A stretch of DNA of 64,000 nt from Desulfobacterales bacterium. GTDB lineage: Bacteria; Desulfobacterota; Desulfobacteria; Desulfobacterales; JAEINQ01. Where the stretch lies: positions 1 to 64,000 of the forward strand of contig JAEINQ010000023.1 in NCBI GenBank assembly GCA_016342285.1, written 5' to 3'. Shown piece by piece: positions 1-64,000 of this stretch (position 1 is its first letter; each line of letters starts with the position of its first letter). Both the position numbers and the translations under genes were made by a program. The notes beneath the pieces are model-generated. The model made no database searches. It was not told where the DNA came from and was given only the letters and a program-made list of their open reading frames with translations.

Positions 1-127
1 TCGGTTGGATCGGTTGGATCGGTTGGATCGGTTGGATCGGTTGGATCGGTTGGATCGGTTGGATCGGTTGGATCGGTCGGATTGGTCGGATCGGTCGGAT
101 CGGTCGGATCGGTCGGATCGGTCGGAT
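1..127. repeat. 9-bp tandem repeat array (about 14 copies)
   Basis: The unit tcggttgga repeats about eight times and then changes to tcggtcgga for about six more, so the array has two sub-blocks differing by one base. It touches the left edge of the window, so its full length is unknown. The unit is a multiple of three and reads as Ser-Val-Gly in one plus frame, but that frame runs into a hairpin and no start or ribosome site is visible; I treat it as a non-coding minisatellite between genes. Confidence 0.9.
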
Positions 128-128
128 C

Positions 129-178
129 AAGAAACAAGACGCCCATGGCCGCAACCGGCCATGGGAGTCTTGTTTCTT
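129..178 (-). terminator. Long hairpin downstream of the GspE-like gene
   Basis: Arms of about 21 bases (aagaaacaagac...cccatggcc and its complement) enclose a six-base loop, with a single unpaired base on each side. It lies about 45 bases beyond the stop of the minus-strand ATPase gene and is flanked by A/T-rich arm ends, so it is likely its transcription terminator. It could also belong to the repeat next to it. Confidence 0.6.
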
Positions 179-224
179 TAAGCGACAACGCCGCGTCATA
201 TACAAATCGCGACAGCGATTTGCA

Positions 225-2534
225 TTATTTGATACAGACCTTCCGTACCTGCAACAGGTCGACCATTCCGCCGAAAATCTTGCCGATACCGTCCTGTTTC
301 AAGGTGGTCATGCCGTCATGCAGGGCCTGCTCCCGAAGCACTTCCATCTTCTCGTTGATCTGAATCTTCTTTTTCATGTCATCGGTGCCCATGAGCAGCT
401 CGTGCAGGCCGCAGCGGCCGGCATATCCGCTGTTGTTGCACTTATCGCACCCCACGGGTTTTTTCAGCATCAACTCGTCAGAGTAGGGAATGCCGACGTA
501 TTTGTCGAACAGCTCCTTGCTCCCGTATTCGCGGACCAGTTCGTTGTACTGGTCCTGGGTGGGATGGAAATCTTCCTTGCATTTTTTGCACAGGGTCCGG
601 CCGAGACGCTGGGCCAGAATGCACAAGATGGCGTCGGCGAAGTTGAAGGGGTCCATGCCCATGTCCAACAGCCGGGTGATACTTTCCGGCGCGCTGTTGG
701 TATGGAGGGTGGAAAAAACCAGATGGCCGGTGAGCGAGGCCTCGATACCGATGGAAGTGGTCTCCTTGTCACGCATTTCGCCCACCATGATCACATCCGG
801 GTCGGCACGGAGAAAGGCACGCATGGCCGCGGCAAAGTCGAAGCCGATCTTGGACTGGACCTGCACCTGTCGCAGGCCCCGCTGGGTGATTTCCACCGGG
901 TCCTCGGCGGTCCAGATCTTGGTTTCGGTCTTGTTGATATAGCCCAGGGCACTATGGAGCGATGTGGTCTTTCCCGAACCGGTGGGACCGCAGACAAAAC
1001 AAATGCCGTAAGGCGCGGTGATGACGCTGACGAAATTGTCGAAGTTGGCCGTCGTCAGCCCCAGCTTGTCCAGGGGAATCGGTTCGCCGGCGGCCAGAAT
1101 ACGCATGACAACGTCTTCCATCTGCCCCTGGGTGGGAATGGTGGCCACACGAAGCTCGATGTCGAGCCCGCCGTACTTCTTGAATTTGATCTTGCCGTCC
1201 TGGGGTTTTCTGCGTTCGGCGATGTCCAGGTCGGCCATGATCTTGAGGCGGGATGAGATGGCGGCGCGGTAGGCGTAAGGGATGGTCTGATAGACGGTGC
1301 AGGACCCGTCAATGCGGATCCGCACCTGGGTGTTCTGCTTGCCCGGATACGGCTCGATATGAATATCCGACGCCCCGCGGTTGTATGCATCGATGATGAT
1401 CTTGTTGACCAGTTGGACAACGGCACTGTCCTCCTCCCCCACGGACCCTTCGGCTTCGTCGATCTCGGCGTCCTCGGCGGAGAGCTGGGCCAGAATATCG
1501 TCCATGGAGGCCAGCTCTTTTTCATCCTGGGTAAAGAGCTTGATGTACTCCTGAATATCCTCGCGGAAGGCGACATGAACGGCCAGGCTCTTTCCCGAAA
1601 AAAGCGCCTGGACCATATCGACCTTCTGCAGATCGTTGGGGTTGTCCATGGCGATGATAATCTTGCTGTCCTCCACACGTAGCGGCACCAGGTGGTTGTT
1701 GCGCATGAAGGGAACCTTGACGTGCCTGAGCAGTTCGCCGGGAATGGGGGCGTTCTTGTTAAACTCCACATAAGGAACCTTGTAGAACTGGCTCAGCGAC
1801 TTGCCGATTTCCGCCTTGGGAATCTTCAGGTCATTGATGAGGATCGTCTCGATGGGTTCCTTGCGCTGCCGGGCATCGGCAATGGCCTTGTCCAGTTCTT
1901 TCTGGGTCAGAATATGGTTTTCCAGGATGTAATCGAATTTGTTCGGCCGCGACCGGGCCATCCGTTTCTGGTTGTATAGGGCGATGCCGAGGATCTTGGC
2001 CAGTTCCTCCACGGCCCATTCGTCCAGGGCAACGAACTTGGTACCATCCTTGCGATTGATGAGCTGAATGGCGCCCAATAAGAATTTTTTATAAATGATG
2101 GGGAAGACCAGCACCTGTTTGGTGACGAAACCGGTCTTCTTATCCCAGCTTTTGTCGAACTTCAGATGGGGATCAATGGCGCCCAGTTCTTTGTCGTTAT
2201 AGGCGTTCTTGATATTAATCAGCTTCTGCTTGTAGGCCGAACACCCGGCCAGGCTGTTGGGAGATACCGGAATCCGAATTTCGCCGACCTCGCTACCCGA
2301 TTTGAAACGGGAGACCAGTTCGCGATTCTTTCCATCCACCACATAAACCGTGATGCGCTCGGCTTCGAATAGTTTGGTAATCTCATCCTTAAGGTTGATC
2401 AGGATATCGTCCAGGTTCTTTGCCGCGTATATGTTGTTGCAAATCTCCTGGAGTTTGGTCCGGTATTCCACCTCGGACTGCAGATCGCGACCATCGGCAC
2501 CATTTTGTTTGTTGAGCGTCTTCGCTTCGGCCAT
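225..2534 (-). CDS. GAF-domain type II secretion / type IV pilus assembly ATPase (GspE/PilB family)
   Basis: A hexameric cytoplasmic ATPase that powers pilus or pseudopilus assembly. The order seen is an N-terminal GAF-like sensor (about residues 25-185), an MshEN/T2SSE N-terminal region (about 200-350), then the T2SSE core with Walker A GPTGSGKTTS near residue 515, Asp box RADPDVIMVGEMRD and His box TGHLVFSTLHTN. A CKKC...CDKC tetracysteine zinc motif sits in the C-terminal part. At 769 residues it is about 200 longer than plain GspE because of the GAF domain, a fusion known in delta-type bacteria. A GAGGG-like ribosome site precedes the ATG. No other pilus genes are nearby, so pilus versus secretion role is undecided. 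Confidence 0.93.
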   Translation of the reverse strand: MAEAKTLNKQNGADGRDLQSEVEYRTKLQEICNNIYAAKNLDDILINLKDEITKLFEAERITVYVVDGKNRELVSRFKSGSEVGEIRIPVSPNSLAGCSAYKQKLINIKNAYNDKELGAIDPHLKFDKSWDKKTGFVTKQVLVFPIIYKKFLLGAIQLINRKDGTKFVALDEWAVEELAKILGIALYNQKRMARSRPNKFDYILENHILTQKELDKAIADARQRKEPIETILINDLKIPKAEIGKSLSQFYKVPYVEFNKNAPIPGELLRHVKVPFMRNNHLVPLRVEDSKIIIAMDNPNDLQKVDMVQALFSGKSLAVHVAFREDIQEYIKLFTQDEKELASMDDILAQLSAEDAEIDEAEGSVGEEDSAVVQLVNKIIIDAYNRGASDIHIEPYPGKQNTQVRIRIDGSCTVYQTIPYAYRAAISSRLKIMADLDIAERRKPQDGKIKFKKYGGLDIELRVATIPTQGQMEDVVMRILAAGEPIPLDKLGLTTANFDNFVSVITAPYGICFVCGPTGSGKTTSLHSALGYINKTETKIWTAEDPVEITQRGLRQVQVQSKIGFDFAAAMRAFLRADPDVIMVGEMRDKETTSIGIEASLTGHLVFSTLHTNSAPESITRLLDMGMDPFNFADAILCILAQRLGRTLCKKCKEDFHPTQDQYNELVREYGSKELFDKYVGIPYSDELMLKKPVGCDKCNNSGYAGRCGLHELLMGTDDMKKKIQINEKMEVLREQALHDGMTTLKQDGIGKIFGGMVDLLQVRKVCIK

Positions 2535-2728
2535 GATTGGACCCTCTTTTCCCCCTGGGTTCTCTTCTCCGGTTCGCCATTGACGTCACCTGAAAGTAGC
2601 GGACCAGGAGATCTTCGGTTCATGGGCAAATGTACCGTAACGGTCGATCCGTGGATGCCGAGCACTGCCTTGGGATCGAACCTACGGTGGCAGTTTCCTT
2701 CTTTCGCCATAGGCTGCCGGTTCACCAC

Positions 2729-2986
2729 CTAAGGGCCATCGGGGTGCGATTCCGGCGGACCATCTTGCAACAACTTGTAATTGCAAATAATTTTACGCGC
2801 ACCGCCGCCGATCAAGATAGACCCCATCAGGTAAAAGCAAAACCGGATAAAAAAAGACTCCGATGAAAAACTGCCAACGCCTTGAAGCCGGGCCATGACC
2901 TGGGGGATGCGGTAAAATACACCAAGTCCGGCAAGAATCAGCAAGATGCCCCAGACGATTTGGGTCTTCGACCTGTTTTGGGTCAT
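2729..2986 (-). CDS. Small two-helix membrane protein, unknown function
   Basis: The 85-residue product has two hydrophobic stretches, around residues 10-27 (VWGILLILAGLGVFYRI) and 45-62 (FFIRFCFYLMGSILIGGG), with a charged amino end and a short polar tail, so a helical hairpin in the inner membrane is likely. I do not recognise a family. It lies alone between the GspE-like gene and the TRAP remnant, in the same direction as both. The amino-acid pattern argues for a real gene, but no function can be assigned. Confidence 0.6.
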   Translation of the reverse strand: MTQNRSKTQIVWGILLILAGLGVFYRIPQVMARLQGVGSFSSESFFIRFCFYLMGSILIGGGARKIICNYKLLQDGPPESHPDGP

Positions 2987-3089
2987 TGTGTCTTTCCGAT
3001 TCTATGAGAACAAACGGCCGGATTATCATTCATGAGTTAATGAATATACCTTAACATCCCGGGAAATGTCAAATATAACAAGGGGGAAA

Positions 3090-3693
3090 CTATCTAAACC
3101 CCATGAGGGTCGGGAGCCACAGCACGACATCGGGCAGAAAGGTCATTATGAGCAGCACGAGGATCTGAATGGCGATAAAAGGCAGCACCGCCCTGGACAC
3201 GTGGATGATGTCCCGATAGGCGATGGCCCCGGTGATGTAGAGGCTCACCCCCATGGGCGGGGTGCAGTAGCCGATGGCCAGGTTCACCGTCATGATCAGC
3301 CCGAAATGCATCCAGTCCACCCCGAAGGCATCGAGCATGGGCAAAAAGACCGGGAAGGAACCCGGTCAGAAAAAGCCCCTCTAAGGATACGTTGCTGATC
3401 ATCGAGTACAAAATCATCCCGATGCTCGGCGGGATGATCACCCCCAGGTTCGGGCTGGTGGTCATCAGCCCCAGGGTGTAATCCTCCGGGTAACCGTTTT
3501 CCAGCAGCGCCGGGATCATAAAGCCCCCCAGGGCCACCACCGTGGCCACCGTGGATCCGGATATGGCGCCGAAGAGCCCGCAAATATCTTCATAGAGCAC
3601 CTGAAGGGTCCGAAGACCCATCAGCACCCCCATCAGCGGCAGCATGGAAAAAATGTAGACCAGCGGAATCTGCAAGATGATCGTCTTCTGAGG
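3090..3693 (-). pseudogene. Degenerate TRAP transporter permease (DctQ-DctM remnant)
   Basis: One minus frame first reads like the last helix of a DctQ small permease (IPLVYIFSMLPLMGVLMGLR), then jumps directly into the interior of a DctM large permease (GAISGSTVATVVALGGFMIP, then IIPPSIGMILY). At about 3350 the frame changes and the end of DctM follows (FGVDWMHFGLIMTVNLAIG, TPPMGVSLY). The DctQ start, the DctM start and roughly 150-180 DctM residues are missing. This is best explained by two internal deletions, one leaving a frameshift at a gtttttgccc-like junction. The gene cannot make a working transporter. It may once have supplied aromatic acid to the adjoining paaK pair, but that is a guess. 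Confidence 0.85.
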
Positions 3694-3704
3694 GGATTCT
3701 TCCG

Positions 3705-4136
3705 TCAGATGCCGTAAATCTCGGGGCCGTCGAACAGTTTAAAACCGTTTTCCCGGAGTTTTCCAACGGCCTCATCAATTTTATCGAACCGAAAGATCAT
3801 GACTGCCTTGCCTCCCGCGGGATGAACAAACGCGTATAGATATTCCACGTTCACGCCGGCTTTGAGCAGCATGTCGAGAATGGCATGAAGCCCCCCGGGT
3901 CGGTCGCTGACCCCCACGGCCACCACATCGGTCTTTCTCACGGTAAAGCCGTTGTTTTTCATAATGGTTTCAGCTTTATCCGAATCGTCGACAATCAGTC
4001 GAAGAACACCGAAATCGGAAGTGTCGGCCACGGAGAGCGCCCGAATATTGATGCCGCCCTCGGACAGGATTTCGGTCACTTCGGCCAGACGGCCCGGTTT
4101 GTTTTCCAGAAAGATGGAAATCTGCTTGATGCGCAT
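3705..4136 (-). CDS. Tandem ACT-domain protein linked to phenylacetate-CoA ligase
   Basis: The 143-residue protein consists of two ACT domains, residues about 3-67 (ISIFLENKPGRLAEVTEIL) and 70-140 (VGVSDRPGGLHAILDML). ACT domains bind small ligands such as amino acids. This stand-alone double-ACT type is commonly encoded next to paaK-like ligases, as here, where the ligase stop is 17 bases upstream of this start on the minus strand. A clear GGAGAC-type ribosome site precedes the ATG. The likely role is ligand-dependent control of the ligase, but the ligand is unknown. Confidence 0.88.
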   Translation of the reverse strand: MRIKQISIFLENKPGRLAEVTEILSEGGINIRALSVADTSDFGVLRLIVDDSDKAETIMKNNGFTVRKTDVVAVGVSDRPGGLHAILDMLLKAGVNVEYLYAFVHPAGGKAVMIFRFDKIDEAVGKLRENGFKLFDGPEIYGI

Positions 4137-4153
4137 GGGTGGTCTCCTTTTAT

Positions 4154-5455
4154 TTAAAGCTTCCGGTTGTCGATGACCCGCACGGCCTTGCCCTGGCTGC
4201 GTTCAATGGACTTGGGTTCCACCAGTTGGACCCGGGCCGACACGCCGAGCATTTCCTTGATGTTTTTTGCGAGCTTCTTTTCCATGGCCTGAAGTTTCCG
4301 GACTTCGTCGGAGAATAGTTTCTCGTCCACCTCCACGCGGACCGTCAGCGTGTCCAGGTTCCCTTCACGGTCGACCATCAGTTGGTAGTGAGGTGCCACC
4401 TCTTCGGTTTCCATGAGAACGGATTCGATCTGGGAAGGAAAGACATTCACCCCGCGAATGATCAGCATATCATCAGTCCGGCCGCTGACCCGCTGCATTC
4501 GTGCATGGGTCCGGCCGCAAACGCACGGTTCGGTCCGGAGGGCGGAGATATCCCTGGTCCGGTAACGAATCACCGGAAATGCCTCTTTGGTCAGTGAGGT
4601 AAAGACCAGCTCGCCTTCCTGACCGGCCGGCAGCACATCTCCGGTGGCCGGATCGATAATCTCAGGAATAAAGTGGTCTTCGAAGACGTGCAGGCCGTTT
4701 TTTGCCTCGTGACACTCAATGGCAACGCCCGGGCCCATGACTTCGCTGAGGCCGTAAATATCCACGGCCACGATGCCCAGCTTTCGCTCGATTTCATCGC
4801 GCATCTTCTCTGACCATGGTTCCGCACCGAAGATTCCGTATTTGAAACTGAGCTGGTCAAAGGCGATGCCCATCTCTTCAGCCACTTCAGCCAGGTGCAG
4901 GGTATAGGAAGGGGTGGCCGTAAGAATGGTCGGGCCGAAATCGCGCATGATTACGATCTGGCGTTTGGTGTTGCCCCCGGAGACCGGAATAACCGAAGCT
5001 CCCAGCCGCTCCGCGCCGTAGTGGACACCGAGCCCGCCGGTGAACAAGCCGTATCCGTAGGCATTGTGAATGATATCGCCCCGGGTGGCGCCGCCGGCTG
5101 AGAGCGCCCGTGCCATCAGTTCGGCCCAGGTACTCACGTCCCGGGCCGTATACCCCACCACCGTCGGCTGACCGGTGGTACCCGACGAGGCATGAATACG
5201 GACCACATTGTCCATGGGAACGGCAAACATTCCGAAAGGGTAATTGTCACGCAGGTCCTGTTTTGTGGTAAACGGCACCTTGCGCAGATCGTCGAGGCTA
5301 GTGATGTCAGCGGGTGTGATTCCGGCAGATTCGAACTTCTTTTTGTAAAAAGGCACGCTGGCGTATACCCGTTCAAGCGTCGCCTGAAGCCGCCGCAACT
5401 GAATCGCTTCCAGGCCCTCCCGGGGCATGGTTTCGTAATCGATGTTGTAAATCAT
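4154..5455 (-). CDS. paaK: Phenylacetate-CoA ligase family enzyme
   Basis: An adenylate-forming ligase that activates phenylacetate or a related aryl acid with ATP and CoA. The 433-residue length fits PaaK. The phosphate-binding loop [14 protein letters not shown] lies near residue 93, followed by [11 protein letters not shown] and the C-terminal hinge [20 protein letters not shown] with the final catalytic region near [18 protein letters not shown] stands just before the ATG. It forms an operon with the ACT gene downstream. In sulfate reducers this enzyme often acts in anaerobic aromatic or branched amino-acid breakdown (indolepyruvate oxidoreductase products), but no such partner is in the window, so the substrate is inferred. 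Confidence 0.93.
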
Positions 5456-5581
5456 CCGTCATGACCTCCAAAAGTAAAATAAGTTAAAAAATTTGGGTCG
5501 AAAATCGAAGCACTTTATGTGCTGTGCATGGTGTTTATGATTTGGAACAAAAAACGGCCACAGAGGGTTCCCCGCGGCCAT

Positions 5582-5625
5582 AAAAAAACCATGGGATCTG
5601 GCGTTTGCCGTCTACCCATGGTTTT
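5582..5625 (-). terminator. Rho-independent terminator of the crotonase gene
   Basis: An 11-base stem (aaaaccatggg / cccatggtttt) encloses a loop of about 19 bases. On the minus strand the right-hand side is followed by a run of seven T. It lies in the 383-base gap between the paaK start and the crotonase stop, pointing the right way to end the crotonase transcript. Confidence 0.7.
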
Positions 5626-5664
5626 GATTGTTGCTATGTCAGGCTCTCGCTACAGCGCCTCTCC

Positions 5665-5760
5665 ATGGGCAGACTTCCTAAAAAAGAAGCACCCAAAAAA
5701 ACCGCGGAAGAAAAAGCAAAAATGGTCAAACCGCATGTTGTTCCGTCGTTTCCGGTTTAA
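5665..5760 (+). other. Possible 31-residue lysine-rich open frame in the paaK-crotonase gap
   Basis: The 383-base gap 5456-5838 holds the terminator and this short plus-strand frame (MGRLPKKEAPKKTAEEKAK..., ending VPSFPV). Its composition is protein-like (Lys, Glu, Ala, Pro), but no ribosome site is visible before the ATG, and its orientation is opposite to the neighbours. I list it only as a candidate. Nothing else is seen in the gap. Confidence 0.2.
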
Positions 5761-5838
5761 ATATTGTCGCTGCAAAACTGCCGACGAGCTATAACGGACC
5801 GGCTCAAACCTGTCAAGGCCTTTTTGGTCAATCCTGCA

Positions 5839-6627
5839 TCACTGCAACTTTCCCTTAAAAACAGGTTTTCGTTTTTCCAGAAACGCCGAAGTGCCCTCTT
5901 TTGAATCTTCGCTGGCCATGCACAAGGCAAAGGCATCGATTTCAAGGCTGCACCCGGTCGCCAGGTCGACACCCAGGCCACTATTGATGGCCTGTTTGGC
6001 CGCCCGCAGGGATACTTTCCCCTTGGCCGCGATTGCGCCCGCGGTTTTCATCACCGCCGCCATCAGTTCATCCGGCGCGCAGACCTTGTTGACCATCCCG
6101 ATGGCCAAGGCTTCAGCCGCCGGTATCATTTTCCCGGTAAAAATCATCTCCTTGGCCTTGTTGATACCGACGAGCCGCGGCAGACGCTGGGTCCCCCCAA
6201 AACCGGGAATGATGCCGAGGCTGATTTCCGGCAGGCCGAACATGGCGTTTTCCGATGCATAGACAAAATCGCAGGCCAGGGCCATTTCGCTGCCGCCTCC
6301 CAGTGCAAATCCGTTGACCGCGGCAATGACCGGTATGGCCAGTTGCTGGAGCCGGCTGACGACGTCCTGACCCCGTTTGGCAAAAATCTTGGCGCCAAGG
6401 GCATCACATTGGGCGATCTCGGAAATATCGGCACCAGCCACGAAAGACTTCTCCCCGGCACCGGTAAGCACCAGCACGCGAATTTCTTCATTGTCCATCA
6501 CAACGCCCAGGGCATCGTCCAATTCGGCCAGCAACGCCCGGTTCAAGGCATTGAGTGCCTTGGGACGGTTGAAGGTAATGGTGGCAATGCCGCCGCTTTC
6601 TTCAAAAATGATGCTCTCGTAAGCCAT
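5839..6627 (-). CDS. Enoyl-CoA hydratase/isomerase (crotonase family)
   Basis: A crotonase-fold enzyme of about 262 residues, probably hydrating short-chain trans-enoyl-CoA in acyl-CoA oxidation. The oxyanion-hole segments FVAGADI and ALGGGSEMALACDF are present, as are the catalytic Glu in LPEISLGIIPGFGGTQRL and the second acid position in that same stretch. The ORF track starts five codons earlier, but GGAGGAA lies correctly before the internal ATG of MAYESII, so I use that start. It stands alone with its own terminator downstream. The exact substrate cannot be told from sequence. Confidence 0.92.
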   Translation of the reverse strand: MAYESIIFEESGGIATITFNRPKALNALNRALLAELDDALGVVMDNEEIRVLVLTGAGEKSFVAGADISEIAQCDALGAKIFAKRGQDVVSRLQQLAIPVIAAVNGFALGGGSEMALACDFVYASENAMFGLPEISLGIIPGFGGTQRLPRLVGINKAKEMIFTGKMIPAAEALAIGMVNKVCAPDELMAAVMKTAGAIAAKGKVSLRAAKQAINSGLGVDLATGCSLEIDAFALCMASEDSKEGTSAFLEKRKPVFKGKLQ

Positions 6628-6737
6628 GAGTCTTTCCTCCATTTTTAAAAAATCCTGGCCCTTAGGGCCACTTTGGTTTGCCCATGAAGGGCGTGGTTGC
6701 TGGCAAAAAAGTGTGGCGTCCTACTTCGAATTGAAAC

Positions 6738-9158
6738 CTACCCGCCCTCGCCGTCATCGTGCTGGATATAAGAAATGACGGTCGGATGGAGTTCCTTGAT
6801 ATAGGTTCGAATGCCATCCACAATGCCGTCACATAGATGTTCCTGATAGTTTTTGCTGATCAGGCGGCGGCATTCCCGGGCGTTGCTGATAAAAGAAGTT
6901 TCAATCAAAATGGCCGGCATCTGGGCACCGATCAGGACGTAAAATGGTGCCTGCTTGACCCCTTTGTTCCGAATCTGATTGTACTTTGTTTTGAGCCCGC
7001 GGGTGATTCGGGTCTGAACGTGCCCGGCCAGACGACTCGATTCGTTAATTTTGGCGTTTTTCATCAGGTCGGTCAGGATACTCTGAAGATCGCTGATATT
7101 CTTTCTGGACGTGGCGTTTTCCCGGGCGGCAACGCGAATGGCATCGTCATCGGTGGCCAGGTTCAGGAAATAGGTTTCCACGCCATAGGCCCGCTGGTCG
7201 CGAACCGCATTGGTATGTATGGAGACAAAGAGGTCAGCGTTGCGGGTATTGGCGATGGCGGTCCGTTCTTCAAGGGTCAGGTAGGTATCATCGGTCCGGG
7301 TCAAAAAGGCCTCACATCCCAGGTCTTTTTTGATTTTCCGCACCAGTCGTTTGGCAATTTCGAGCACCACTGTTTTCTCATGAACGCCTTTTAAATACCC
7401 CGGTGCGCCGTAGTCCTTTCCCCCGTGGCCCGGATCCACGGCGATACGACTCACACCCAGAGAGAGTTGAGCGGCCAGGGAGCCGACCTGTGGCGTCTGG
7501 CTGGAGCCCGGTTCCATCACCCGCGGCTGGGCCTCTGCCACGGCCGTTTCTTCCCCCCAGACGTCGATAACGATGCGAAACGGATTTCGAAGAGAAAAGA
7601 TCTTGTAGGTATTGAAGGATTTGATGTCGATGACCACCCGGACCACATCGGCGGAGAACTGTCCGGCCCGGGCGTACTTCAACAGATCGTCGTTGATGGG
7701 AATGGTCTTATCAAGACCGCTGCCCAACCGGCTCCCCGAAAGATCGACGTAGAGCCGCTGGAGTTTCTTCAATGCGGGATCCTGTTTGAGCAGTCGGTGG
7801 TCGAAGTCGGTGTGTCGGTTTGCGTCGATGACCACCCGTGTGTATCGCGGATTGGACCAGTATCGCAGGCCTGTCACCGTGGCCGGACCTTGACCGGCAT
7901 CGGCTTCAGGCTCGGTCGGCATCTCTTCCGCTGCCGCCTCAATGGTTTGGGCAATGGCGTCGTCATCGGGTTCACCCGTTTGGCCGGAGGGCGGTTCCAC
8001 ACCGGATGCCAGGGCAGCGCGCCGACTGTAAGGGCTTTCAGGGAAGGCTTCCATGAGTCGATGCCAGACCGCCAACCCTTTTTCCCGATCCGAGGCCAGG
8101 TATGAATGTTCGGCCAGTTCCTCAAGGAGTTTGCCCTCCATGAACAGGGCGGCCGGGGCAAGGGGGCCGGTCGGGGCCTGACGATAAACCGCGTCGAACC
8201 GCTCGATCAAGTTCTGCCATTTGTCCCGGTATTTTTGCCAGGACGGTCGCCGCAACAGTCGATTGTAAGCGGTTTGTGCCTCCTCAAAGGCCTTTCGGGT
8301 GCTCACGGACCGACCGGCACCGCTATCCGGTGCCGATGGGGATCGGGTCGCTGGAATGCGGGCCTTCGGATCGAGCTTTTTCATCTCGTCGATGGCCAAT
8401 TGTCGGTATCGGCTGTCGCCATATCGTCGCACCACCCGCGCCAGCAAGTCCAGTGCCTCCTTCTTGTCTGAGCTGATGTATGATTTTCCATAGAGTTCGC
8501 CGTAGACCCGGCCGCTCATGAACAGGGCCGTTGCCGCCGCGGGACCGTCAGGGTCCTTGCGGTGGGCGGCCGCGTATTTGTCGATGACGGCCATCCACCG
8601 GTCCCGATACATCTGCCACTTGGGATGGGCAATCAGCTTGCGGTAGGCCGCCTCGGCCGATCGTAACAGTCGGCCGGCTTCGCCCGCCCCCTGAACGTTA
8701 ACCTTGAGGGCAGTCTCCAGGCCAGCCTTCTGGGCCGGGGTTTCAACCCTGGCCATGATCTTCAAATCAGCCTGGGCCTTGGTCCGGTAGGCGCTTTTGG
8801 GAAATTTTCGAACGATTCGTTCCAGAAGGTCCTGAGCCTCCTTCCGGTCCCTGTTCCGGCCTGAGAAATGGGCCAGTTCGGCGTACAGATCCGCTGCCAG
8901 GTAAAGTCCGGCCGGGGCCCATCCACCGTTTGGATCCTGCTGGTACGCATTCTGGGCCTGCTCGATGCATCGCATCCAATAGTCCCGGTATTTTTTCTTC
9001 GCAGGCGAACGCCGAAGCTCCCGGGCGCAGTTCTCGGCCTGAAAAAACAGATCCTTTGGCGCCGTTGCCGCCCCAAGGCCGACGGGCAATGCCAAAGCGA
9101 CCGCGGACCATACGATCAACGCCCGGAAGAGCTTGTATTTGGAAAGGTTTGGCTTCAT
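6738..9158 (-). CDS. N-acetylmuramoyl-L-alanine amidase (AMIN + Amidase_3) with TPR-like front
   Basis: A periplasmic zinc amidase that cuts the amide bond between MurNAc and the stem peptide during cell separation. A signal peptide (about residues 1-30) is followed by three copies of a roughly 100-residue helical unit, each containing Y-R-D-x-W and ending with a K-x-A-x-x-L motif. An AMIN domain spans about 430-530, and Amidase_3 about 575-795 with DPGHGGKDYGA, SIHTNAV and the catalytic IETSFISN. At 806 residues it is nearly twice the usual AmiC because of the triplicated front part. It lies between the crotonase and mutS, in the same direction. No divisome genes are near. Confidence 0.93.
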   Translation of the reverse strand: MKPNLSKYKLFRALIVWSAVALALPVGLGAATAPKDLFFQAENCARELRRSPAKKKYRDYWMRCIEQAQNAYQQDPNGGWAPAGLYLAADLYAELAHFSGRNRDRKEAQDLLERIVRKFPKSAYRTKAQADLKIMARVETPAQKAGLETALKVNVQGAGEAGRLLRSAEAAYRKLIAHPKWQMYRDRWMAVIDKYAAAHRKDPDGPAAATALFMSGRVYGELYGKSYISSDKKEALDLLARVVRRYGDSRYRQLAIDEMKKLDPKARIPATRSPSAPDSGAGRSVSTRKAFEEAQTAYNRLLRRPSWQKYRDKWQNLIERFDAVYRQAPTGPLAPAALFMEGKLLEELAEHSYLASDREKGLAVWHRLMEAFPESPYSRRAALASGVEPPSGQTGEPDDDAIAQTIEAAAEEMPTEPEADAGQGPATVTGLRYWSNPRYTRVVIDANRHTDFDHRLLKQDPALKKLQRLYVDLSGSRLGSGLDKTIPINDDLLKYARAGQFSADVVRVVIDIKSFNTYKIFSLRNPFRIVIDVWGEETAVAEAQPRVMEPGSSQTPQVGSLAAQLSLGVSRIAVDPGHGGKDYGAPGYLKGVHEKTVVLEIAKRLVRKIKKDLGCEAFLTRTDDTYLTLEERTAIANTRNADLFVSIHTNAVRDQRAYGVETYFLNLATDDDAIRVAARENATSRKNISDLQSILTDLMKNAKINESSRLAGHVQTRITRGLKTKYNQIRNKGVKQAPFYVLIGAQMPAILIETSFISNARECRRLISKNYQEHLCDGIVDGIRTYIKELHPTVISYIQHDDGEGG

Positions 9159-9235
9159 GTTACACAGCGTTCACTCCTTTGGCCCTGCCATTGACAGTAA
9201 CAAATCAAGATTTTCCACCCGCGGCGCAGGCGGCC

Positions 9236-11854
9236 TCAGCCCACGGTTTCCGCTTCATCCTTGAGCCCGTTGAGGCAGTTCAGGGCCTCCAGCGGTGTCA
9301 TGCGGGAGATATCCATCTGCTTGAGCCGCCTGATGAAGTAGGCCTCGGGCTGATGAAAGAGTTCAAGTTGAACACCCTGTTTTTTCAGAGTTTTGGACGC
9401 GCCAGAGTCGGGTTGCGGCGCCGGTGGCACACCATTCCTGTTTTCGATGTCAAACAAAATCGCCTTGGCCCGACGAATGACGTCCATCGGAATACCGGCC
9501 AGCCGCGCTACCTGAATCCCGTAGCTGCGATTGGTCCCGCCCTCGACCAGCTTGCGCAGGAAGATGATCTCTTCGTTCCATTCCTTAACGGCGATATTGT
9601 AGTTCTTTACCCGCTCCCGGTTTTGGGCCAGCTCGGTCAATTCGTGATAATGGGTGGCAAACAGGGTTTTGACGCCGCAACCGTTGAGGTCGTGAAGGTA
9701 TTCAGCCACGGCCCAGGCGATGCTCAATCCGTCAAAGGTGCTGGTTCCCCGGCCGATTTCATCCATGATGACCAGGCTGCGATCCGTGGCGCTGTTGAGA
9801 ATATTGGCCGTCTCCTGCATCTCCACCATGAAGGTGCTCTGCCCCTGGGAGAGGTTGTCCAGAGCGCCGACCCGGGTAAAGATGCGATCGGTTAAGGGAA
9901 TGTTCACCTTTTTTGCCGGCACAAAGGCTCCCATCTGGGCCATGAGCACCGTCAGGGCCACCTGGCGCAGCACGGTCGATTTTCCGGCCATGTTGGGCCC
10001 GGTGATGATCAGGACCTGATCACTGGCATCGTCGAGCCTCAGGGAATTGGGCACGAACCGTTCTCCGGCAATCATCTTCTCAATTACCGGATGCCGGCCG
10101 TCTTCGATGGCCAGGATGCCGTTGTCATTGATTTCGGGGCGGTGATAATCGTTCTTGTCCGCCGCTTCGGCCAGGGCCAGAAGGCAGTCCAGTCCGGCGA
10201 GAAATTCCGCGACCTGCTGAATATCACGGGTCTGTTCCATCACACGGGCCCGAATGTCGTTGAAGAGATCGTATTCCATGGATGCCCGCTGATCTTCGGC
10301 AGTCAGCACCTTTTGCTCGAACTGTTTGAGATCGTCGGTAATGTAGCGTTCGGCGTTGACCAGGGTCTGCTTTCGAACGTAATGGACCGGCACGCCTGCC
10401 GCATGGGCCTTGGGTATCTCAATATAATAACCGAAGACTTTGTTGTAACGAACCTTGAGGGCGTTGATCCCCGTGGCCGCTTTTTCATCGGCCTCCAGAC
10501 GGGCCAGCCACCCCTTGCCGTCCCGGCTGATTTGAATCAATTCGTCAAGTTCATCGCTATACCCGGTGCAAATGATGCCACCCTCTTGAATGGTGAGCGG
10601 TGCGTCTTCACGGATGGCGCGGTGAATCCGTTCCGCCAGCGCCGTCAGTCCGGCAAGGGGGATGGGCCATTTAAGAAGGGGGCTGTGACAACACCCCAGA
10701 TCATCAACCACCCCGGGCAGAACCAGCAACGACTGCTTCAAGGCGGTCAGGTCTCGGGCATTGGCATGACCCATGGCGATCTTGCTTCCCAATCGCTCCA
10801 GGTCGTAAACTTTTTTAAGCCTGTCTCGGACCGTATCGGCGATGCTTCGCTCGGCCAGGAGTTCCTCGACCGCGTCGTGCCGGCCGATGATTCTCTCGGC
10901 ATCAACAAGGGGGTATCGCATCCACATCTTGAGCATTCGCCCGCCCATGGCGGTCCGGGTATGGTCCATCACGCTCAGCAGTGTCCCCTGCCGGGACCCG
11001 GTTCGGATATTGGCAAACAGTTCCAGGTTCTGGCAACTGAGACTGTCGATGACCAGGTGGTCTTCCAGGCCATAGCTTCGGATCCGGGTCAGATGCGACA
11101 GGGTCTGTTTCTGGGTTTCGTGGACATAGGCCAAAAGAGCGCCTGCCGCACGCACTCCGGTCCGCATGGTTTCGCAACCGAACCCTTCCAGCGAGAGGGT
11201 GTTAAACTGCTCCAGCAGTCGGTTGCGGCCAGACCGGTGATCGAAAAGGTCGTCGGCCAGAGAGGTCACGGCCCGTTCGGGCACCGCTTCGGCCAGGGTT
11301 TGCAGCGCGGCATCGGACGATACCGCAAGCAGTATTTCCCGGGGCGAAATGCGCCGCACTTCCTCAGCCACCGCCCGAAGGTCGGCAGACTCCGTCATCC
11401 TAAAATCCGCCGTGGAGATGTCCAGGCTGGCGATGCCGACCCTGTCCCCGTCTCTGGCCAGGGCCAGCAGATAATTATTGCTCTTGCCATCAAGCAGGTC
11501 ATCCTCAACGATCATGCCGGGCGTCACCACCCGGACCACTTCGCGTTTAACCAGCCCTTTGGCTTCGGCTGGATTTTCCACCTGGTCGCAGATGGCAACC
11601 TTGTACCCCTGTTCGATGAGCCGGGCGATATATCCCTGGGCCGCCCGATATGGCACCCCGCACATGGGAACCGGTACATCGTCGTGTTTGTTGCGTGAGG
11701 TCAGGGTAATTTCCAGCGCACGGGAAGCCGTTTCCGCATCCTGAAAGAACATCTCATAGAAGTCGCCCATGCGATAGAAAAGAAGGGCGTCAGGGTATTT
11801 GTCCTTGATGGACAAATACTGCTGAATCATCGGGGTGATTTTGGTTTTGGCCAT
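9236..11854 (-). CDS. mutS: DNA mismatch repair protein MutS
   Basis: Recognises mismatches and recruits MutL. The 872-residue length is typical of MutS1. The N-terminal mismatch-binding motif FYRMGDFYEMF, with the stacking Phe and Glu, lies near residue 35. The ATPase domain has Walker A GPNMAGKST near residue 622, the signature STFMVEMQETANIL, Walker B VIMDEIGRGTS and a helix-turn-helix end with MTPLEALNCL. The gene is complete and strongly conserved. It is followed by the amidase gene with a 77-base gap. The long plus-strand frames across it are shadows. Confidence 0.98.
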   Translation of the reverse strand: MAKTKITPMIQQYLSIKDKYPDALLFYRMGDFYEMFFQDAETASRALEITLTSRNKHDDVPVPMCGVPYRAAQGYIARLIEQGYKVAICDQVENPAEAKGLVKREVVRVVTPGMIVEDDLLDGKSNNYLLALARDGDRVGIASLDISTADFRMTESADLRAVAEEVRRISPREILLAVSSDAALQTLAEAVPERAVTSLADDLFDHRSGRNRLLEQFNTLSLEGFGCETMRTGVRAAGALLAYVHETQKQTLSHLTRIRSYGLEDHLVIDSLSCQNLELFANIRTGSRQGTLLSVMDHTRTAMGGRMLKMWMRYPLVDAERIIGRHDAVEELLAERSIADTVRDRLKKVYDLERLGSKIAMGHANARDLTALKQSLLVLPGVVDDLGCCHSPLLKWPIPLAGLTALAERIHRAIREDAPLTIQEGGIICTGYSDELDELIQISRDGKGWLARLEADEKAATGINALKVRYNKVFGYYIEIPKAHAAGVPVHYVRKQTLVNAERYITDDLKQFEQKVLTAEDQRASMEYDLFNDIRARVMEQTRDIQQVAEFLAGLDCLLALAEAADKNDYHRPEINDNGILAIEDGRHPVIEKMIAGERFVPNSLRLDDASDQVLIITGPNMAGKSTVLRQVALTVLMAQMGAFVPAKKVNIPLTDRIFTRVGALDNLSQGQSTFMVEMQETANILNSATDRSLVIMDEIGRGTSTFDGLSIAWAVAEYLHDLNGCGVKTLFATHYHELTELAQNRERVKNYNIAVKEWNEEIIFLRKLVEGGTNRSYGIQVARLAGIPMDVIRRAKAILFDIENRNGVPPAPQPDSGASKTLKKQGVQLELFHQPEAYFIRRLKQMDISRMTPLEALNCLNGLKDEAETVG

Positions 11855-11948
11855 GATGGTGTCAGATCGTTGCAGGCCATGCGCTCAGACTGAATTCTCC
11901 CGGCATGCCGGAAAAATTTAAAACCGGAGAGTTTCGATACAACGGGTT

Positions 11949-12323
11949 TCAGGACTCGGAGGCCGAACCGGAGCCGGCCACAGGATCGACCACGGGATCA
12001 GTTGCGGCCGGCCGCAGCCCCTCCACCTGTTTTTTCATCGCATCGAGTTCCGCCCGTTGGGCATCCAGGGTGGCATTGAGGGTTTTGATGGTCCGGTTGG
12101 ACTTGAACCGGCCTGACAGGCTGAAAAAATAGGCGATCAAAAGACCGGCGACAAAAAAGGCGGCAAAGAGAATGGCTATGGACACGGTCGGAGTATTGTA
12201 GTTCCAAAAAAACAGATCGATGCGAAAGTCCTGTTTGTCCAGAAAAAACGGTTTATTCTGCAGAATGATCAGGGCAAAGAATCCGATAATGAGTGCCCAG
12301 AATGCGATTTTGGTTTTTTTCAT
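11949..12323 (-). CDS. LapA-domain (DUF1049) inner-membrane protein
   Basis: The 124-residue product has two transmembrane helices (about 7-24 and 46-68, with SIAILFAAFFVAGLLIAYFF) followed by a predicted coiled coil (TLNATLDAQRAELDAMKKQVE) and an Ala/Gly-rich tail. This matches the LapA/YciS type linked to lipopolysaccharide assembly. Between the helices the segment FRIDLFFWNYNTPTVSIAI fits the family pattern. A GGTGGGAG ribosome site precedes the ATG. No lapB partner lies next to it. The role in LPS control is family knowledge, not shown here. Confidence 0.75.
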   Translation of the reverse strand: MKKTKIAFWALIIGFFALIILQNKPFFLDKQDFRIDLFFWNYNTPTVSIAILFAAFFVAGLLIAYFFSLSGRFKSNRTIKTLNATLDAQRAELDAMKKQVEGLRPAATDPVVDPVAGSGSASES

Positions 12324-12422
12324 GCTGAATCTCCCACCTCTGATGATACATGCACTGCGTCAATGGCCGGCAGTCAAATAGGGATCGAAATCGTGTTAAT
12401 CTAATCGGTTCACGGCTAAAAC

Positions 12423-13178
12423 TCAACCCTTTTTTCCTGTCAGAGGGATCAGCTCAAGGTCTCCCCACATGCCCATGCGGTCCTCGTGTACCGCCACAAT
12501 GCCGGCGATGCCGGAGATGGTCCGGCCAAAATCGAGGGCCGCGGGAATATCGTCACCCCGTACAATGCGGTTGCCAACGGCGGTGGCCGTGGCATCGGCC
12601 AGGGCCCCGTCGGCAGCCACCACACAGACCGCATGGGCCCGTCCCATGCTCAGGCTGTGGCCGATCCGTCCCGACGAGGTGCAGACCGCCCGCGGGCAGT
12701 CTCCCGATTCAATGCGCAGACCGATCTTCATGCTCAGGGGCGAATCGCCGGCAAAAATCGCAACGGTCAGGGGCCGGGCCATGCGAATAAACAGATCCCC
12801 GCCGTTTTCCACGATGACCTCCCGGCTTTGGACCAGAAGGTCCCGACCGACCGCTTCCGCGATGGCCCCGGCCACGGCCGCCATGGGACCGACCCCGGCC
12901 GCACGGCCCGCCGCCACCATGGCCCTGACGATATTCGGCATCCACCGGTCCTCGGGCCACGGCGCCAGACTGGTGGCAAAGCCGGGCTGCTGGGCGATAT
13001 AGGTCTCGATATAGCCCCGATGGCGCAAAACAGCATTCCGGGCGACCCGTGTTAAATCACCATCAGCATGGACGTACAGATCGGACTCTTGAACAACCGT
13101 TCGAAAACCGGTCAGGCCCGGGGGGTTGACCCGCCTCCGGTAGGTTCGCCGGCGGTATTGCAGGGGGTCTTTGGTCAT
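12423..13178 (-). CDS. UPF0280 family protein (ApbE-like fold)
   Basis: The 251-residue protein starts YRRRTYRRRV and contains GLTGFRTVVQESDLYVHA and SPLSMKIGLRIESG, the pattern of the UPF0280 family. Its central part (VGPMAAVAGAIAEAVGRDLL then VENGGDLFIR) recalls the FMN-transferase ApbE fold. The biochemical role is unknown. The ATG overlaps the stop of the upstream dGTPase-like gene by four bases (ATGA), so the two are translationally coupled. Family members are found mostly in methanogens and sulfate reducers, which agrees with the inferred host. Confidence 0.85.
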   Translation of the reverse strand: MTKDPLQYRRRTYRRRVNPPGLTGFRTVVQESDLYVHADGDLTRVARNAVLRHRGYIETYIAQQPGFATSLAPWPEDRWMPNIVRAMVAAGRAAGVGPMAAVAGAIAEAVGRDLLVQSREVIVENGGDLFIRMARPLTVAIFAGDSPLSMKIGLRIESGDCPRAVCTSSGRIGHSLSMGRAHAVCVVAADGALADATATAVGNRIVRGDDIPAALDFGRTISGIAGIVAVHEDRMGMWGDLELIPLTGKKG

Positions 13179-14368
13179 GGGCCGCTCCCGGCTCCCACGG
13201 CCGGACGGGTCACCGAAAACGCCTTTCCGTGGGGGCCCTGGTCCAAAAAGTAGCGATCGGTCATCCCTGCCATAAAATCACGGACGATTTCAACCGGACG
13301 GCTTTTTTGCGCATAGGCATCGGACATGTTGCACAGGAATCCGGTATGGATCACCGAAGCCTCGTTTCCCTGACGCAAATCCTCCAGGAAGGTATGAAAC
13401 AGTGCCTCAAATCGACGGGTCACCCCGGGCAAATGGGCCTTGATGTCCGGATTGAGATAGATCCGCTCCAGGTTGAACGCCTTGAGCTGCCGTAGCGCCT
13501 CGGAAACTTCCGGAGAAAAAGCCACGACATCGGTATTGCGGCGGTGGGCAATGATGTCGGTGACCAGACGGTAGACGATGGTCCCGTTGGTATCACCTAG
13601 CACCGTTGTGCTGCGCCGGGGCAGATCGCTTCGCCGAATCAGGTTCAGGCGGATGGCATCTTCGATGTCCCGGCCCACATAGCCGATGGTGTCGGACATG
13701 CGGACCACGCAACCTTCCATGGTCATGGGTATCAGGGAGATTGCCGACGCGGCCTCCACCGCTGTCATTTCCAGGGCCAGTTGATCGAATGTCTTTTGGC
13801 CCGCCGGGGCCAGTTGCGGGTCGTGAACTTCGCCATCGTGGCACAAAATCCCGTCCAGGGTCTGAAGGGTGAGATTCCATCCCCGCCCCTGGCGCTCCAC
13901 GCCGTCGAGAAAACGAACACTTTGCACGTTATGATGAAAAGCCCCGATGCCGGCCTGGACACACAGCCGTGACAGAATCCGCTCACCATCATGTCCAAAC
14001 GGCGGATGGCCGATATCATGCCCCAGGGCGATGGCCTCGATGAGGTCTTCATTGAGCCCCAGAAAACGGCCGATGGTACGGGCAATTTTGGAAACCAGTT
14101 GAACGTGGAGGACCCGGTGGGTGATATGGTCGTGATGGATCAGGGAAAAAACCTGAGTCTTGTCGATATAGCGGGCATAGGCCCTGGAATGAAGAATCCG
14201 GTCCACATCAACGGAAAAAGACTGCCGGTATCCGTCCCGCAGTCGCGGTTCGACCCGGCGTCTGAGGGCATCCCGGCTTAGGGTCGCCCGAAGGCCGAGC
14301 CGGCCCCTCTCCCGTTCATCCATCTCCCGGCGAAGGTTGCCGGTATCGTCCCCATCAAAGGGTGCCAT
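13175..14368 (-). CDS. HD-domain deoxyguanosinetriphosphate triphosphohydrolase-like protein
   Basis: A dNTP triphosphohydrolase-type enzyme. The HD metal ligands are visible: His in DHITHRVLHVQLV, His-Asp in ALGHDIGHPPFGHDGE, and the distal Asp in MSDTIGYVGRDIEDA. N-terminal SRAYARYIDKTQVF matches the dGTPase family. The ORF track starts earlier, but the ATG of MAPFDGDD is preceded by GGAGAG and overlaps the upstream ATP-grasp stop, so I choose it; this gives about 397 residues, normal for the short dGTPase type. It is part of a tight run with ATP-grasp upstream and UPF0280 downstream. Substrate preference is not determined. Confidence 0.88.
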   Translation of the reverse strand: MAPFDGDDTGNLRREMDERERGRLGLRATLSRDALRRRVEPRLRDGYRQSFSVDVDRILHSRAYARYIDKTQVFSLIHHDHITHRVLHVQLVSKIARTIGRFLGLNEDLIEAIALGHDIGHPPFGHDGERILSRLCVQAGIGAFHHNVQSVRFLDGVERQGRGWNLTLQTLDGILCHDGEVHDPQLAPAGQKTFDQLALEMTAVEAASAISLIPMTMEGCVVRMSDTIGYVGRDIEDAIRLNLIRRSDLPRRSTTVLGDTNGTIVYRLVTDIIAHRRNTDVVAFSPEVSEALRQLKAFNLERIYLNPDIKAHLPGVTRRFEALFHTFLEDLRQGNEASVIHTGFLCNMSDAYAQKSRPVEIVRDFMAGMTDRYFLDQGPHGKAFSVTRPAVGAGSGP

Positions 14369-15170
14369 GGCCGATGCGTCTCTCCATGAGTTGGGTATAG
14401 TCGATGCCGGCATGGGCAAACCCTTCCAGGCCATACTTCATGTTCCCTTCCAGCACGTAGCAGCGCCCCTGGTGAATACAGATGTCAATCCCCACATCAT
14501 CCCATCGGCAGGCGGTGGCCACATGCCGGGCCAGGCAGGTGGCCGCTTCCGGTACCGGATCGCGTCCGATGGTCCCGCCCATGGCCAGGTTGCTACAAAA
14601 TTCTCCCTGCGTGGCAATACGCCAGTAAGCGTGTACCACCTCTCCGCCGATGACCACCACGCGAATATCCCGGTCAATGGGCATAAATTCCTGAATATAG
14701 GCGATGCGAGTGTGCCGGGTGTAGTCAGTCAGCTCCTGGGGGTTGCGAATAAGCCAGACCCCGCGCCCCCGGGCCGACCCCCGGGGGATCTTTCCCACAA
14801 AAGGGAACTGAAAATAGTCAAAAAGGGTTCCCATCTGGCGTTTCCCGTAAAATACCCGGGTCCGGGGATGGGAAATGCCGAGAAGGGTGAACAGGGCGCT
14901 CTGACGAATTTTGTCCTGGGCGAAGGTGTAGCTGTGCCAGCTGGGAAAGGTGCGTTTGCCCATGGCGGCAAAAAGATGGGCGTAAAGGGCCGACGGGTAG
15001 TAGATGGTCTCGGCCTGACGAATCCGATCCGCCTCGGCAGCGGTGTAGTCGCCAAAATTAGGACGCACGCCCAGGGTCAGAACATTTCTACATCCCCTGA
15101 GACGCCCCTCCAAAGCAACGGCTTGTTCGGGTGACGCCATGGGCCTCCGGTCATTGCGGGCAAAGGCCAC
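14355..15170 (-). CDS. RimK-like ATP-grasp protein
   Basis: A predicted ATP-dependent carboxylate-amine ligase of about 271 residues. The central segments FPFVGKIPRGSARGRGVWLI (ATP-binding lysine and small loop), YIQEFMPIDRDIRVVVIGGEVVHAYWR and the metal-binding end VLEGNMKYG fit an ATP-grasp fold like RimK or LysX. The N-terminal 70 residues form a separate pre-ATP-grasp domain. The start is uncertain: the track uses a GTG without a ribosome site; the ATG of MASPEQ at 15140 has GGAGG but only three bases away. It overlaps the dGTPase start. The substrate is unknown. Confidence 0.8.
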   Translation of the reverse strand: MAFARNDRRPMASPEQAVALEGRLRGCRNVLTLGVRPNFGDYTAAEADRIRQAETIYYPSALYAHLFAAMGKRTFPSWHSYTFAQDKIRQSALFTLLGISHPRTRVFYGKRQMGTLFDYFQFPFVGKIPRGSARGRGVWLIRNPQELTDYTRHTRIAYIQEFMPIDRDIRVVVIGGEVVHAYWRIATQGEFCSNLAMGGTIGRDPVPEAATCLARHVATACRWDDVGIDICIHQGRCYVLEGNMKYGLEGFAHAGIDYTQLMERRIGHGTL

Positions 15171-15200
15171 ACCGGCAGGGATTCGCCAGCGTGTGGTGTT

Positions 15201-15974
15201 TCAGGACGCCGGCGTCATCACGAACAGCTCAGGGGAGATGGCCACGTCCGTCCACAACCGTGACGCCGTAAGTTGCAGTGAGGTGCCGCCGCCGGACAGG
15301 GACAGAACACGGGGAATCCGGTACCGGCCGACAGTCTGCATGTTGTCAAAAGCCGCCTCATAGATCAGCGTGCCACCCGTATCAAAAAACGCGACGCGCA
15401 ACGGTTCCCGGGTTCCGGCGTCCATAAAAATGGTCTGGCGAACGCGCCACCAGCGGCTGAGGGCAATCTTCAGGATGCCGCCGTCGGCAGCCGTTTCCAA
15501 TGCGGTCGACTGGTAATCGATCACCGGCACCCGCCCCATGAGCAGGGCAGCCAGATGGCTGGCCCGGATGGGAACACCGACGATGCGTTCCAGATCCGGG
15601 TCGGCAGTGGCATGGTCAAAAAACCGTCCCTGGCCGTGGATCATTCCCGTAACCCTGCTGCCGTCGGTCGCCAGGCTCATCACGGACGATCCTCCGCCCG
15701 GGCCGAGCACTTCAAGGCGAATTCGCCCACCCGGCGCCACAATCCATGCCAGGCGGGCGGCCCTCAACCCGGACGGCGTCCGCAGCCTCAACGCACCGAT
15801 CCCCTTAACCGATGCCGGCTGGGACCGCGGCCCGGTCAGGGACCGAATCAGGTCCTCGGCCTGGCGGTCAGCCGCCGGTTCCATCGTAACCGTTCCGGCC
15901 GGGCCGGCACATGCAGCGAGCAGCCCAAAAACAGCTACCAGCAGGGCACCTGCGATCCGCTCACGGCCGGTCAC
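15201..15974 (-). CDS. Outer-membrane lipoprotein, LolB/DUF4292-like
   Basis: A lipoprotein of 257 residues. The N-terminus shows a lipobox LLAACAG with the acylated Cys near residue 22. The mature part starts with an Ala/Asp-rich helix, then repeated beta strands (VKGIGALRLRTPSGLRAARLAWIVAPGGRIRLEVLG), like the LolB/LppX lipid-carrying half-barrel. Its ATG overlaps the upstream TPR gene stop by four bases, and the TPR protein is also a lipoprotein, so both probably work at the outer membrane. The lipid-carrier role is inferred from the fold pattern. Confidence 0.72.
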   Translation of the reverse strand: MTGRERIAGALLVAVFGLLAACAGPAGTVTMEPAADRQAEDLIRSLTGPRSQPASVKGIGALRLRTPSGLRAARLAWIVAPGGRIRLEVLGPGGGSSVMSLATDGSRVTGMIHGQGRFFDHATADPDLERIVGVPIRASHLAALLMGRVPVIDYQSTALETAADGGILKIALSRWWRVRQTIFMDAGTREPLRVAFFDTGGTLIYEAAFDNMQTVGRYRIPRVLSLSGGGTSLQLTASRLWTDVAISPELFVMTPAS

Positions 15975-17719
15975 GGTGCGCTGCCGCTCAGGTCATGGAT
16001 CTTTTTCTCAAGATCCGCCGTGCCGCCCTTCTTGTTCTTCAGAGACCGACGATAGACATCCAGGGCCTTTTCCGGCGCCCCCAATTTCCCGTAGGCGTCC
16101 CCCAAGTGTTCCAGTATAACCGGATCATTCGGGACCATCTCGGCCGCTTTTCTTAGGTATTCCAGGGCTTTTTCGAATTTCCCCCGCTTGAAGTAGACCC
16201 AACCGAGACTGTCGGTGATGTAACCGTCATGGGGCATCAGGGTCAGGGCCCGCTTGATCAGGTCCTCGGCTTCATCAAGGCTCTGGCCGAGATCGGCATA
16301 GGTGTATCCCAGGTAGTTCAGGGCATTGGCATGCTTGGGATCAATGCGGAGCACCTCTTTCATGGACTGGATCGACTGGTCTTTGTGCTCCCATTTGTCG
16401 TAGACCACCCCCAGCCTGAAATGGATCTTGGCGTTGTCCGGCTCAACGACCAGGCCCGCCTTTAAGGCCGCTACAGCTTTCTCGTACGCCTTGCTCTCTT
16501 CGTAAAAAGTCCCCAGAAACAAACGGAATTCGGCATTTTCCGGCAGGTGGCGGATCACCTGGGTTAAAAAGGCGATTCCCTCATCGACCCGGCCCTGCTC
16601 CTGGTAGATAAAGGCGATGTGAACCGCTGCATCCGAATAGAACCGCTCGCCGGGCTTGACCCGGGCAAAATGTTCCAGGGCCAGGTCCAGTCTCTTTTGC
16701 CCCTCCAGAGCCACGGCAAGCAGATAATGGATGTCCGACGGCGCGGCACTGCCAACCAGCATCCCCTCCAGGACCACAGCAGCCTCCGCGTATCGCTTTT
16801 TTTCAAGAAAATCGCGAATCAGGAACCGGAAAACGGCGTTGTCCTCCCCACTTCGATGTCCCAGCGCCTTGAACAACTTGCCAGCGTCATTCATCCGGCC
16901 CTGGTCATGCAGGTGAAGGCCGTATTGCATAGCGGCGCGAATGTCCTTGGGGTTGTTTTCGAGCAACGCCTCAAACTGGGGAGCGATTTTCTCCCTTTTT
17001 CCGGTCCTTTCATAAAGATCGATCAACTCGAATCGCGGCTGTTCGAGGCCATGTTTGATTTCCAAGGCGCGAAGAAACGATTTTTCCGCCGCTTCCTCGT
17101 TTCCCTGCTCCGCCTGAAGCTTTCCCAGATAAAACTGCCCGGCAAAACTGTTGGGGAAGCGGGCTGTCAGTCGGGTATAGACCTCAAAGGCGGCCTCGCT
17201 TTCACCGGCTTCCATATGCAGGCCGCCCAGCAACAGGTAGATGTCCTGCCTGGTTTCGTCCAGGTCGATCACCTTGCGGTAAGCTTCCTTGGCCAGGGCC
17301 AGCCGTTTCATCCCCTGGTTGATCCGGCCATAGATAATCAGGGCCTCCACATCGTCGGGCCGGCTGCCGAGCAGCGCTTCGACCACTTCAAGGGCCTCAT
17401 CGTGTCGGGCTTGCTGAATCAGCAGCAAGGCCAGTTCCCTTTTAAGAAACCCCGAAGCAGGGTCCTTGTTGATGGCCTCCTCAAGGGCATCGCGGGCGCG
17501 GTCCAGATCGCCCTGGCTCCGTTGTATCTGGAACACCAGATAGGCGTAATAGCCGCCGGATTGGGGCGGCAGACCTTCGGCGACGGTCGGTTCGCCCCCC
17601 GCTTCCGCTGGTTTGACAGTGGCGGTGTCGCTCGTGACACAGCCCCAAATAACGATGCTTGATGCCAGAATCAGCGTCAGCAGGGTTTGTTTCAATTTCA
17701 CCATGGGTCTGATCATCAT
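15971..17719 (-). CDS. Tetratricopeptide-repeat lipoprotein
   Basis: A 582-residue protein with a lipobox (SSIVIWGCVTS, Cys near residue 27) followed by about 14 TPR-type helical pairs. Clear units are GFLKRELALLLIQQARHDEALEV, NALNYLGYTYADLGQSLDEAED and SLGWVYFKRGKFEKALEYLR. Such proteins act as scaffolds in the periplasm or at the outer membrane. The stop overlaps the start of the lipoprotein gene downstream, so both are cotranslated. TPR number and the final charged tail are normal for this family in delta-type bacteria. No binding partner can be told from sequence. Confidence 0.88.
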   Translation of the reverse strand: MMIRPMVKLKQTLLTLILASSIVIWGCVTSDTATVKPAEAGGEPTVAEGLPPQSGGYYAYLVFQIQRSQGDLDRARDALEEAINKDPASGFLKRELALLLIQQARHDEALEVVEALLGSRPDDVEALIIYGRINQGMKRLALAKEAYRKVIDLDETRQDIYLLLGGLHMEAGESEAAFEVYTRLTARFPNSFAGQFYLGKLQAEQGNEEAAEKSFLRALEIKHGLEQPRFELIDLYERTGKREKIAPQFEALLENNPKDIRAAMQYGLHLHDQGRMNDAGKLFKALGHRSGEDNAVFRFLIRDFLEKKRYAEAAVVLEGMLVGSAAPSDIHYLLAVALEGQKRLDLALEHFARVKPGERFYSDAAVHIAFIYQEQGRVDEGIAFLTQVIRHLPENAEFRLFLGTFYEESKAYEKAVAALKAGLVVEPDNAKIHFRLGVVYDKWEHKDQSIQSMKEVLRIDPKHANALNYLGYTYADLGQSLDEAEDLIKRALTLMPHDGYITDSLGWVYFKRGKFEKALEYLRKAAEMVPNDPVILEHLGDAYGKLGAPEKALDVYRRSLKNKKGGTADLEKKIHDLSGSAP

Positions 17720-17889
17720 CGTTCCATTTTTATTGTCATCCGGCCATTCATACCGGAAGCGTCCCTTGCCGGGTTTAGGCGTTTTTGCCCATCGGGTGAA
17801 TGCAGGGCAGCAATCCCATCAAAGATCCGGTTGTTTAGTGAGATGATAAGACGTTGACAAGCGGGATTCAAGGGCGCCGGGGCCACGCC

Positions 17890-19005
17890 TTATCCGGTTT
17901 CGTCGATATCGGCATAGGCGGCAAAGTCGGGAATTTCTTCTTTAAAGAAATCTCTCATTTTTCGAATGATATTTTTTTCCACCTGCCTGACCCGCTCTCG
18001 GGATATGCCGTAGCGGTCACCGATATCCTGGAGGGTGGCAGGGGTATCGGAAAAAATACGCAGATCGAAAATTTCCAGTTCCCGGGACTTCATCTGCTTT
18101 CGAAACGCGGCAATCTTTTGGTGAAGCAGGGCCTCCATCTCTTTTTTGGCCACCTGGTCTTCGATGGAAACGGCGTCGGTATTGAGAAATTCGATGCGCT
18201 CGGTATCCGAGTCTTCTTTGAGTGGGGCATCCAGGGACAGATCCCAGCCATCCAGCCGCTGGTCCATATCGATGATTTCCCTCTCGGAAACACCCAGGCG
18301 CTGGGACAGCAACTTGGGTTTGGGCTCAAATCCCTGATCGATCAGCCTTTGTTTTTCCTTTTTCAGCTTAAAAAAAAGCTTGCGCTGCCCCTGGGTCGTG
18401 CCAATTTTGACCAGTCGCCAGTTGTCCATAATGAACTTGAGGATATAGGCCTTGATCCAGAAGGAGGAATAGTAAGAGAACTTGACGTTTTTGTATGGAT
18501 CGAATTTCTTGACCGCCTGCATCAGGCCAATGTTACCCTCCTGGATCAGATCTAGCAGGTTCTGCATCCAGATGCGCTGGAATTCCAGGGCGATTTTGAC
18601 CACCAGCCGCAGGTTCGAAGTCACCAGCCGATAAGCGGCATCGGTATCCCCCTCTTCCCGAACAAGGATTCCCAGTTCACGCTCCTGGTCCCGGGTCAAC
18701 AGTTTATAGCGGCTGATCTCGGAAAGGTAGCTTTGAAGCGGGTCGTATTTGACCAGGGACCTTTCCGAGTCCTGGGCCTTGTCGGTGGCGACCTTTTTGG
18801 CAGCCGCCTTTTTGGCAGCCGCTTTCTTGGCAGCCGCTTTCTTGGCAGCCGTCTTCTTGGCAGCCGCTTTCTTGGCAGCCGTCTTCTTGGCAGCCGTCTT
18901 CTTGGCGGCGGCCTTCTCGCCCTTCAAGATTTTAGGCGGTGATCCGGATGCGTCCGCCTCGGGGGTCTCCGCACTCTTTTTTTCTATCGTTTGCTTCCTT
19001 ACCAT
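17890..19005 (-). CDS. rpoH: RpoH-like sigma-70 family factor with histone-H1-like N-terminal tail
   Basis: A group 3 sigma factor, probably for heat-shock or stress genes. Region 1.2/2 begins at [17 protein letters not shown], region 2 contains [19 protein letters not shown] and [16 protein letters not shown], and region 4 ends with [19 protein letters not shown]. The region-2 box resembles the RpoH box. Before it lies a tail with about eight repeats of KKTAAKK/KKAAAKK, a highly basic tract as in histone H1. I start at MVRKQT rather than the upstream ATG of the ORF track, because the extra 23 residues look untranslated; the ribosome site is weak in both cases. Monocistronic, beside tRNA-Arg. 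Confidence 0.88.
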
Positions 19006-19120
19006 GCGATCTCTTTTTTCCTTTGCACCACCACCGTTACGGCCCCTATGGCACACATACATTTTTATAGACAAGCGACGGTGAATCTGTTAATTTTTTT
19101 GCTTTCGATTTTGCCTTTAA

Positions 19121-19197
<77 letters not shown>

Positions 19198-19205
19198 AAA
19201 ACCGT

Positions 19206-19237
19206 GGGATTGGTCACTGAGGCCAATCCCTTTTTTA
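19206..19237 (+). terminator. Rho-independent terminator after tRNA-Arg
   Basis: An eight-base stem gggattgg / ccaatccc with a nine-base loop is followed by six T. It starts nine bases after the tRNA CCA end. Confidence 0.9.
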
Positions 19238-19444
19238 TTTGAAAATGGAACACCCCCAACCCATTTATCGCTGCCGAGGGTATCACGGCCCCTTCTTTGA
19301 CGATATCCTATCACAAACGGCAAATTTATCAATCCCATATAGGAGTTGCGTATTGGATATTGAGCATTCAGGTAAAACCTTCTCTCACAGGAACGATCGC
19401 CTCTTTCCGGGTCAACCACGGGAATAGGCGGCTTAATGCCAGAG

Positions 19445-20542
19445 TTAAGCCGACACCACCCGGTTTTTCCCGTCCTTTTTGGCCTGGTACAAGGCCTGAT
19501 CCACTCGGTGGATCAATGCCTCCACCGTATCACCGACAGTAAAGGCGGTCACGCCGATACTGACCGTCACCGACAGGTGCTTGCCGCCGGGTGAACCATC
19601 GGTCAGATAGCTGGTATCGGCCACCGCCTTGCAGATGTGGCGAGCCTTTTTCATGGCGTTTCGAAGACTGGCACCGGGAAGAATCAGGGCAAATTCCTCA
19701 CCGCCGTATCGGGCAAAGAAATCCTCACCGCGAATATACTCCCTGCATTTTGCCGCCATGGAGATCAGCACCCGGTCCCCCACCGGGTGACCGTGGATAT
19801 CATTGATTTTCTTGAAATCGTCAATATCCATGAGCAGCAGCGAAAAGGGGCGGCGCATGACGCTGTTACGTTCGACCCGGCTGATCACTTCCCAGTCAAA
19901 GGCGCGGCGGTTGAAAGTGGCCGTAAGACCGTCACTGAGAGATTCAGCCCTTGATTTTGCCAGCTCGGCGTTCAGCGACTGAATCTGGTTGGACAGGCTT
20001 TCCACCTGGCTTTGGTCCTGGGCCTGCTTTTCGGATATGGTCCGGCGCATCTGCGCGACTTCTTCACTCAGCGATTGTTTGATCTTTCGAATATCGTCCA
20101 GATGGGTAAGTTTTTCGATTTTTTCACTCTGTTCGTAGACGATCTGGTTGTAATTCCGGTTTTCCGTATCGATGGTGGCCATGGCCTGGGTCAGCAGGTC
20201 GATAATTTCACGCAGTTCCTTTTCCCGAACCAGAATATAGTCTTTCTGCCTGGCGATAAAGCCGACAAGTCGTCTTTTGAATCGCTCAAAAACCGATGTG
20301 AGGCCGCCCTTGGAGGGCGACTCGAACAACTCTCCGGTCATGGCCTGGACATCGTCTCGAAACCCCTGGGCATCGAGTTCGCCGATGTCCATGGCAAAAT
20401 CCTTCAACAGCACCAGAATCGGGCGCAGGATCGCCAAGAATTCGTCCGGGTCGGGCCGTTGGGCCGCCGGTAAAGGATCCGGTGCCTGGGGTTGCTCTGT
20501 CCTATGGAATCGCCGCAGGGTAAATTTCATCGTCTTGTCCAT
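19445..20542 (-). CDS. Diguanylate cyclase (GGDEF) with helical N-terminal sensor
   Basis: Makes cyclic di-GMP. The C-terminal GGDEF domain (about residues 205-365) has RYGGEEFALILPG, LLMDIDDFKKINDIHGHPVGD and a matching C-terminal SIGVTAFTVGD. The first 200 residues are mostly helical with a coiled-coil stretch (IEKLTHLDDIRKIKQSLSEEVAQMR) and no membrane segment, so the enzyme is cytoplasmic. The track start is a TTG; the ATG of MDKTMKF is preferred. A short hairpin ggcttaa/ttaagcc overlaps the stop. It is followed upstream by the MinD-like gene with a 44-base gap and may form an operon. Confidence 0.9.
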   Translation of the reverse strand: MDKTMKFTLRRFHRTEQPQAPDPLPAAQRPDPDEFLAILRPILVLLKDFAMDIGELDAQGFRDDVQAMTGELFESPSKGGLTSVFERFKRRLVGFIARQKDYILVREKELREIIDLLTQAMATIDTENRNYNQIVYEQSEKIEKLTHLDDIRKIKQSLSEEVAQMRRTISEKQAQDQSQVESLSNQIQSLNAELAKSRAESLSDGLTATFNRRAFDWEVISRVERNSVMRRPFSLLLMDIDDFKKINDIHGHPVGDRVLISMAAKCREYIRGEDFFARYGGEEFALILPGASLRNAMKKARHICKAVADTSYLTDGSPGGKHLSVTVSIGVTAFTVGDTVEALIHRVDQALYQAKKDGKNRVVSA

Positions 20543-20586
20543 GGATGCCCATCCACTCAAGAACCGATTCGTGGACGGACACTCGT

Positions 20587-21357
20587 TTAGGGTTTAGGAT
20601 CCGTCATCAGCGACCGAATTCGGGTGCCGATGGCTTCCACGGCTCGGGCCGCCCGACCGTCGGGCGCTGTGGCACAAAACGGACGCTGTTGCCTCACCGC
20701 CTGTCGCACCGCCGGATCGCTGGGGACGCTGCCAAGATAGTTCAGTGTCACCTGCAGGTAGGTGTCGGCCACCCGGGCGATATTATCATAAACGCGGCGG
20801 CCCTCGTGGTCACTGGCCGTGTCGTTGACCACCACATGAAAGTGGTCCTTGCCGTAACGCTGCCTCAACACCTTGATCAAGGCGTAGGCATCGGTGACCG
20901 CCGTGGGATCCGGCGTCATGACCACGATGTTGCCCTGGGCATAGTCGTTGAACCATAAAACCGACGATCCAATACCGGCGGCCGTGTCCATGAGCACCAC
21001 ATCAAACCCCGTGGCGAGCCGGCCGAGGTATTCACCCAGGCGCGCCTGGTCTTCCGGCCCCATGCTCACCATTTCTGGCACGCCCGAGGTGGCCGGCAAA
21101 ACCGCCAGACCATGGTCCGGCCAGACCAGAGCGTCTTCAGGCTCGGCATCGCCCTCAAGGACGTCCCGCACGGTACGCCCCACTTCCAGACCCAGCATCA
21201 GGTCGACATTGGCCAGACCCATATCACCATCAACAATGAGCACCCGCAAATCGGCACGACTCAGGCAAAGCCCGAGGTTGACGGTCAGGCTGGTTTTGCC
21301 CACACCGCCCTTTCCGCTGGTCACACAGACGATCAGTGGTAAAGGATTCTCAATCAT
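20587..21357 (-). CDS. MinD/FlhG-family P-loop ATPase
   Basis: A deviant-Walker ATPase of 256 residues: GKGGVGKTSLTVNLG (with the signature Lys), switch IVDGDMGLANVDLML and VLMDTAAGIG. The DxGLANVD stretch is typical for FlhG/MinD2, which controls flagellar number or placement. A C-terminal membrane-targeting helix like that of MinD is not evident. Position between two diguanylate cyclases fits control of motility or cell polarity, but no flagellar gene is in the window. I prefer the ATG, with AAGGTG before it, over the GTG two codons earlier. Confidence 0.86.
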   Translation of the reverse strand: MIENPLPLIVCVTSGKGGVGKTSLTVNLGLCLSRADLRVLIVDGDMGLANVDLMLGLEVGRTVRDVLEGDAEPEDALVWPDHGLAVLPATSGVPEMVSMGPEDQARLGEYLGRLATGFDVVLMDTAAGIGSSVLWFNDYAQGNIVVMTPDPTAVTDAYALIKVLRQRYGKDHFHVVVNDTASDHEGRRVYDNIARVADTYLQVTLNYLGSVPSDPAVRQAVRQQRPFCATAPDGRAARAVEAIGTRIRSLMTDPKP

Positions 21358-21448
21358 GGTCACCTTGTTCGGTCAACTCAGGTATTAAAAAAAATTCTCC
21401 GTGAGCTCGGTAATCTCCGTGGTCAAAAATCGACTATTTACAAAACCG

Positions 21449-22195
21449 TCAGGATCGGAACAAAAGCCCTTTTTTCTCGGCATCGGTCACTTCGGTGGCG
21501 ACGGCTTGTGCCCGGCCCATGTCATGGCTAATCCGGTTTCGTCCGTCTGACTTGGCGTTAAAGACAAGCCGGTCCACCCTCTGGATCAGTTCGTGACCGG
21601 TCAATGCATCCTCGACGCCGTATGCGTCAACGCCGAAACTGGCCGTCACCTGGATCCGTGTGTCTCCCACCACGGCCGGTGCGCCATGCAGATCCCGCCG
21701 AATCCGCTCGGCGGTCATCAAGGCGGCCTGAAGCCGCGTCGCCGGCAAAATGACGAGAAACTCCTCACCGCCATAGCGACACGGCAGATCGATGCGTCGG
21801 ATGGAGATTTTGAGCTGTTCGGCCACATGCACCAGAACGTCGTTTCCGGTCTCGTGCCCGTAGGTGTCGTTGATCCGCTTGAAATGGTCCAGATCCAGCA
21901 TAATCAGGCCGGTGGGCAGGCCGGTCCGCCGGGTCCGCTCCATTTCCCTCTCCAGGGTGTCCATGAGGAATCGGTAGTTGTAAAAACCGGTCAGCGCGTC
22001 GGTCTGGCACATCTCCTCCAGTTCCCGGCAGCGCTGTCGCAACCGGGCAACCTCCTCTGTCAACGGGCAGGAAGAGAATTCGGCCGGACACGGGGTGAAT
22101 GGCTCGGAGGGGTGGCGCAACAGGGACTCCTTGATCGGATTATAGGGATTTGTCAAAATTCTGTTCCATTTGAACGCCTGCGACCTGCTGGCCAT
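21449..22195 (-). CDS. Diguanylate cyclase (GGDEF), start supplied by a mobile repeat
   Basis: A GGDEF enzyme of about 248 residues. Active-site RYGGEEFLVILPATR and LIMLDLDHFKRINDTYGHETGNDVL are intact, with a short coiled-coil lead (EEVARLRQRCRELEEMCQ) linked to it. The first about 18 residues (ASRSQAFKWNRILTN) are encoded inside a 102-base repeat that also occurs near 28.3 kb. The native start therefore was probably lost or is a weak TTG/GTG after the repeat. The active domain is complete. It is separated by 92 bases from the MinD-like gene. Confidence 0.85.
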   Translation of the reverse strand: MASRSQAFKWNRILTNPYNPIKESLLRHPSEPFTPCPAEFSSCPLTEEVARLRQRCRELEEMCQTDALTGFYNYRFLMDTLEREMERTRRTGLPTGLIMLDLDHFKRINDTYGHETGNDVLVHVAEQLKISIRRIDLPCRYGGEEFLVILPATRLQAALMTAERIRRDLHGAPAVVGDTRIQVTASFGVDAYGVEDALTGHELIQRVDRLVFNAKSDGRNRISHDMGRAQAVATEVTDAEKKGLLFRS

Positions 22196-22242
22196 TGACA
22201 ATGTCTCGTCGGGCCGGTTGCCGCTGACAATCCCTATGATAA
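22140..22242 (+). repeat. 102-bp MITE-like repeat, copy A
   Basis: The ends are atagggatttgtca and tgacaatccctat, near-perfect 13-base terminal inverted repeats (one extra t on the left). The sequence is about 90 percent identical, in opposite orientation, to copy B at 28304-28405, including tctcgtcgggccggttgccg. It overlaps the start of the GGDEF gene. No transposase is in the window. Confidence 0.85.
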
Positions 22243-22337
22243 ATGGAAATCGACACTGCCTGCCCAGGCATCACCATCTCCATGGATTATCGGCACCGGA
22301 CGGTATTTCTTTAGGGAAAAGAGGCCAAATACAGATT

Positions 22338-24623
22338 TTAAAGGCGTTCGATAAATTCGGCAATGGTTCGGTAAACCCGGTCAGAGCCCGGTCCGAGCAA
22401 TATGCCGTGGCGGTCGATGTTGACCAGGGTGTAGGTCTTGTCTTCACTGCCGAGTTTGTGAAAAATTTTCATTGAGCCGTCCGGGTCCACCACCGGGTCC
22501 AGTTGGGATTGGACCACCAGGGCAGGCCGGCGAATCTTTTCCAGTCGCGGCGGCAGGGTGTCCATGAGCCGCTCGAGTTCCCGTATGCCGGCAATGGGAT
22601 TGCGGTGGTAGTTGATATGGGGGTTTTCGGGATGATTTTCGACAAATTCCATCCCGGCACCGTCGATCCCCACCTTCTTCATCAGCCGGTTCCATGCATC
22701 GACAGCCGGCGCGAAGCGGGCGGAAAAGTCTTGAAGCCGCAGGGGCGGCGAGACGGCGAATACCCCGGCGACCGTGTCGACACGCGCGGCCAGGTCCAAA
22801 GCGAGCCCTGCTCCCGTCGAAAACCCACCGACCACGACCCGTTGGCACAGGCATCGGACCGCGGCATAGGCAGCGTCCACCGATGCCACCCAATCGGCGT
22901 AGGTTCGGCCGGCCAGATCCGGGGGCGAGGTGCCATGGCCGGCAAGCCTCGGGGCGTAGACCCAAAACCCTCGACGGCCGAGATACTCGGCCAGTCCGCG
23001 TACTTCCAAGGGCGCCGCCATGTATCCGTGAACCAGCACCACCCCCAGGCGGCGGGAGCGGCCCCGCACCAGAAAAGGCCGCCCCACCGACCGGTCCTTG
23101 GATTCACCCGGGACGTAAAATCGGTCATAGGCGGTGGCAAAATCCTGTTCAGCCCGGTTCAGCAGGTAACGGGCCGTCTGACGGCGAATCCACCATTTCG
23201 GTGTCAGGGCGATGCGGCCAATGGAACGGAGCAGCGGCCGGAGCGGCTCGATCTCGTTGGCCATGACGGAGATGGGATTGTCTATGCGGGCCCGGTGGAA
23301 ATCAAAAGGGGAACCGATGGCCTGGCGCTGGCAGATCAGGCCCTGGTCGGTTCGGGTCACCACGCCTTTGTCCAGAGCCAGGGCCATGAAATCCTCGGTC
23401 TTGCCGAACCGGTCGTCGGTGAGCAGATGGGTCTGGTCCTTCTTGAGGCTGTGATGGCAATGAATACCGGCCTGCTGCAATGGTCCGACGATGGACAAAA
23501 AAATCCGGCGGTTAAGGTCTTCGATATCGATCCTGCGCCAGAGCCTGGACCGAAGCATAACGGCAAAAAGATGGTCATGGTTGACCGTTGTCATGTCGTA
23601 AATGGCCCTCATGTAGGCCTGCATCACCTCACCGGCCGCCCGTTGCATGGGAACGCGGGAGGCAAGCACGTCGTCGAAACCGATGGGTCGCGCCGAGACA
23701 ATATCCGCGGCCACACGCCTGTCCGTTAGAAAGGGGGCGATGGCCAGAGGTTTTCCAATGCTGACATCGATATCCACCCCACCCAGCAGCATGCTCCCTT
23801 CGGTGATAATCTCTTCCATGGCCTGAGCGGACAGGTGCCCCTTTATTTTTGACGCCAGACGGCTGAGCAGGTTCTCTCTGGCCCGTAAGGGGTAATAGGT
23901 AACGTTGACCGGCACAATGTGGGTCTGTTGTCGGTCTATCCGCACCTCCGGAGCGATGCCGAACAACGCCCGGGTGCGCGCCGCCTCAGTCTCCTCTCCT
24001 TTTTTTGACAGGGCGATCAGTCGCTGACGATAGAATTCCGTCCTAAGGGCCAGCGCGGCCGCCCCGGTATGGGGCGGGTGCTTCCCGTCGGCGTGAATGA
24101 TCATGAACCGGCCCCGTTCCATGATCTTCTTGCTTTTGACCATAAGCCCTTCCGGATAGATGATCCAGGAGGCATCTCCGGTCAGCAGGGTCTTGACGAT
24201 GAGCAGGTCCCGGTGGGGGTTTCGGGTGGAGACGGTACCTACCCGGTCGAAAAAGGCCGACAGGGCCGGTGTAAACAGTTCGGCAGCCGCCAGGGACCAT
24301 ACCGGCATGTCGGTGACCCGATGGATGTGGTAGGGCAGCAGCAGGGTTTCGATCCGGGTGAAATGATTGACGACAAAAAGCGCCGCCCCACGGGGAAGGT
24401 GTTCCTGGCCGTGAACGCGCACCTGAGCTTTCAATAACCCTGAAAGGGTCTGAATGGCCAGGCCGGTGGTACGGTAGGCATAACGGTTCATTTTCGACGT
24501 CGCTTGGTGGTATTCGAAGGTTTTGTCATGGATCCCGGCCCCCAAGCCCAGGCTTTGGCTTGCCATTGGAAGGGGCTGCGTATTGAACTCCAGGTATCGG
24601 TTGACACCGACTTCGATTGTCAT
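22338..24623 (-). CDS. Fused 1-acylglycerol-3-phosphate-type acyltransferase and alpha/beta hydrolase
   Basis: A two-domain lipid enzyme of 761 residues. Residues about 60-300 resemble the PlsC family (FVVNHFTRIETLLLPYHI, a variant of the NHxxxxD box, and YPEGLMVKSK). Residues about 530-760 are an alpha/beta hydrolase: VLVHGYMAAPLEVRGLAEYL, nucleophile motif GGFSTGAGLAL, acid LDPVVDPDG and His in IDRHGILLG. The region between contains a basic helical linker. The Asp of the acyltransferase box is Glu here. Together the halves could remodel phospholipid acyl chains. No ribosome site is clear. It is divergent from the NIL-ferredoxin gene. Confidence 0.82.
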   Translation of the reverse strand: MTIEVGVNRYLEFNTQPLPMASQSLGLGAGIHDKTFEYHQATSKMNRYAYRTTGLAIQTLSGLLKAQVRVHGQEHLPRGAALFVVNHFTRIETLLLPYHIHRVTDMPVWSLAAAELFTPALSAFFDRVGTVSTRNPHRDLLIVKTLLTGDASWIIYPEGLMVKSKKIMERGRFMIIHADGKHPPHTGAAALALRTEFYRQRLIALSKKGEETEAARTRALFGIAPEVRIDRQQTHIVPVNVTYYPLRARENLLSRLASKIKGHLSAQAMEEIITEGSMLLGGVDIDVSIGKPLAIAPFLTDRRVAADIVSARPIGFDDVLASRVPMQRAAGEVMQAYMRAIYDMTTVNHDHLFAVMLRSRLWRRIDIEDLNRRIFLSIVGPLQQAGIHCHHSLKKDQTHLLTDDRFGKTEDFMALALDKGVVTRTDQGLICQRQAIGSPFDFHRARIDNPISVMANEIEPLRPLLRSIGRIALTPKWWIRRQTARYLLNRAEQDFATAYDRFYVPGESKDRSVGRPFLVRGRSRRLGVVLVHGYMAAPLEVRGLAEYLGRRGFWVYAPRLAGHGTSPPDLAGRTYADWVASVDAAYAAVRCLCQRVVVGGFSTGAGLALDLAARVDTVAGVFAVSPPLRLQDFSARFAPAVDAWNRLMKKVGIDGAGMEFVENHPENPHINYHRNPIAGIRELERLMDTLPPRLEKIRRPALVVQSQLDPVVDPDGSMKIFHKLGSEDKTYTLVNIDRHGILLGPGSDRVYRTIAEFIERL

Positions 24624-24671
24624 TAAGTTATGATGTTTTCAGCGTAAAATAAAGATCTTTCTGGAGGTGTC

Positions 24672-25097
24672 GTGTATTCGAAAATCCTGATTCTACGCTT
24701 TCCAAAAACCGAGGTCCAAAAACCAGTGGTCTGCAATCTGGCCCGGGACTTCGACCTGGTCTTTAACATTCTCAACGCCACGGTCTTTCCACGCAAGGAA
24801 GGAATGATGGTGCTGGAACTGTTCGGCACCCGAAAAAACTTTAAGGAAGGTGTCCAGTACCTGCGAGACCAAGGCGTCCACGTCAAGAAGGCTTCCCAGG
24901 ATATCAAGCGGGATAATCAACGCTGCACCCACTGCGGGGCGTGCACGGCCGTTTGCCCCACCGGCGCCCTATCCGTGCGACGCCCGGAAATGGAAGTGGT
25001 CTTTGACCATGACAAATGCAGCGTCTGCGAGCTTTGCGTGACCGCCTGCCCGGTCCGGGCCATGGAAATACGCCCCGTTACCCAGACCTTCTTCTGA
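24672..25097 (+). CDS. NIL-domain ferredoxin (two 4Fe-4S)
   Basis: The 141-residue protein has an N-terminal NIL-like ligand-binding domain (about 1-75) and two ferredoxin motifs, CTHCGACTAVCPTGA and CSVCELCVTACPVRA. Such proteins occur with methionine or homocysteine metabolism in anaerobes, and may pass electrons to a homocysteine-forming or tRNA-thiolation step. The start is GTG, strongly supported by GGAGGTGT. The next gene (mnmA-like) begins three bases after the stop, so they are one operon. Confidence 0.9.
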   Translation: MYSKILILRFPKTEVQKPVVCNLARDFDLVFNILNATVFPRKEGMMVLELFGTRKNFKEGVQYLRDQGVHVKKASQDIKRDNQRCTHCGACTAVCPTGALSVRRPEMEVVFDHDKCSVCELCVTACPVRAMEIRPVTQTFF

Positions 25098-25100
25098 TCC

Positions 25101-26159
25101 ATGTCTTCACCCGTTGCCATTGCCGTCAGTGGCGGTATCGACTCCATGACGGCGGCCTGGCTGCTCAAAGCCCAGGGCCGTTCCCCCATGGGCATCCACT
25201 TTACCACCGGATACGAATCGGCAAAAGGCTTCGGTGGAAACACGGGCGAGGCCATCGGCCGGCGCCTGGGGATCCCCGTAACAACCGTGGATATTGCCGG
25301 CCCGTTCCGCGCAAGGGTGGTGGACTATTTTGCCGATACCTACGCGCGTGGACAGACCCCGAACCCATGCATGGTGTGCAACCAGAGAATCAAGTTCGAC
25401 CTGATCCTGGAAACCGCGCTGGGGATGGGCGCATCCCACCTGGCCACCGGCCACTACGCCCGCTGTGCGACCGGCACCAGGGGGCACTTCCGGCTGTCCC
25501 GGGGCATCGACCCGGAAAAGGATCAGTCTTACTTTCTGGCCCGCCTCGATCAGCGTGCCCTGTCCCGGGCCATGTTCCCCCTCGGGGCCATGACCAAAGT
25601 CCAGGTACGCGCCCTTGCGGCCAACCAGGGGCTATCCCCGGTTTTTTCCGGTGAGAGCCAGGACGTGTGCTTCATCCCCCGGGGCGGTTATGGGGCTTTT
25701 CTTCACAGCCGCGCGGGTTTCACCGCCAATCCGGGTCCCATTGTGGACACCAACGGTAACGTCCTGGGTCGGCACCGGGGATTACCCTTTTACACGGTCG
25801 GCCAGCGCCGGGGGCTCGACTGCCCGGCCAGCCAGCCCTACTATGTGGTTCGACTGGAGTTGGAAAAAAACCGGCTGGTGATCGGTTTCAAGAAGGAGAT
25901 CATGTCGTCGGGATGCCGGGTCAGCCACGTCCGCTGGACGGACCGGGAGATTGACGCACCGACCGATGTGGCGGTCCAGATTCGATACCGCGGCCCCGCA
26001 TCGGCGGCCCTGTTAACGCCCACGGGCAACGGCAGGGCCACGGTCCGCTTTCACTCACCGCTGGAAGCCGTCACACCGGGCCAGGCAGCGGTCTTTTATC
26101 GCGGTGACGAGGTCCTTGGCAGCGGATGGATCAAAGAAGCCCTGCCTGCGGATCAATGA
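25101..26159 (+). CDS. mnmA: tRNA-specific 2-thiouridylase MnmA
   Basis: Catalyses ATP-dependent 2-thiolation of uridine-34 in tRNA-Lys/Glu/Gln. The PP-loop AVSGGIDSMTAAWLL is near the start, followed by CMVCNQRIKFD with a catalytic Cys, and SQDVCFIP with the second catalytic Cys. The central segment GHYARC and the C-terminal beta domain (VRFHSPLEAVTPGQAAVFY) fit MnmA. 352 residues is typical. It is translationally linked to the NIL-ferredoxin upstream, which may supply reducing power or sulfur; that is an inference. Confidence 0.92.
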   Translation: MSSPVAIAVSGGIDSMTAAWLLKAQGRSPMGIHFTTGYESAKGFGGNTGEAIGRRLGIPVTTVDIAGPFRARVVDYFADTYARGQTPNPCMVCNQRIKFDLILETALGMGASHLATGHYARCATGTRGHFRLSRGIDPEKDQSYFLARLDQRALSRAMFPLGAMTKVQVRALAANQGLSPVFSGESQDVCFIPRGGYGAFLHSRAGFTANPGPIVDTNGNVLGRHRGLPFYTVGQRRGLDCPASQPYYVVRLELEKNRLVIGFKKEIMSSGCRVSHVRWTDREIDAPTDVAVQIRYRGPASAALLTPTGNGRATVRFHSPLEAVTPGQAAVFYRGDEVLGSGWIKEALPADQ

Positions 26160-26225
26160 TGCGTCACCATATCACCGCATTGGATTGCCCCTAAAGAGGA
26201 GCTGCTGTGGGTGTTTGAAGTTCGA

Positions 26226-26415
26226 AGTGCCTAAAGTGCCTAAAATTAATGAATTCTGCCATATCTTAGCTGAAAAAAATTGGAGCGAAGCGACTCATTA
26301 ACTTTAGGCATTTCGAACTTTAGTGCATTTTAGGCAATTGCCGCCAATCTCCTCGGCATCGCCAATTGACTTTGACCACGCCCAAAGGACGTGGATTCTT
26401 ATTTCAAATTGAAAG
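26226..26415 (+). repeat. Left arm of about 190-bp inverted repeat around mtaB
   Basis: Begins with agtgcctaaagtgcctaaa and contains ccatatcttagctgaaaaaa, an internal mirrored copy of the gtgcctaaa unit, then gaccacgcccaaaggacgtgg (a hairpin) and atttcaaattgaaag. The reverse complement of 27741-27940 matches in the same order along its whole length. It ends eight bases before the mtaB ATG, so it must hold the mtaB promoter or ribosome site. Similar pieces recur at 45.4-45.6 kb and 58.4-58.6 kb. The 263-base gap holds nothing else. Confidence 0.8.
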
Positions 26416-26422
26416 ACCAGCC

Positions 26423-27727
26423 ATGCCCAAATTCCATATCACCACCCTCGGCTGCAAGGTCAACCAATGCGAATCGGCCGGTCTGGCCTTCAAGCTGGTC
26501 AATTCCGGCTGGCAGCAAGCCCAAGGCGGCCAGGCTGTCGACCTGCTTGTTATCAACACCTGTGCCGTAACCGGTAAGGCGGCCATGCAGTCGCGCCAGG
26601 CGGTGCGTCAGGCCGTTCGGGAAAACCCCGGTGCCAGGGTGGTCGTGACCGGCTGTTATGCCCAAATCGATCCCCAGGCCCTGGCCGACATCGACGGGGT
26701 GGCGGCTGTCATGGGCACCGGTGAAAAACTATCCATCGCCGACGCTCCAAACGACGATATCGACGATATACCAACGATCCGTTGCGCCGATGTCATGGGT
26801 CTTGAAAAATTCGACCCTCTGCCCCAATGGGGAGCCACCGACCGGACCCGCCCCTTTCTCAAGATCCAAGACGGCTGCAACGCCCACTGTACCTATTGCA
26901 TCGTACCCAGTGCCCGTGGTCCCAGCCGCAGCCTTGCGCCCGACCTGGCCCTGGCCCAGCTCCGGGCCCTGGCCCAGGCAGGGTTTCAAGAAACCGTCCT
27001 GACCGGCATTCACCTGGGGTGCTACGGCCATGACCTGACGCCGCCCACCACCCTGGACGATTTGCTCGGACAAATGGACCACGAGGGTGCCATGGCACGG
27101 GTTCGGATCAGTTCCATCGAACCCAAAGAGCTATGCAATGCCATTATCGATCGGGTCACAAACGCAAATTGTCTGTGCCCCCATATCCATACGCCCCTGC
27201 AAAGCGGCGACGACGGGGTACTGCGGAAAATGGCCCGGCCCTATACCCGCGACTTTTTCCGGGACCGCATCCTGACGGTGCATCGGCGAATACCGGATTG
27301 TGCCATCGGCGTTGATGTGCTGGCCGGTTTTCCCGGTGAATCCGACGCGGCCTATGAAAACACCTTTGGGCTTCTCGAAGATCTTCCCATCACTTATCTG
27401 CATGTCTTTCCCTTTTCCTCACGCCCGGGAACGCCAGCCAGTCGAATGGCCAATCCGGTGCCATCGGATGTGATCAAAGCCCGGTGCGCAGCGCTTCGAG
27501 AACTGGGCAGGGAAAAGAGACGCGCCTTTTACAGCGCATTTATCGGCCGCTCGGCCCGTGTGCTGGTGGAAGGGTCGGCCCCGTTGCCGCCGGGAACGCT
27601 ACGCGGTATCAGCGACCATTATCTTCCCGTCTTGTTTTCCGGTGACGGCGACCTCAAGGAAACCTTCGTGACCGTCCGTGTCGAGCGCATGGGGCCAAAT
27701 TTGGAACTCTTCGGCACCCGGGTTTAG
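26423..27727 (+). CDS. mtaB: tRNA methylthiotransferase MtaB (ms2t6A synthesis)
   Basis: A radical-SAM enzyme that adds a methylthio group to t6A-37 in tRNA. The N-terminal UPF0004 domain has three cluster cysteines (GCKVNQCES, NTCAVTGKA, GCYAQ). The radical-SAM motif is DGCNAHCTYCIVPSARG. GFPGESDAAYENT and SRPGTPASRM follow. The 434-residue length is standard. The ORF track starts 19 codons early inside the repeat; MPKFHITTLGC is the conserved start. The gene is embedded between two inverted copies of a repeat, possibly a moveable or invertible unit. Confidence 0.93.
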   Translation: MPKFHITTLGCKVNQCESAGLAFKLVNSGWQQAQGGQAVDLLVINTCAVTGKAAMQSRQAVRQAVRENPGARVVVTGCYAQIDPQALADIDGVAAVMGTGEKLSIADAPNDDIDDIPTIRCADVMGLEKFDPLPQWGATDRTRPFLKIQDGCNAHCTYCIVPSARGPSRSLAPDLALAQLRALAQAGFQETVLTGIHLGCYGHDLTPPTTLDDLLGQMDHEGAMARVRISSIEPKELCNAIIDRVTNANCLCPHIHTPLQSGDDGVLRKMARPYTRDFFRDRILTVHRRIPDCAIGVDVLAGFPGESDAAYENTFGLLEDLPITYLHVFPFSSRPGTPASRMANPVPSDVIKARCAALRELGREKRRAFYSAFIGRSARVLVEGSAPLPPGTLRGISDHYLPVLFSGDGDLKETFVTVRVERMGPNLELFGTRV

Positions 27728-27740
27728 AACCGGAAGATGT

Positions 27741-27940
27741 GAATTTCAACTCGAGATAGGAATCCACTTCCCGTAGGCGTGGTCAGAGAAAGCGGACTAT
27801 GCCGATAAGGTTGCCAACAAGTGCCTGAAATGCACCAAAGCTTACATTCCTAAAATTGAGAGGTCGCTTCGCTTCAGCTTTTTTCAGCTAAGATATGGCA
27901 GAATCCCTTAATTTTAGGCACTTTAGGCATTTTAGGCACT
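27741..27940 (-). repeat. Right arm of the inverted repeat around mtaB
   Basis: The reverse complement reads agtgcctaaaatgcctaaagtgcc, ccatatcttagctgaaaaaa, gaccacgcctacgggaagtgg and gagttgaaattc, matching the left arm with substitutions. The 322-base gap 27728-28049 also holds a further palindrome ccatgccttgagggcatgg near 27980, of the same hairpin type. Confidence 0.8.
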
Positions 27941-28049
27941 GGCCGACAAGTGAAACGGCATCTTTGATTGACTCCGGCCATGCCTTGAGGGCATGGATTT
28001 CCAGACGCATCTGAAATTCCTCGAATCCAAAGGGGATCTGAAGGGTTAA

Positions 28050-28286
28050 ATGAACAAAGACAATGTGTGCAGACCGGATCCAGCGATTTTGCTTGAATTG
28101 GCCAGGATGGAAATGCCGTTCGGCAGATATAAGGGGCTGCGGTTGATCGACCTGCCCGAGCCTTATGTGGTATGGTTTTCCCAGCAGGGATTTCCACCCG
28201 GAAAACTGGGGGAAATGCTGGCCATGGTTTACGAAATCAAAGTAAACGGGCTGGAATACCTGTTTGAGCCCCTGCGGGACCTGTAG
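28050..28286 (+). CDS. DUF3820 family small protein
   Basis: The 78-residue protein contains MPFGRYKGLRLIDLPEPYVVWFSQQGFP, the hallmark of DUF3820, a family of small cytoplasmic proteins, one member of which is described as quorum-regulated in Pseudomonas. AAGGG precedes the ATG. It stands alone, between the mtaB repeat and the second MITE-like copy. No function can be assigned. Confidence 0.85.
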   Translation: MNKDNVCRPDPAILLELARMEMPFGRYKGLRLIDLPEPYVVWFSQQGFPPGKLGEMLAMVYEIKVNGLEYLFEPLRDL

Positions 28287-28303
28287 CAAAGCAAACCTTG
28301 CCG

Positions 28304-28405
28304 TTATCATAGGGATTGTCAGCGGCAACCGGCCCGACGAGACATTGTCAACGGCCGTCAGGGGGCAGGTGTTCAAACGGAACAGAATTTTGACAATCCC
28401 TATAA
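28304..28405 (-). repeat. 102-bp MITE-like repeat, copy B
   Basis: Inverted relative to copy A at 22140-22242. It has terminal inverted repeats atagggattgtca / tgacaatccctat, with the core matching at nearly every position. It starts 18 bases after the DUF3820 stop. About ten substitutions and one deletion separate the copies. Confidence 0.85.
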
Positions 28406-28491
28406 CCTCGCAAACTAATTTTGTGGTTCTACCCATGGGCCGAAAACAATCCGGTTTCGGCTCGATGCCACCCATTCACCAGGAGACCTAA

Positions 28492-30888
28492 ATGAAAGTG
28501 CTGAAACGCGTCTTGGTATCGCTTCTCGTCGTTATCCTCGTTGTTGCCGGCGCGGGGTATTTTTTCCTCGATTCCAAGCAGCCGAATCGATCGGGGGACC
28601 TTGACCTTCCCGGGCTGGCGAATCAGGTGACGGTCCATTTTGACCCATGGGCCATTCCCCATATTTACGCCGAGACCGAAAAAGACGCCTATTACGCCCT
28701 CGGCTACCTCCATGCCCAGGAGCGGCTTTTCCACATGGAGATTCTCCGGCGGCTGGCCAAGGGCCAGCTTGCGGAAATCCTCGGGCCGAAACTCGTCTCC
28801 ACGGACAAGCTCTTTCGAACCTTGAGGCTGAAGCAATTCGGCAAAGAGTACATGCAGCACCAGAATTTAAAAGCGCCCGAATGGGTGACGGCAAAAGCCT
28901 ACATCGACGGCATCAACCAGTTTGTCAAAACCGGTGCAACGCCCGTCGAGTTTACGATCCTGGGGATCCCCAAAACGGAGTATACCCTCGCCGATACGGC
29001 AAGCCTGGCCGGATACATGTCCTACAGTTTCGCGGCAGGGTTTAAGACCGACCCGATCCTGACCTTTGTGCGCGACCAGCTCGGCAACAATTACCTCAAG
29101 GACATGGGCTACCGGCTGGCCGGGAAGCCGCCGCTGAAACTGCTGGCTGGCACCCAGCGGTCAATGGGGGCGTTGGCCGGGCTGGTGGCTGACGTGGAAG
29201 CAACCTATTCCCCGGTGGGATTTTTCGAGGGGAGCAATGCCTGGGTGGTTTCCGGAAGCAAAACCCGATCGGGCAAGCCGATATTTGCAGGCGATCCCCA
29301 CATCGCCTTTTCCTGCCCGTCGGTCTGGTACGAGGCCCACATCGTCACGCCCGGGTTTGAGCTTTACGGGCACTATCTTTCCGGAAGTCCCCTGGCCCTG
29401 CTGGGAGTAAACCGCAACATCGCCTGGTCATTGACCATGTTCCAAAACGACGATGTCGACATGTTCCGCGAAACGGCCAATCCGAAAAACCCCGACCAGG
29501 TCTGGTCGGACGGCAACTGGGTGGACCTTGAAATCGAGACCGAAACCATAAAGGTCAAGGGGGCCGCCGACGTTCAGCTGACAGTCAGGCGCTCAAAGCA
29601 TGGTCCCATCCTCAACGATGCCGTCGATGCCATGGGCGACGAGAAAGAGCCGGTGGCCCTGTGGTGGGCCTTTTACGATTTTAACAATGAGATGGGACGG
29701 GGATGTTACAAACTGGCCCATGCCCGGGATGCCTTTGAAGCCCGGGACGCCGTGGGGCTGATCAAGGCACCGGGGCTCAATTTTGTCCTGGCCGATGCCA
29801 AGGGGAACATCGCCTGGTGGGCCGCCGGAACAGTCCCCATCCGTCCGGCCCATGTGGATTCCAATTTCATCCTGGACGGGGCCAGCGGCAAGGACGAATA
29901 CCTGGGCATGGTTCCGTTCGATAAAAACCCCCAGATGATCAACCCTGCCTCGGGAATGATTGTCTCGGCCAACCACCAGCCCCAGGATTTCGGCACCGGC
30001 GTGGTTCCGGGGTATTACAACATTGACAACCGGGCGAAAAGAATCGAGCACCTGCTGGAACAGAAGGAAACCGGGTGGACCGCTGAAGACATGACAGCCA
30101 TCCAGCTCGACACCCGCTCCAATTTCTCCCTGGGTATCCGCAACGACGTGGTCCGGGTTCTGGAAACCATGGACGTGGTAAAGAAAAACGAAACGTCTGT
30201 CCGGGCCTTTGAATTGTTTAAACAGTGGGACGGAGACCACCGCCTGGAAAGCATCGGACCGACGATCTTTCATACCCTGCACTACAACCTGATTGAAATG
30301 ATTTATAAAGACGAGCTTGGGGAGGTGCGTTTCAAGCCCTTTTTAAGAACCCGCCTTCCCGACCGATCCATTGAAAAAATCGTAAAACTTGACCAATCAG
30401 TCTGGTGGGACGACATAAAAACGGAGAAGAAAGAGACCCGTAAAGACATTCTGGGCGCGGCCTGGGTAAAAACCATGGCTCACCTGCAAGCCATCGTAGG
30501 GCCTGATCCGACTGCCTGGCAGTGGGAAAAGGTTCACACGGTGGCATATGTCCACGCCATCGGCCGGAAAAAGCCTTTTGACAAAATCTTCAACATCGGC
30601 CCGTTCAAGGCCGAAGGGAGCCGGGATGTGCCCAACTACTTGGGCTTTGCGCTCTCTGCTGCCCCGCACCAGGTGACGATCGGCCCCTCGACCCGAAGAA
30701 TTGTCGATTTTGCCGAACCCGAACACTCCCTGGGCATCAACCCCACCGGCCAGTCCGGGTATTTCTTTAACCACAACTATGACGATCAGGCCGGAATGTA
30801 TATTGACGGCCGCTACCGCCGGCAGCTGATTGACCAAAAAGAGATCGAGGCAGCCAAGGTCAGCACGTTGACGTTGAATCCCTCTTGA
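28492..30888 (+). CDS. Penicillin acylase (amidase) family enzyme
   Basis: An N-terminal-nucleophile hydrolase precursor of 798 residues, exported to the periplasm. A signal anchor (VLVSLLVVILVVAGAGYFFL, residues 5-24) precedes the alpha part with HIYAETEKDAYYALGYLHAQERLFHMEI. Self-cleavage is expected at Gly247-Ser248 in FFEGSNAWVVSG, leaving Ser248 as the nucleophile; Asn in NHQPQDF matches the oxyanion site. Natural substrates may be acyl-homoserine lactones or amides, not penicillin. CAGGAGAC precedes the ATG. The transporter gene follows after 67 bases, probably in the same operon. Confidence 0.9.
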   Translation: MKVLKRVLVSLLVVILVVAGAGYFFLDSKQPNRSGDLDLPGLANQVTVHFDPWAIPHIYAETEKDAYYALGYLHAQERLFHMEILRRLAKGQLAEILGPKLVSTDKLFRTLRLKQFGKEYMQHQNLKAPEWVTAKAYIDGINQFVKTGATPVEFTILGIPKTEYTLADTASLAGYMSYSFAAGFKTDPILTFVRDQLGNNYLKDMGYRLAGKPPLKLLAGTQRSMGALAGLVADVEATYSPVGFFEGSNAWVVSGSKTRSGKPIFAGDPHIAFSCPSVWYEAHIVTPGFELYGHYLSGSPLALLGVNRNIAWSLTMFQNDDVDMFRETANPKNPDQVWSDGNWVDLEIETETIKVKGAADVQLTVRRSKHGPILNDAVDAMGDEKEPVALWWAFYDFNNEMGRGCYKLAHARDAFEARDAVGLIKAPGLNFVLADAKGNIAWWAAGTVPIRPAHVDSNFILDGASGKDEYLGMVPFDKNPQMINPASGMIVSANHQPQDFGTGVVPGYYNIDNRAKRIEHLLEQKETGWTAEDMTAIQLDTRSNFSLGIRNDVVRVLETMDVVKKNETSVRAFELFKQWDGDHRLESIGPTIFHTLHYNLIEMIYKDELGEVRFKPFLRTRLPDRSIEKIVKLDQSVWWDDIKTEKKETRKDILGAAWVKTMAHLQAIVGPDPTAWQWEKVHTVAYVHAIGRKKPFDKIFNIGPFKAEGSRDVPNYLGFALSAAPHQVTIGPSTRRIVDFAEPEHSLGINPTGQSGYFFNHNYDDQAGMYIDGRYRRQLIDQKEIEAAKVSTLTLNPS

Positions 30889-30955
30889 ACGTGTTTCTGA
30901 CAAACGCAATAAAAAAACGGGCCTGCGTCAAACACAGGGTTTTCGAGGAGACATC

Positions 30956-32335
30956 ATGAAAACGGATTTCGGGCCGGCCGCGACTGCACCCATGGGCGAA
31001 AAGTTATCCTTTGGATTAAAATTCGGATACGGGATCGGGGATATCGGGTGCAATATTTTCATTGTTTCAACCGGCATGTTCCTTCTTTTTTTCCTGACCG
31101 ATGTCCTGGGGGTAGAGCCGGCCCTGGCCGGTCTGGTGCTCCTGATTCCCAAGCTGTGGGACGTTGTTTCCGACCCGATCATGGGCGGCATCTCCGACGT
31201 GACCCGCTCGCGGATGGGAAGGCGTCGCCCCTATCTGCTCTATGCATCGATTCCCTTCGGCCTGACGTTTTTCGCCCTGTTTGTTGCCCCCCATTATCCA
31301 TCGCAACTGGTCGGTGCGATCCATGTCGGTGTGCTGTTCGCCCTGGGATGCACGGCCTTTACCGTTTACAACGTCCCCTATTCCGCCATGGTGGCGGAAA
31401 TGACCGATGATTATAACGAGAGGATGTCGGTGACATCCTTTCGAATGATCGGATCGTCGGTAGGCGTTTTGCTGGCCGGCGGCCTGGCCATGCCGCTGGT
31501 GGAAGCGGGTGGCGGGGGGGAATCCGGATTTGGTTTCATGGGGTTGGTCTTCGGCATCCTCATCGCAATTTTCTGCCTGGTCAGTGTATGGGGGACCCGA
31601 AACGCCAGGTCTTTAACCGCCGTTGATCAAACACCGGCCCTTATGGAGCAGATAAAGGTCGCCTTTGCCAACCGGCCGTTCAAGGTCCTGATGCTCATGT
31701 ACCTCATCCAGTCCATCGCCATTGGGGTGCTGATGGCCGGCCAGATCTACTATGTGAAATACGTGATGAAGATGCCCGAGAGCTACGTGGGGGTGATCTC
31801 GGCCATTTTGTTCATCACGGCCATCGTCTTTATCCCCTTCTGGGTCAGGGTCGGAATCCGGCTGGGAAAAATTAACGCGTATACCATCGGGCTGTCCCTG
31901 ATGGCCGTAATGCTGTTGTCACTCTTTTTCACAAGGCCTTCCCAGTCGACGATATTCTTTTTCCAGATGTTTCTCCTGGGGATCGGCTTTTCCAGTTTCC
32001 AGCTCTTTCCGTTTTCCATGCTGCCGGATACCATTGAATTTGATGAACTCAAATCCGGCATGAGACGGGAAGGGATTTTTTCCGGTGCCTGGGCATGCGG
32101 ACAAAAAAGCGCCTATGCCATCGGCCCGGCCATTGTCGGCATGACCCTGTCCCTGTCCGGGTTTGCCGGTGCCGGGCTGCAACCCGAAAGCCTTGCCACC
32201 GGCATCCGGTTGGTGTTTTGCCTGTTCACGGCGGCCATGCTGCTGTTGAGCCTGATTCCGTTTAGAAGATACGAATTGACCGAAACGCGGTTTGAGGAGA
32301 TCAAGCAGTTGATCCGGACAAAATCCGCCAACTGA
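30956..32335 (+). CDS. GPH-type sodium:sugar symporter (MFS, MelB-like)
   Basis: A 12-helix transporter of 459 residues. The family marks are GYGIGDIGCN near residue 24, then LIPKLWDVVSDPIMGGISD with the DPxxG element, RSRMGRRRPYLLY in the loop between helices 2 and 3, and YNVPYSAMVAEMTDDYNER. These fit the glycoside-pentoside-hexuronide cation symporters. GAGGAG lies in front of the ATG. As the penicillin-acylase gene is upstream, the substrate could be its product; no further evidence bears on this. Confidence 0.9.
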   Translation: MKTDFGPAATAPMGEKLSFGLKFGYGIGDIGCNIFIVSTGMFLLFFLTDVLGVEPALAGLVLLIPKLWDVVSDPIMGGISDVTRSRMGRRRPYLLYASIPFGLTFFALFVAPHYPSQLVGAIHVGVLFALGCTAFTVYNVPYSAMVAEMTDDYNERMSVTSFRMIGSSVGVLLAGGLAMPLVEAGGGGESGFGFMGLVFGILIAIFCLVSVWGTRNARSLTAVDQTPALMEQIKVAFANRPFKVLMLMYLIQSIAIGVLMAGQIYYVKYVMKMPESYVGVISAILFITAIVFIPFWVRVGIRLGKINAYTIGLSLMAVMLLSLFFTRPSQSTIFFFQMFLLGIGFSSFQLFPFSMLPDTIEFDELKSGMRREGIFSGAWACGQKSAYAIGPAIVGMTLSLSGFAGAGLQPESLATGIRLVFCLFTAAMLLLSLIPFRRYELTETRFEEIKQLIRTKSAN

Positions 32336-32732
32336 TCGTCGTCAGGACCCTAAGTGCTCGAAAACACAATTACTGCGACATATCATGTATTAACCGCAGA
32401 CACGCGCCGACACCCGCAGACTTTTTCGAACCGGCCGACCTGGCCGGCCCAAAGAGGTCGCCCTGGGGGGCGCACGCTGAAAAAGGAGACTCCTTCTTGC
32501 TTAGAATCTGTCGAACCCTTCGCGAAGCGATGCGAATTTGTTGGCGATCAGGTCGATCGCCATCAAGCCTTCTTGTCTGCGACGGTCTGCGAGCGTCTGC
32601 GGTTCATAATCAACTTGGATCTGTTCGGACTTCAGTAAACTTACGTCATTGTATTTCTGACAAGCTGTACGAAGCCGGGGTCTGGACCGCCGGCATTTTC
32701 TCCCTCCCGAATCCAGAGGAAAATCAAACCCA
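32336..32732. repeat. Gene-free stretch with diverged inverted repeat (gcagac-rich)
   Basis: Near 32391 attaaccgcagacacgcgcc and near 32570-32605 the complement-type gtctgcgagcgtctgcggtt form the ends of a degenerate inverted repeat about 215 bases apart, rich in repeated gcagac units. A ccggccgacctggccgg hairpin lies inside. There is no convincing gene. The short frames listed there have no family features. Confidence 0.5.
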
Positions 32733-33554
32733 ATGAACAGCATCGAAGATCTTCGACAACTCGGGTGCAACCCGGCCTTTATCGCCGGAATCCACAACTA
32801 CTGCGACCGCTGGTGCGAGCGGTGCCCCATGACCGCACACTGCTCGGTCCATGCCATGGAGGCGGCAGACGCGGATGTATTGGGGACGGTGCAACCCAAG
32901 GCCTTTTGGGAACAGCTTTCCCGTTCCTTTGAAACGACGGCAGCCCTGCTCCACGAACTGGCCCAAGAGGCCGGAATCGATCTTACCGCCATCACCGATA
33001 CTGCCGGATCAGAGGATGAATTCGCTGCTGCCGACGATCATATTCTGGTGGGTTCGGCCCGGCATTACGCCCATGGGGTTGGCGACTGGTTCGCTCTCTG
33101 GGAGTCGCGGCTTTATGGGGCCATGGCCTCTTTGGACAAAGAAAAACACGCCCACCTGCAGGTTGTGGATCCTTCGCCGACACCGATTGGTAATCCGGAA
33201 CGCATGGAAATCATTTTGCGGTATCACAGCCTGATTCCCGCCAAGATCCACCGGGCCGTCATGGGGGCGGCGGACGAGTTCGAAGCAGACGCCGACGACT
33301 TTCCCCGCGATGCCGATGGTTCGGCAAAGGTCGCCCTGATCGCCATCGACCGGTCCAAGGCGGCCTGGACCGGCCTGATCGAGGCCGCGCCAGAAGCCAG
33401 GGCAGACATCCTTGCGTTTCTTGGCCAGCTTGAGAGGCTGGGCCGCGCCACGGAATGGACCTTTCCCCGGGCCCGGGCCTTTGTCCGGCCGGGATTCGAC
33501 GACCTTCCGCCCGTTGTCGCGCCGCCCGGCGTCCAGGACACGTCGGCACAATGA
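32733..33554 (+). CDS. Hypothetical protein with N-terminal cysteine cluster
   Basis: The 273-residue protein has four cysteines in CDRWCERCPMTAHC (spacing CX3CX2CX5C) near residue 24, suggesting a zinc or Fe-S site, and otherwise acidic helices without membrane segments. I do not recognise a named family, though the same cysteine pattern occurs in uncharacterised proteins of several phyla. AGAGGAAA precedes the ATG. It lies 138 bases upstream of the sigma-54 activator, same direction. No function can be given. Confidence 0.65.
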   Translation: MNSIEDLRQLGCNPAFIAGIHNYCDRWCERCPMTAHCSVHAMEAADADVLGTVQPKAFWEQLSRSFETTAALLHELAQEAGIDLTAITDTAGSEDEFAAADDHILVGSARHYAHGVGDWFALWESRLYGAMASLDKEKHAHLQVVDPSPTPIGNPERMEIILRYHSLIPAKIHRAVMGAADEFEADADDFPRDADGSAKVALIAIDRSKAAWTGLIEAAPEARADILAFLGQLERLGRATEWTFPRARAFVRPGFDDLPPVVAPPGVQDTSAQ

Positions 33555-33692
33555 TTGTGGCAACAGCCCGACCGGATCATTCCCGTTTTTATCGGAAGGT
33601 CTTATATTTTCCCACCCAAGAGAGGGTTTGACAACGCCCTGCCGATTTCGTAAAATTTGATTTTTTTCCCAAACCTGTCGTCAGGGAGCACC

Positions 33693-35156
33693 ATGGCCAA
33701 CAACATCAACAGCGTTGCGTATTCTCTGAGCAAATATTTCGGCCCGATCCTGGATCTGATCGGCGACGGGATCTATATCTCCGACCGGCAGGGCTGCACC
33801 CTGCGGATCAACGCCATGTACGAGCGCCTCACCGGATTGAATAGAAAAAACTTGGTGGGCCGCAACGTCGAGGTCCTCACCACCGAGGGAGGGATGGACA
33901 CCATCCTCAACCCCCAAATTGTCAAGACGGGCAAACCGGCAACCAGCATACAGACCGACAGCAAGGGCAAAAAGCTGGTCCTCAACGGCCACCCCATTTT
34001 TGACGACAACGGCGAAGTGGCGCTGGTGGTCACCTTCGTACGGGATGTAACCCTGCTGGCCCAGCTCAGGGCACAGATTCTCACCCAGCGCAAACAGATC
34101 GAAAAATACCGCACCAATGTCCAGTATATCAACGAGGACATCTCCCTGAAACGCCCCCTGATCGCCCATAGCCCGGTCATGGTGGACCTGAATCACCGGG
34201 TAGAACATCTGGCCGCCACCGACGCCACCATTTTGCTCCAGGGCGAAACCGGGGTGGGCAAGGATGTCTACGCCCGGCGCATACACCAGGCCAGCACCCG
34301 TGCGGGAAAACCCTTCGTTAAGGTCGACTGCCCCACCATTCCGGAAACCCTCTTTGAGTCGGAACTCTTTGGCTACGCCCCGGGAGCCTTTTCCGGCGCC
34401 CATGCCAAAGGCAAACTGGGCTTCCTTGAAATGGCCGACAAGGGGACCTTGTTTTTGGATGAAGTCGGGGAGTTGCCCCTGGGGATGCAGGCCAAACTGT
34501 TGCGGATGCTCCAGGACCGGGAGTTCGTTCGCGTGGGTTCCACCAAGACCCGCAGTGTGGATGTGCGGGTGATCTCGGCCACCAACCGGGATCTGGAAAA
34601 AGAGATGAAAAATGGGCGTTTTCGCAGCGATCTATACTACCGCCTGCGGGTGGCGGTCGTCACCATCCCGCCCCTGCGCGAGCGCCAAGCGGATATTATC
34701 CCCCTGGCAAAACACTTTCTGGAGCGCTACACCAACCGCTACAAAAAAACCTTGCGCTTTGACCCCGCTGCCCTGGATCTGTTTTCAGGCTACCACTGGC
34801 CGGGCAATATTCGGGAAATTCAGAATCTTATCCAGAGTATGGTCATCACCAACCAGAATAGCGACATCAAAATCTCGGATCTGCCCAGCAATATGGTCTG
34901 CCACATTGCCGAGCCCTCTCCTCTGCCCGTTGCTTCGGCCGCCCAACAGCCGCTCACCCCAGAGCTGGATTTTTCCGACCTGCACCAGGAGATCGATGAG
35001 GGCAATCGCAGCCTCAAGGAGATCATGGCCGATATCGAGCGTCAAATTCTGAGCTACGCGCTCAAAAAACACGGATCCCAGGACAATGTGGCCAAACGGT
35101 TCAAGATGGACCGTTCTACCCTCTTCCGCAAGCAACGCGCCGAACGCGCCGGATAG
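33693..35156 (+). CDS. PAS-domain sigma-54-dependent transcriptional activator
   Basis: An enhancer-binding protein of 487 residues. The N-terminal PAS domain (about 15-125; LIGDGIYISDRQGCTLRINA) is the sensor. The AAA+ core (about 150-390) has Walker A GETGVGKD, the sigma-54 contact loop GAFSGA (variant of GAFTGA) and Walker B GTLFLDEVGELP. The C-terminal Fis-type helix-turn-helix covers about 445-485 (DNVAKRFKMDRSTLFRKQ). AGGGAG precedes the ATG at 33693, so I reject the track start 12 codons earlier. It is the only activator in the window and four sigma-54-like promoters lie 6-14 kb away; a link is inferred. Confidence 0.93.
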   Translation: MANNINSVAYSLSKYFGPILDLIGDGIYISDRQGCTLRINAMYERLTGLNRKNLVGRNVEVLTTEGGMDTILNPQIVKTGKPATSIQTDSKGKKLVLNGHPIFDDNGEVALVVTFVRDVTLLAQLRAQILTQRKQIEKYRTNVQYINEDISLKRPLIAHSPVMVDLNHRVEHLAATDATILLQGETGVGKDVYARRIHQASTRAGKPFVKVDCPTIPETLFESELFGYAPGAFSGAHAKGKLGFLEMADKGTLFLDEVGELPLGMQAKLLRMLQDREFVRVGSTKTRSVDVRVISATNRDLEKEMKNGRFRSDLYYRLRVAVVTIPPLRERQADIIPLAKHFLERYTNRYKKTLRFDPAALDLFSGYHWPGNIREIQNLIQSMVITNQNSDIKISDLPSNMVCHIAEPSPLPVASAAQQPLTPELDFSDLHQEIDEGNRSLKEIMADIERQILSYALKKHGSQDNVAKRFKMDRSTLFRKQRAERAG

Positions 35157-35231
35157 GCCGACAGACCGTTTCAGGAGAAGTAAAGAATCCTGGCCCATGG
35201 GACGTGGATTGTAATTTTCAAGGGCGGGAAA

Positions 35232-35420
35232 CTATTTAGCGGTTTCGTCACACTGCTTAACGCATTTGGCAAGCGTGGTGTTGCAGACCCCTTTCTTCTC
35301 GGGTTGGGCCTCCTGGCAGTCCTGCCAAGTCTCATTGCAGTCCGAGGCGCATTCAACATCGCTTCGGGGTATCAACTTATCCTTATCAATGGTGCTCGGG
35401 GCTACTGTTTTTTCAGTCAT
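35232..35420 (-). CDS. 62-residue six-cysteine protein
   Basis: The short product ends with a mirror-like cysteine pattern CX3CX6CX10CX6CX3C (ECASDC...QDC...VC...KC...QC), as expected for a disulfide- or metal-linked helical hairpin. There is no signal peptide, so it is probably cytoplasmic. AAAGGAT stands before the ATG. It is oriented opposite to the activator gene and 75 bases beyond its stop. The family is unknown to me. Confidence 0.65.
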   Translation of the reverse strand: MTEKTVAPSTIDKDKLIPRSDVECASDCNETWQDCQEAQPEKKGVCNTTLAKCVKQCDETAK

Positions 35421-35654
35421 GGTTTATCCTTTCAAAGGGTTGTGTGTGTTTTGGTTATACCTGCATTCTCCGATTTTCAGGCTCATGACCGCGAGCCGAT
35501 GGCGGGATACATCCTATCATAAATCAGATCGAGGTGTCGGGGATCTGATCGGTCTCCTCAATGGAACCGTGGCCATATTGTGACACCATATCCATGAGGG
35601 TAATCCGGACGCCGTTAATACCGGCCACATTCTGCCGGCGGATATGCATGCAGA

Positions 35655-35891
35655 TCAGCATATGCCATCGGTCCCAATCCGGCCAGCAGCCGGCCGGTAA
35701 GCCGCCACGATGGAGAGCGGGTATTTCACCGGACAGCCCTCAATCACAGGCGATTCATCCAGTTCCAGGGGCGAAAACCCGCCGCCAAAGTCCCAGTAGG
35801 TCACGTCGGAGACCGTTTCTCCGGTTTTGAGGCGGATATCGTAATGTTTTGCGTCCTCGGGCCTGGGCACATCGAGCGGTATCCATTCCAT
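35655..35891 (-). CDS. Small hypothetical protein (78 residues)
   Basis: The ATG of MEWIPLDVPRPEDAK is preceded by AAAGGAG; the longer track start has none, so I take the shorter frame. Content is DIRLKTGETVSDVTYWDFGGGFSPLELDESPV and so on, with even, folded-protein-like composition. It resembles small phage or plasmid-linked proteins of unknown function, without a clear family. Opposite neighbours are also short hypothetical genes. Confidence 0.5.
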   Translation of the reverse strand: MEWIPLDVPRPEDAKHYDIRLKTGETVSDVTYWDFGGGFSPLELDESPVIEGCPVKYPLSIVAAYRPAAGRIGTDGIC

Positions 35892-36093
35892 GGGTTGACT
35901 CCTTTGGTGGCCGCAGGGCCCCTGGCAGAGAGATTCTGCCACATTGGCTTTTTTCATATCGGCAGAGCGAAGCGATTCCACACTTTAAATTTCGACACTG
36001 AGGATTGGACATTCGGAATTGTCGTTGAAACTGCCGTTTGTTTTCTTCCCGGAACCGTCGAACCTTTCCGGGTCCGCCACAGTAAGGGGCGGC

Positions 36094-36372
36094 TTAACAC
36101 CGGCCCTCTCCCCCCGCGGATGCATCGCTCTCTGTTTCAGGGTTCGCACAGGCCGACAGGTGCTGCTCGACCTCACGGCAGACGCCGATCGTCAGTTTGA
36201 GTTCGTTTAGCTTCCAGGCAAAGGCACGATCCCAATTATCCGGGTCGGTGGGGTGACAGAAACGATCCAGAATCCGGCTGGCTTCGGTGATAAGGTCACC
36301 GGCCTGGGCCAGTGCCCGGGCGGCCCGCCGCACATCGTCCCAATTTTTTTGCTGTTCGCTGGAAATCTCCAT
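36094..36372 (-). CDS. Small helical hypothetical protein (92 residues)
   Basis: The ATG of MEISSEQQKNWDD has GGGAGG upstream, and I prefer it to the GTG-type start 42 codons earlier. The product is all helical (VRRAARALAQAGDLITEAS), with WKLNELKLTIGVCREVEQHL and an acidic tail. No family is recognised. It follows the exchanger gene by 42 bases in the same direction and could be cotranscribed. Confidence 0.55.
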   Translation of the reverse strand: MEISSEQQKNWDDVRRAARALAQAGDLITEASRILDRFCHPTDPDNWDRAFAWKLNELKLTIGVCREVEQHLSACANPETESDASAGGEGRC

Positions 36373-36413
36373 GCCGGCCTCCCTTTTTCGGTTCAACAAC
36401 GGCCGGCGGCGTC

Positions 36414-37478
36414 CTATCCGTGAGCGCCGCCCAGGTTGAGCGTATATTGCAGGATAACGTAAACACTGTAGACCGACAAGAGCCAAACCCCTTGCCACCG
36501 CCTGAAAAGGCCGTCTTTGTTCATGGAGATAAAGGCCCTGAACGACCAGAGGATAATCAGCATGGCCGGAAAATGGAAAAAGAAAAAATTGGGCGGAATG
36601 GCCAGGGGCCTGGCCGTGGCCGCGGCCCCAATGACAAAGAGGCAGTTGAGCACATCGGCCCCCACCACATTGCCCACGGTAATTTCCGGATGCCCTTTGC
36701 GGATGGCGGCAATGGCGGTCATCAACTCAGGCAGCGATGTGCCAAAAGCCACCAGGGTGGCGGCGATCACATCTTCGGGCACGCCCATGCGCGTTGCGAT
36801 CTCAGAGGCGCACGGCACCAGGACGCGCGCACTGAGGATCACCAGGGTGAGGCCGCCGACGATCATGACCCAGCAGAGCCAGATATCCCGGGGCTGGCTG
36901 TGCCCCTCCAACTCACCTTCCAGGGCCGATTCGCCGCCGTTCTTCGCCCACCGGTAGGTCACATAGAGATAAGCGGCCAGAAGACAAAGGAAGGTAATCC
37001 CGATGCTCCGGCCGATCACCGGTTCTCCGGCCGATGTCAGCAGCAACACCACCGAAATGACCACCAGCAGGGTCGCCGAGCCAACCTGGACCCAGCCGGT
37101 GCGGTTGAGGATAAAACGGTTGACCGGGACCGCCGCGAGGATACAGGTCAGACCGAATATCAGGCCGGTATCGGCAATGATCGAACCCACGCCGTTGCCC
37201 AGGGCCAGGCCGGGATTGCCCATCCAGGCGGCCATCACCGAGACAAAGGCCTCGGGCATGGTGGTTCCCAGCGAAATGATGGTCGCCCCAATGACGATCC
37301 GCGGCATCCCGGTGCGTTCGGCCAGGTCGACCACCCCGTCAATCATCCAGTCCGCCCCCTTGGACAGGAGCACAATACAGACAACGATAAAGCCGAGCAG
37401 TACGACCGTGGGCAGCCCCGCAATCAACGCCTGCAGCAACGCTTCATTTGTAAACCATTGAAAAAGCGAGTGTTCCAT
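36414..37478 (-). CDS. Calcium/sodium antiporter (CaCA family, YrbG-type)
   Basis: A ten-helix inner-membrane exchanger of 354 residues. The two alpha repeats are GATIISLGTTMPEAFVSVMA with GNGVGSIIADTGLIFG, and AATLVAFGTSLPELMTAIAA with GNVVGADVLNCLFVIG, including the acidic Glu in each. This fits the K-independent cation exchangers of bacteria. The central loop is charged (KNGGESALEGELEGHSQ). It lies between small hypothetical genes and the TRAP operon and shares a terminator space with the latter. Ion specificity is not certain. Confidence 0.93.
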   Translation of the reverse strand: MEHSLFQWFTNEALLQALIAGLPTVVLLGFIVVCIVLLSKGADWMIDGVVDLAERTGMPRIVIGATIISLGTTMPEAFVSVMAAWMGNPGLALGNGVGSIIADTGLIFGLTCILAAVPVNRFILNRTGWVQVGSATLLVVISVVLLLTSAGEPVIGRSIGITFLCLLAAYLYVTYRWAKNGGESALEGELEGHSQPRDIWLCWVMIVGGLTLVILSARVLVPCASEIATRMGVPEDVIAATLVAFGTSLPELMTAIAAIRKGHPEITVGNVVGADVLNCLFVIGAAATARPLAIPPNFFFFHFPAMLIILWSFRAFISMNKDGLFRRWQGVWLLSVYSVYVILQYTLNLGGAHG

Positions 37479-37586
37479 TGATACCCCTTGGAGATGAAAT
37501 CTCTTCTAAGCAATGATCGGGTTGTCGTCAACCGGTGACAATATCAGACATAATACCCGCGATGTAAACCGCGGGCAAAAATCATC

Positions 37587-37617
37587 AAAAAAGGCTGCCC
37601 GGAAAGGGCAGCCTTTT
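37587..37617. terminator. Bidirectional terminator downstream of the TRAP operon
   Basis: An eight-base stem ggctgccc / gggcagcc with a five-base loop is flanked by A-run on the left and T-run on the right. It sits 22 bases beyond the dctM stop (minus strand). Confidence 0.9.
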
Positions 37618-37638
37618 GAGAACAATACCCGGAATCGA

Positions 37639-38955
37639 TCATCGGCCCAAATAGGCCGGCAACCAGGTGGCAATGGCCGGAAACAAGACAATCAGGGTCA
37701 TGCCGATGAGCTGCAGGACCATGAACTGCATCATGCCGACGTAGATGTCCTTAAGCTGCCAGCTCGGCACCACCCCCTTGAGAAAATAGGCCGAAAGGGC
37801 CACCGGCGGCGACAGCCAGGCGGTCTGCAGGGTCACGGCCACCAGGGTGCAAAACCAAAGCAGATTGTAGTCCATCTGCCGGACCAGGGGCATGAGGATG
37901 GGGATGATGATCAACACGATGGGCACCCATTCCAGGGGCCAGCCGAGGACAAAAATAAGGGCCAGGATCAAAAACAGCATCACCAGGGGGGGCAGGTGGA
38001 GGCCCATGAGCACCTCGGTCAGCATGGTGGCAGACCCCAGGCGCGAAAAAACCGACCCAAAAAAATTCGATGCCGCCACCAGCAGCAGGATCATGGCCGA
38101 GATCTCCACGGTCCGCATGGTAGAGCTTTTTAGCCCTTCCCACGTCATGCGGCGGTAGGCGGTGGTCAACACCAACGAACCAAAGGCGCCTGCCGCGGCC
38201 CCCTCGGTGGGGGTGGCCATTCCGGCCATGATGCTGCCGAGGGTGGCCAGGATCAAGGTCATCACCGGGATCACCCCGAGGCACAACTCTTTAAGCACCC
38301 AGACAAAAGAAGTGGCACGCAACTCCATTGGAAGGGGCGGGCCGAGTTCGGGGTTGATCCAGCAGCGGATCAGGGTATAGCCGATATAAATGCTGGCCAG
38401 GATGATACCGGGAAAAATCGCCGCCGCAAACAGGTCGGTGACCGGAACGCCGACCACGGGCCCCATGACCACCAGCATGATGCTTGGCGGAATCAGGATA
38501 CCCAGGGTGCCGCCGGCGGAAATGCATCCGGCCGACAGCCGCACATTGTATTTGCTTTCGGTCATGGTCGGGGCCGCCATCACGCCCAACAAGGTGATGG
38601 ATGATCCGACGATGCCGGTGGCGGCGGCAAAAACGGTGGCCGTGGCGGTCACCGCCAGGTAAAGCGAACCGGGCAGCCGGGCCAGCATCAGCTGGAAGGC
38701 CTTAAACAGCCGGTTCATCAGGCCCGAGCTTTCAAGGATGTACCCCATGAACAGGAAAAAGGGGACCGCCGACAACACCGTATCCGTCATGACCGAATAG
38801 AATTGAAGGGTCATCAGGTGAAAGACGACCTTGCCGATGCCGATGTAGCCGGTAACCAAGCTGAGAAAAATCAGCGTAAAGGATATGGGAAAACCGACCA
38901 GGATGAAGAAGAACAGACTCGCCAGGGCGAGCAGGCCGAGAACTTCGGGACTCAT
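37639..38955 (-). CDS. dctM: TRAP transporter large permease (DctM)
   Basis: The 12-helix permease of 438 residues for sodium-driven uptake of an acidic substrate. DctM marks are FLFMGYILESSGLMNRLF, AATGIVGSSITLLGVMAAPTM and GGTLGILIPPSIMLVVMGPV. It is third in dctP-dctQ-dctM. Because the next divergent unit encodes an isethionate lyase-like enzyme, isethionate is the likely cargo (compare IseKLM of Desulfovibrio). The gene is intact, unlike the remnant at 3.1-3.7 kb. Confidence 0.95.
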   Translation of the reverse strand: MSPEVLGLLALASLFFFILVGFPISFTLIFLSLVTGYIGIGKVVFHLMTLQFYSVMTDTVLSAVPFFLFMGYILESSGLMNRLFKAFQLMLARLPGSLYLAVTATATVFAAATGIVGSSITLLGVMAAPTMTESKYNVRLSAGCISAGGTLGILIPPSIMLVVMGPVVGVPVTDLFAAAIFPGIILASIYIGYTLIRCWINPELGPPLPMELRATSFVWVLKELCLGVIPVMTLILATLGSIMAGMATPTEGAAAGAFGSLVLTTAYRRMTWEGLKSSTMRTVEISAMILLLVAASNFFGSVFSRLGSATMLTEVLMGLHLPPLVMLFLILALIFVLGWPLEWVPIVLIIIPILMPLVRQMDYNLLWFCTLVAVTLQTAWLSPPVALSAYFLKGVVPSWQLKDIYVGMMQFMVLQLIGMTLIVLFPAIATWLPAYLGR

Positions 38956-38972
38956 TGGGTACGCTCCTTGTG

Positions 38973-39584
38973 CTAAGTTTCGACGCCTTCGGTTTCCTCG
39001 CGGATATTCACACCGGTCGTTGCGGCGTAAAGGCTCTTGATCAATTCAGATACCCCCTGGATCAGCAACAGCAGGGTCGCAACGGGGATACACAGTTTAA
39101 GCGGCCAGACAAACGGCATCCAGGGGCTGGAAACGATGCATTCCTGAAGCATGGTAGAGCGAAGGGCATATTTCCATCCCACCCACAAAAAAATGGTCAA
39201 GCCGGGAAAATAGAGCAGGATGTAGCAAGTCGAGTCGACAATGCCTTGGGTCCGAACCGACCACTTTTCGTAAAGCCAGTCGGTACGGATATGTTGTTGG
39301 CGCTGCAGGGCGTAGGCGGACCCGACCATGTACATGGCCCCGTACAACATGGTGGATATGTCGTTGGCCCAAATGGTAGGGGCATTGAAAAAATAGCGCG
39401 CCACCACTTCCCAGACCAGGCTGAATATCATGGGGAAGATGAGTATGGCGGCTGCCCTGCCGGACCAGATGCTGAAGGAATCAAGCACGTCAATCGCCTT
39501 GAGCAGACCCCGCGGCGGCTCCGCTGTGACACCGGGGCCGTCTTGAGGGAGATGTTGCGAAATTTGATTATCCATTGTCACCAA
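38973..39584 (-). CDS. dctQ: TRAP transporter small permease (DctQ)
   Basis: A four-helix protein of 203 residues. The second helix region carries EVVARYFFNAPTIWANDISTMLYGAMYMVG, the DctQ signature, and the C-terminal helix LCIPVATLLLLIQGVSEL ends before a charged tail. It lies 17 bases upstream of dctM and 129 bases after dctP, with a hairpin in that gap. Confidence 0.95.
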   Translation of the reverse strand: MVTMDNQISQHLPQDGPGVTAEPPRGLLKAIDVLDSFSIWSGRAAAILIFPMIFSLVWEVVARYFFNAPTIWANDISTMLYGAMYMVGSAYALQRQQHIRTDWLYEKWSVRTQGIVDSTCYILLYFPGLTIFLWVGWKYALRSTMLQECIVSSPWMPFVWPLKLCIPVATLLLLIQGVSELIKSLYAATTGVNIREETEGVET

Positions 39585-39662
39585 TATCCTTAATGGTTGG
39601 TGCCTTGGGCGCGAAAATCACTGAGAGGCGTGATCTGCCCTTATATTTCAAATATGCAAAAA

Positions 39663-39701
39663 GGCGGACCGGGAAGGGTATACCCGCTCCCCGGCACGCC
39701 G
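39663..39701 (-). promoter_or_regulatory. Intercistronic hairpin between dctP and dctQ
   Basis: A bulged stem combines ggcg/cgcc, ccggg/ccccgg and gggta/taccc. It has no T-run, so it likely protects dctP mRNA or lowers dctQM expression instead of ending transcription. Excess binding protein over permease is usual in TRAP systems. Confidence 0.55.
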
Positions 39702-39713
39702 TTGCATGCTCAC

Positions 39714-40847
39714 TTATTTGTCGTAAGCCGAATTCACAACCCCGCTGTCCAGAGCGGTCTTGCCCATCTTGTAATAGACGCCGTTGGCTTTGTTCTGGTA
39801 GGGAACCGTCAGCTTGGACCACTCCTGCATGGAGGTCAGCACCTTTTTAAAGAACGCATCCTTGGTGGCGTATTTGTCCATGATCTGCTGGGTCGCGGCC
39901 ATATAGGCTTTTACGTAATCATCCGGGGTGTCGCGGACCGTGACGCCTTCCTTGGTGACCAGCTCTTTAAGGGCAACGCTGTTCTGGCTGACATTCCAGT
40001 TGTAGCTGTCGGCAATGCAGGTCATGATGCCGGCATTGAAAATGGCCTGGAGGTCAGCGGGCAGTTTGTTCCACCAATCCAGGTTGATGTAGATGTCGCC
40101 GATGGAAACCGCCTGATGCAGACCCTGGAGGTAGTAGTTTTTCCACACGGACGACAGACCCAGGGCACGGTCATCGGCAGGGCTGATCCACTCGGCCGCG
40201 TCGATAACGCCGCGCTGGGCAGAGGGAACGATTTCGCCACCGGGCATGGATACAGCGGGGATTCCGATGAGTTTGAGGGATTCGGAGGGAATTCCCGGGG
40301 GAGACCGGAACTTGGTCTTTTTGAGGTCTTCCATGGAGTTGATCGGCTTGGAAAACCAGCCGAACGGCTCCGGCCCCATGGGCATGGCGATAAAGCCTTT
40401 AATATTGTAGCCCAGGATTTTGGTGAAATACTCCTGGTAGAGTGCGTCGCCGCCACCGTCATAGATCCACGAGACCGTGCTCAACTGGTCCAGACCCATC
40501 CCCAGGCCGGCCGTGGGGGCGGAAAACAGCAGACCGGCAGGATGTTTGCCGGACCAGTAGTGGGTCCAGGCCATGCCGCCGTTGATAATGCCCTGATCCA
40601 CGGCATCGAGGATCTCGAAAGCGCCGACCACGGCACCGGCGGGCAGCACCTCGATGGTGAGCCGTTTTGAACTCATGGTCTCGATGCGTTTGGCCATACG
40701 ATCTACGAGCTTGAAATAAATACTTGCGCTGGGAACCGCGGTCTGAATTTTGAGGGTGTAGCCCTTTGCCATGGCACTGGGGGCAATCAAAAGCGCCGCA
40801 CAAAATGCCATTGCCAGAATACCTGCAAACAGTTTCTTTTTCGCCAT
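39714..40847 (-). CDS. dctP: TRAP transporter substrate-binding protein (DctP)
   Basis: A periplasmic solute receptor of 377 residues. The signal peptide FAGILAMAFCAALLIAPSAMA is cut near AMA-KG. The mature part has LTIEVLPAGAVVGAFEILDAV, FGWFSKPINSMEDLKKTKFRSP (carboxylate- or sulfonate-binding Arg zone) and WISPADDRALGL. The start is MAKKKLF with GGAGGAAGT; the track start 52 codons upstream lies in the leader. First gene of the operon. Isethionate as ligand is inferred from the neighbourhood. Confidence 0.93.
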   Translation of the reverse strand: MAKKKLFAGILAMAFCAALLIAPSAMAKGYTLKIQTAVPSASIYFKLVDRMAKRIETMSSKRLTIEVLPAGAVVGAFEILDAVDQGIINGGMAWTHYWSGKHPAGLLFSAPTAGLGMGLDQLSTVSWIYDGGGDALYQEYFTKILGYNIKGFIAMPMGPEPFGWFSKPINSMEDLKKTKFRSPPGIPSESLKLIGIPAVSMPGGEIVPSAQRGVIDAAEWISPADDRALGLSSVWKNYYLQGLHQAVSIGDIYINLDWWNKLPADLQAIFNAGIMTCIADSYNWNVSQNSVALKELVTKEGVTVRDTPDDYVKAYMAATQQIMDKYATKDAFFKKVLTSMQEWSKLTVPYQNKANGVYYKMGKTALDSGVVNSAYDK

Positions 40848-41064
40848 TACTTCCTCCTTTGGAACTTGATAAAAACAACAACGATTCAGCCAATGCGACA
40901 GAAAGCCGCTACAATCAACGCGAACTTTGTCACGCCTCTCCCTAACGGTATCCAACTTCCACGCCCGAAGATCCGGCGTAAAAAAAGACTTGCATGGTGG
41001 CACACGGATTCAAACTTCCAGCCACTGGGGCAAATGTCAGACAGCATGCATCCAGAATTCGGTA

Positions 41065-41083
41065 ATGCAAAAAACAAGCCCAC
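41065..41083 (-). promoter_or_regulatory. Candidate sigma-54 promoter of the TRAP operon
   Basis: The minus strand reads tgggcttgttttttgca: GG, ten bases, GC, with a good -12 half (ttttgca) but a poor -24 half (TGGGCT for TGGCAC). It is about 220 bases upstream of dctP. The 928-base gap 40848-41775 otherwise holds only regulatory sequence. Confidence 0.4.
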
Positions 41084-41320
41084 AAAACTTTCGAACTGGC
41101 CCTGTTTTGCGCCGGTAGATTGGCCAAATCGTCTAACGTGCCTGATTCGAACGCGTTACGTTTTTTTCCGACAAGTTATGCCCCTTAAAAAAAAGAGACA
41201 TTGCCGTGCCAGGAAACGGAATAAAGGAAGATGCCATGTCAGGTCTTGATACATTCTGTAAAAAAAGAGCCGCATGGCTGTGCCATGAAATGAGATGGCC
41301 CGGTCCGTCACGCCGGGGAG

Positions 41321-41413
41321 GCAAAAATGCAGCGGTCGAGTCGCATTTTTGCAACTGATCGCAAAAAACCCCCGAGAAGGTTCCAAACCATTCCATGCAT
41401 GTTGTATTTTTGC
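41321..41413. promoter_or_regulatory. Candidate activator-binding sites (GCAAWWWTGC)
   Basis: A perfect inverted repeat gcaaaaatgc / gcatttttgc lies at 41321-41352, with a third near-copy gtatttttgc at 41404-41413. They stand nearly midway between the sigma-54-like promoters of the TRAP unit (41083) and the lyase gene (41578), about 230 bases from each, the usual place for an enhancer-binding protein. The repeat could instead be a terminator-like hairpin. Confidence 0.45.
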
Positions 41414-41577
41414 ATCATTTTCCCGGCAACGATCCCCAACGGAGACGCGCAACCGGTCTTCCCCGCTCGCGAGCGACCGAGGATTGAGATGTTGTTATAT
41501 TTTTGAGAAGCAAATATTGGTATGACATCAACCAGTTAAACCGATACCGGGGAAATCATGGATCGCTTCTCTCCAGC

Positions 41578-41594
41578 GGGCATGGCCTTTGCAG
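41578..41594 (+). promoter_or_regulatory. Candidate sigma-54 promoter of the glycyl radical enzyme gene
   Basis: gggcatggcctttgca: GG, exactly ten bases, GC, with CA after GG and tttgca at -12. This places the start of the transcript about 170 bases before the gene. Confidence 0.6.
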
Positions 41595-41775
41595 ACATGT
41601 AAGTCGTCGCTGGCACCACTTATGAAACCATTCCCAATGCAGGATTCTACGGAAAAGATTGTCAGGCGAGACGATACCCGGAGATAAATCATATAAAGGC
41701 AGAAACGGAAACACAGACACTGCTTGCGCATAAATAAAAAAAGGATCGACCCATAAATGCAAAAAGGAGAGAATC

Positions 41776-44253
41776 ATGGATTGTTGCCTGTCCCCCCACG
41801 AACAAATGCTCCAGGACAAGATCGAAGGTAAACACAGTAAATATCGCGAATCCCATGCCCGTGTTTTTGAAATCCTCGACACCATCGAAGGGTTGCAGCC
41901 GGTCATCGACATTGAGCGTGCCCAATACTTCACCGAGTCCATGCGCAAAACCGAAGGCGAAGCCCTCATCCTGCGCTGGGCAAAGGCCATGAAACACATC
42001 GCTGAGAACATAACGGTTTACATCGACGACCATCAGTTGCTGGCCGGCCGCGCCGGTGTCCAGGGGCGCTACGGTATCCTGTACCCCGAGCTCGACGGCG
42101 ACTTCCTCGGCAAGGCAATCGAGGAGATGCCCAAGCGCAAATCCCCCTTCTCCCTGTCTGAAGCCGACGCCAAGGTGGTCATTGAGGAGATCGCGCCTTA
42201 CTGGAAGGGCAAAACCTACCATGAGGCCCTGAATCAGGCCCTGCCCGAGGACACCCATAAGCTGACCTACGACGATCCTGACGGCATCTACTCCCGTTAT
42301 ATCGTCAACGAGACATCCTCGTTCCGCAGTGCCCTGCAGTGGGTGCACGACTACGAGAAGGTCCTCAAACGCGGCTTCGGTGGTCTGCGCAAAGAGGCCC
42401 GGGAAAAACTCGAAGCTTTAGATCCGCTCTCCCCAACGGCCAACACGGAGAAGAAACCCTTCCTGGAAGCCATTGTCCTGGTATGCGACGCCATCATCGG
42501 CTGGGCCAACCGCCATGCCGCGTTGGCGGAAAAAATGGCCGCCCAGGAGACCGACCCCCAGCGTAAGGCCGAATTGGAACTGATCGCCGCCAACTGCCGC
42601 CGTGTGCCCGAGCATCCGGCCCGCACCTTTCATGAGGCGGTCCAAAGCCAATGGTTCATGCAAATGTTTTCAAGAATCGAGCAGAAAACAGGCACCATTA
42701 TCTCCAATGGCCGTATGGACCAATATTTCTACCCTTACTATAAAAAGGACGTGGAAGCCGGCATTCTGGACGACGACAAAGCCATTGAGCTCATCGAACT
42801 CATGTACGTGAGCATGGCCCAGTTCATGGACCTTTACATCTCCCCCAACGGCGACGCTTTCAACGAGGGTTACGCCCACTGGGAAGCGGTTACCATCGGC
42901 GGCCAGACCCGCGATGGCCTGGACGCCACCAACGACCTGACCTATCTGTTCATGCGCTCCAAACGCGAATTTCCCCACCATTACCCGGACCTGGCGGCCC
43001 GCATCCACGCGCGCTCCCCGGAACGTTTCCTGTATGAAGTGGCAGAGACCATCAAAGAAGGCTCCGGCTTTCCCAAACTGATCAATGACGAAGAAATCAT
43101 TCCCCTGCATCTGTCCAAGGGGGCGCAGTTTGAAGAGATCTTCGACTATGCGGTTTCCGGATGCGCGGAAGTCCGCATGCCCAACCGGGATACCTACACG
43201 TCCGGTTGCGCTTACATCAACTTTGCCGCTGCCCTGGAGATGACCCTTTACAACGGCAAAATGCTCAAGTACGGCGACAAGCAGATCTCCCTTGAAACCG
43301 GTGACCCCACTGACTTCGAAACCTGGGATCAGTTCTGGGTCGCCTTTACCCAGCAGCAAACCAACTTCATCAAGCACGCCTTTATCCAGCAGTATCACAT
43401 CATCCGCCTGCGTCATGAGCACTTTGCTGCCCCCATGGGCTCTGCCGTACACGACCTGTGTATGAAACACTGTCTGGATCTGCATACCCCCCAGATTCCC
43501 GAAGGGATCAACCTGGGCTATTTTGAATGCATCGGCTACGGTACGGTTGTGGATTCCCTGTCGGCCATTAAAAAACTGGTCTTCGAAGAGAAGAAGTTGA
43601 CCATGGCCGAAGTTATCGAAGCGATCAAATGCAACTTCGAGGGCAAAGAAGACATCCGTGCCATGCTGCAAAATGTCCCCTGCTACGGCAATAACGATGA
43701 ATACGCCGATACCATTGCCCGAGCCATCGACAAGGTGTCCGTCTCTTTTACCAAGGAATATTCCAAAGAACTGGGCGTCCACCTGGACTTGCGCTACGTG
43801 CCCTTTACCTCCCACGTGCCCTTTGGCAAAGTGGTCTCGGCCACACCCAACGGCCGCTATGCCTTCAGCGCCCTGTCCGACGGCTCTTCAGCGTCCCAGG
43901 GCGCGGACCACAACGGCCCGACGGCGGTGATGCTGTCCAATTACACCACAAAGAACTTCGACTATCGCAATCGTGCCGCGCGGCTACTCAACATCAAATT
44001 CACCCCCAAGTGTGTGGAAGGTGAAGCCGGCACGAAAAAACTCGTGGATTTCATCCGCACCTTCTGCGACCTGCGCCTGTGGCATATCCAGTTTAACGTC
44101 ATTAATGCCGCGACCTTAATAGCAGCCCAGAAGGATCCGGAAAAATACCGCACCCTGATCGTGCGCATCGCCGGCTACAGCGCCTACTTCTGCGATCTGT
44201 CCAAAGATCTTCAGGATGATCTGATTGCCCGACATGGCCATGAAACGATCTAA
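41776..44253 (+). CDS. islA: Glycyl radical enzyme, probable isethionate sulfite-lyase (IslA/IseG)
   Basis: A glycyl radical C-S lyase of 825 residues that would split isethionate into sulfite and acetaldehyde. The thiyl Cys463 and Glu465 lie in [10 protein letters not shown], the radical Gly800 in [10 protein letters not shown]. Arg184 and Gln188 (SSFRSALQW), Arg673 and Phe677 (LRYVPF) complete the pocket. All these are offset by exactly five from the residues I recall for Bilophila IslA (R189, Q193, C468, E470, R678, F682, G805). CutC-type choline lyases have GCVEP instead. No encapsulation peptide is obvious at its N-terminus. A terminator follows. Recalled numbering is from memory; homology search would confirm. 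Confidence 0.85.
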
Positions 44254-44275
44254 GAATTGACGGTGGCAAGCATAC

Positions 44276-44306
44276 AAAGGGGGGCGCGAAGTGCCCCCCT
44301 TTTTTC
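44276..44306 (+). terminator. Rho-independent terminator after the glycyl radical enzyme gene
   Basis: An uninterrupted stem aaggggggc / gccccccttt with a short loop and six or more T, 23 bases beyond the stop. It separates the lyase gene from the activase gene, so the activase is read either through leakage or from its own start. Confidence 0.88.
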
Positions 44307-44404
44307 CATCGCATCGCCGGTGTAAAAACGCCTGACCTGAAGGGCCAAACCAGCGACTACCGAACGAGCGATGCCCTTCGGTGGCCTTTATCGAGGTGCT
44401 CAAT

Positions 44405-45355
44405 ATGTCTCTTCCCATCCAGAAACAAAGCGGAATCGTCTTCAACATCCAGAATTATTCGGTTCATGACGGCCCCGGTATCCGCACGGTGGTTTTCCTA
44501 AACGGTTGTCCCCTGCATTGTAAGTGGTGCAGCAATCCCGAATCCCAGCACACGGCCCCGCAACTGGCCTACAACCGCAGCAAATGCCTGACCTTTGATC
44601 AGTGTATCCGCTGCATGGAGGTCTGCAGTGCGGGGGCGATCCAAAAAGATGCCGAAAACCGTGCGATGATCAACCGCGAAACCTGCACCAACTGCCTGCT
44701 CTGCGCCGATGTCTGCCCCACCCAGGCACTCAAGGTCTATGGCGAAACAAAAAGCGTTGATGCGGTCGTCACCGCGGTGGAGCAGGATGGTGCTTTTTAT
44801 TCACGCTCCGGTGGGGGGATGACCCTTAGCGGCGGGGAACCCATGCATCAGCCTGAATTTGCCATCGCCATCCTCAAGGAGGCCCGACGGCGACGCATCA
44901 ATACGGCCATGGAAACATGCGGTTTTTGTGATACCGAAGATCTTCTTGCCGCGGGCGAGTATCTCAACAACCTCCTTTTTGACATTAAAGTGATGGATCC
45001 CGAGGTGCACAAAACGGTCACCGGTGTCTCCAACCAACGGATTCTCAGCAATTTAAAGGCGGTCCGTAACGCCTGGCCCCAATTGCCCATTCATGTTCGA
45101 ACCCCTGTCATTCCAGGTGTCAATGACAACCCTGAGGCCATCCGGGCCATCCTCGATTTTATTACCGATTTCGACAATGCCAGCTATGAGATGCTCCCTT
45201 ACCATCGAATGGGAGCGCCCAAGTACACCTACCTTGGAAGGTCCTATCCCATGGGGGAGATCAAACTCGATGAGGCCGTGATGCAATCGTTAATGGACAT
45301 GTTCAAGGGCGAGTACGCCCATCTGTTCCCCGCCGCTGCTCCTCGAAAGCAGTGA
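44405..45355 (+). CDS. islB: Glycyl radical enzyme-activating protein (IslB/IseH-type)
   Basis: A radical-SAM activase of 316 residues that makes the glycyl radical on the upstream lyase. The SAM cluster is CPLHCKWCSNPE, followed by two ferredoxin-type motifs CIRCMEVCSAGAIQ and CTNCLLCADVCPTQAL, then MTLSGGEP and HVRTPVIPGVNDN. The ATG of MSLPIQK has GAGGTG before it; the track start is a GTG eight codons up. Position right after the lyase supports the pairing. Confidence 0.93.
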   Translation: MSLPIQKQSGIVFNIQNYSVHDGPGIRTVVFLNGCPLHCKWCSNPESQHTAPQLAYNRSKCLTFDQCIRCMEVCSAGAIQKDAENRAMINRETCTNCLLCADVCPTQALKVYGETKSVDAVVTAVEQDGAFYSRSGGGMTLSGGEPMHQPEFAIAILKEARRRRINTAMETCGFCDTEDLLAAGEYLNNLLFDIKVMDPEVHKTVTGVSNQRILSNLKAVRNAWPQLPIHVRTPVIPGVNDNPEAIRAILDFITDFDNASYEMLPYHRMGAPKYTYLGRSYPMGEIKLDEAVMQSLMDMFKGEYAHLFPAAAPRKQ

Positions 45356-45744
45356 GTTCCGGGGCATCAAGGACGTGGGTTCTCCAACCGCGCGCGAAGT
45401 AAATAATCCTGGCCCAGAGGACGTGGCCTTGGGTTGCCCTGGAAGGGGAGGGATACTGGCCCCAAATAAGTGTGGAGTGACTGGCAACAAAGCGGTCTCG
45501 GCATAGCCAATTGACTCTGACCACGCCCTGAGGGCATGGATGACAATAGCGAATTGAAAGCGATCAAGTCGCCAAAAAAAAGAGCCGGTCACCCTGGGTG
45601 ACCGACTCTTTTTGCGTTCGGCGGTATGGACCGGCGTTGTCTGGCGTGGGAGGAGAAACACTGTCCAAGCAATCCGGTGTTGGCTTGGGGAGGAGATTGA
45701 AAGCACACCGCTGACCGCAAAAAAACAGTTCATGTTCCCGTTGT
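45356..45744. repeat. Gene-free stretch with repeat fragments and a terminator
   Basis: Between the activase and the amidohydrolase 389 bases hold pieces shared with other gaps: cctggcccagaggacgtgg near 45411, aaataagtgtggagtgact near 45463 (also at 57560), and attgactctgaccacgccctgagg near 45511 (as at the mtaB arms), followed by a bidirectional terminator. No gene is supported. Confidence 0.6.
45577..45613. terminator. Bidirectional terminator between activase and amidohydrolase
   Basis: A stem aaagagccggtcacc / ggtgaccgactcttt with a loop of three, one mismatch, flanked by seven A and five T. It can stop the activase on the plus strand and the amidohydrolase on the minus strand. Confidence 0.9.
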
Positions 45745-46689
45745 TTAGTTTTTCATTCGGGCCATCACTTCGCGCACGATGTCACCCACCAGATCGGCGG
45801 ACACCTGAACGGGGGCCTGGCCGTAGGCGGAACCGGCAATGGCGGCCGATGGCGCGCTTTGCAGGCCCAGAAGCCGCGCGGCGTTGTCGTGCAAAATTTT
45901 CTGCCGTACCTCAGGCTTGAAATCCAACTTCTGATACGTTTCCAGGGCCTGCCTGAAATCCACGAATGGATGGGCACTGGCAAAAAGGATCTTGTCTGAG
46001 ATCATCGTGTTGGCGGCCTGTACATAGGCCTCGGACATGGGAGAAAACTCATATTCGGAAAGGTCGATGTAAACATTTCGATTGCGCTCGGCCACGATGA
46101 TGGCCTCGTTGACCCAGGGATAGCCGCCATGGCTGATCACGATTTTCAATTCGGGAAAATCCCGGGCCGCGATGTCGATATAGCGCGGGGCCACGTGGTC
46201 GATAATGGCATTGGGGACCAGGGTGGCTGGCCCCGTTGTAAAGACAATGGGGATATCCAGCTCGCAGCATTTGGAATATATCGGGTAATATTTGGCATCG
46301 TTTGCGTAGATCTGTGCCAGGTAAGGATCCACGGCAGCCCCGCGCAGGCCCAGATCGTTGACCCCATGCTTCAGCTCTTCGATGGCCTTCATCCCCTTAT
46401 GGGGATCGAGTCCCAAAAACCCGATGAATTTGTTTGGATAGGCTTTGACAAATTCGATGACGCTGTCGTTATTGGACTTGGAGCCGTACGTGGTCTCACA
46501 GTCCCTTCCGGTGATGACAGCCCGGACAACATTGTAACGGTCCAGTTCCGCGACCACTTCCGAAATGGTCTGGGCCTTCATTTTTGAAAAATCGATGTGC
46601 TCACAGAGCCCCTTGAACATCTTGCTGTTCTGAATACCGGAGATGGTCTCGGCGGTGTTGGGCCGGAATCGAAAATCAATCACGTTCAT
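45745..46689 (-). CDS. Amidohydrolase-fold (COG2159) protein with lost metal ligands and BMC-targeting-like tail
   Basis: A 314-residue TIM-barrel protein. The N-terminal strand reads VIDFRFRPN where active relatives have HxH (the second copy in this window reads VDAHVHLFP). VFTTGP replaces VMHVG, and FASAHPF replaces YGTDFP, so usual metal ligands are largely gone; SHGGYPW stays. After an Ala/Ser/Gly linker the last 20 residues (SADLVGDIVREVMARM) form an amphipathic helix like BMC encapsulation peptides. GAGAAGGGG precedes the ATG at 46689. It lies between the lyase/activase pair and the shell operon and has its own sigma-54-like promoter. Function unknown; probably BMC cargo. Confidence 0.85.
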   Translation of the reverse strand: MNVIDFRFRPNTAETISGIQNSKMFKGLCEHIDFSKMKAQTISEVVAELDRYNVVRAVITGRDCETTYGSKSNNDSVIEFVKAYPNKFIGFLGLDPHKGMKAIEELKHGVNDLGLRGAAVDPYLAQIYANDAKYYPIYSKCCELDIPIVFTTGPATLVPNAIIDHVAPRYIDIAARDFPELKIVISHGGYPWVNEAIIVAERNRNVYIDLSEYEFSPMSEAYVQAANTMISDKILFASAHPFVDFRQALETYQKLDFKPEVRQKILHDNAARLLGLQSAPSAAIAGSAYGQAPVQVSADLVGDIVREVMARMKN

Positions 46690-46914
46690 TACGAAAACCC
46701 CTTCTCTGTGGTTCTGGGCACGTGGAAATGCAGGACCCATGCGCGCTTGTCCGAAATGGCTGTCACCAGGATGCGTTCATCCCCGGGAGGATCAACCGGA
46801 GTTGATGGGGCATCGGTCGTGATCCGTATGGCTGTGGCAACCGCCGAACCGCACTGTTTTTGCCGAAACCTGTCGGCCGACATGGCCGGGCACCCAAACA
46901 TTCCTGTTTTGTAT

Positions 46915-46932
46915 AAGCAAAGAAAATGCCAG
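46915..46932 (-). promoter_or_regulatory. Candidate sigma-54 promoter of the amidohydrolase gene
   Basis: The minus strand reads tggcattttctttgct: an almost perfect TGGCAC-N5-TTGCW match with GG-N10-GC spacing, about 225 bases before the ATG. A weaker second candidate is at 46850-46865. Confidence 0.6.
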
Positions 46933-46992
46933 ACATCTTAAATTGATGTCGCCGGCCGGCCCTTTGATGGGTATTTTCCCCTTCTACCACGG

Positions 46993-47500
46993 CTATCCGG
47001 ATAAAATTTCAATTTCAACCCAGGCCATTTTTGACCCCCGGTCAGATGGACAGCCTTGGTGATTCCCTTCCCCTCGGCCTTGTCCAGACCCAACATGATG
47101 CAAATATGCACCAAATTCTTTCAGAAATGGTGAATCTCCAATGATCTCCGTACACCTTTTTTTCCCAAAGTGCAATTTTGCCACATCGTCTTTATTGGAA
47201 AGAAACGTCAAAATTCTTCCGAACTTGCTTAATCCCTTTATATTCAAATTCTTACCACTTTTCTGGCCGTTTTCATGAAAAATGGCGTCTTTTTTACATG
47301 ATGCAATTCTGAGACTTTTGAGAGGCAACACAGCGTCGGCCATGGGTTGGTCGGCACACCCGGCGACTTTGTTTTGTCCGTTCACGGCAGGCCCCGCGTA
47401 CCAGCGCACTCCCTTGGCCCATGCACCGGCGAGATAAAACCAGCGCCTCGATTCGCCACGGACGCGTTACAACGATTTAGACATCCGTGGCCTTTGGCAT
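46993..47500. promoter_or_regulatory. Long intergenic regulatory stretch upstream of the BMC operon
   Basis: The 920-base gap 46690-47609 is AT-richer than its surroundings. It holds gcaaatatgc at 47100-47109 and gcaattttgc at 47172-47181, which resemble the GCAAWWWTGC sites at 41.3 kb, between the two divergent sigma-54-like promoters. The minus-strand frame 46993-47409 has no family feature and I do not accept it. Confidence 0.45.
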
Positions 47501-47511
47501 GATGGTTGCTT
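47494..47511 (+). promoter_or_regulatory. Candidate sigma-54 promoter of the BMC operon
   Basis: ttggcatgatggttgctt matches TGGCAC-N5-TTGCW with GG-N10-GC spacing. The transcript would start about 85 bases before the EutQ-like gene. Confidence 0.68.
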
Positions 47512-47609
47512 TTATCTTTCACGATAAAAAGGCAGACATCCTCGCCGGGACGGCGGGAATATAAAAGACAAAACCAGCATCCCCGGCCTGATCACCACAG
47601 GAGGAACGC

Positions 47610-48329
47610 ATGGGTAAACGGCTCATCACCGCTGAAGAAGTCCGCGAAGCAGCTCAAACCGGACAACTGACACTCTCGGTACCATGGGACGCGTGCATTG
47701 TTACCCCCATGGCAAGGGATGAAGCCGAACGCCTTGGGGTCGTCTTGGACGTTGATGATCCGGTTTGCCCATTGACCGGTGCCGCCAGTGCCAGTGCCGG
47801 TTCCAGCGCCGGTGCCGGTGCCACCAGTGCTTCCAGCACAACGCTGATCCGCGAGGTCAGTGCCCTTTTAAAAAATCGCCTGCCCGCAGACACCCCCATG
47901 GCAACGCTTGAATCCGTGATTCGAGACGTGGTGACGGCAAAACTGGGACAGGCGACCGCCCCGCAAACAACCCACCCCGCACTGACGGCAAGCACTGCCC
48001 AGGGGGTTCGACTCATTGATCACCAGCGCTTGATAGAAGGCGAAAACGGCTCGGTTGCGGTGGATGAAAAAATATGGGTGGCCGAAGCCATCGGTGGCAA
48101 GGCAGAAGACACATTGGCCGGCGGGTATATGAGTTGGGAAAAGGCGAGCTTCACCCGCCAATTGGAGCAACCCGAGATCGCCGTTGTCCTGGAAGGCGAA
48201 TTGCATCTTGATGTGGGCGACACTACCCTGATGGGCAAGCCGGGGGACATGATCTATTTCCCCAAAGGCGCGGTGGTGGCCTACAGCGCACCGGCACGCG
48301 TTAAACTTGCCTGTGTGAACTGCATTTAA
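47610..48329 (+). CDS. eutQ: EutQ-like cupin protein of the BMC locus
   Basis: A 239-residue protein, first of the shell operon. The N-terminal part MGKRLITAEEVREAAQTGQ to CIVTPMARDEAERLG is the element shared by EutQ/CutQ. The C-terminal cupin (about 145-239) has EIAVVLEGELHLDVGDTTLMGKPGDMIYFPKGA. Salmonella EutQ has reported acetate kinase activity, so it may supply the missing kinase here. Between the two parts, Ala/Ser/Gly linkers enclose two short amphipathic helices (TLIREVSALLKN, LESVIRDVVTAKLG) that look like encapsulation peptides. GGAGGAA precedes the ATG. Confidence 0.88.
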   Translation: MGKRLITAEEVREAAQTGQLTLSVPWDACIVTPMARDEAERLGVVLDVDDPVCPLTGAASASAGSSAGAGATSASSTTLIREVSALLKNRLPADTPMATLESVIRDVVTAKLGQATAPQTTHPALTASTAQGVRLIDHQRLIEGENGSVAVDEKIWVAEAIGGKAEDTLAGGYMSWEKASFTRQLEQPEIAVVLEGELHLDVGDTTLMGKPGDMIYFPKGAVVAYSAPARVKLACVNCI

Positions 48330-48388
48330 CCGGCGATGGCGCTCCCCACACGACAGACATCGCGGGGCTGCATGGGAAATGGGTCGGA

Positions 48389-49393
48389 GTGGACATTCTA
48401 GAACGCTGTAAAAATGCCTGCCAGCAGCATCCGGGCGTCGTTGTCTTCCCCGACGCTCTGGATCAGCGCGTTCTTGAGGCCGCAAGGCAACTCAAAGCCG
48501 ATGGGCTTGTTGAACCCGTGCTGATGGCGTCGCCATTTAGCGTACGCAACAAGATGCAGACAACCCGCATGACCGGTGCGGGACTGACCGTGGTCGATCC
48601 GGTCAGCCCTGGTTTCCTGGAGAAAAACAGTCGGGACTACATGGCGTTGCGGAAAGCCAAAGGCAAGTCCGTCACAGCAGAAGCGGCCCGGGAGGCCATG
48701 CACTGCCCCCTCGGTGCGGCGGCCATGATGGTCCGTCGGGGGGAGGCGGAAATAGGCGTCGGGGGCAATCTCTCGTCCACAGCCGCGGTGCTCAGGGCCG
48801 GACTCAGCGTCCTTCCCAGAAAGCCCGGCATCAAGACCATTTCCTCCTTTTTCCTGATGGTCTCGCCCAGTGGAGAGAAGCAGTATATTTTCGCCGACTG
48901 TGCCGTCGTTCCCGAACCGTCAGCCGACACCCTGGCCGACATCGCCGTCGCCTCTGCTGACAAAGCGACCATTTTACTCGGCCAGGCGCCCCGCATCGCC
49001 ATGTTGAGCTTTTCGACCAAAGGAAGCGCGGTCCATCACCGGGCAAAGATGGTCAGCGCCGCGGTGGCACAGATCCGGACCCGTGACCCCAATCTTTTGG
49101 TGGACGGCGAGTTGCAGCTCGATGCCGCTGTCGTGCCACGGGTGGCAGCACTCAAGGCCCCGGGAAGTTTTATCGACGGCAAGGCCAATGTCCTGGTCTT
49201 CCCTTCCCTGGAGGCCGGCAACATCGGATACAAACTGGTACAGCGCCTGGCCGGCTACACCGCCATTGGCCCCTTTATACAGGGATTTGAAGGCGGGTGG
49301 CACGATCTGTCCAGGGGGTGCAGCGCCAATGACATTTACATGGTCGCCGTCATTGGGCTCTGCCTGAAACGCGGCAATGCAACACAACACTAA
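48389..49393 (+). CDS. eutD: Phosphotransacetylase (EutD/Pta type)
   Basis: Converts acetyl-CoA and phosphate to acetyl-phosphate, recycling CoA inside the compartment. 334 residues. The PTA_PTB family marks are IGVGGNLSSTAAVLRAGL, MLSFSTKGSAVHH, VDGELQLDAAVVPRVA and NVLVFPSLEAGNIGYKLVQRL. The start is GTG. No acetate kinase lies beside it. The order EutQ-Pta-shell suits ATP production from acetaldehyde. Confidence 0.92.
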   Translation: MDILERCKNACQQHPGVVVFPDALDQRVLEAARQLKADGLVEPVLMASPFSVRNKMQTTRMTGAGLTVVDPVSPGFLEKNSRDYMALRKAKGKSVTAEAAREAMHCPLGAAAMMVRRGEAEIGVGGNLSSTAAVLRAGLSVLPRKPGIKTISSFFLMVSPSGEKQYIFADCAVVPEPSADTLADIAVASADKATILLGQAPRIAMLSFSTKGSAVHHRAKMVSAAVAQIRTRDPNLLVDGELQLDAAVVPRVAALKAPGSFIDGKANVLVFPSLEAGNIGYKLVQRLAGYTAIGPFIQGFEGGWHDLSRGCSANDIYMVAVIGLCLKRGNATQH

Positions 49394-49448
49394 ACCCGAT
49401 TTGTAGATGAAGACAAAATCGTCACCGAATCTTTTAAGGAGGCCGAAA

Positions 49449-49730
49449 ATGAACGATGCTTTAGGCATGATCGAAACCGTTGGACTGACCGCACTGGTGG
49501 AGGCCGCGGATGCCATGGTCAAGGCGGCTCGCGTGGAAGTGGTCGGCTTCAATCAGATCGGCGCCGGTTTGGTCACCGTGATGGTACGCGGTGATGTGGC
49601 GGCATGCAAGGCCGCGACCGATGCCGGCGTTGCCGCTGCCAAGCGGTTGGGTGAAGTGGTCAGTGCCCATGTGATTCCCAGGCCGCACGGTGACCTTGAT
49701 GACGTTTTCCCCATTAACCCGGAAAAGTAG
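49449..49730 (+). CDS. BMC-H shell protein (PduA/EutM-like), copy 1
   Basis: A 93-residue hexameric shell protein forming facets and pores. [24 protein letters not shown] starts the fold and [24 protein letters not shown] carries the central pore loop. TAAGGAGG precedes the ATG at 49449; the track start is 14 codons too early. It is very similar to the BMC-H at 52227. Confidence 0.96.
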
Positions 49731-49817
49731 AAATGCCACGCAAGACAGGGCGCACAGGGGACAAACGGGCGTCAGGCTCGAACCCCATACAGCGGCGAAC
49801 CCGATCAGGGCAAAGCG

Positions 49818-51164
49818 ATGCAGGGAATGGATAAAGAGACCCTATTAAAATTGGTTTGCGACGCCGGCGTGGTCGGTGAAGGCGGAGCCGGTTTCCCGGC
49901 CCACGTCAAATACGACACCCAGGTGGACACGGTGATTGCCAACGGTTGTGAGTGCGAACCCTTGCTCTATACGGATCAGCATATTATGGGCCGGCACAGC
50001 GCGGCCATTGTCCAGGCCATCCAGGCCCTTATGTCGGTTACCGGGGCCACGCGCGGGGTGATCGCCATCAAGCGAAAATACCAAGACGCCGCCCGGCTGT
50101 TCACCCAAGCCATGGCCGGCACCAGCCTTGAGTTGGCCCAGTTGGACAATTTCTACCCCGCAGGCGATGAGTTTATCCTCGTACACGAAGTCACCGGCAA
50201 AACCATTCCGCCCCTGGGCCTTCCGAAAGATGTGGGGGCCGTGGTGGCCAACGTGGGCACCCTTGTTAACGTCAAACGGGCACTGGAAAACATTCCCGTT
50301 ACCCAAAAAGTGGTCACGGTAACCGGCGAGGTTGCCCGACCGGCCGTTATCGAAGTGCCCATCGGCACCCCGGTGGCCGCCTGTATTGAAAGTTGCGGCG
50401 GCCCGACCGTAGAAGATCCGGTCTATGTCCTCGGGGGTCCCATGATGGGCCGCATCGTCGAAAACGCGGCCGCCCTTGCCACCGAAGTGATCACCAAGAC
50501 CAACGGCGGGATTATTGTCCTGCCCCGTGGGCACTACCTGCACACAACCAATACGATCCCTTTGGAGGTTCTCCAGAGGCAAGCGGCGGTTTCCTGCATC
50601 CAGTGCCGCTATTGCACCGACCAGTGCCCCCGTTACCTTCTGGGTCACGGATTTGAGACCCACAAGGTGATGCGCGCCTTCAGCGCCGGCATCGATGCCG
50701 CCATGGATGCCGTTCAAGCCCACATGTGCTGCGAATGCGGGGTCTGCGAATTGTTCAGTTGCCCCATGCGCATCTCTCCGCGACGAGTCAATGTGCTTTT
50801 AAAGCAACGCTTTCGCGAGCAGGGCCTGACCTACAAAGGGCCTCGGGTGGTCAATCCGTCGCAAACGGCCCTGCGCGAGTACCGCAAGGTCCCCGTAGAG
50901 CGCCTGGCTTATAAAATAGACATCGCCCGATATATGGAAATCCATCCCGAGTTCAGCGAGACCCGCCCGCCGGCGCAAGTCCGCATCCCCCTGCACCAGC
51001 ACATCGGCGCCCCGGCCGATGCCCGGGTCAAGGTGGGCGACAGGGTCAAGACCGGCGATCTGATCGGCCGCATGGCGCAAGGGGCACTGAGCGCCAACGT
51101 TCATGCTTCCATCCAGGGCGTCGTTACCGCTGTGGACCGGTCCGTAACCATCCAAGGAGATTAA
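49818..51164 (+). CDS. pduS: PduS/RnfC-like Fe-S flavoprotein of the BMC
   Basis: A 448-residue electron carrier. GVVGEGGAGFPAHVKY and NGCECEPLLYTDQHIM form the FMN/NADH part, SLBB-like strands follow, then two 4Fe-4S motifs CIQCRYCTDQCPRYL and CCECGVCELFSCP. A C-terminal part ends with a biotinyl-like hairpin (VGDRVKTGDLIGRMAQG). In Pdu compartments PduS reduces cobalamin, but a glycyl-radical locus needs no B12, so it likely moves electrons from NADH out through the shell. The Fe-S BMC-T follows five bases later. Confidence 0.92.
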   Translation: MQGMDKETLLKLVCDAGVVGEGGAGFPAHVKYDTQVDTVIANGCECEPLLYTDQHIMGRHSAAIVQAIQALMSVTGATRGVIAIKRKYQDAARLFTQAMAGTSLELAQLDNFYPAGDEFILVHEVTGKTIPPLGLPKDVGAVVANVGTLVNVKRALENIPVTQKVVTVTGEVARPAVIEVPIGTPVAACIESCGGPTVEDPVYVLGGPMMGRIVENAAALATEVITKTNGGIIVLPRGHYLHTTNTIPLEVLQRQAAVSCIQCRYCTDQCPRYLLGHGFETHKVMRAFSAGIDAAMDAVQAHMCCECGVCELFSCPMRISPRRVNVLLKQRFREQGLTYKGPRVVNPSQTALREYRKVPVERLAYKIDIARYMEIHPEFSETRPPAQVRIPLHQHIGAPADARVKVGDRVKTGDLIGRMAQGALSANVHASIQGVVTAVDRSVTIQGD

Positions 51165-51168
51165 ACTG

Positions 51169-51723
51169 ATGGCCAACATCCAAGCCGTTGGGATGATCGA
51201 ATTCAACAGCATCGCCGTGGGCATCGAAGCCGCCGACCGCATGGTCAAGGCCGCCGAGGTGGAACCGCTGATGCTCAAAACCATCTGCCCCGGAAAATTT
51301 GTGGTGGCCATTTACAGCAATGTCGCCGCCGTACAGGCCTCCATTGACGCGGGATTGAACGTCGGCGCCGATGCATTGGTCGATCATTTCGTCATCCCCA
51401 ATATTGACCCGGCCGTAATCTCTGCCATGAGCTCATCCATTGCCCGTACGAGCGGCAGCGCCGTTGGGGTCATCGAGACGTTTTCAGCGGCTTCCTGCAT
51501 CGTGGCCGCCGATGTGGCCGTTAAAACCGCGGATGTGGACCTGCTTGAAGTCCGCATCGCCATGGGTGTTGGCGGCAAGGCTTTTTGCATTCTTGCCGGA
51601 AACGTCGGTCCGGTGGAAATGTCTGTGGCGTCGGGGTCCGCCTCAGCAGCAAAAAAAGGACTGCTGGTGAGAAAAACGGTCATCCCCAACATATCCCAGC
51701 AGGTCATGCGTCATATCATGTAA
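51169..51723 (+). CDS. pduT: BMC-T trimeric shell protein, PduT-like with pore cysteine
   Basis: A 184-residue tandem-BMC shell protein. Copy 1 starts AVGMIEFNSIAVGIEAADRMV and copy 2 AVGVIETFSAASCIVAADVAV. LKTICPGKFVV near residue 40 has the Cys that in PduT coordinates a 4Fe-4S cluster in the pore (Cys38 as I recall). It lies directly after the PduS-like gene, so an electron path across the shell is likely. Confidence 0.93.
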   Translation: MANIQAVGMIEFNSIAVGIEAADRMVKAAEVEPLMLKTICPGKFVVAIYSNVAAVQASIDAGLNVGADALVDHFVIPNIDPAVISAMSSSIARTSGSAVGVIETFSAASCIVAADVAVKTADVDLLEVRIAMGVGGKAFCILAGNVGPVEMSVASGSASAAKKGLLVRKTVIPNISQQVMRHIM

Positions 51724-51816
51724 TGATTTTGCATCATCAACGGCACCATGGGGTCCGGCCATTGAACATAAAAAAGTAGGCGGCCCCATTAAACACTTCG
51801 GCGAAAAGAGGAAAAC

Positions 51817-52167
51817 ATGACAGCTAACGATTCTTTGGGATTTGTTGAAGCATACGGCATGGTGGCAGCCATTGAGGCGGCCGATGCCATGGTCAAAACC
51901 GCCCGGGTCAAGGTTAAGACCGTCTTGAATGCCGATGCGGGCTTGCTCAGCGTGATTTGTGAAGGCGATCTGGCCGCATGCAAGGCGGCCGTCGATGCCG
52001 GCAAGGCGGCCGCCGACCGTGTGGGCAAATGCTTGCGCACCAACCTGATACCACGGCCGGCCGGAGGCATCGAAACGCTTATTTCCAAAAGCATCGGATC
52101 TGAGATCTTCCCAACGAAAACCAAAGCCAAATCTCCGGTTGCAAAAAAAGGTCCGGCTAAAAAATAA
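51817..52167 (+). CDS. BMC-H shell protein with altered pore and basic tail
   Basis: A 116-residue BMC-H. The core ([23 protein letters not shown]) is normal, but the usual IGAG pore loop reads NADAGLL, and a 30-residue Lys-rich tail ([18 protein letters not shown]) extends the protein. The tail may bind cargo, nucleic acid or the inner face of the shell. AGAGGAAAAC precedes the ATG. Confidence 0.93.
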
Positions 52168-52226
52168 CTTCCACCATCGTGGTGGTCATCCGTTGGAACG
52201 CAAAAAAAACAAACAAGGAGCATAAA

Positions 52227-52499
52227 ATGGACGCATTGGGAATGATAGAAACAAAGGGATTGGTCGCCTTGATCGAAGCTTCCGACGCCATGGTTAAAAC
52301 GGCGCGGGTTGAATTGGTCGGGTACCAGAAAATCGGTGCCGGATTCGTGACCGCGCTTGTTCGTGGTGATGTGGCCGCATGCAAGGCTGCCACGGATGCC
52401 GGTGCCGCGGCTGCCCAGCGCCTGGGAGAAGTCGTCGCCGTGCATGTGATCGCACGCCCCCATGACGATCTTGAAGCTGTTTTTTCCCTGAAAAAATAG
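52227..52499 (+). CDS. BMC-H shell protein (PduA/EutM-like), copy 2
   Basis: A 90-residue hexamer-forming shell protein nearly identical in pattern to the 49449 copy: [23 protein letters not shown] and [24 protein letters not shown], with [11 protein letters not shown] at the end. AAGGAG lies before the ATG; the ORF track begins 16 codons too early. The 119-base gap that follows has nothing else. Confidence 0.96.
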
Positions 52500-52618
52500 C
52501 CATAGCCCCCAGGTGTCAGCAGAGATTGTATTGACGAGGCGCAAGACCCGACCCTATCGCTTGTGCATTTTTCCAAGCGTATGTGTGAATCTCAAAACCG
52601 ACACCAAGGAGAATCAAA

Positions 52619-52903
52619 ATGGAATTGGGAAAGGTCGTAGGACAGGTGGTTTCAACGGTTCGCGATCCGGGGTTGCCGAACCTGACCCTGCTTCTGGTGG
52701 ACATCGTGGACGCCGCCGGCAAGGTGGTCCTTGGCAGCCAGGTGGCCGCCGATAGCATTGGAGCCGGAGAAGGAGAACTGGTGCTTCTGGTGCGCGGCAG
52801 TTCCGCCCGCATGATCATGGAAGCAAAAACACCCCTGGATTTGAGTATTGTCGGTATTGTCGACCAGGTGACCGCCCGTAAAAAGACGCTGTACACCAAA
52901 TAA
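52619..52903 (+). CDS. eutN: EutN/CcmL-type pentameric vertex protein
   Basis: A 94-residue BMC-P protein that caps the vertices of the shell. VVGQVVSTVRDPGLPNLTLLLVDIVD and the central GAGEGELVLLVRGSSARMI are family marks. AAGGAG stands before the ATG. One pentamer gene is enough for a closed shell. Confidence 0.95.
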   Translation: MELGKVVGQVVSTVRDPGLPNLTLLLVDIVDAAGKVVLGSQVAADSIGAGEGELVLLVRGSSARMIMEAKTPLDLSIVGIVDQVTARKKTLYTK

Positions 52904-52930
52904 GATAGCGCTCAGCGTATTGGAGAACCC

Positions 52931-54352
52931 ATGTCAGTTCAAAAAGAGCAGATAGAATCCATTGTTGCCGAGGTGCTCAGATCACTGTCGGTCGCGACCC
53001 CCGATGCGATTCCGGCCATTGATCCGGGGGACTGGGGTGTTTTTGAACAGCTCGATCAAGCCGTCGCAGCGGCGACAACCGCCTACAAACGAAACAATAC
53101 CGTTGCCCTCCGCAACAAGGTTGTCGGAGCCATTCGCACGGCCGCCCGGGAGAATGCCAAACGCCTGGCTGAAATGGCTGTTGAAGAGACCGGCATGGGC
53201 CGAATCGAAGATAAAACCACAAAGAACCTCCTTGTGGCCGATCACACGCCGGGTCCCGAGGTTCTCAACCCCAGCGCCATATCGGGCGACAACGGTTTGA
53301 CGCTGATTGAAAACGCCCCATGGGGCGTTATCGCATCGGTGACCCCCTCGACAAACCCCGGCGCCACGGTGATCAACAACGCCATCAGCATGATCTCCGG
53401 AGGGAATTCAGTAGTGTTTGCACCCCACCCCGCGGCCAAACGCGTCACCCAGGAAACCATTCGCATCCTAAACCGTGCCATCGTCGCCGAAACCGGCATC
53501 AACAACTTGATGGTCTGCGTCCGCGAACCGAGCATCGAAGTGGCCCAGCAATTGTTCACCCAGCCCGGCATCCACCTGCTGGTGGTAACCGGTGGCGAAG
53601 CCGTGGTGGAAGCGGCCCGCAAGAGTACGAATAAACGGCTCATCGCCGCGGGGGCCGGCAACCCACCGGTGGTGGTCGACGACACGGCCGATCTGGCCCG
53701 GGCCGCCGAGAGCATCTATACCGGCGCCTCCTTTGACAACAATATCGTCTGTGCCGATGAAAAAGAGATTATTGTCGTCGACCGGGTCGCAGACGCCTTT
53801 AAAGAAGCGCTCAAAGGCCGCGGTGCCATCGAGATTTCCCTGGAACAGGCCGATGCCATTGCCCGGGCCGTGCTGATCGATTACCCGGGTGCCAAGTGCC
53901 GCCCCAACCCCAAATGGGTGGGACGCGATGCCTCCGAACTGGCAGCGGCCGGCGGGTTCAGCATTGCCGAAACCTGTCGTCTTCTCTTCGTGGACGTGGG
54001 TCGCGATGTGGACCATGTTTTTGCCCGCATGGAACAGATGATGCCCCTGTTGCCCGTATTGCGTGCCCGCGACTTCGACGAAGCCCTGGCGTGGGCATTG
54101 GTCCTTGAACGGGGCCTTCTGCACACCGCCGGTCTGCATTCGCGAAACATTGACAACATGGACGCCATGGCCACACGTATCAACTCCAGCCTCTTTGTTA
54201 AAAACGGACCCCATGTGGCCGGATTGGGTGCCGGCGGCGAGGGCTGGACATCCATGACCATCTCTACCCCCACGGGTGAAGGGGTGACCAATGCACGCAC
54301 CTTTGTACGCCTGAGACGCTGCACCCTGGTCGGCAGCTTCCGGATTGTCTAA
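52931..54352 (+). CDS. eutE: CoA-acylating acetaldehyde dehydrogenase with encapsulation peptide
   Basis: Oxidises acetaldehyde to acetyl-CoA with NAD. 473 residues, of the PduP/EutE family. Residues 1-18 (VQKEQIESIVAEVLRSL) are a typical BMC targeting helix, then a linker. NAD-binding PSTNPGATVINNA and the catalytic Cys in ASFDNNIVCADEKEI are intact. It would use the product of the glycyl-radical lyase. GGAGAA precedes the ATG. Confidence 0.95.
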   Translation: MSVQKEQIESIVAEVLRSLSVATPDAIPAIDPGDWGVFEQLDQAVAAATTAYKRNNTVALRNKVVGAIRTAARENAKRLAEMAVEETGMGRIEDKTTKNLLVADHTPGPEVLNPSAISGDNGLTLIENAPWGVIASVTPSTNPGATVINNAISMISGGNSVVFAPHPAAKRVTQETIRILNRAIVAETGINNLMVCVREPSIEVAQQLFTQPGIHLLVVTGGEAVVEAARKSTNKRLIAAGAGNPPVVVDDTADLARAAESIYTGASFDNNIVCADEKEIIVVDRVADAFKEALKGRGAIEISLEQADAIARAVLIDYPGAKCRPNPKWVGRDASELAAAGGFSIAETCRLLFVDVGRDVDHVFARMEQMMPLLPVLRARDFDEALAWALVLERGLLHTAGLHSRNIDNMDAMATRINSSLFVKNGPHVAGLGAGGEGWTSMTISTPTGEGVTNARTFVRLRRCTLVGSFRIV

Positions 54353-54356
54353 AAAT

Positions 54357-55178
54357 ATGGCCATCACTTGGAAAGAAGCAGAGAGACGGCTGGATATCGC
54401 CGCCGAGCTGCTCGACAAAACCGACCGGTGCATCGTGGAAGGGCCATTGCATGCAGGCATCGACCTGGGGACCGCCGATGTGGTGCTGATGGTCTTAAAC
54501 GCCAACGGGGAACCCGTGGCCGCTTTCCTGGAATGGGCCGAAGTGGTGCGCGACGGTATCGTGGTGGATTTTATCGGAGCGGTGGACATCGTATGCCGCC
54601 TCCTGGAAAAAGCCGCCAACCGGTTAAACAGGGAAATCAGCCAGGCAGCCACCTCCTTTCCCCCGGGAACCGACCACCGTCTCTCGACGAATATCCTCGA
54701 ACGGGCAGGGCTCGACGTCGTGGCCGTTCGCGATGAGCCATGCTGCGTGGCTCAGTTGCTGCAATTGGACAAAGCGGCGGTGGTGGATATCGGTGGGGGC
54801 ACCACGGGAACCGCGGTCGTTCAAAACGGGAACATCGTCTTCAGTGACGACGAGCCCTCCGGAGGGCGTCATATCGGCCTTTCCATTGCCGGGCACTTTG
54901 ACATTTCCTTTGAGGAAGCGGAAAAACGCAAGCGCCAGCCCGAGCGTTACGGCATCCTGGATCTGGCACGCCCGACCCTGCAGCGCATCAGCGACATTGT
55001 GGCCCGCCACATCAAAGGGCATGCCGTGGAAAAAATCATCCTGACCGGGGGGACATGCTGTCTGCCAGGCATCGAAGACGTTTTCATGCACGAACTGGGA
55101 CTCCCCGTCCAACTCCCCAACCAGCCGTTGCTCCTCACCCCCCTGGCCATCGCATCGTTGTCTCTTAATAAAATATGA
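54357..55178 (+). CDS. eutJ: EutJ-like ASKHA (Hsp70-type) protein
   Basis: A 273-residue actin/Hsp70-fold ATPase found in Eut and glycyl-radical BMC loci. GIDLGTADVVLMVLN, VVDIGGGTTGTAVV and KIILTGGTCCLPG are the phosphate and adenosine boxes. The role is probably chaperone-like for the enzymes of the compartment. I start at ATG MAITWK, five bases after the stop of the dehydrogenase gene; the track uses a TTG within it. Last gene of the operon. Confidence 0.9.
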   Translation: MAITWKEAERRLDIAAELLDKTDRCIVEGPLHAGIDLGTADVVLMVLNANGEPVAAFLEWAEVVRDGIVVDFIGAVDIVCRLLEKAANRLNREISQAATSFPPGTDHRLSTNILERAGLDVVAVRDEPCCVAQLLQLDKAAVVDIGGGTTGTAVVQNGNIVFSDDEPSGGRHIGLSIAGHFDISFEEAEKRKRQPERYGILDLARPTLQRISDIVARHIKGHAVEKIILTGGTCCLPGIEDVFMHELGLPVQLPNQPLLLTPLAIASLSLNKI

Positions 55179-55241
55179 GGCCTGAAACGTAAAAAAGATT
55201 GCCGACTTAAGCGCCATAGGCTATAAGTAAAGGTTGCCGTT

Positions 55242-55272
55242 AACCACGGGTTGTAACACCCGTGGTTTTTTA
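55242..55272 (+). terminator. Rho-independent terminator of the BMC operon
   Basis: A ten-base stem aaccacgggt / acccgtggtt with a loop of five and a T-run, 64 bases after eutJ and 23 before the ABC-F start. Confidence 0.9.
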
Positions 55273-55294
55273 TTACTCAAATGAGGAACCGACT

Positions 55295-56932
55295 ATGATC
55301 AGCGCAACCAACGTAACGCTTGCCTATGGCAAGCGTATTTTATTTAAAGACGTCCATATCAAGTTCACCCCCGGTAACTGCTACGGCCTGATCGGCGCCA
55401 ACGGTTCCGGGAAAACAACTTTCCTCAAAATCCTTTCCGGGGCATGCGAGCCCGACAAAGGGGTTGTAAGCATAGGATCCGGCGAGCGCATCGCCGTTTT
55501 GGGCCAGGACCAGTTTGCCTTTGACGAGCAAATTGTCATCGACACGGTGATCATGGGACACGAGCGGCTCCATGCCATCGTGATGGCGCGAAACGCCCTC
55601 TATGCCAAGGCGGATTTCACCGAAGCCGATGGTATCCGCTCCGGTGAACTGGAGGCCGAGTTTGCCGAGATGAACGGCTACGAGGCCGAATCCCAGGCAG
55701 CGGTTCTCTTAAACGGCCTGGGCGTTGCCGAAGAGATGCGCCACCTGAAGATGAAAGAACTGGAAGGGGGAGATAAGGTCCGCGTGCTTCTTGCCCAGGC
55801 CCTTTTCGGCAACCCCGACGTCCTGCTCCTGGACGAACCCACCAACCACCTGGATCACAAGTCCATCGCCTGGCTGGAAGATTTTCTGACGCGTTTTGCC
55901 AACACCGTGATCGTGGTATCCCACGACCGTCACTTCCTCAACCAGGTCTGCACCCACGTTGCCGATATCGACTACGGCCAGATCCGGGTCTTTGCCGGCA
56001 ACTACGATTTCTGGTGTCAGGCGAGCCGCCTGATCCAGAAACAGAAACAGAACGAAAACAAGAAAGCCACGGATAAAGCCAAAGAACTGACCGCGTTTAT
56101 CCAGCGCTTCAGCTCCAACGCTTCCAAGGCCAAACAGGCAACTTCCCGGAAGAAACTCCTGGAAAAGATTACCCTGGATGACATGCCGGTCTCATCACGA
56201 AAATACCCCTGGATCGCCTTTAAGCCGGAACGCCCCTGCGGGAGCGTGATCCTGGAAATCGAAAATCTCAGCAAAACCATCGATGGGGAGAAGATCCTTA
56301 ACAACTTTTCCATGGTGGCAAACGGCGGGGACAAGATCGCCCTTGTCGGAAACAACAGCCTGGCCAAAACTGCCCTCTTCCAGATCCTGACCGGGAAAAT
56401 GGAACCGGATTCGGGCAGCTTCCGATGGGGCCAGACCGTTACCACCGCTTACTTTGCCAAGGAAAACAGCCTTTTCTTTGAAGCCGAGATGTCTCTGGTC
56501 CAGTGGCTGCTGCAGTATGCCCCGCCGGATGAAGGGGTGAGCTTTGCCCGCGGTTTTCTCGGCCGCATGCTCTTCTCCGGAGAAGAGGCCATGAAAAGCA
56601 CCCGGGTTCTCTCCGGAGGGGAAAAGGTACGCTGCATGCTCTCGCGCATGATGCTGACCGGCGCCAATGCGCTTTTGTTGGATGAGCCCACCAACCACTT
56701 GGACCTGGAGGCCATCACCTCACTCAATGAAGGGCTCATGGCCTTTCCCGAGGTGATTCTCCTGGCTTCCCACGACCACCAGCTCGTCTCCACCGTGGCC
56801 AACCGGATCGTCGAGCTCACCCCGGAAGGCGCCATTGACCGACTCATGGACTATGACGACTACCTGCAAAGCCCTGCCGTGGCAAAAGAAAGAGAAGCTC
56901 ACTATTGCGGGGGAACGGTCCAGGCATACTGA
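55295..56932 (+). CDS. ybiT: ABC-F ATPase, YbiT-like
   Basis: A soluble translation factor with two ABC domains (545 residues). Domain 1: GANGSGKTTFLKIL, Walker B LLLDEPTNHLDH. The linker is Lys-rich (about residues 240-300). Domain 2: Walker A GNNSLAKTALFQIL, in which the usual second Gly is Ala, then VLSGGEKVRCMLSRMML and LLLDEPTNHLDLE. ABC-F proteins rescue stalled ribosomes. GAGGAA precedes the ATG at 55295. Not part of the BMC. Confidence 0.9.
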   Translation: MISATNVTLAYGKRILFKDVHIKFTPGNCYGLIGANGSGKTTFLKILSGACEPDKGVVSIGSGERIAVLGQDQFAFDEQIVIDTVIMGHERLHAIVMARNALYAKADFTEADGIRSGELEAEFAEMNGYEAESQAAVLLNGLGVAEEMRHLKMKELEGGDKVRVLLAQALFGNPDVLLLDEPTNHLDHKSIAWLEDFLTRFANTVIVVSHDRHFLNQVCTHVADIDYGQIRVFAGNYDFWCQASRLIQKQKQNENKKATDKAKELTAFIQRFSSNASKAKQATSRKKLLEKITLDDMPVSSRKYPWIAFKPERPCGSVILEIENLSKTIDGEKILNNFSMVANGGDKIALVGNNSLAKTALFQILTGKMEPDSGSFRWGQTVTTAYFAKENSLFFEAEMSLVQWLLQYAPPDEGVSFARGFLGRMLFSGEEAMKSTRVLSGGEKVRCMLSRMMLTGANALLLDEPTNHLDLEAITSLNEGLMAFPEVILLASHDHQLVSTVANRIVELTPEGAIDRLMDYDDYLQSPAVAKEREAHYCGGTVQAY

Positions 56933-57041
56933 TTCCAATCCGTTGGAAATGACTAAAGTTGACATTCACATCCAATTGGGTTCTGTTGAAGCGCTGCACG
57001 AGCAACGGGGACCATTGTCGGCAAAAGAAACGGGGCAAGAC

Positions 57042-57575
57042 ATGAACGAAAAAACGAAAGCAACAGGGGCGCCACCCCCTTCCCTGGACCGGGACGCCCT
57101 TCAGCAGTTCATCGACCGGCACCGGATCGATGCCGCGATTTTGAATCTCAACGAACACACCGCCACCGTGGCCGACGCCGCGCGGGCCCTGGAGGTTGAA
57201 ACCGACCAGATTATCAAGTCGCTGGTGTTTCGCCACAACGATGATGCCCTACTGGTGATCGCCAGCGGGCTTGCCCGGGTGGACCGGAAAAAACTCGCCG
57301 CCTTTCTCGGGGTGGGCCGAAAAAAAGTCAAATTCGCCAACCCGGAGGAAGTGCTCCGGATCACCGGATACGTGGTCGGCAGCATGCCCCCCTTCGGGCA
57401 CCGAACCCGGCTGCGCACGCTGATCGACACAGAGGTCACCGGCCTTGGGACCGTTTTTGGCGGCGGCGGCAGCTTAAACACCATGATGCGCCTGACCCCG
57501 GACGAACTGCTGCGGGTGACCGGGGCGGAAGTGGTCAGCGTCTGCGAAGACTCACCCGAAATAAGTGTGGAGTGA
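57042..57575 (+). CDS. ybaK: YbaK/ProX-type aminoacyl-tRNA deacylase
   Basis: Hydrolyses mischarged tRNA in trans. 177 residues: KSLVFRHNDDALLVIASG, the Lys-bearing RVDRKKLAAFLG, and VVGSMPPFGHRTRLRTLIDTE, GTVFGGGGSLNTMMRL close the active-site pocket. The track start lies 69 codons upstream without family features; MNEKTK is preferred. The last five residues come from a repeat aaataagtgtggagtgact that also occurs at 45463. Confidence 0.9.
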   Translation: MNEKTKATGAPPPSLDRDALQQFIDRHRIDAAILNLNEHTATVADAARALEVETDQIIKSLVFRHNDDALLVIASGLARVDRKKLAAFLGVGRKKVKFANPEEVLRITGYVVGSMPPFGHRTRLRTLIDTEVTGLGTVFGGGGSLNTMMRLTPDELLRVTGAEVVSVCEDSPEISVE

Positions 57576-57643
57576 CTAAAGTGAGCTAAAGTGACTAATC
57601 CTCCAAAAGGAAAGGCGGACATCCTGTTCCATAAAACCGGTGA

Positions 57644-58429
57644 ATGGGCATAATGAATCCTGATCCAGACCCGTTGCTCGTCGACACCCACGCCCACATC
57701 TGCGATGCGCGTTTCGACCCCGACCGTGCCGCAATGCTCGACCGGGCACTGGCTGCCGGGGTTTCTGCCGTGGTGGCCGTTGGGGAAGACATTGATGATG
57801 CGCGAAAAAACCTCGAACTGGCCACAACCTATCCCATGCTGCGGCCGGCCGCCGGGCTCTATCCCGGCCAACCAACGCCCGCCGAAGCAGAAGAGATGAT
57901 CACCTTTATCCGCACCCATCGCCGCCGCCTGTGGGCCATTGGCGAAGTGGGGATCGATTTCTGGCTGGCCAAAACAGAAGAAGATCGAAGACATCAGGAA
58001 GAAATTTTTTGCCAATTCATCCATCTGGCCGCAGAACTCAATCTTCCGCTCAACGTTCATTCGCGCTCGGCGGGGCGCCGCGCCGTGGAATTGCTCATGC
58101 AAAACAGCGCCAAACGCGTCCAACTTCATGCCTTTGACGGCAAGTATGCCACCGCCGCACCTGCCGTGGAAGCCGGCTACTTTTTCTCTATCCCCCCGTC
58201 GGTGGTCCGGTCCAGGCAGAAACAGAAACTGGTGGGCCACCTGCCCCTGCGATCGCTTCTGGTGGAAACCGACAGCCCGGTGCTGGGGGCTGATCCGGCG
58301 GCCCGCAACGAACCGGCCCGGTTAATGACCAGCGTCGAGGCCATTGCCGAAATAAAAAAAGTGCCGGCCGCGGTTGTCATGGACGCCATTGCCGCAAATG
58401 TCCGAATCCTTTACGGCCAGAAAATTTGA
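57644..58429 (+). CDS. tatD: TatD-family metal-dependent DNase
   Basis: A TIM-barrel hydrolase of 261 residues: VDTHAHICDARFD (HxH), GEVGIDFWL (Glu), LNVHSRSAGRRAVELL and VETDSPVLGADP (Asp), all expected ligands. YchF-linked TatD proteins are 3-prime exonucleases. Two possible ATGs at 57644 and 57653; both lack a strong ribosome site. It is downstream of ybaK with a 68-base repeat-bearing gap. Confidence 0.9.
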   Translation: MGIMNPDPDPLLVDTHAHICDARFDPDRAAMLDRALAAGVSAVVAVGEDIDDARKNLELATTYPMLRPAAGLYPGQPTPAEAEEMITFIRTHRRRLWAIGEVGIDFWLAKTEEDRRHQEEIFCQFIHLAAELNLPLNVHSRSAGRRAVELLMQNSAKRVQLHAFDGKYATAAPAVEAGYFFSIPPSVVRSRQKQKLVGHLPLRSLLVETDSPVLGADPAARNEPARLMTSVEAIAEIKKVPAAVVMDAIAANVRILYGQKI

Positions 58430-58900
58430 CGACATAGCCAGAGCTTACTCTGACCCGCCCAGAGGACGTGGCCTTGGGTTACCCCAGGAAGAAGCTGTCT
58501 TTGAGTGTTTGAAGTTCGAAGTGCCTAAAATCAAGAAATCCTCTGCACTACTATCTGTCGATTTCTTGTTTTTTATGCACGATATTTTTAAAAATATCAT
58601 TTGATCTTGAACAGTTATGGCTAACCACGGAGACACTGAGCACGCAGAGGGTTTCTGAATTTTTACAGATCGGGAGACGGCGATCTGTACAAGCAAACAC
58701 TGTCAGGGCATTCTCATTCACGGCCGCCGTCTCCCAGCCGGGAATGAACCGAAAAAGCTCCGTGCCCTCTGTGGTGAGATAATTGTTTGGTTGCGGCTCG
58801 GCCGCGATAGGATCTCCGTGTCTCCAGTTCGCGATGCGAACGGGTGGTGAAATCGCTGGTGGAATCTGCGGTTGCGTCGCAGTATTTATGAAATCGAGCA
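58430..58900. repeat. Gene-free stretch with several palindromic repeats
   Basis: From 58440 this 471-base gap begins with cccagaggacgtggccttgg and gtgtttgaagttcgaagtgc, parts of the mtaB-arm repeat family. From about 58620 comes a second type, aaccacggagacactgag, mirrored at 58765 by ctccgtgccctctgtggtg and again near 58815. No gene is supported. Confidence 0.65.
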
Positions 58901-59854
58901 CTATCCGGCGGAAGACCGGATGGTAATCCCGAAGAGTCGGCAGGCGTTGCCCCCCAGTATGGCCGCCAGGGTCTCCGGGTCCAGCCCCATTTGAACCAGT
59001 TTTTTGATCTCCCGGTCCCAGGCATAGGGGATATTGGGAAAATCGGTCCCGTAGAGCAGCCGGTCCGTTCGCATGGCGGCCAGGTCCGGAACAAAGTCCA
59101 TGGGGAGATAATCGGCCAGCACCATGGTGGTATCGAGCCACAGGTTGTCATAAGCGACTGCCATCTGTCCAAAGGCCTCAAACTCATCGGCTCCCATGTG
59201 GGGCACGCAGACCGTGAGTTCCGGCCACCGTTTCAAGACATCTTCGACCCGGTCGGCCCGGTAGAGCAGGTAGGGGTCGCAGGGGTAGGCCGGGCTTTTG
59301 GGCTCGCGGCCCACATGCATGACCAGCGGACGGCCGTGCTCGGCGCAGACGGCGTACACCGTCTCCATGGCCGGGCTTTGAAGATCAAAGCACTGCACAT
59401 GCCCGTGAAGCTTAACACCGGCAAGGCCCATGGCAAACCCCTCGGCAAGGATCAATGCGGCCTCCGGCTCGCCGGGAAAGACCGTTGCCAGGCCGGTGAG
59501 CTTGCCTTCATATTCCCGGCACAGACGGGCCATGTAAGCGTTGAGCAGGCGGGCCATACCCGGCTTATGCGCATAGTGCAGGCCCACCATGTGGCCCACG
59601 CCCCGGTCCATGAGAAATTCAATGAGTTGCCTTGAGCGCAGCTTATAGCGGATGGGCCACCCGTAAACGTCGAACCACCCCCATACCGCATCAAAAAGCG
59701 AGCCGGGAAACAGATGCACATGAGCGTCCACCACCAGGGGCAGGCCGGCGGGAAGGCGATCCCCCTCGACATCATCGATCCCGGGAAGGGGAAGGACGAT
59801 ATCTTCCCGGTCGGGGCGTCTCTCCGTTTTCATGTCCATCCCTTTGTCAGCCAT
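58901..59854 (-). CDS. COG2159 amidohydrolase with intact metal ligands
   Basis: A TIM-barrel hydrolase or decarboxylase of about 317 residues: VDAHVHLFP (HxH), VMHVGREP (His), VCVPHMGADEF (His) and LYGTDFPNIPY (Asp). The family contains hydrolases and non-oxidative decarboxylases of aromatic acids. The ATG of MADKGMD at 59854, six codons below the track start, has GGAGATAG before it. Flanked by palindromes on both sides; opposite to neighbours. Substrate unknown. Confidence 0.85.
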   Translation of the reverse strand: MADKGMDMKTERRPDREDIVLPLPGIDDVEGDRLPAGLPLVVDAHVHLFPGSLFDAVWGWFDVYGWPIRYKLRSRQLIEFLMDRGVGHMVGLHYAHKPGMARLLNAYMARLCREYEGKLTGLATVFPGEPEAALILAEGFAMGLAGVKLHGHVQCFDLQSPAMETVYAVCAEHGRPLVMHVGREPKSPAYPCDPYLLYRADRVEDVLKRWPELTVCVPHMGADEFEAFGQMAVAYDNLWLDTTMVLADYLPMDFVPDLAAMRTDRLLYGTDFPNIPYAWDREIKKLVQMGLDPETLAAILGGNACRLFGITIRSSAG

Positions 59855-59888
59855 CTCTATCTCCATATCCATGGTAAGAATTGTCGGA

Positions 59889-59946
59889 TTGACGGATTAT
59901 CGAATTGGCGGATTGCCTTTAATTCGACAATTCGATAATTCGTCAA
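59889..59946. repeat. Perfect-type palindrome, 19-bp arms
   Basis: ttgacggattatcgaattg is matched by caattcgataattcgtcaa (two mismatches), loop of about 20 bases. It lies just upstream of the amidohydrolase start. Confidence 0.75.
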
Positions 59947-60102
59947 TCCATCAATATGCGAGTCGTAACCCTGTAACCGGATTTTTATAATGGATTTGAC
60001 GGCCGTTCACAACCGCCAAAGCGGTTGTCTGGACGCTGGGGGTTGCCATGTCCCAAAAGTCGTGCCGGGAAGCCCGACAAACTGGACAGGAGAGCCGCGT
60101 TG

Positions 60103-61233
60103 GTGTATCAGCCGTCCATGGGAAACGACACTAATGATACGGCCCTGGAGAGATGCATCCTTCACGGTCTGGCCTGTGAATGGGAACAGGCTGTGTGGAT
60201 GCTGCCCCCCGGTCTGGGACGCGCCCTGAAAAAGCCCCTCTTTGCCCTGGAAAACGCCCGGTCCCGATGGGGCCGCTGGCAGGCCGACCGCCGCGAGATC
60301 ACGCTGAGCCGCCGCCTGGTCCTGGACCACCCCTGGGATGCGGTGCGCGAAGTGCTCCATCACGAAATGGCCCACCAACTGGCCCAGGAGGTTCTCGGTG
60401 GAAACGGCGAACCGCCCCACGGCCCGGTTTTTCGCCGGGCCTGCGCCCTGCTGCAGGCCAACCCCGAGGCTTCGGGCCGTTGCCCGACCCTTTACGAACG
60501 CCTTGCCGACACCGGCAACAAAGATGGGGACCGCACCCTTCGCCGCATTCGTAAACTCATGGCCCTGGCCGAAAGCGGCAATCGACACGAAGCCGAGGCC
60601 GCCATGGTCAAGGCCAGAGAGCTCATGGCACGCCACCACATCGAACAGATCCCCCGAAACACGGCCAGCGACTTCATCAGCATCTTCGTCGGCCGGCCAG
60701 CCCTGCGTCACTTTCGTGAGTTCTACCACCTGGCACCCATCGTGACCGACTTCTACTTCGTTCAGGGAATCTGGGTGACGGCCTATGTGCTGGAACGTAG
60801 AAAAATGGGACGGGTTCTTGAAATCAGCGGCACCCGCACCAACGTCACCATCGCCAGTTACGTCCACGACTTCGTGGAACGGTTCATCGACACCGGCTGG
60901 ACCGACTACAATCGGGGCCGCGGTCTGAACCGTCACCGGAAGACTGACTTTGCCGTGGGCATTCTTCATGGATTTCGCACCAAACTGGAAAAAGAGATTG
61001 GCGGTGCCGGGGCCTCGGCCCCATCCAAAACGCTGATGGCCCTGGCGGATCCGGCCCTGGACAGCTACATGGCCGTTCGCTATCCACGGGTCACCCGGTT
61101 CTCCCGCCAGGGACGCGTCGAGGAAACGGTCTACGGCGACGGGGTGCGCATCGGCAAGAAACTCGTGATTTCAAAAGGCGTGACCGACGCCGGAACCGGC
61201 CCGGTAAAGCGCATTCCCGGACCGCGCCGGTGA
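60103..61233 (+). CDS. SprT-like metallopeptidase with DUF2786 domain
   Basis: About 376 residues. The first half contains HHEMAHQLAQEV, the zinc-binding HExxH of SprT-like peptidases, with the third ligand likely in EPPHGPVF. The second half begins LRRIRKLMALAESGNRHEAEAAMVKARELM, the DUF2786 helix pair, then HLAPIVTDFYFVQGIWVTAYVLE. The start is either the GTG here with AGGAGA or the ATG at 60118. This pairing occurs in a few uncharacterised proteins; the substrate is unknown. Confidence 0.82.
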   Translation: MYQPSMGNDTNDTALERCILHGLACEWEQAVWMLPPGLGRALKKPLFALENARSRWGRWQADRREITLSRRLVLDHPWDAVREVLHHEMAHQLAQEVLGGNGEPPHGPVFRRACALLQANPEASGRCPTLYERLADTGNKDGDRTLRRIRKLMALAESGNRHEAEAAMVKARELMARHHIEQIPRNTASDFISIFVGRPALRHFREFYHLAPIVTDFYFVQGIWVTAYVLERRKMGRVLEISGTRTNVTIASYVHDFVERFIDTGWTDYNRGRGLNRHRKTDFAVGILHGFRTKLEKEIGGAGASAPSKTLMALADPALDSYMAVRYPRVTRFSRQGRVEETVYGDGVRIGKKLVISKGVTDAGTGPVKRIPGPRR

Positions 61234-61351
61234 CCGGATTAAAAAAAAGATGATCGCGTAAAAATTCAGAAATTGGACAAAAAGGCCATTTATGAATGGG
61301 GTAACTGTTCACGGAGTTGAAACACTCAAGAAGTTCCAATCCTTTTCACGG

Positions 61352-61460
61352 TAAGCGTTTACAGGGTGCCGTAGATGCGAGGCGCCGGGCATGCTGGCGT
61401 ACCCCTTCGTACTTCAAATGCCCGGGAACAAAGCAGATGCGGTGCCCTGTGAACGCTTAC
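61352..61460. repeat. Long palindromic intergenic element (about 109 bp)
   Basis: gtaagcgtttacagggtgcc is mirrored by ggtgccctgtgaacgcttac, and inner gccgggcat by atgcccggg, around a central gtaccccttcgtac loop. It fills most of the 238-base gap between two convergent genes, so it may also serve as terminator for both. Confidence 0.8.
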
Positions 61461-61471
61461 ATGAATGGACA

Positions 61472-62503
61472 CTAACGCAGGGTACGCACCGGCATAATAA
61501 ACGCCCGATCCGACTTTTGCTGGTGGGTGACGGTTCCATAGTACAGGGTGACCGTGTATGCCTTGACAGGCACTTTTCTCACCGACGAAGACGACCAGTA
61601 CGGCATGTGCACAATGACATTTTCAAAGGGATTCGGCTCGACCAGGGCCGGGCACTCGTAGGCGGTGTCGAGGATGCTGCGCCACTGGGAAAGGGTTGGC
61701 AGACGCCAGTCCGCGTAACCGGCAAAACCGAACCGGTCGCATTCCGCCATGGCTTCCTGCCAAGTCAAGGCAGAGAAAAAATCGATCCGCCACCCGTTCT
61801 TGACCCACATCAGCCCGTTTTCCCGATCAGTCACCGTACCATCACCATTGTCCGTAAATCGGCCTCGGGATGCCATTGCCCGGGGCGCCGGGGGTTGCTC
61901 GGCAGTGGCGGCCATCGGCGTTGTTGGGGGCACCGCGGGCCGATTGAGACCGGGAAGGACTGACGGTTTCTCAGTAGAGAGCACCGGCGGTGCCTCCAAA
62001 GTAGAAGGCCCCGTCACCGATCGACCAGGCTTGCGGGGTCGCTCAACGGGCGGCAGGGGCGCTGTGGCCGGTTCCAGATCGTCGATATCGGTACGGGGAA
62101 CAAGGCCCATGGGTTTAGACGGCAACATCAGCGGGCCCTCGAACCGGTGGATCCCCCGATAGCTGACTTTTCCTTCCACCTTGAGCCGGTCCCAGTATGC
62201 CTCGGCGACTTCCAAGACGGCAAACCGGCCCATGTACACCCGGTAGAAAAGCCCCTTGTCCGGCACCTGGGTCTCTTTCCAGAAAACCACCTTTCCGATG
62301 CTTGCCAGGGAGTTGACAAAAGCATTGGCATTCTTCAAATCCTGGAAAGACGCCACGTGGACGCTGTAGTAAACCTTTTGCTCCGCGGCTACCGAGGCCG
62401 TCGACATGGCCCAAATACTCGCGAACACAATGAAGAGCCCGGTCACCATTGGGCACGTGCGTAGGTGAAAAAAGGCAAAAAGCGGTTGTGGCAAACCGGT
62501 CAT
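61472..62503 (-). CDS. SPOR-domain protein with DUF1566 (Lcl C-terminal) module
   Basis: A secreted or periplasmic protein of 343 residues. Signal peptide (VTGLFIVFASIWAMSTASVAA), then a SPOR domain (YSVHVASFQDLKNANAFVNSL) that binds denuded peptidoglycan, a Pro-rich linker (about 130-210), and DUF1566 (FTDNGDGTVTDRENGLMWVKN ... FAGYADWRLPTLSQW). AGGGAG precedes the ATG at 62503. Probably links a surface module to the septum. Partners are unknown. Confidence 0.85.
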   Translation of the reverse strand: MTGLPQPLFAFFHLRTCPMVTGLFIVFASIWAMSTASVAAEQKVYYSVHVASFQDLKNANAFVNSLASIGKVVFWKETQVPDKGLFYRVYMGRFAVLEVAEAYWDRLKVEGKVSYRGIHRFEGPLMLPSKPMGLVPRTDIDDLEPATAPLPPVERPRKPGRSVTGPSTLEAPPVLSTEKPSVLPGLNRPAVPPTTPMAATAEQPPAPRAMASRGRFTDNGDGTVTDRENGLMWVKNGWRIDFFSALTWQEAMAECDRFGFAGYADWRLPTLSQWRSILDTAYECPALVEPNPFENVIVHMPYWSSSSVRKVPVKAYTVTLYYGTVTHQQKSDRAFIMPVRTLR

Positions 62504-63303
62504 GGCAATCACTCCCTTTGGCGTCACGGCGGCCACTTCCCTGCCCGCGACAGACTCTAACAGGCTGCTAAAGCGTGGATAAAGAATCCTGGCGTAGCGG
62601 ACCAGGCGTTGACCAAGTTGAGGTTTTATTTGACTCTATAGGGACAGGGTTATCTGCCCCAACACGGTTGAAATGACAAAAGTTAACCCTATCGTTGCAA
62701 AAGCCGGAGGGCTCCAGAGCCCAGGCGCAAAGGGTGAAGCCGTAGTGCTTTACTGCAAACCCTTTGCAACGCCGGATCTGGAGTTCTCCGACTTTCCCGA
62801 AGGGTAAAAAACACCGGAGAAATCATTGGGCTTTCTGGAATTCACCGACGATGCAATCCAGACATGGTCGACAAAACACGTTTTTACGTTACAGTTCTTG
62901 AGTTTAAACCGTTCCCAGCGTGTTTTTTATGCAACCATGGGGTTGATGGGGCTCTGCCGTCCGCCGGTTTCGTATAAGGGGCCAAATTTCTTACCCGCGT
63001 CCGCATTCCTCAGGGTATGCCGCGGTGACGTCTTACTGGCCCTGACGGACGCCGGTTCAGGTGAACAGTCCAGCGGGTATCCTGTACTGATTTCAAGGAA
63101 AAATCAACCGGGGCCAATCACCATTTCACTTTTAACACAGGAACCCCATGATGGCAAAAGATCATACAGGCCTGTGCCCAAACGCCCTCTTCCCCTTTTC
63201 TTACCCACTGGTTCTGTCTTCATTTGATATTTTTCCGTTGACACAGCGCAGTCCTTTTTCTATTTTAAGTGGGTATGGTTCCAAATTCACTGACGAGGTT
63301 CAT
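62504..63303. repeat. 800-bp gene-free stretch with a 100-bp palindrome
   Basis: From 62694 to 62795 an imperfect palindrome combines caaaagccggagggctcca / tggagttctccgactt and gcgcaaagggt / accctttgcaac. The plus-strand frame 62826-63227 has no family features and I reject it. GAGG in front of the next gene ends the stretch. Confidence 0.6.
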
Positions 63304-64000
63304 ATGCCGCGGGAAAAAATCACTCTGGCCATCCTCTTTGCAGATGTTGCCAAAAGCACCCAGCTCTATGAGAAGCTTGGCAATACGGCCGCCCAAAGCC
63401 TCATCGGCAGATGTATCAACGTAATGAGCAAAGTCACCGCGGCCTATAACGGGACGGTGATCAAGACCATCGGCGATGAAATCATGTGCACCTTTCCAAC
63501 GGCCCACGAAGCCGTGGACGCCGCCAAAGACATGCACCTGGCCCTGGAAGACATTCCCGTTCCGGAGCAGCCCAATTTCCCTCCGCCCAACATTTACGTG
63601 GGCATCCAATACGGCCCGGTGATTCGCGAAGCCGGAGACGTCTTTGGTGATGCCGTAAACGTGGCAGCCCGAATGGTGGCCTATGCCAAACAGCGCCAAA
63701 TCATCACCGCCCAGGAGACCATCGACGCCCTGCCGCCGAAATACCGCGAAGATGCCCGCTGCATTGACAAAACCACCATCAAGGGAAAGAGCGGCGAGTT
63801 GCTGATCTACGAAGTGATCTGGGAGCAGCACGACGTCACCGTCATGCTCGACGATTCTCCGGATGCGGCGCCGGCCCTTCGGTTGAGCCTGGAACTGACC
63901 CACGATGGCAACACCGTGGCGGTGGATGAAAACCATCCGGTCGCCACCATGGGCCGCCAAATCCACAACGATGTTGTAGTCAACGACTCGCGGGTTTCAC
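63304..64000 (+). CDS. Class III adenylate/guanylate cyclase with FHA domain (cut by the window end)
   Basis: Not in the ORF track since it has no stop in the window. The frame from ATG 63304 (GAGG before it) reads MPREKITLAILFADVAKSTQ, then GTVIKTIGDEIMCTF and GDVFGDAVNVAARM, the metal- and substrate-binding motifs of class III cyclases. Residues after about 170 turn into a beta-rich part starting VATMGRQIHNDVVVNDSRVS, typical of an FHA phosphothreonine-binding domain. At least 232 residues are visible. The antisense frame 63265-63966 is a shadow of it. Confidence 0.9.
   Translation, partial: MPREKITLAILFADVAKSTQLYEKLGNTAAQSLIGRCINVMSKVTAAYNGTVIKTIGDEIMCTFPTAHEAVDAAKDMHLALEDIPVPEQPNFPPPNIYVGIQYGPVIREAGDVFGDAVNVAARMVAYAKQRQIITAQETIDALPPKYREDARCIDKTTIKGKSGELLIYEVIWEQHDVTVMLDDSPDAAPALRLSLELTHDGNTVAVDENHPVATMGRQIHNDVVVNDSRVS

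Follow-up and report, generated by a model that had tools for sequence, protein, structure and literature searches.

Prediction of a sigma-54 activator and operator shared by the isethionate uptake, lyase and microcompartment genes of a Desulfobacterales bacterium

Among the closest described systems is a regulon of Desulfovibrio vulgaris in which DVU2827 was predicted to activate DVU2820, an amidohydrolase gene, and DVU2822-2825, encoding a transporter and a 'pyruvate formate-lyase' (Kazakov et al. 2015, PMC4641369). The D. vulgaris isethionate lyase, IseG/IslA, has been characterized (PMC6453916; PDB 5ymr), and the sections of PMC8667426 dealing with the islAB cluster of Bilophila wadsworthia describe it as taurine- and isethionate-inducible. 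Respiration of isethionate and taurine yields hydrogen sulfide in the gut as well as in sediments, and the papers cited on the isl genes cover enzyme function, not what switches these genes on. We take the 'pyruvate formate-lyase' of DVU2822-2825 to be the characterized isethionate lyase of D. vulgaris.

We analyzed an isl locus within a window of 64 kb (the whole stretch of DNA studied, to which all positions refer), which carries the following genes:

37639..40846, minus strand: TRAP transporter operon DctM, DctQ, DctP, from Pfam, divergent from islA
41776..44253, plus strand: predicted isethionate sulfite-lyase IslA, a glycyl radical enzyme, from structure matches and active-site residues
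44381..45355, plus strand: IslB, radical-SAM activating enzyme, from NCBIfam NF048010 and Pfam
45745..46690, minus strand: amidohydrolase (Amidohydro_2), from Pfam, conserved in isl loci
47610..55178, plus strand: microcompartment operon, from Pfam and NCBIfam

The lyase matched the solved structures 5ymr and 7kq3, both IslA, with 1408 and 1331 bits, and 6lon, which we take to be HpsG, with 1180 bits. It keeps all eight IslA active-site residues (R189, Q193, W374, C468, E470, R678, F682, and G805), F682 being an isoleucine in 6lon. Residues and structure matches alike predict an isethionate sulfite-lyase, IslA, and the NCBIfam assignment as a sulfopropanediol dehydratase was rejected on the same grounds. 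Both NF048011 and NF048010 apply the name '(2S)-3-sulfopropanediol dehydratase' to lyases and activases of the IslA type; the lyase label is probably too broad, since the lyase of the window has the residues of an isethionate lyase. DctP starts at the ATG at 40846, behind GGAGGAAG, and the likely start of the amidohydrolase is the ATG at 46690, where a ribosome site was read. The microcompartment operon encodes EutQ-like, phosphotransacetylase, BMC shell, RnfC-like, EutN, acylating aldehyde dehydrogenase, and EutJ-like proteins. No Rfam family was found in the leaders.

Upstream of all four units, TGGCAYR-N4-TTGCW-like elements with GG-N10-GC spacing were present, each facing its genes:

41066..41081, minus strand: predicted -24/-12 promoter of the TRAP operon, GGGCTTGTTTTTTGCA, weakest of the four, score 6.3
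41578..41593, plus strand: predicted -24/-12 promoter of islA-islB, GGGCATGGCCTTTGCA
46916..46931, minus strand: predicted -24/-12 promoter of the amidohydrolase gene, TGGCATTTTCTTTGCT, identical 16-mer in locus L032
47495..47510, plus strand: predicted -24/-12 promoter of the microcompartment operon, TGGCATGATGGTTGCT, strongest of the four

The GG-N10-GC spacing by itself is worthless as evidence, because the 64-kb window contains 920 matches to it. A more complete pattern, KGGCWT-N5-TTGCW, was chosen post hoc to fit the four promoters and has exactly four matches in the window, all of them these promoters. All four promoter-like elements that the initial annotation had proposed from their spacing were found where it had placed them, and a genome scan of the kind that it had suggested gave 38 occurrences of the fuller element in the 6.5-Mb genome versus 11 for the reversed control (genome-wide counts here being pattern matches only). 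A weighted promoter score that was not fitted to the four elements gave seven matches in the whole window, four of which were the same promoters (6.3 for TRAP and 6.9 to 7.6 for the other three). Sequence of the same composition yielded a background of 0.025 hits per kb per strand, so about 0.09 would be expected in the two intergenic regions (~1.8 kb), versus four seen (P ~3e-6). The genome has one sigma-54 gene. In related loci, the position of the islA promoter is matched by promoters in L031, L032, L044, L047, and L054, and TGGCACGATGGTTGCT stands at the place of the microcompartment promoter in L032. The TRAP promoter has an aligned element in L032 and same-place promoters in L044, L047, and L054; its weakness counts against the regulon reading.

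Five sites predicted to bind the activator occur between these promoters, scored with a position weight matrix (PWM) built from other species' sites:

41318..41333, no strand assigned: predicted activator site 1, GAGGCAAAAATGCAGC, PWM 15.7 bits
41340..41355, no strand assigned: predicted activator site 2, the best site, GTCGCATTTTTGCAAC, PWM 22.9 bits
41401..41416, no strand assigned: predicted activator site 3, GTTGTATTTTTGCATC, PWM 16.6 bits, same place in L032
47097..47112, no strand assigned: predicted activator site 4, GATGCAAATATGCACC, PWM 22.4 bits
47169..47184, no strand assigned: predicted activator site 5, AGTGCAATTTTGCCAC, PWM 15.8 bits

The window holds four GCAWWWWTGC cores (41321, 41343, 47100, and 47172), none of them outside the two intergenic regions between divergent units, and with the fifth site, GTATTTTTGC at 41404, the first cluster of the initial annotation ends on its right. 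Alignment of the sites upstream of islA in the related loci added a G at position -3 and its symmetric C (89%), giving GNYGCAWWWWTGCRNC; the shared motif therefore forms the center of a 16-bp palindrome, GTTGCA-N4-TGCAAC. The matrix was made from 56 sites in the islA regions of other species, with the window and its two closest relatives excluded, and its five best matches in the window (41318, 41340, 41401, 47097, and 47169) were the five operator sites; the chance of five such matches in 1.8 kb is ~2e-11. The gcaaaaatgc-type sites that had been noted between the divergent units at 41321-41413 and 47100-47181 were recovered by the out-of-sample matrix and, except for the one at 41404, by the core pattern. 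Across the genome, single cores are common (87 versus 50 for the control), so a lone copy is unremarkable and is no evidence, whereas clustered pairs are nearly unique: the 6.5 Mb contain two places with cores 6 to 36 bp apart and one with cores 37 to 67 bp apart, and the divergent intergenic regions of the window account for two of the three. The only other close pair, at G000:C125:149987-150031, is AT-rich and nearly an inverted repeat and is therefore perhaps a hairpin rather than an operator. Helical phasing of the operator spacing (20-22, 52-54, 62, and 72-74 bp) was suggestive but not significant (P ~0.07, each distance counted once).

We compared 80 IslA loci, which gave 75 non-redundant regions upstream of islA, and counted there all 64 dyads of the form XYZ-W4-zyx. 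GCA-W4-TGC was the commonest, with 61 sites in 37 of the 75 loci; the runner-up, AAA, consists of A and T only and was seen in 17. The real matrix found 84 sites in these upstream regions versus a mean of 0.5 for column-permuted matrices, whose maximum of 55 presumably reflects permutations near the original. The order promoter-operators-promoter recurs in relatives: L044, L047, and L054 have it in the TRAP-islA interval, where the TRAP elements of the window and L032 are weaker, and L032, L044, and L047 have it in the interval separating the amidohydrolase and shell genes. The three islA-side sites, spaced by 20 to 22 and then ~62 bp, are kept in L032, L044, and L054. Some activator-bearing isl loci, Firmicutes included, have few strict cores, with near matches in those inspected. 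Sites of the GTTGCA-N4-TGCAAC type also adjoin the activator gene at L066:4883 (Desulfosporosinus) and L102:8808 (Nitrospiraceae), and the operator may therefore extend beyond Desulfobacterota.

The candidate activator is encoded at 33.7 kb:

33628..33656, plus strand: probable sigma-70-type promoter of the activator gene, TTGACA-N17-TAAAAT, read from sequence
33693..35156, plus strand: PAS / AAA+ / HTH sigma-54 activator, from Pfam, with a GAFSGA loop, orthologue of the Desulfovibrio isl-linked activator (compare DVU2827)

The reading frame is open from 33657, and the Pfam domains PAS, Sigma54_activat, and HTH_50 bear out the PAS-type sigma-54 activator that had been recognized at 33.7 kb. 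The protein has the features of an enhancer-binding protein, namely, PF00158, PF18024 (E 1.4e-5, just under the curated cut-off), and the GAFSGA loop. Kazakov et al. 2015 (PMC4641369) give GAFSGA for DVU2827 and count it among the variants expected to preserve activation; it is not diagnostic, since GAFTGA is about equally common among the activator orthologues. The protein's C-terminal RS/TT-x-FRK helix shows conservation across 43 linked activators. Identity with PrdR was ruled out, the NCBIfam PrdR model scoring 385 against a cut-off of 795 bits. The matrix scan found no operator site of at least 12 bits near the activator promoter, and the activator therefore does not look autoregulated here; taken with the TTGACA-N17-TAAAAT promoter, this suggests that it is made constitutively. 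Just upstream, at 32733-33554, lies a 273-amino-acid open reading frame without a Pfam match.

The genome encodes about 57 sigma-54 activators of this kind, and the promoters could be sigma-54 dependent yet driven, some or all, by another of them, such as a two-component regulator. Besides the many paralogues, this alternative has in its favor that an unrelated exchanger gene separates the activator from the TRAP genes. DVU2827-type orthology was tested with the islA-side activator of N. liaohensis (L051), a Desulfovibrio relative: it matched the window protein with 486 bits and the next paralogue with 313, and the match is reciprocally best. Of 146 genomes of the same order, 10 encode IslA, and precisely these 10 also encode the activator orthologue (P ~1e-15 if independent, a value that takes no account of common ancestry or linked inheritance). 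In about half of the 80 loci the activator gene adjoins islA, in many Desulfovibrio loci after islB. The reciprocal match, the identical phylogenetic profiles, and the recurrent adjacency argue against another driver, which we regard as unlikely; the 33.7-kb activator is the best candidate among the ~57 and very probably the right partner.

The palindromes could also be operators of a different protein, a repressor or an architectural factor, with the promoters alone under sigma-54 control, since assignment of the motif to the activator rests on co-occurrence. Within the same locus, the association of operators with the activator was not significant, because the activator is often unlinked, and a whole-genome check explained most cases: where islA has operators and the locus no activator, an orthologue (50 to 73% identity) was encoded elsewhere in 4 of 5 genomes, versus none of 9 genomes without operators (P 0.005). 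Operators thus follow the activator orthologue across genomes. They also lie ~160 to 320 bp upstream of the promoters, enhancer-like and not overlapping them, and palindromes of this kind are the usual targets of one-component activators that have Fis-type HTH domains. We therefore consider another binding protein very improbable. Locus L088 (genome G148, a 2.6-Mb assembly) has operators upstream of islA and no clear activator orthologue (best 39%); its sister locus L092 carries the activator gene. That AT-rich palindromes and GG-N10-GC matches coincide here by chance is extremely unlikely: the core alone does occur 87 times in the genome and the spacing 920 times in the window, but clustered core pairs are nearly unique, the out-of-sample matrix picks the same five sites, and sites and promoters are conserved in relatives.

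Taken together, the sites, promoters, their arrangement, orthology, and co-occurrence, all read from sequence, make it highly likely that one sigma-54 activator with its own operator controls uptake, IslA, the amidohydrolase, and the microcompartment as a unit. The proposal of the initial annotation that one activator serves the whole pathway is thereby supported by site statistics, footprinting, the conserved neighborhood, the reciprocal best match, and identical profiles. The PAS-type enhancer-binding protein would be made constitutively and would recognize GTTGCA-N4-TGCAAC, in three copies between TRAP and islA and two between the amidohydrolase and the microcompartment operon. Its PAS domain would signal the presence of substrate, probably isethionate or a product. 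The activator would then assemble on each array and loop to the -24/-12 promoters on both sides, so that each array could fire two divergent operons, and would use ATP to open the promoters, from which transcription is expected to start. Uptake, C-S cleavage, the amidohydrolase, and the aldehyde-handling microcompartment would thus be made together. We are evenly divided on a broader proposal, in which the PAS activator and GTTGCA-N4-TGCAAC would together make up a switch dedicated to sensing isethionate, traveling with islA through Desulfobacterota as well as Firmicutes and Nitrospirota and holding the microcompartment under the same shared enhancers, from a regulator family not described as such. 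A conserved activator-operator pair offers a direct target for studying induction.

With IseG/IslA of D. vulgaris (PMC6453916), the locus shares the enzyme type and the association with TRAP transporter and microcompartment genes; that paper treats enzymology only, and a term search of it returned no discussion of a regulator. With the islAB cluster of B. wadsworthia, as the relevant sections of PMC8667426 present it, the locus shares IslAB, acetaldehyde dehydrogenase, phosphotransacetylase, EutQ, BMC shell, RnfC-like, amidohydrolase, and a PAS-domain regulator. In those sections, however, the predicted operon joins islAB and the shell genes, whereas the window has four separate promoters, and the PAS regulator is assigned no operator or sigma factor.

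The DVU2827 regulon (PMC4641369), which a full-text literature search found in Kazakov et al. 2015 only, likewise has a one-component sigma-54 activator with a GAFSGA loop; its predicted targets, a glycyl radical enzyme operon that includes the transporter and a gene for an amidohydrolase, both carry sigma-54 promoters. In the window, operator and sigma-54 promoter are found together at the lyase, transporter, and amidohydrolase, as in an isl regulon of the DVU2827 type. The D. vulgaris system differs in having been predicted to control pyruvate formate-lyase and in that its activator gene lies inside the regulated operon, whereas in the window a separate sigma-70-type promoter precedes the activator gene, transporter and lyase genes are transcribed divergently, and the regulon gains a microcompartment operon. 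The window is well supported as a predicted example, from a related group, of the DVU2827 type of regulon, extended to the microcompartment and with another gene order, and the 'pyruvate formate-lyase' regulon of 2015 may accordingly be reread as one for sulfonate respiration, microcompartment included.
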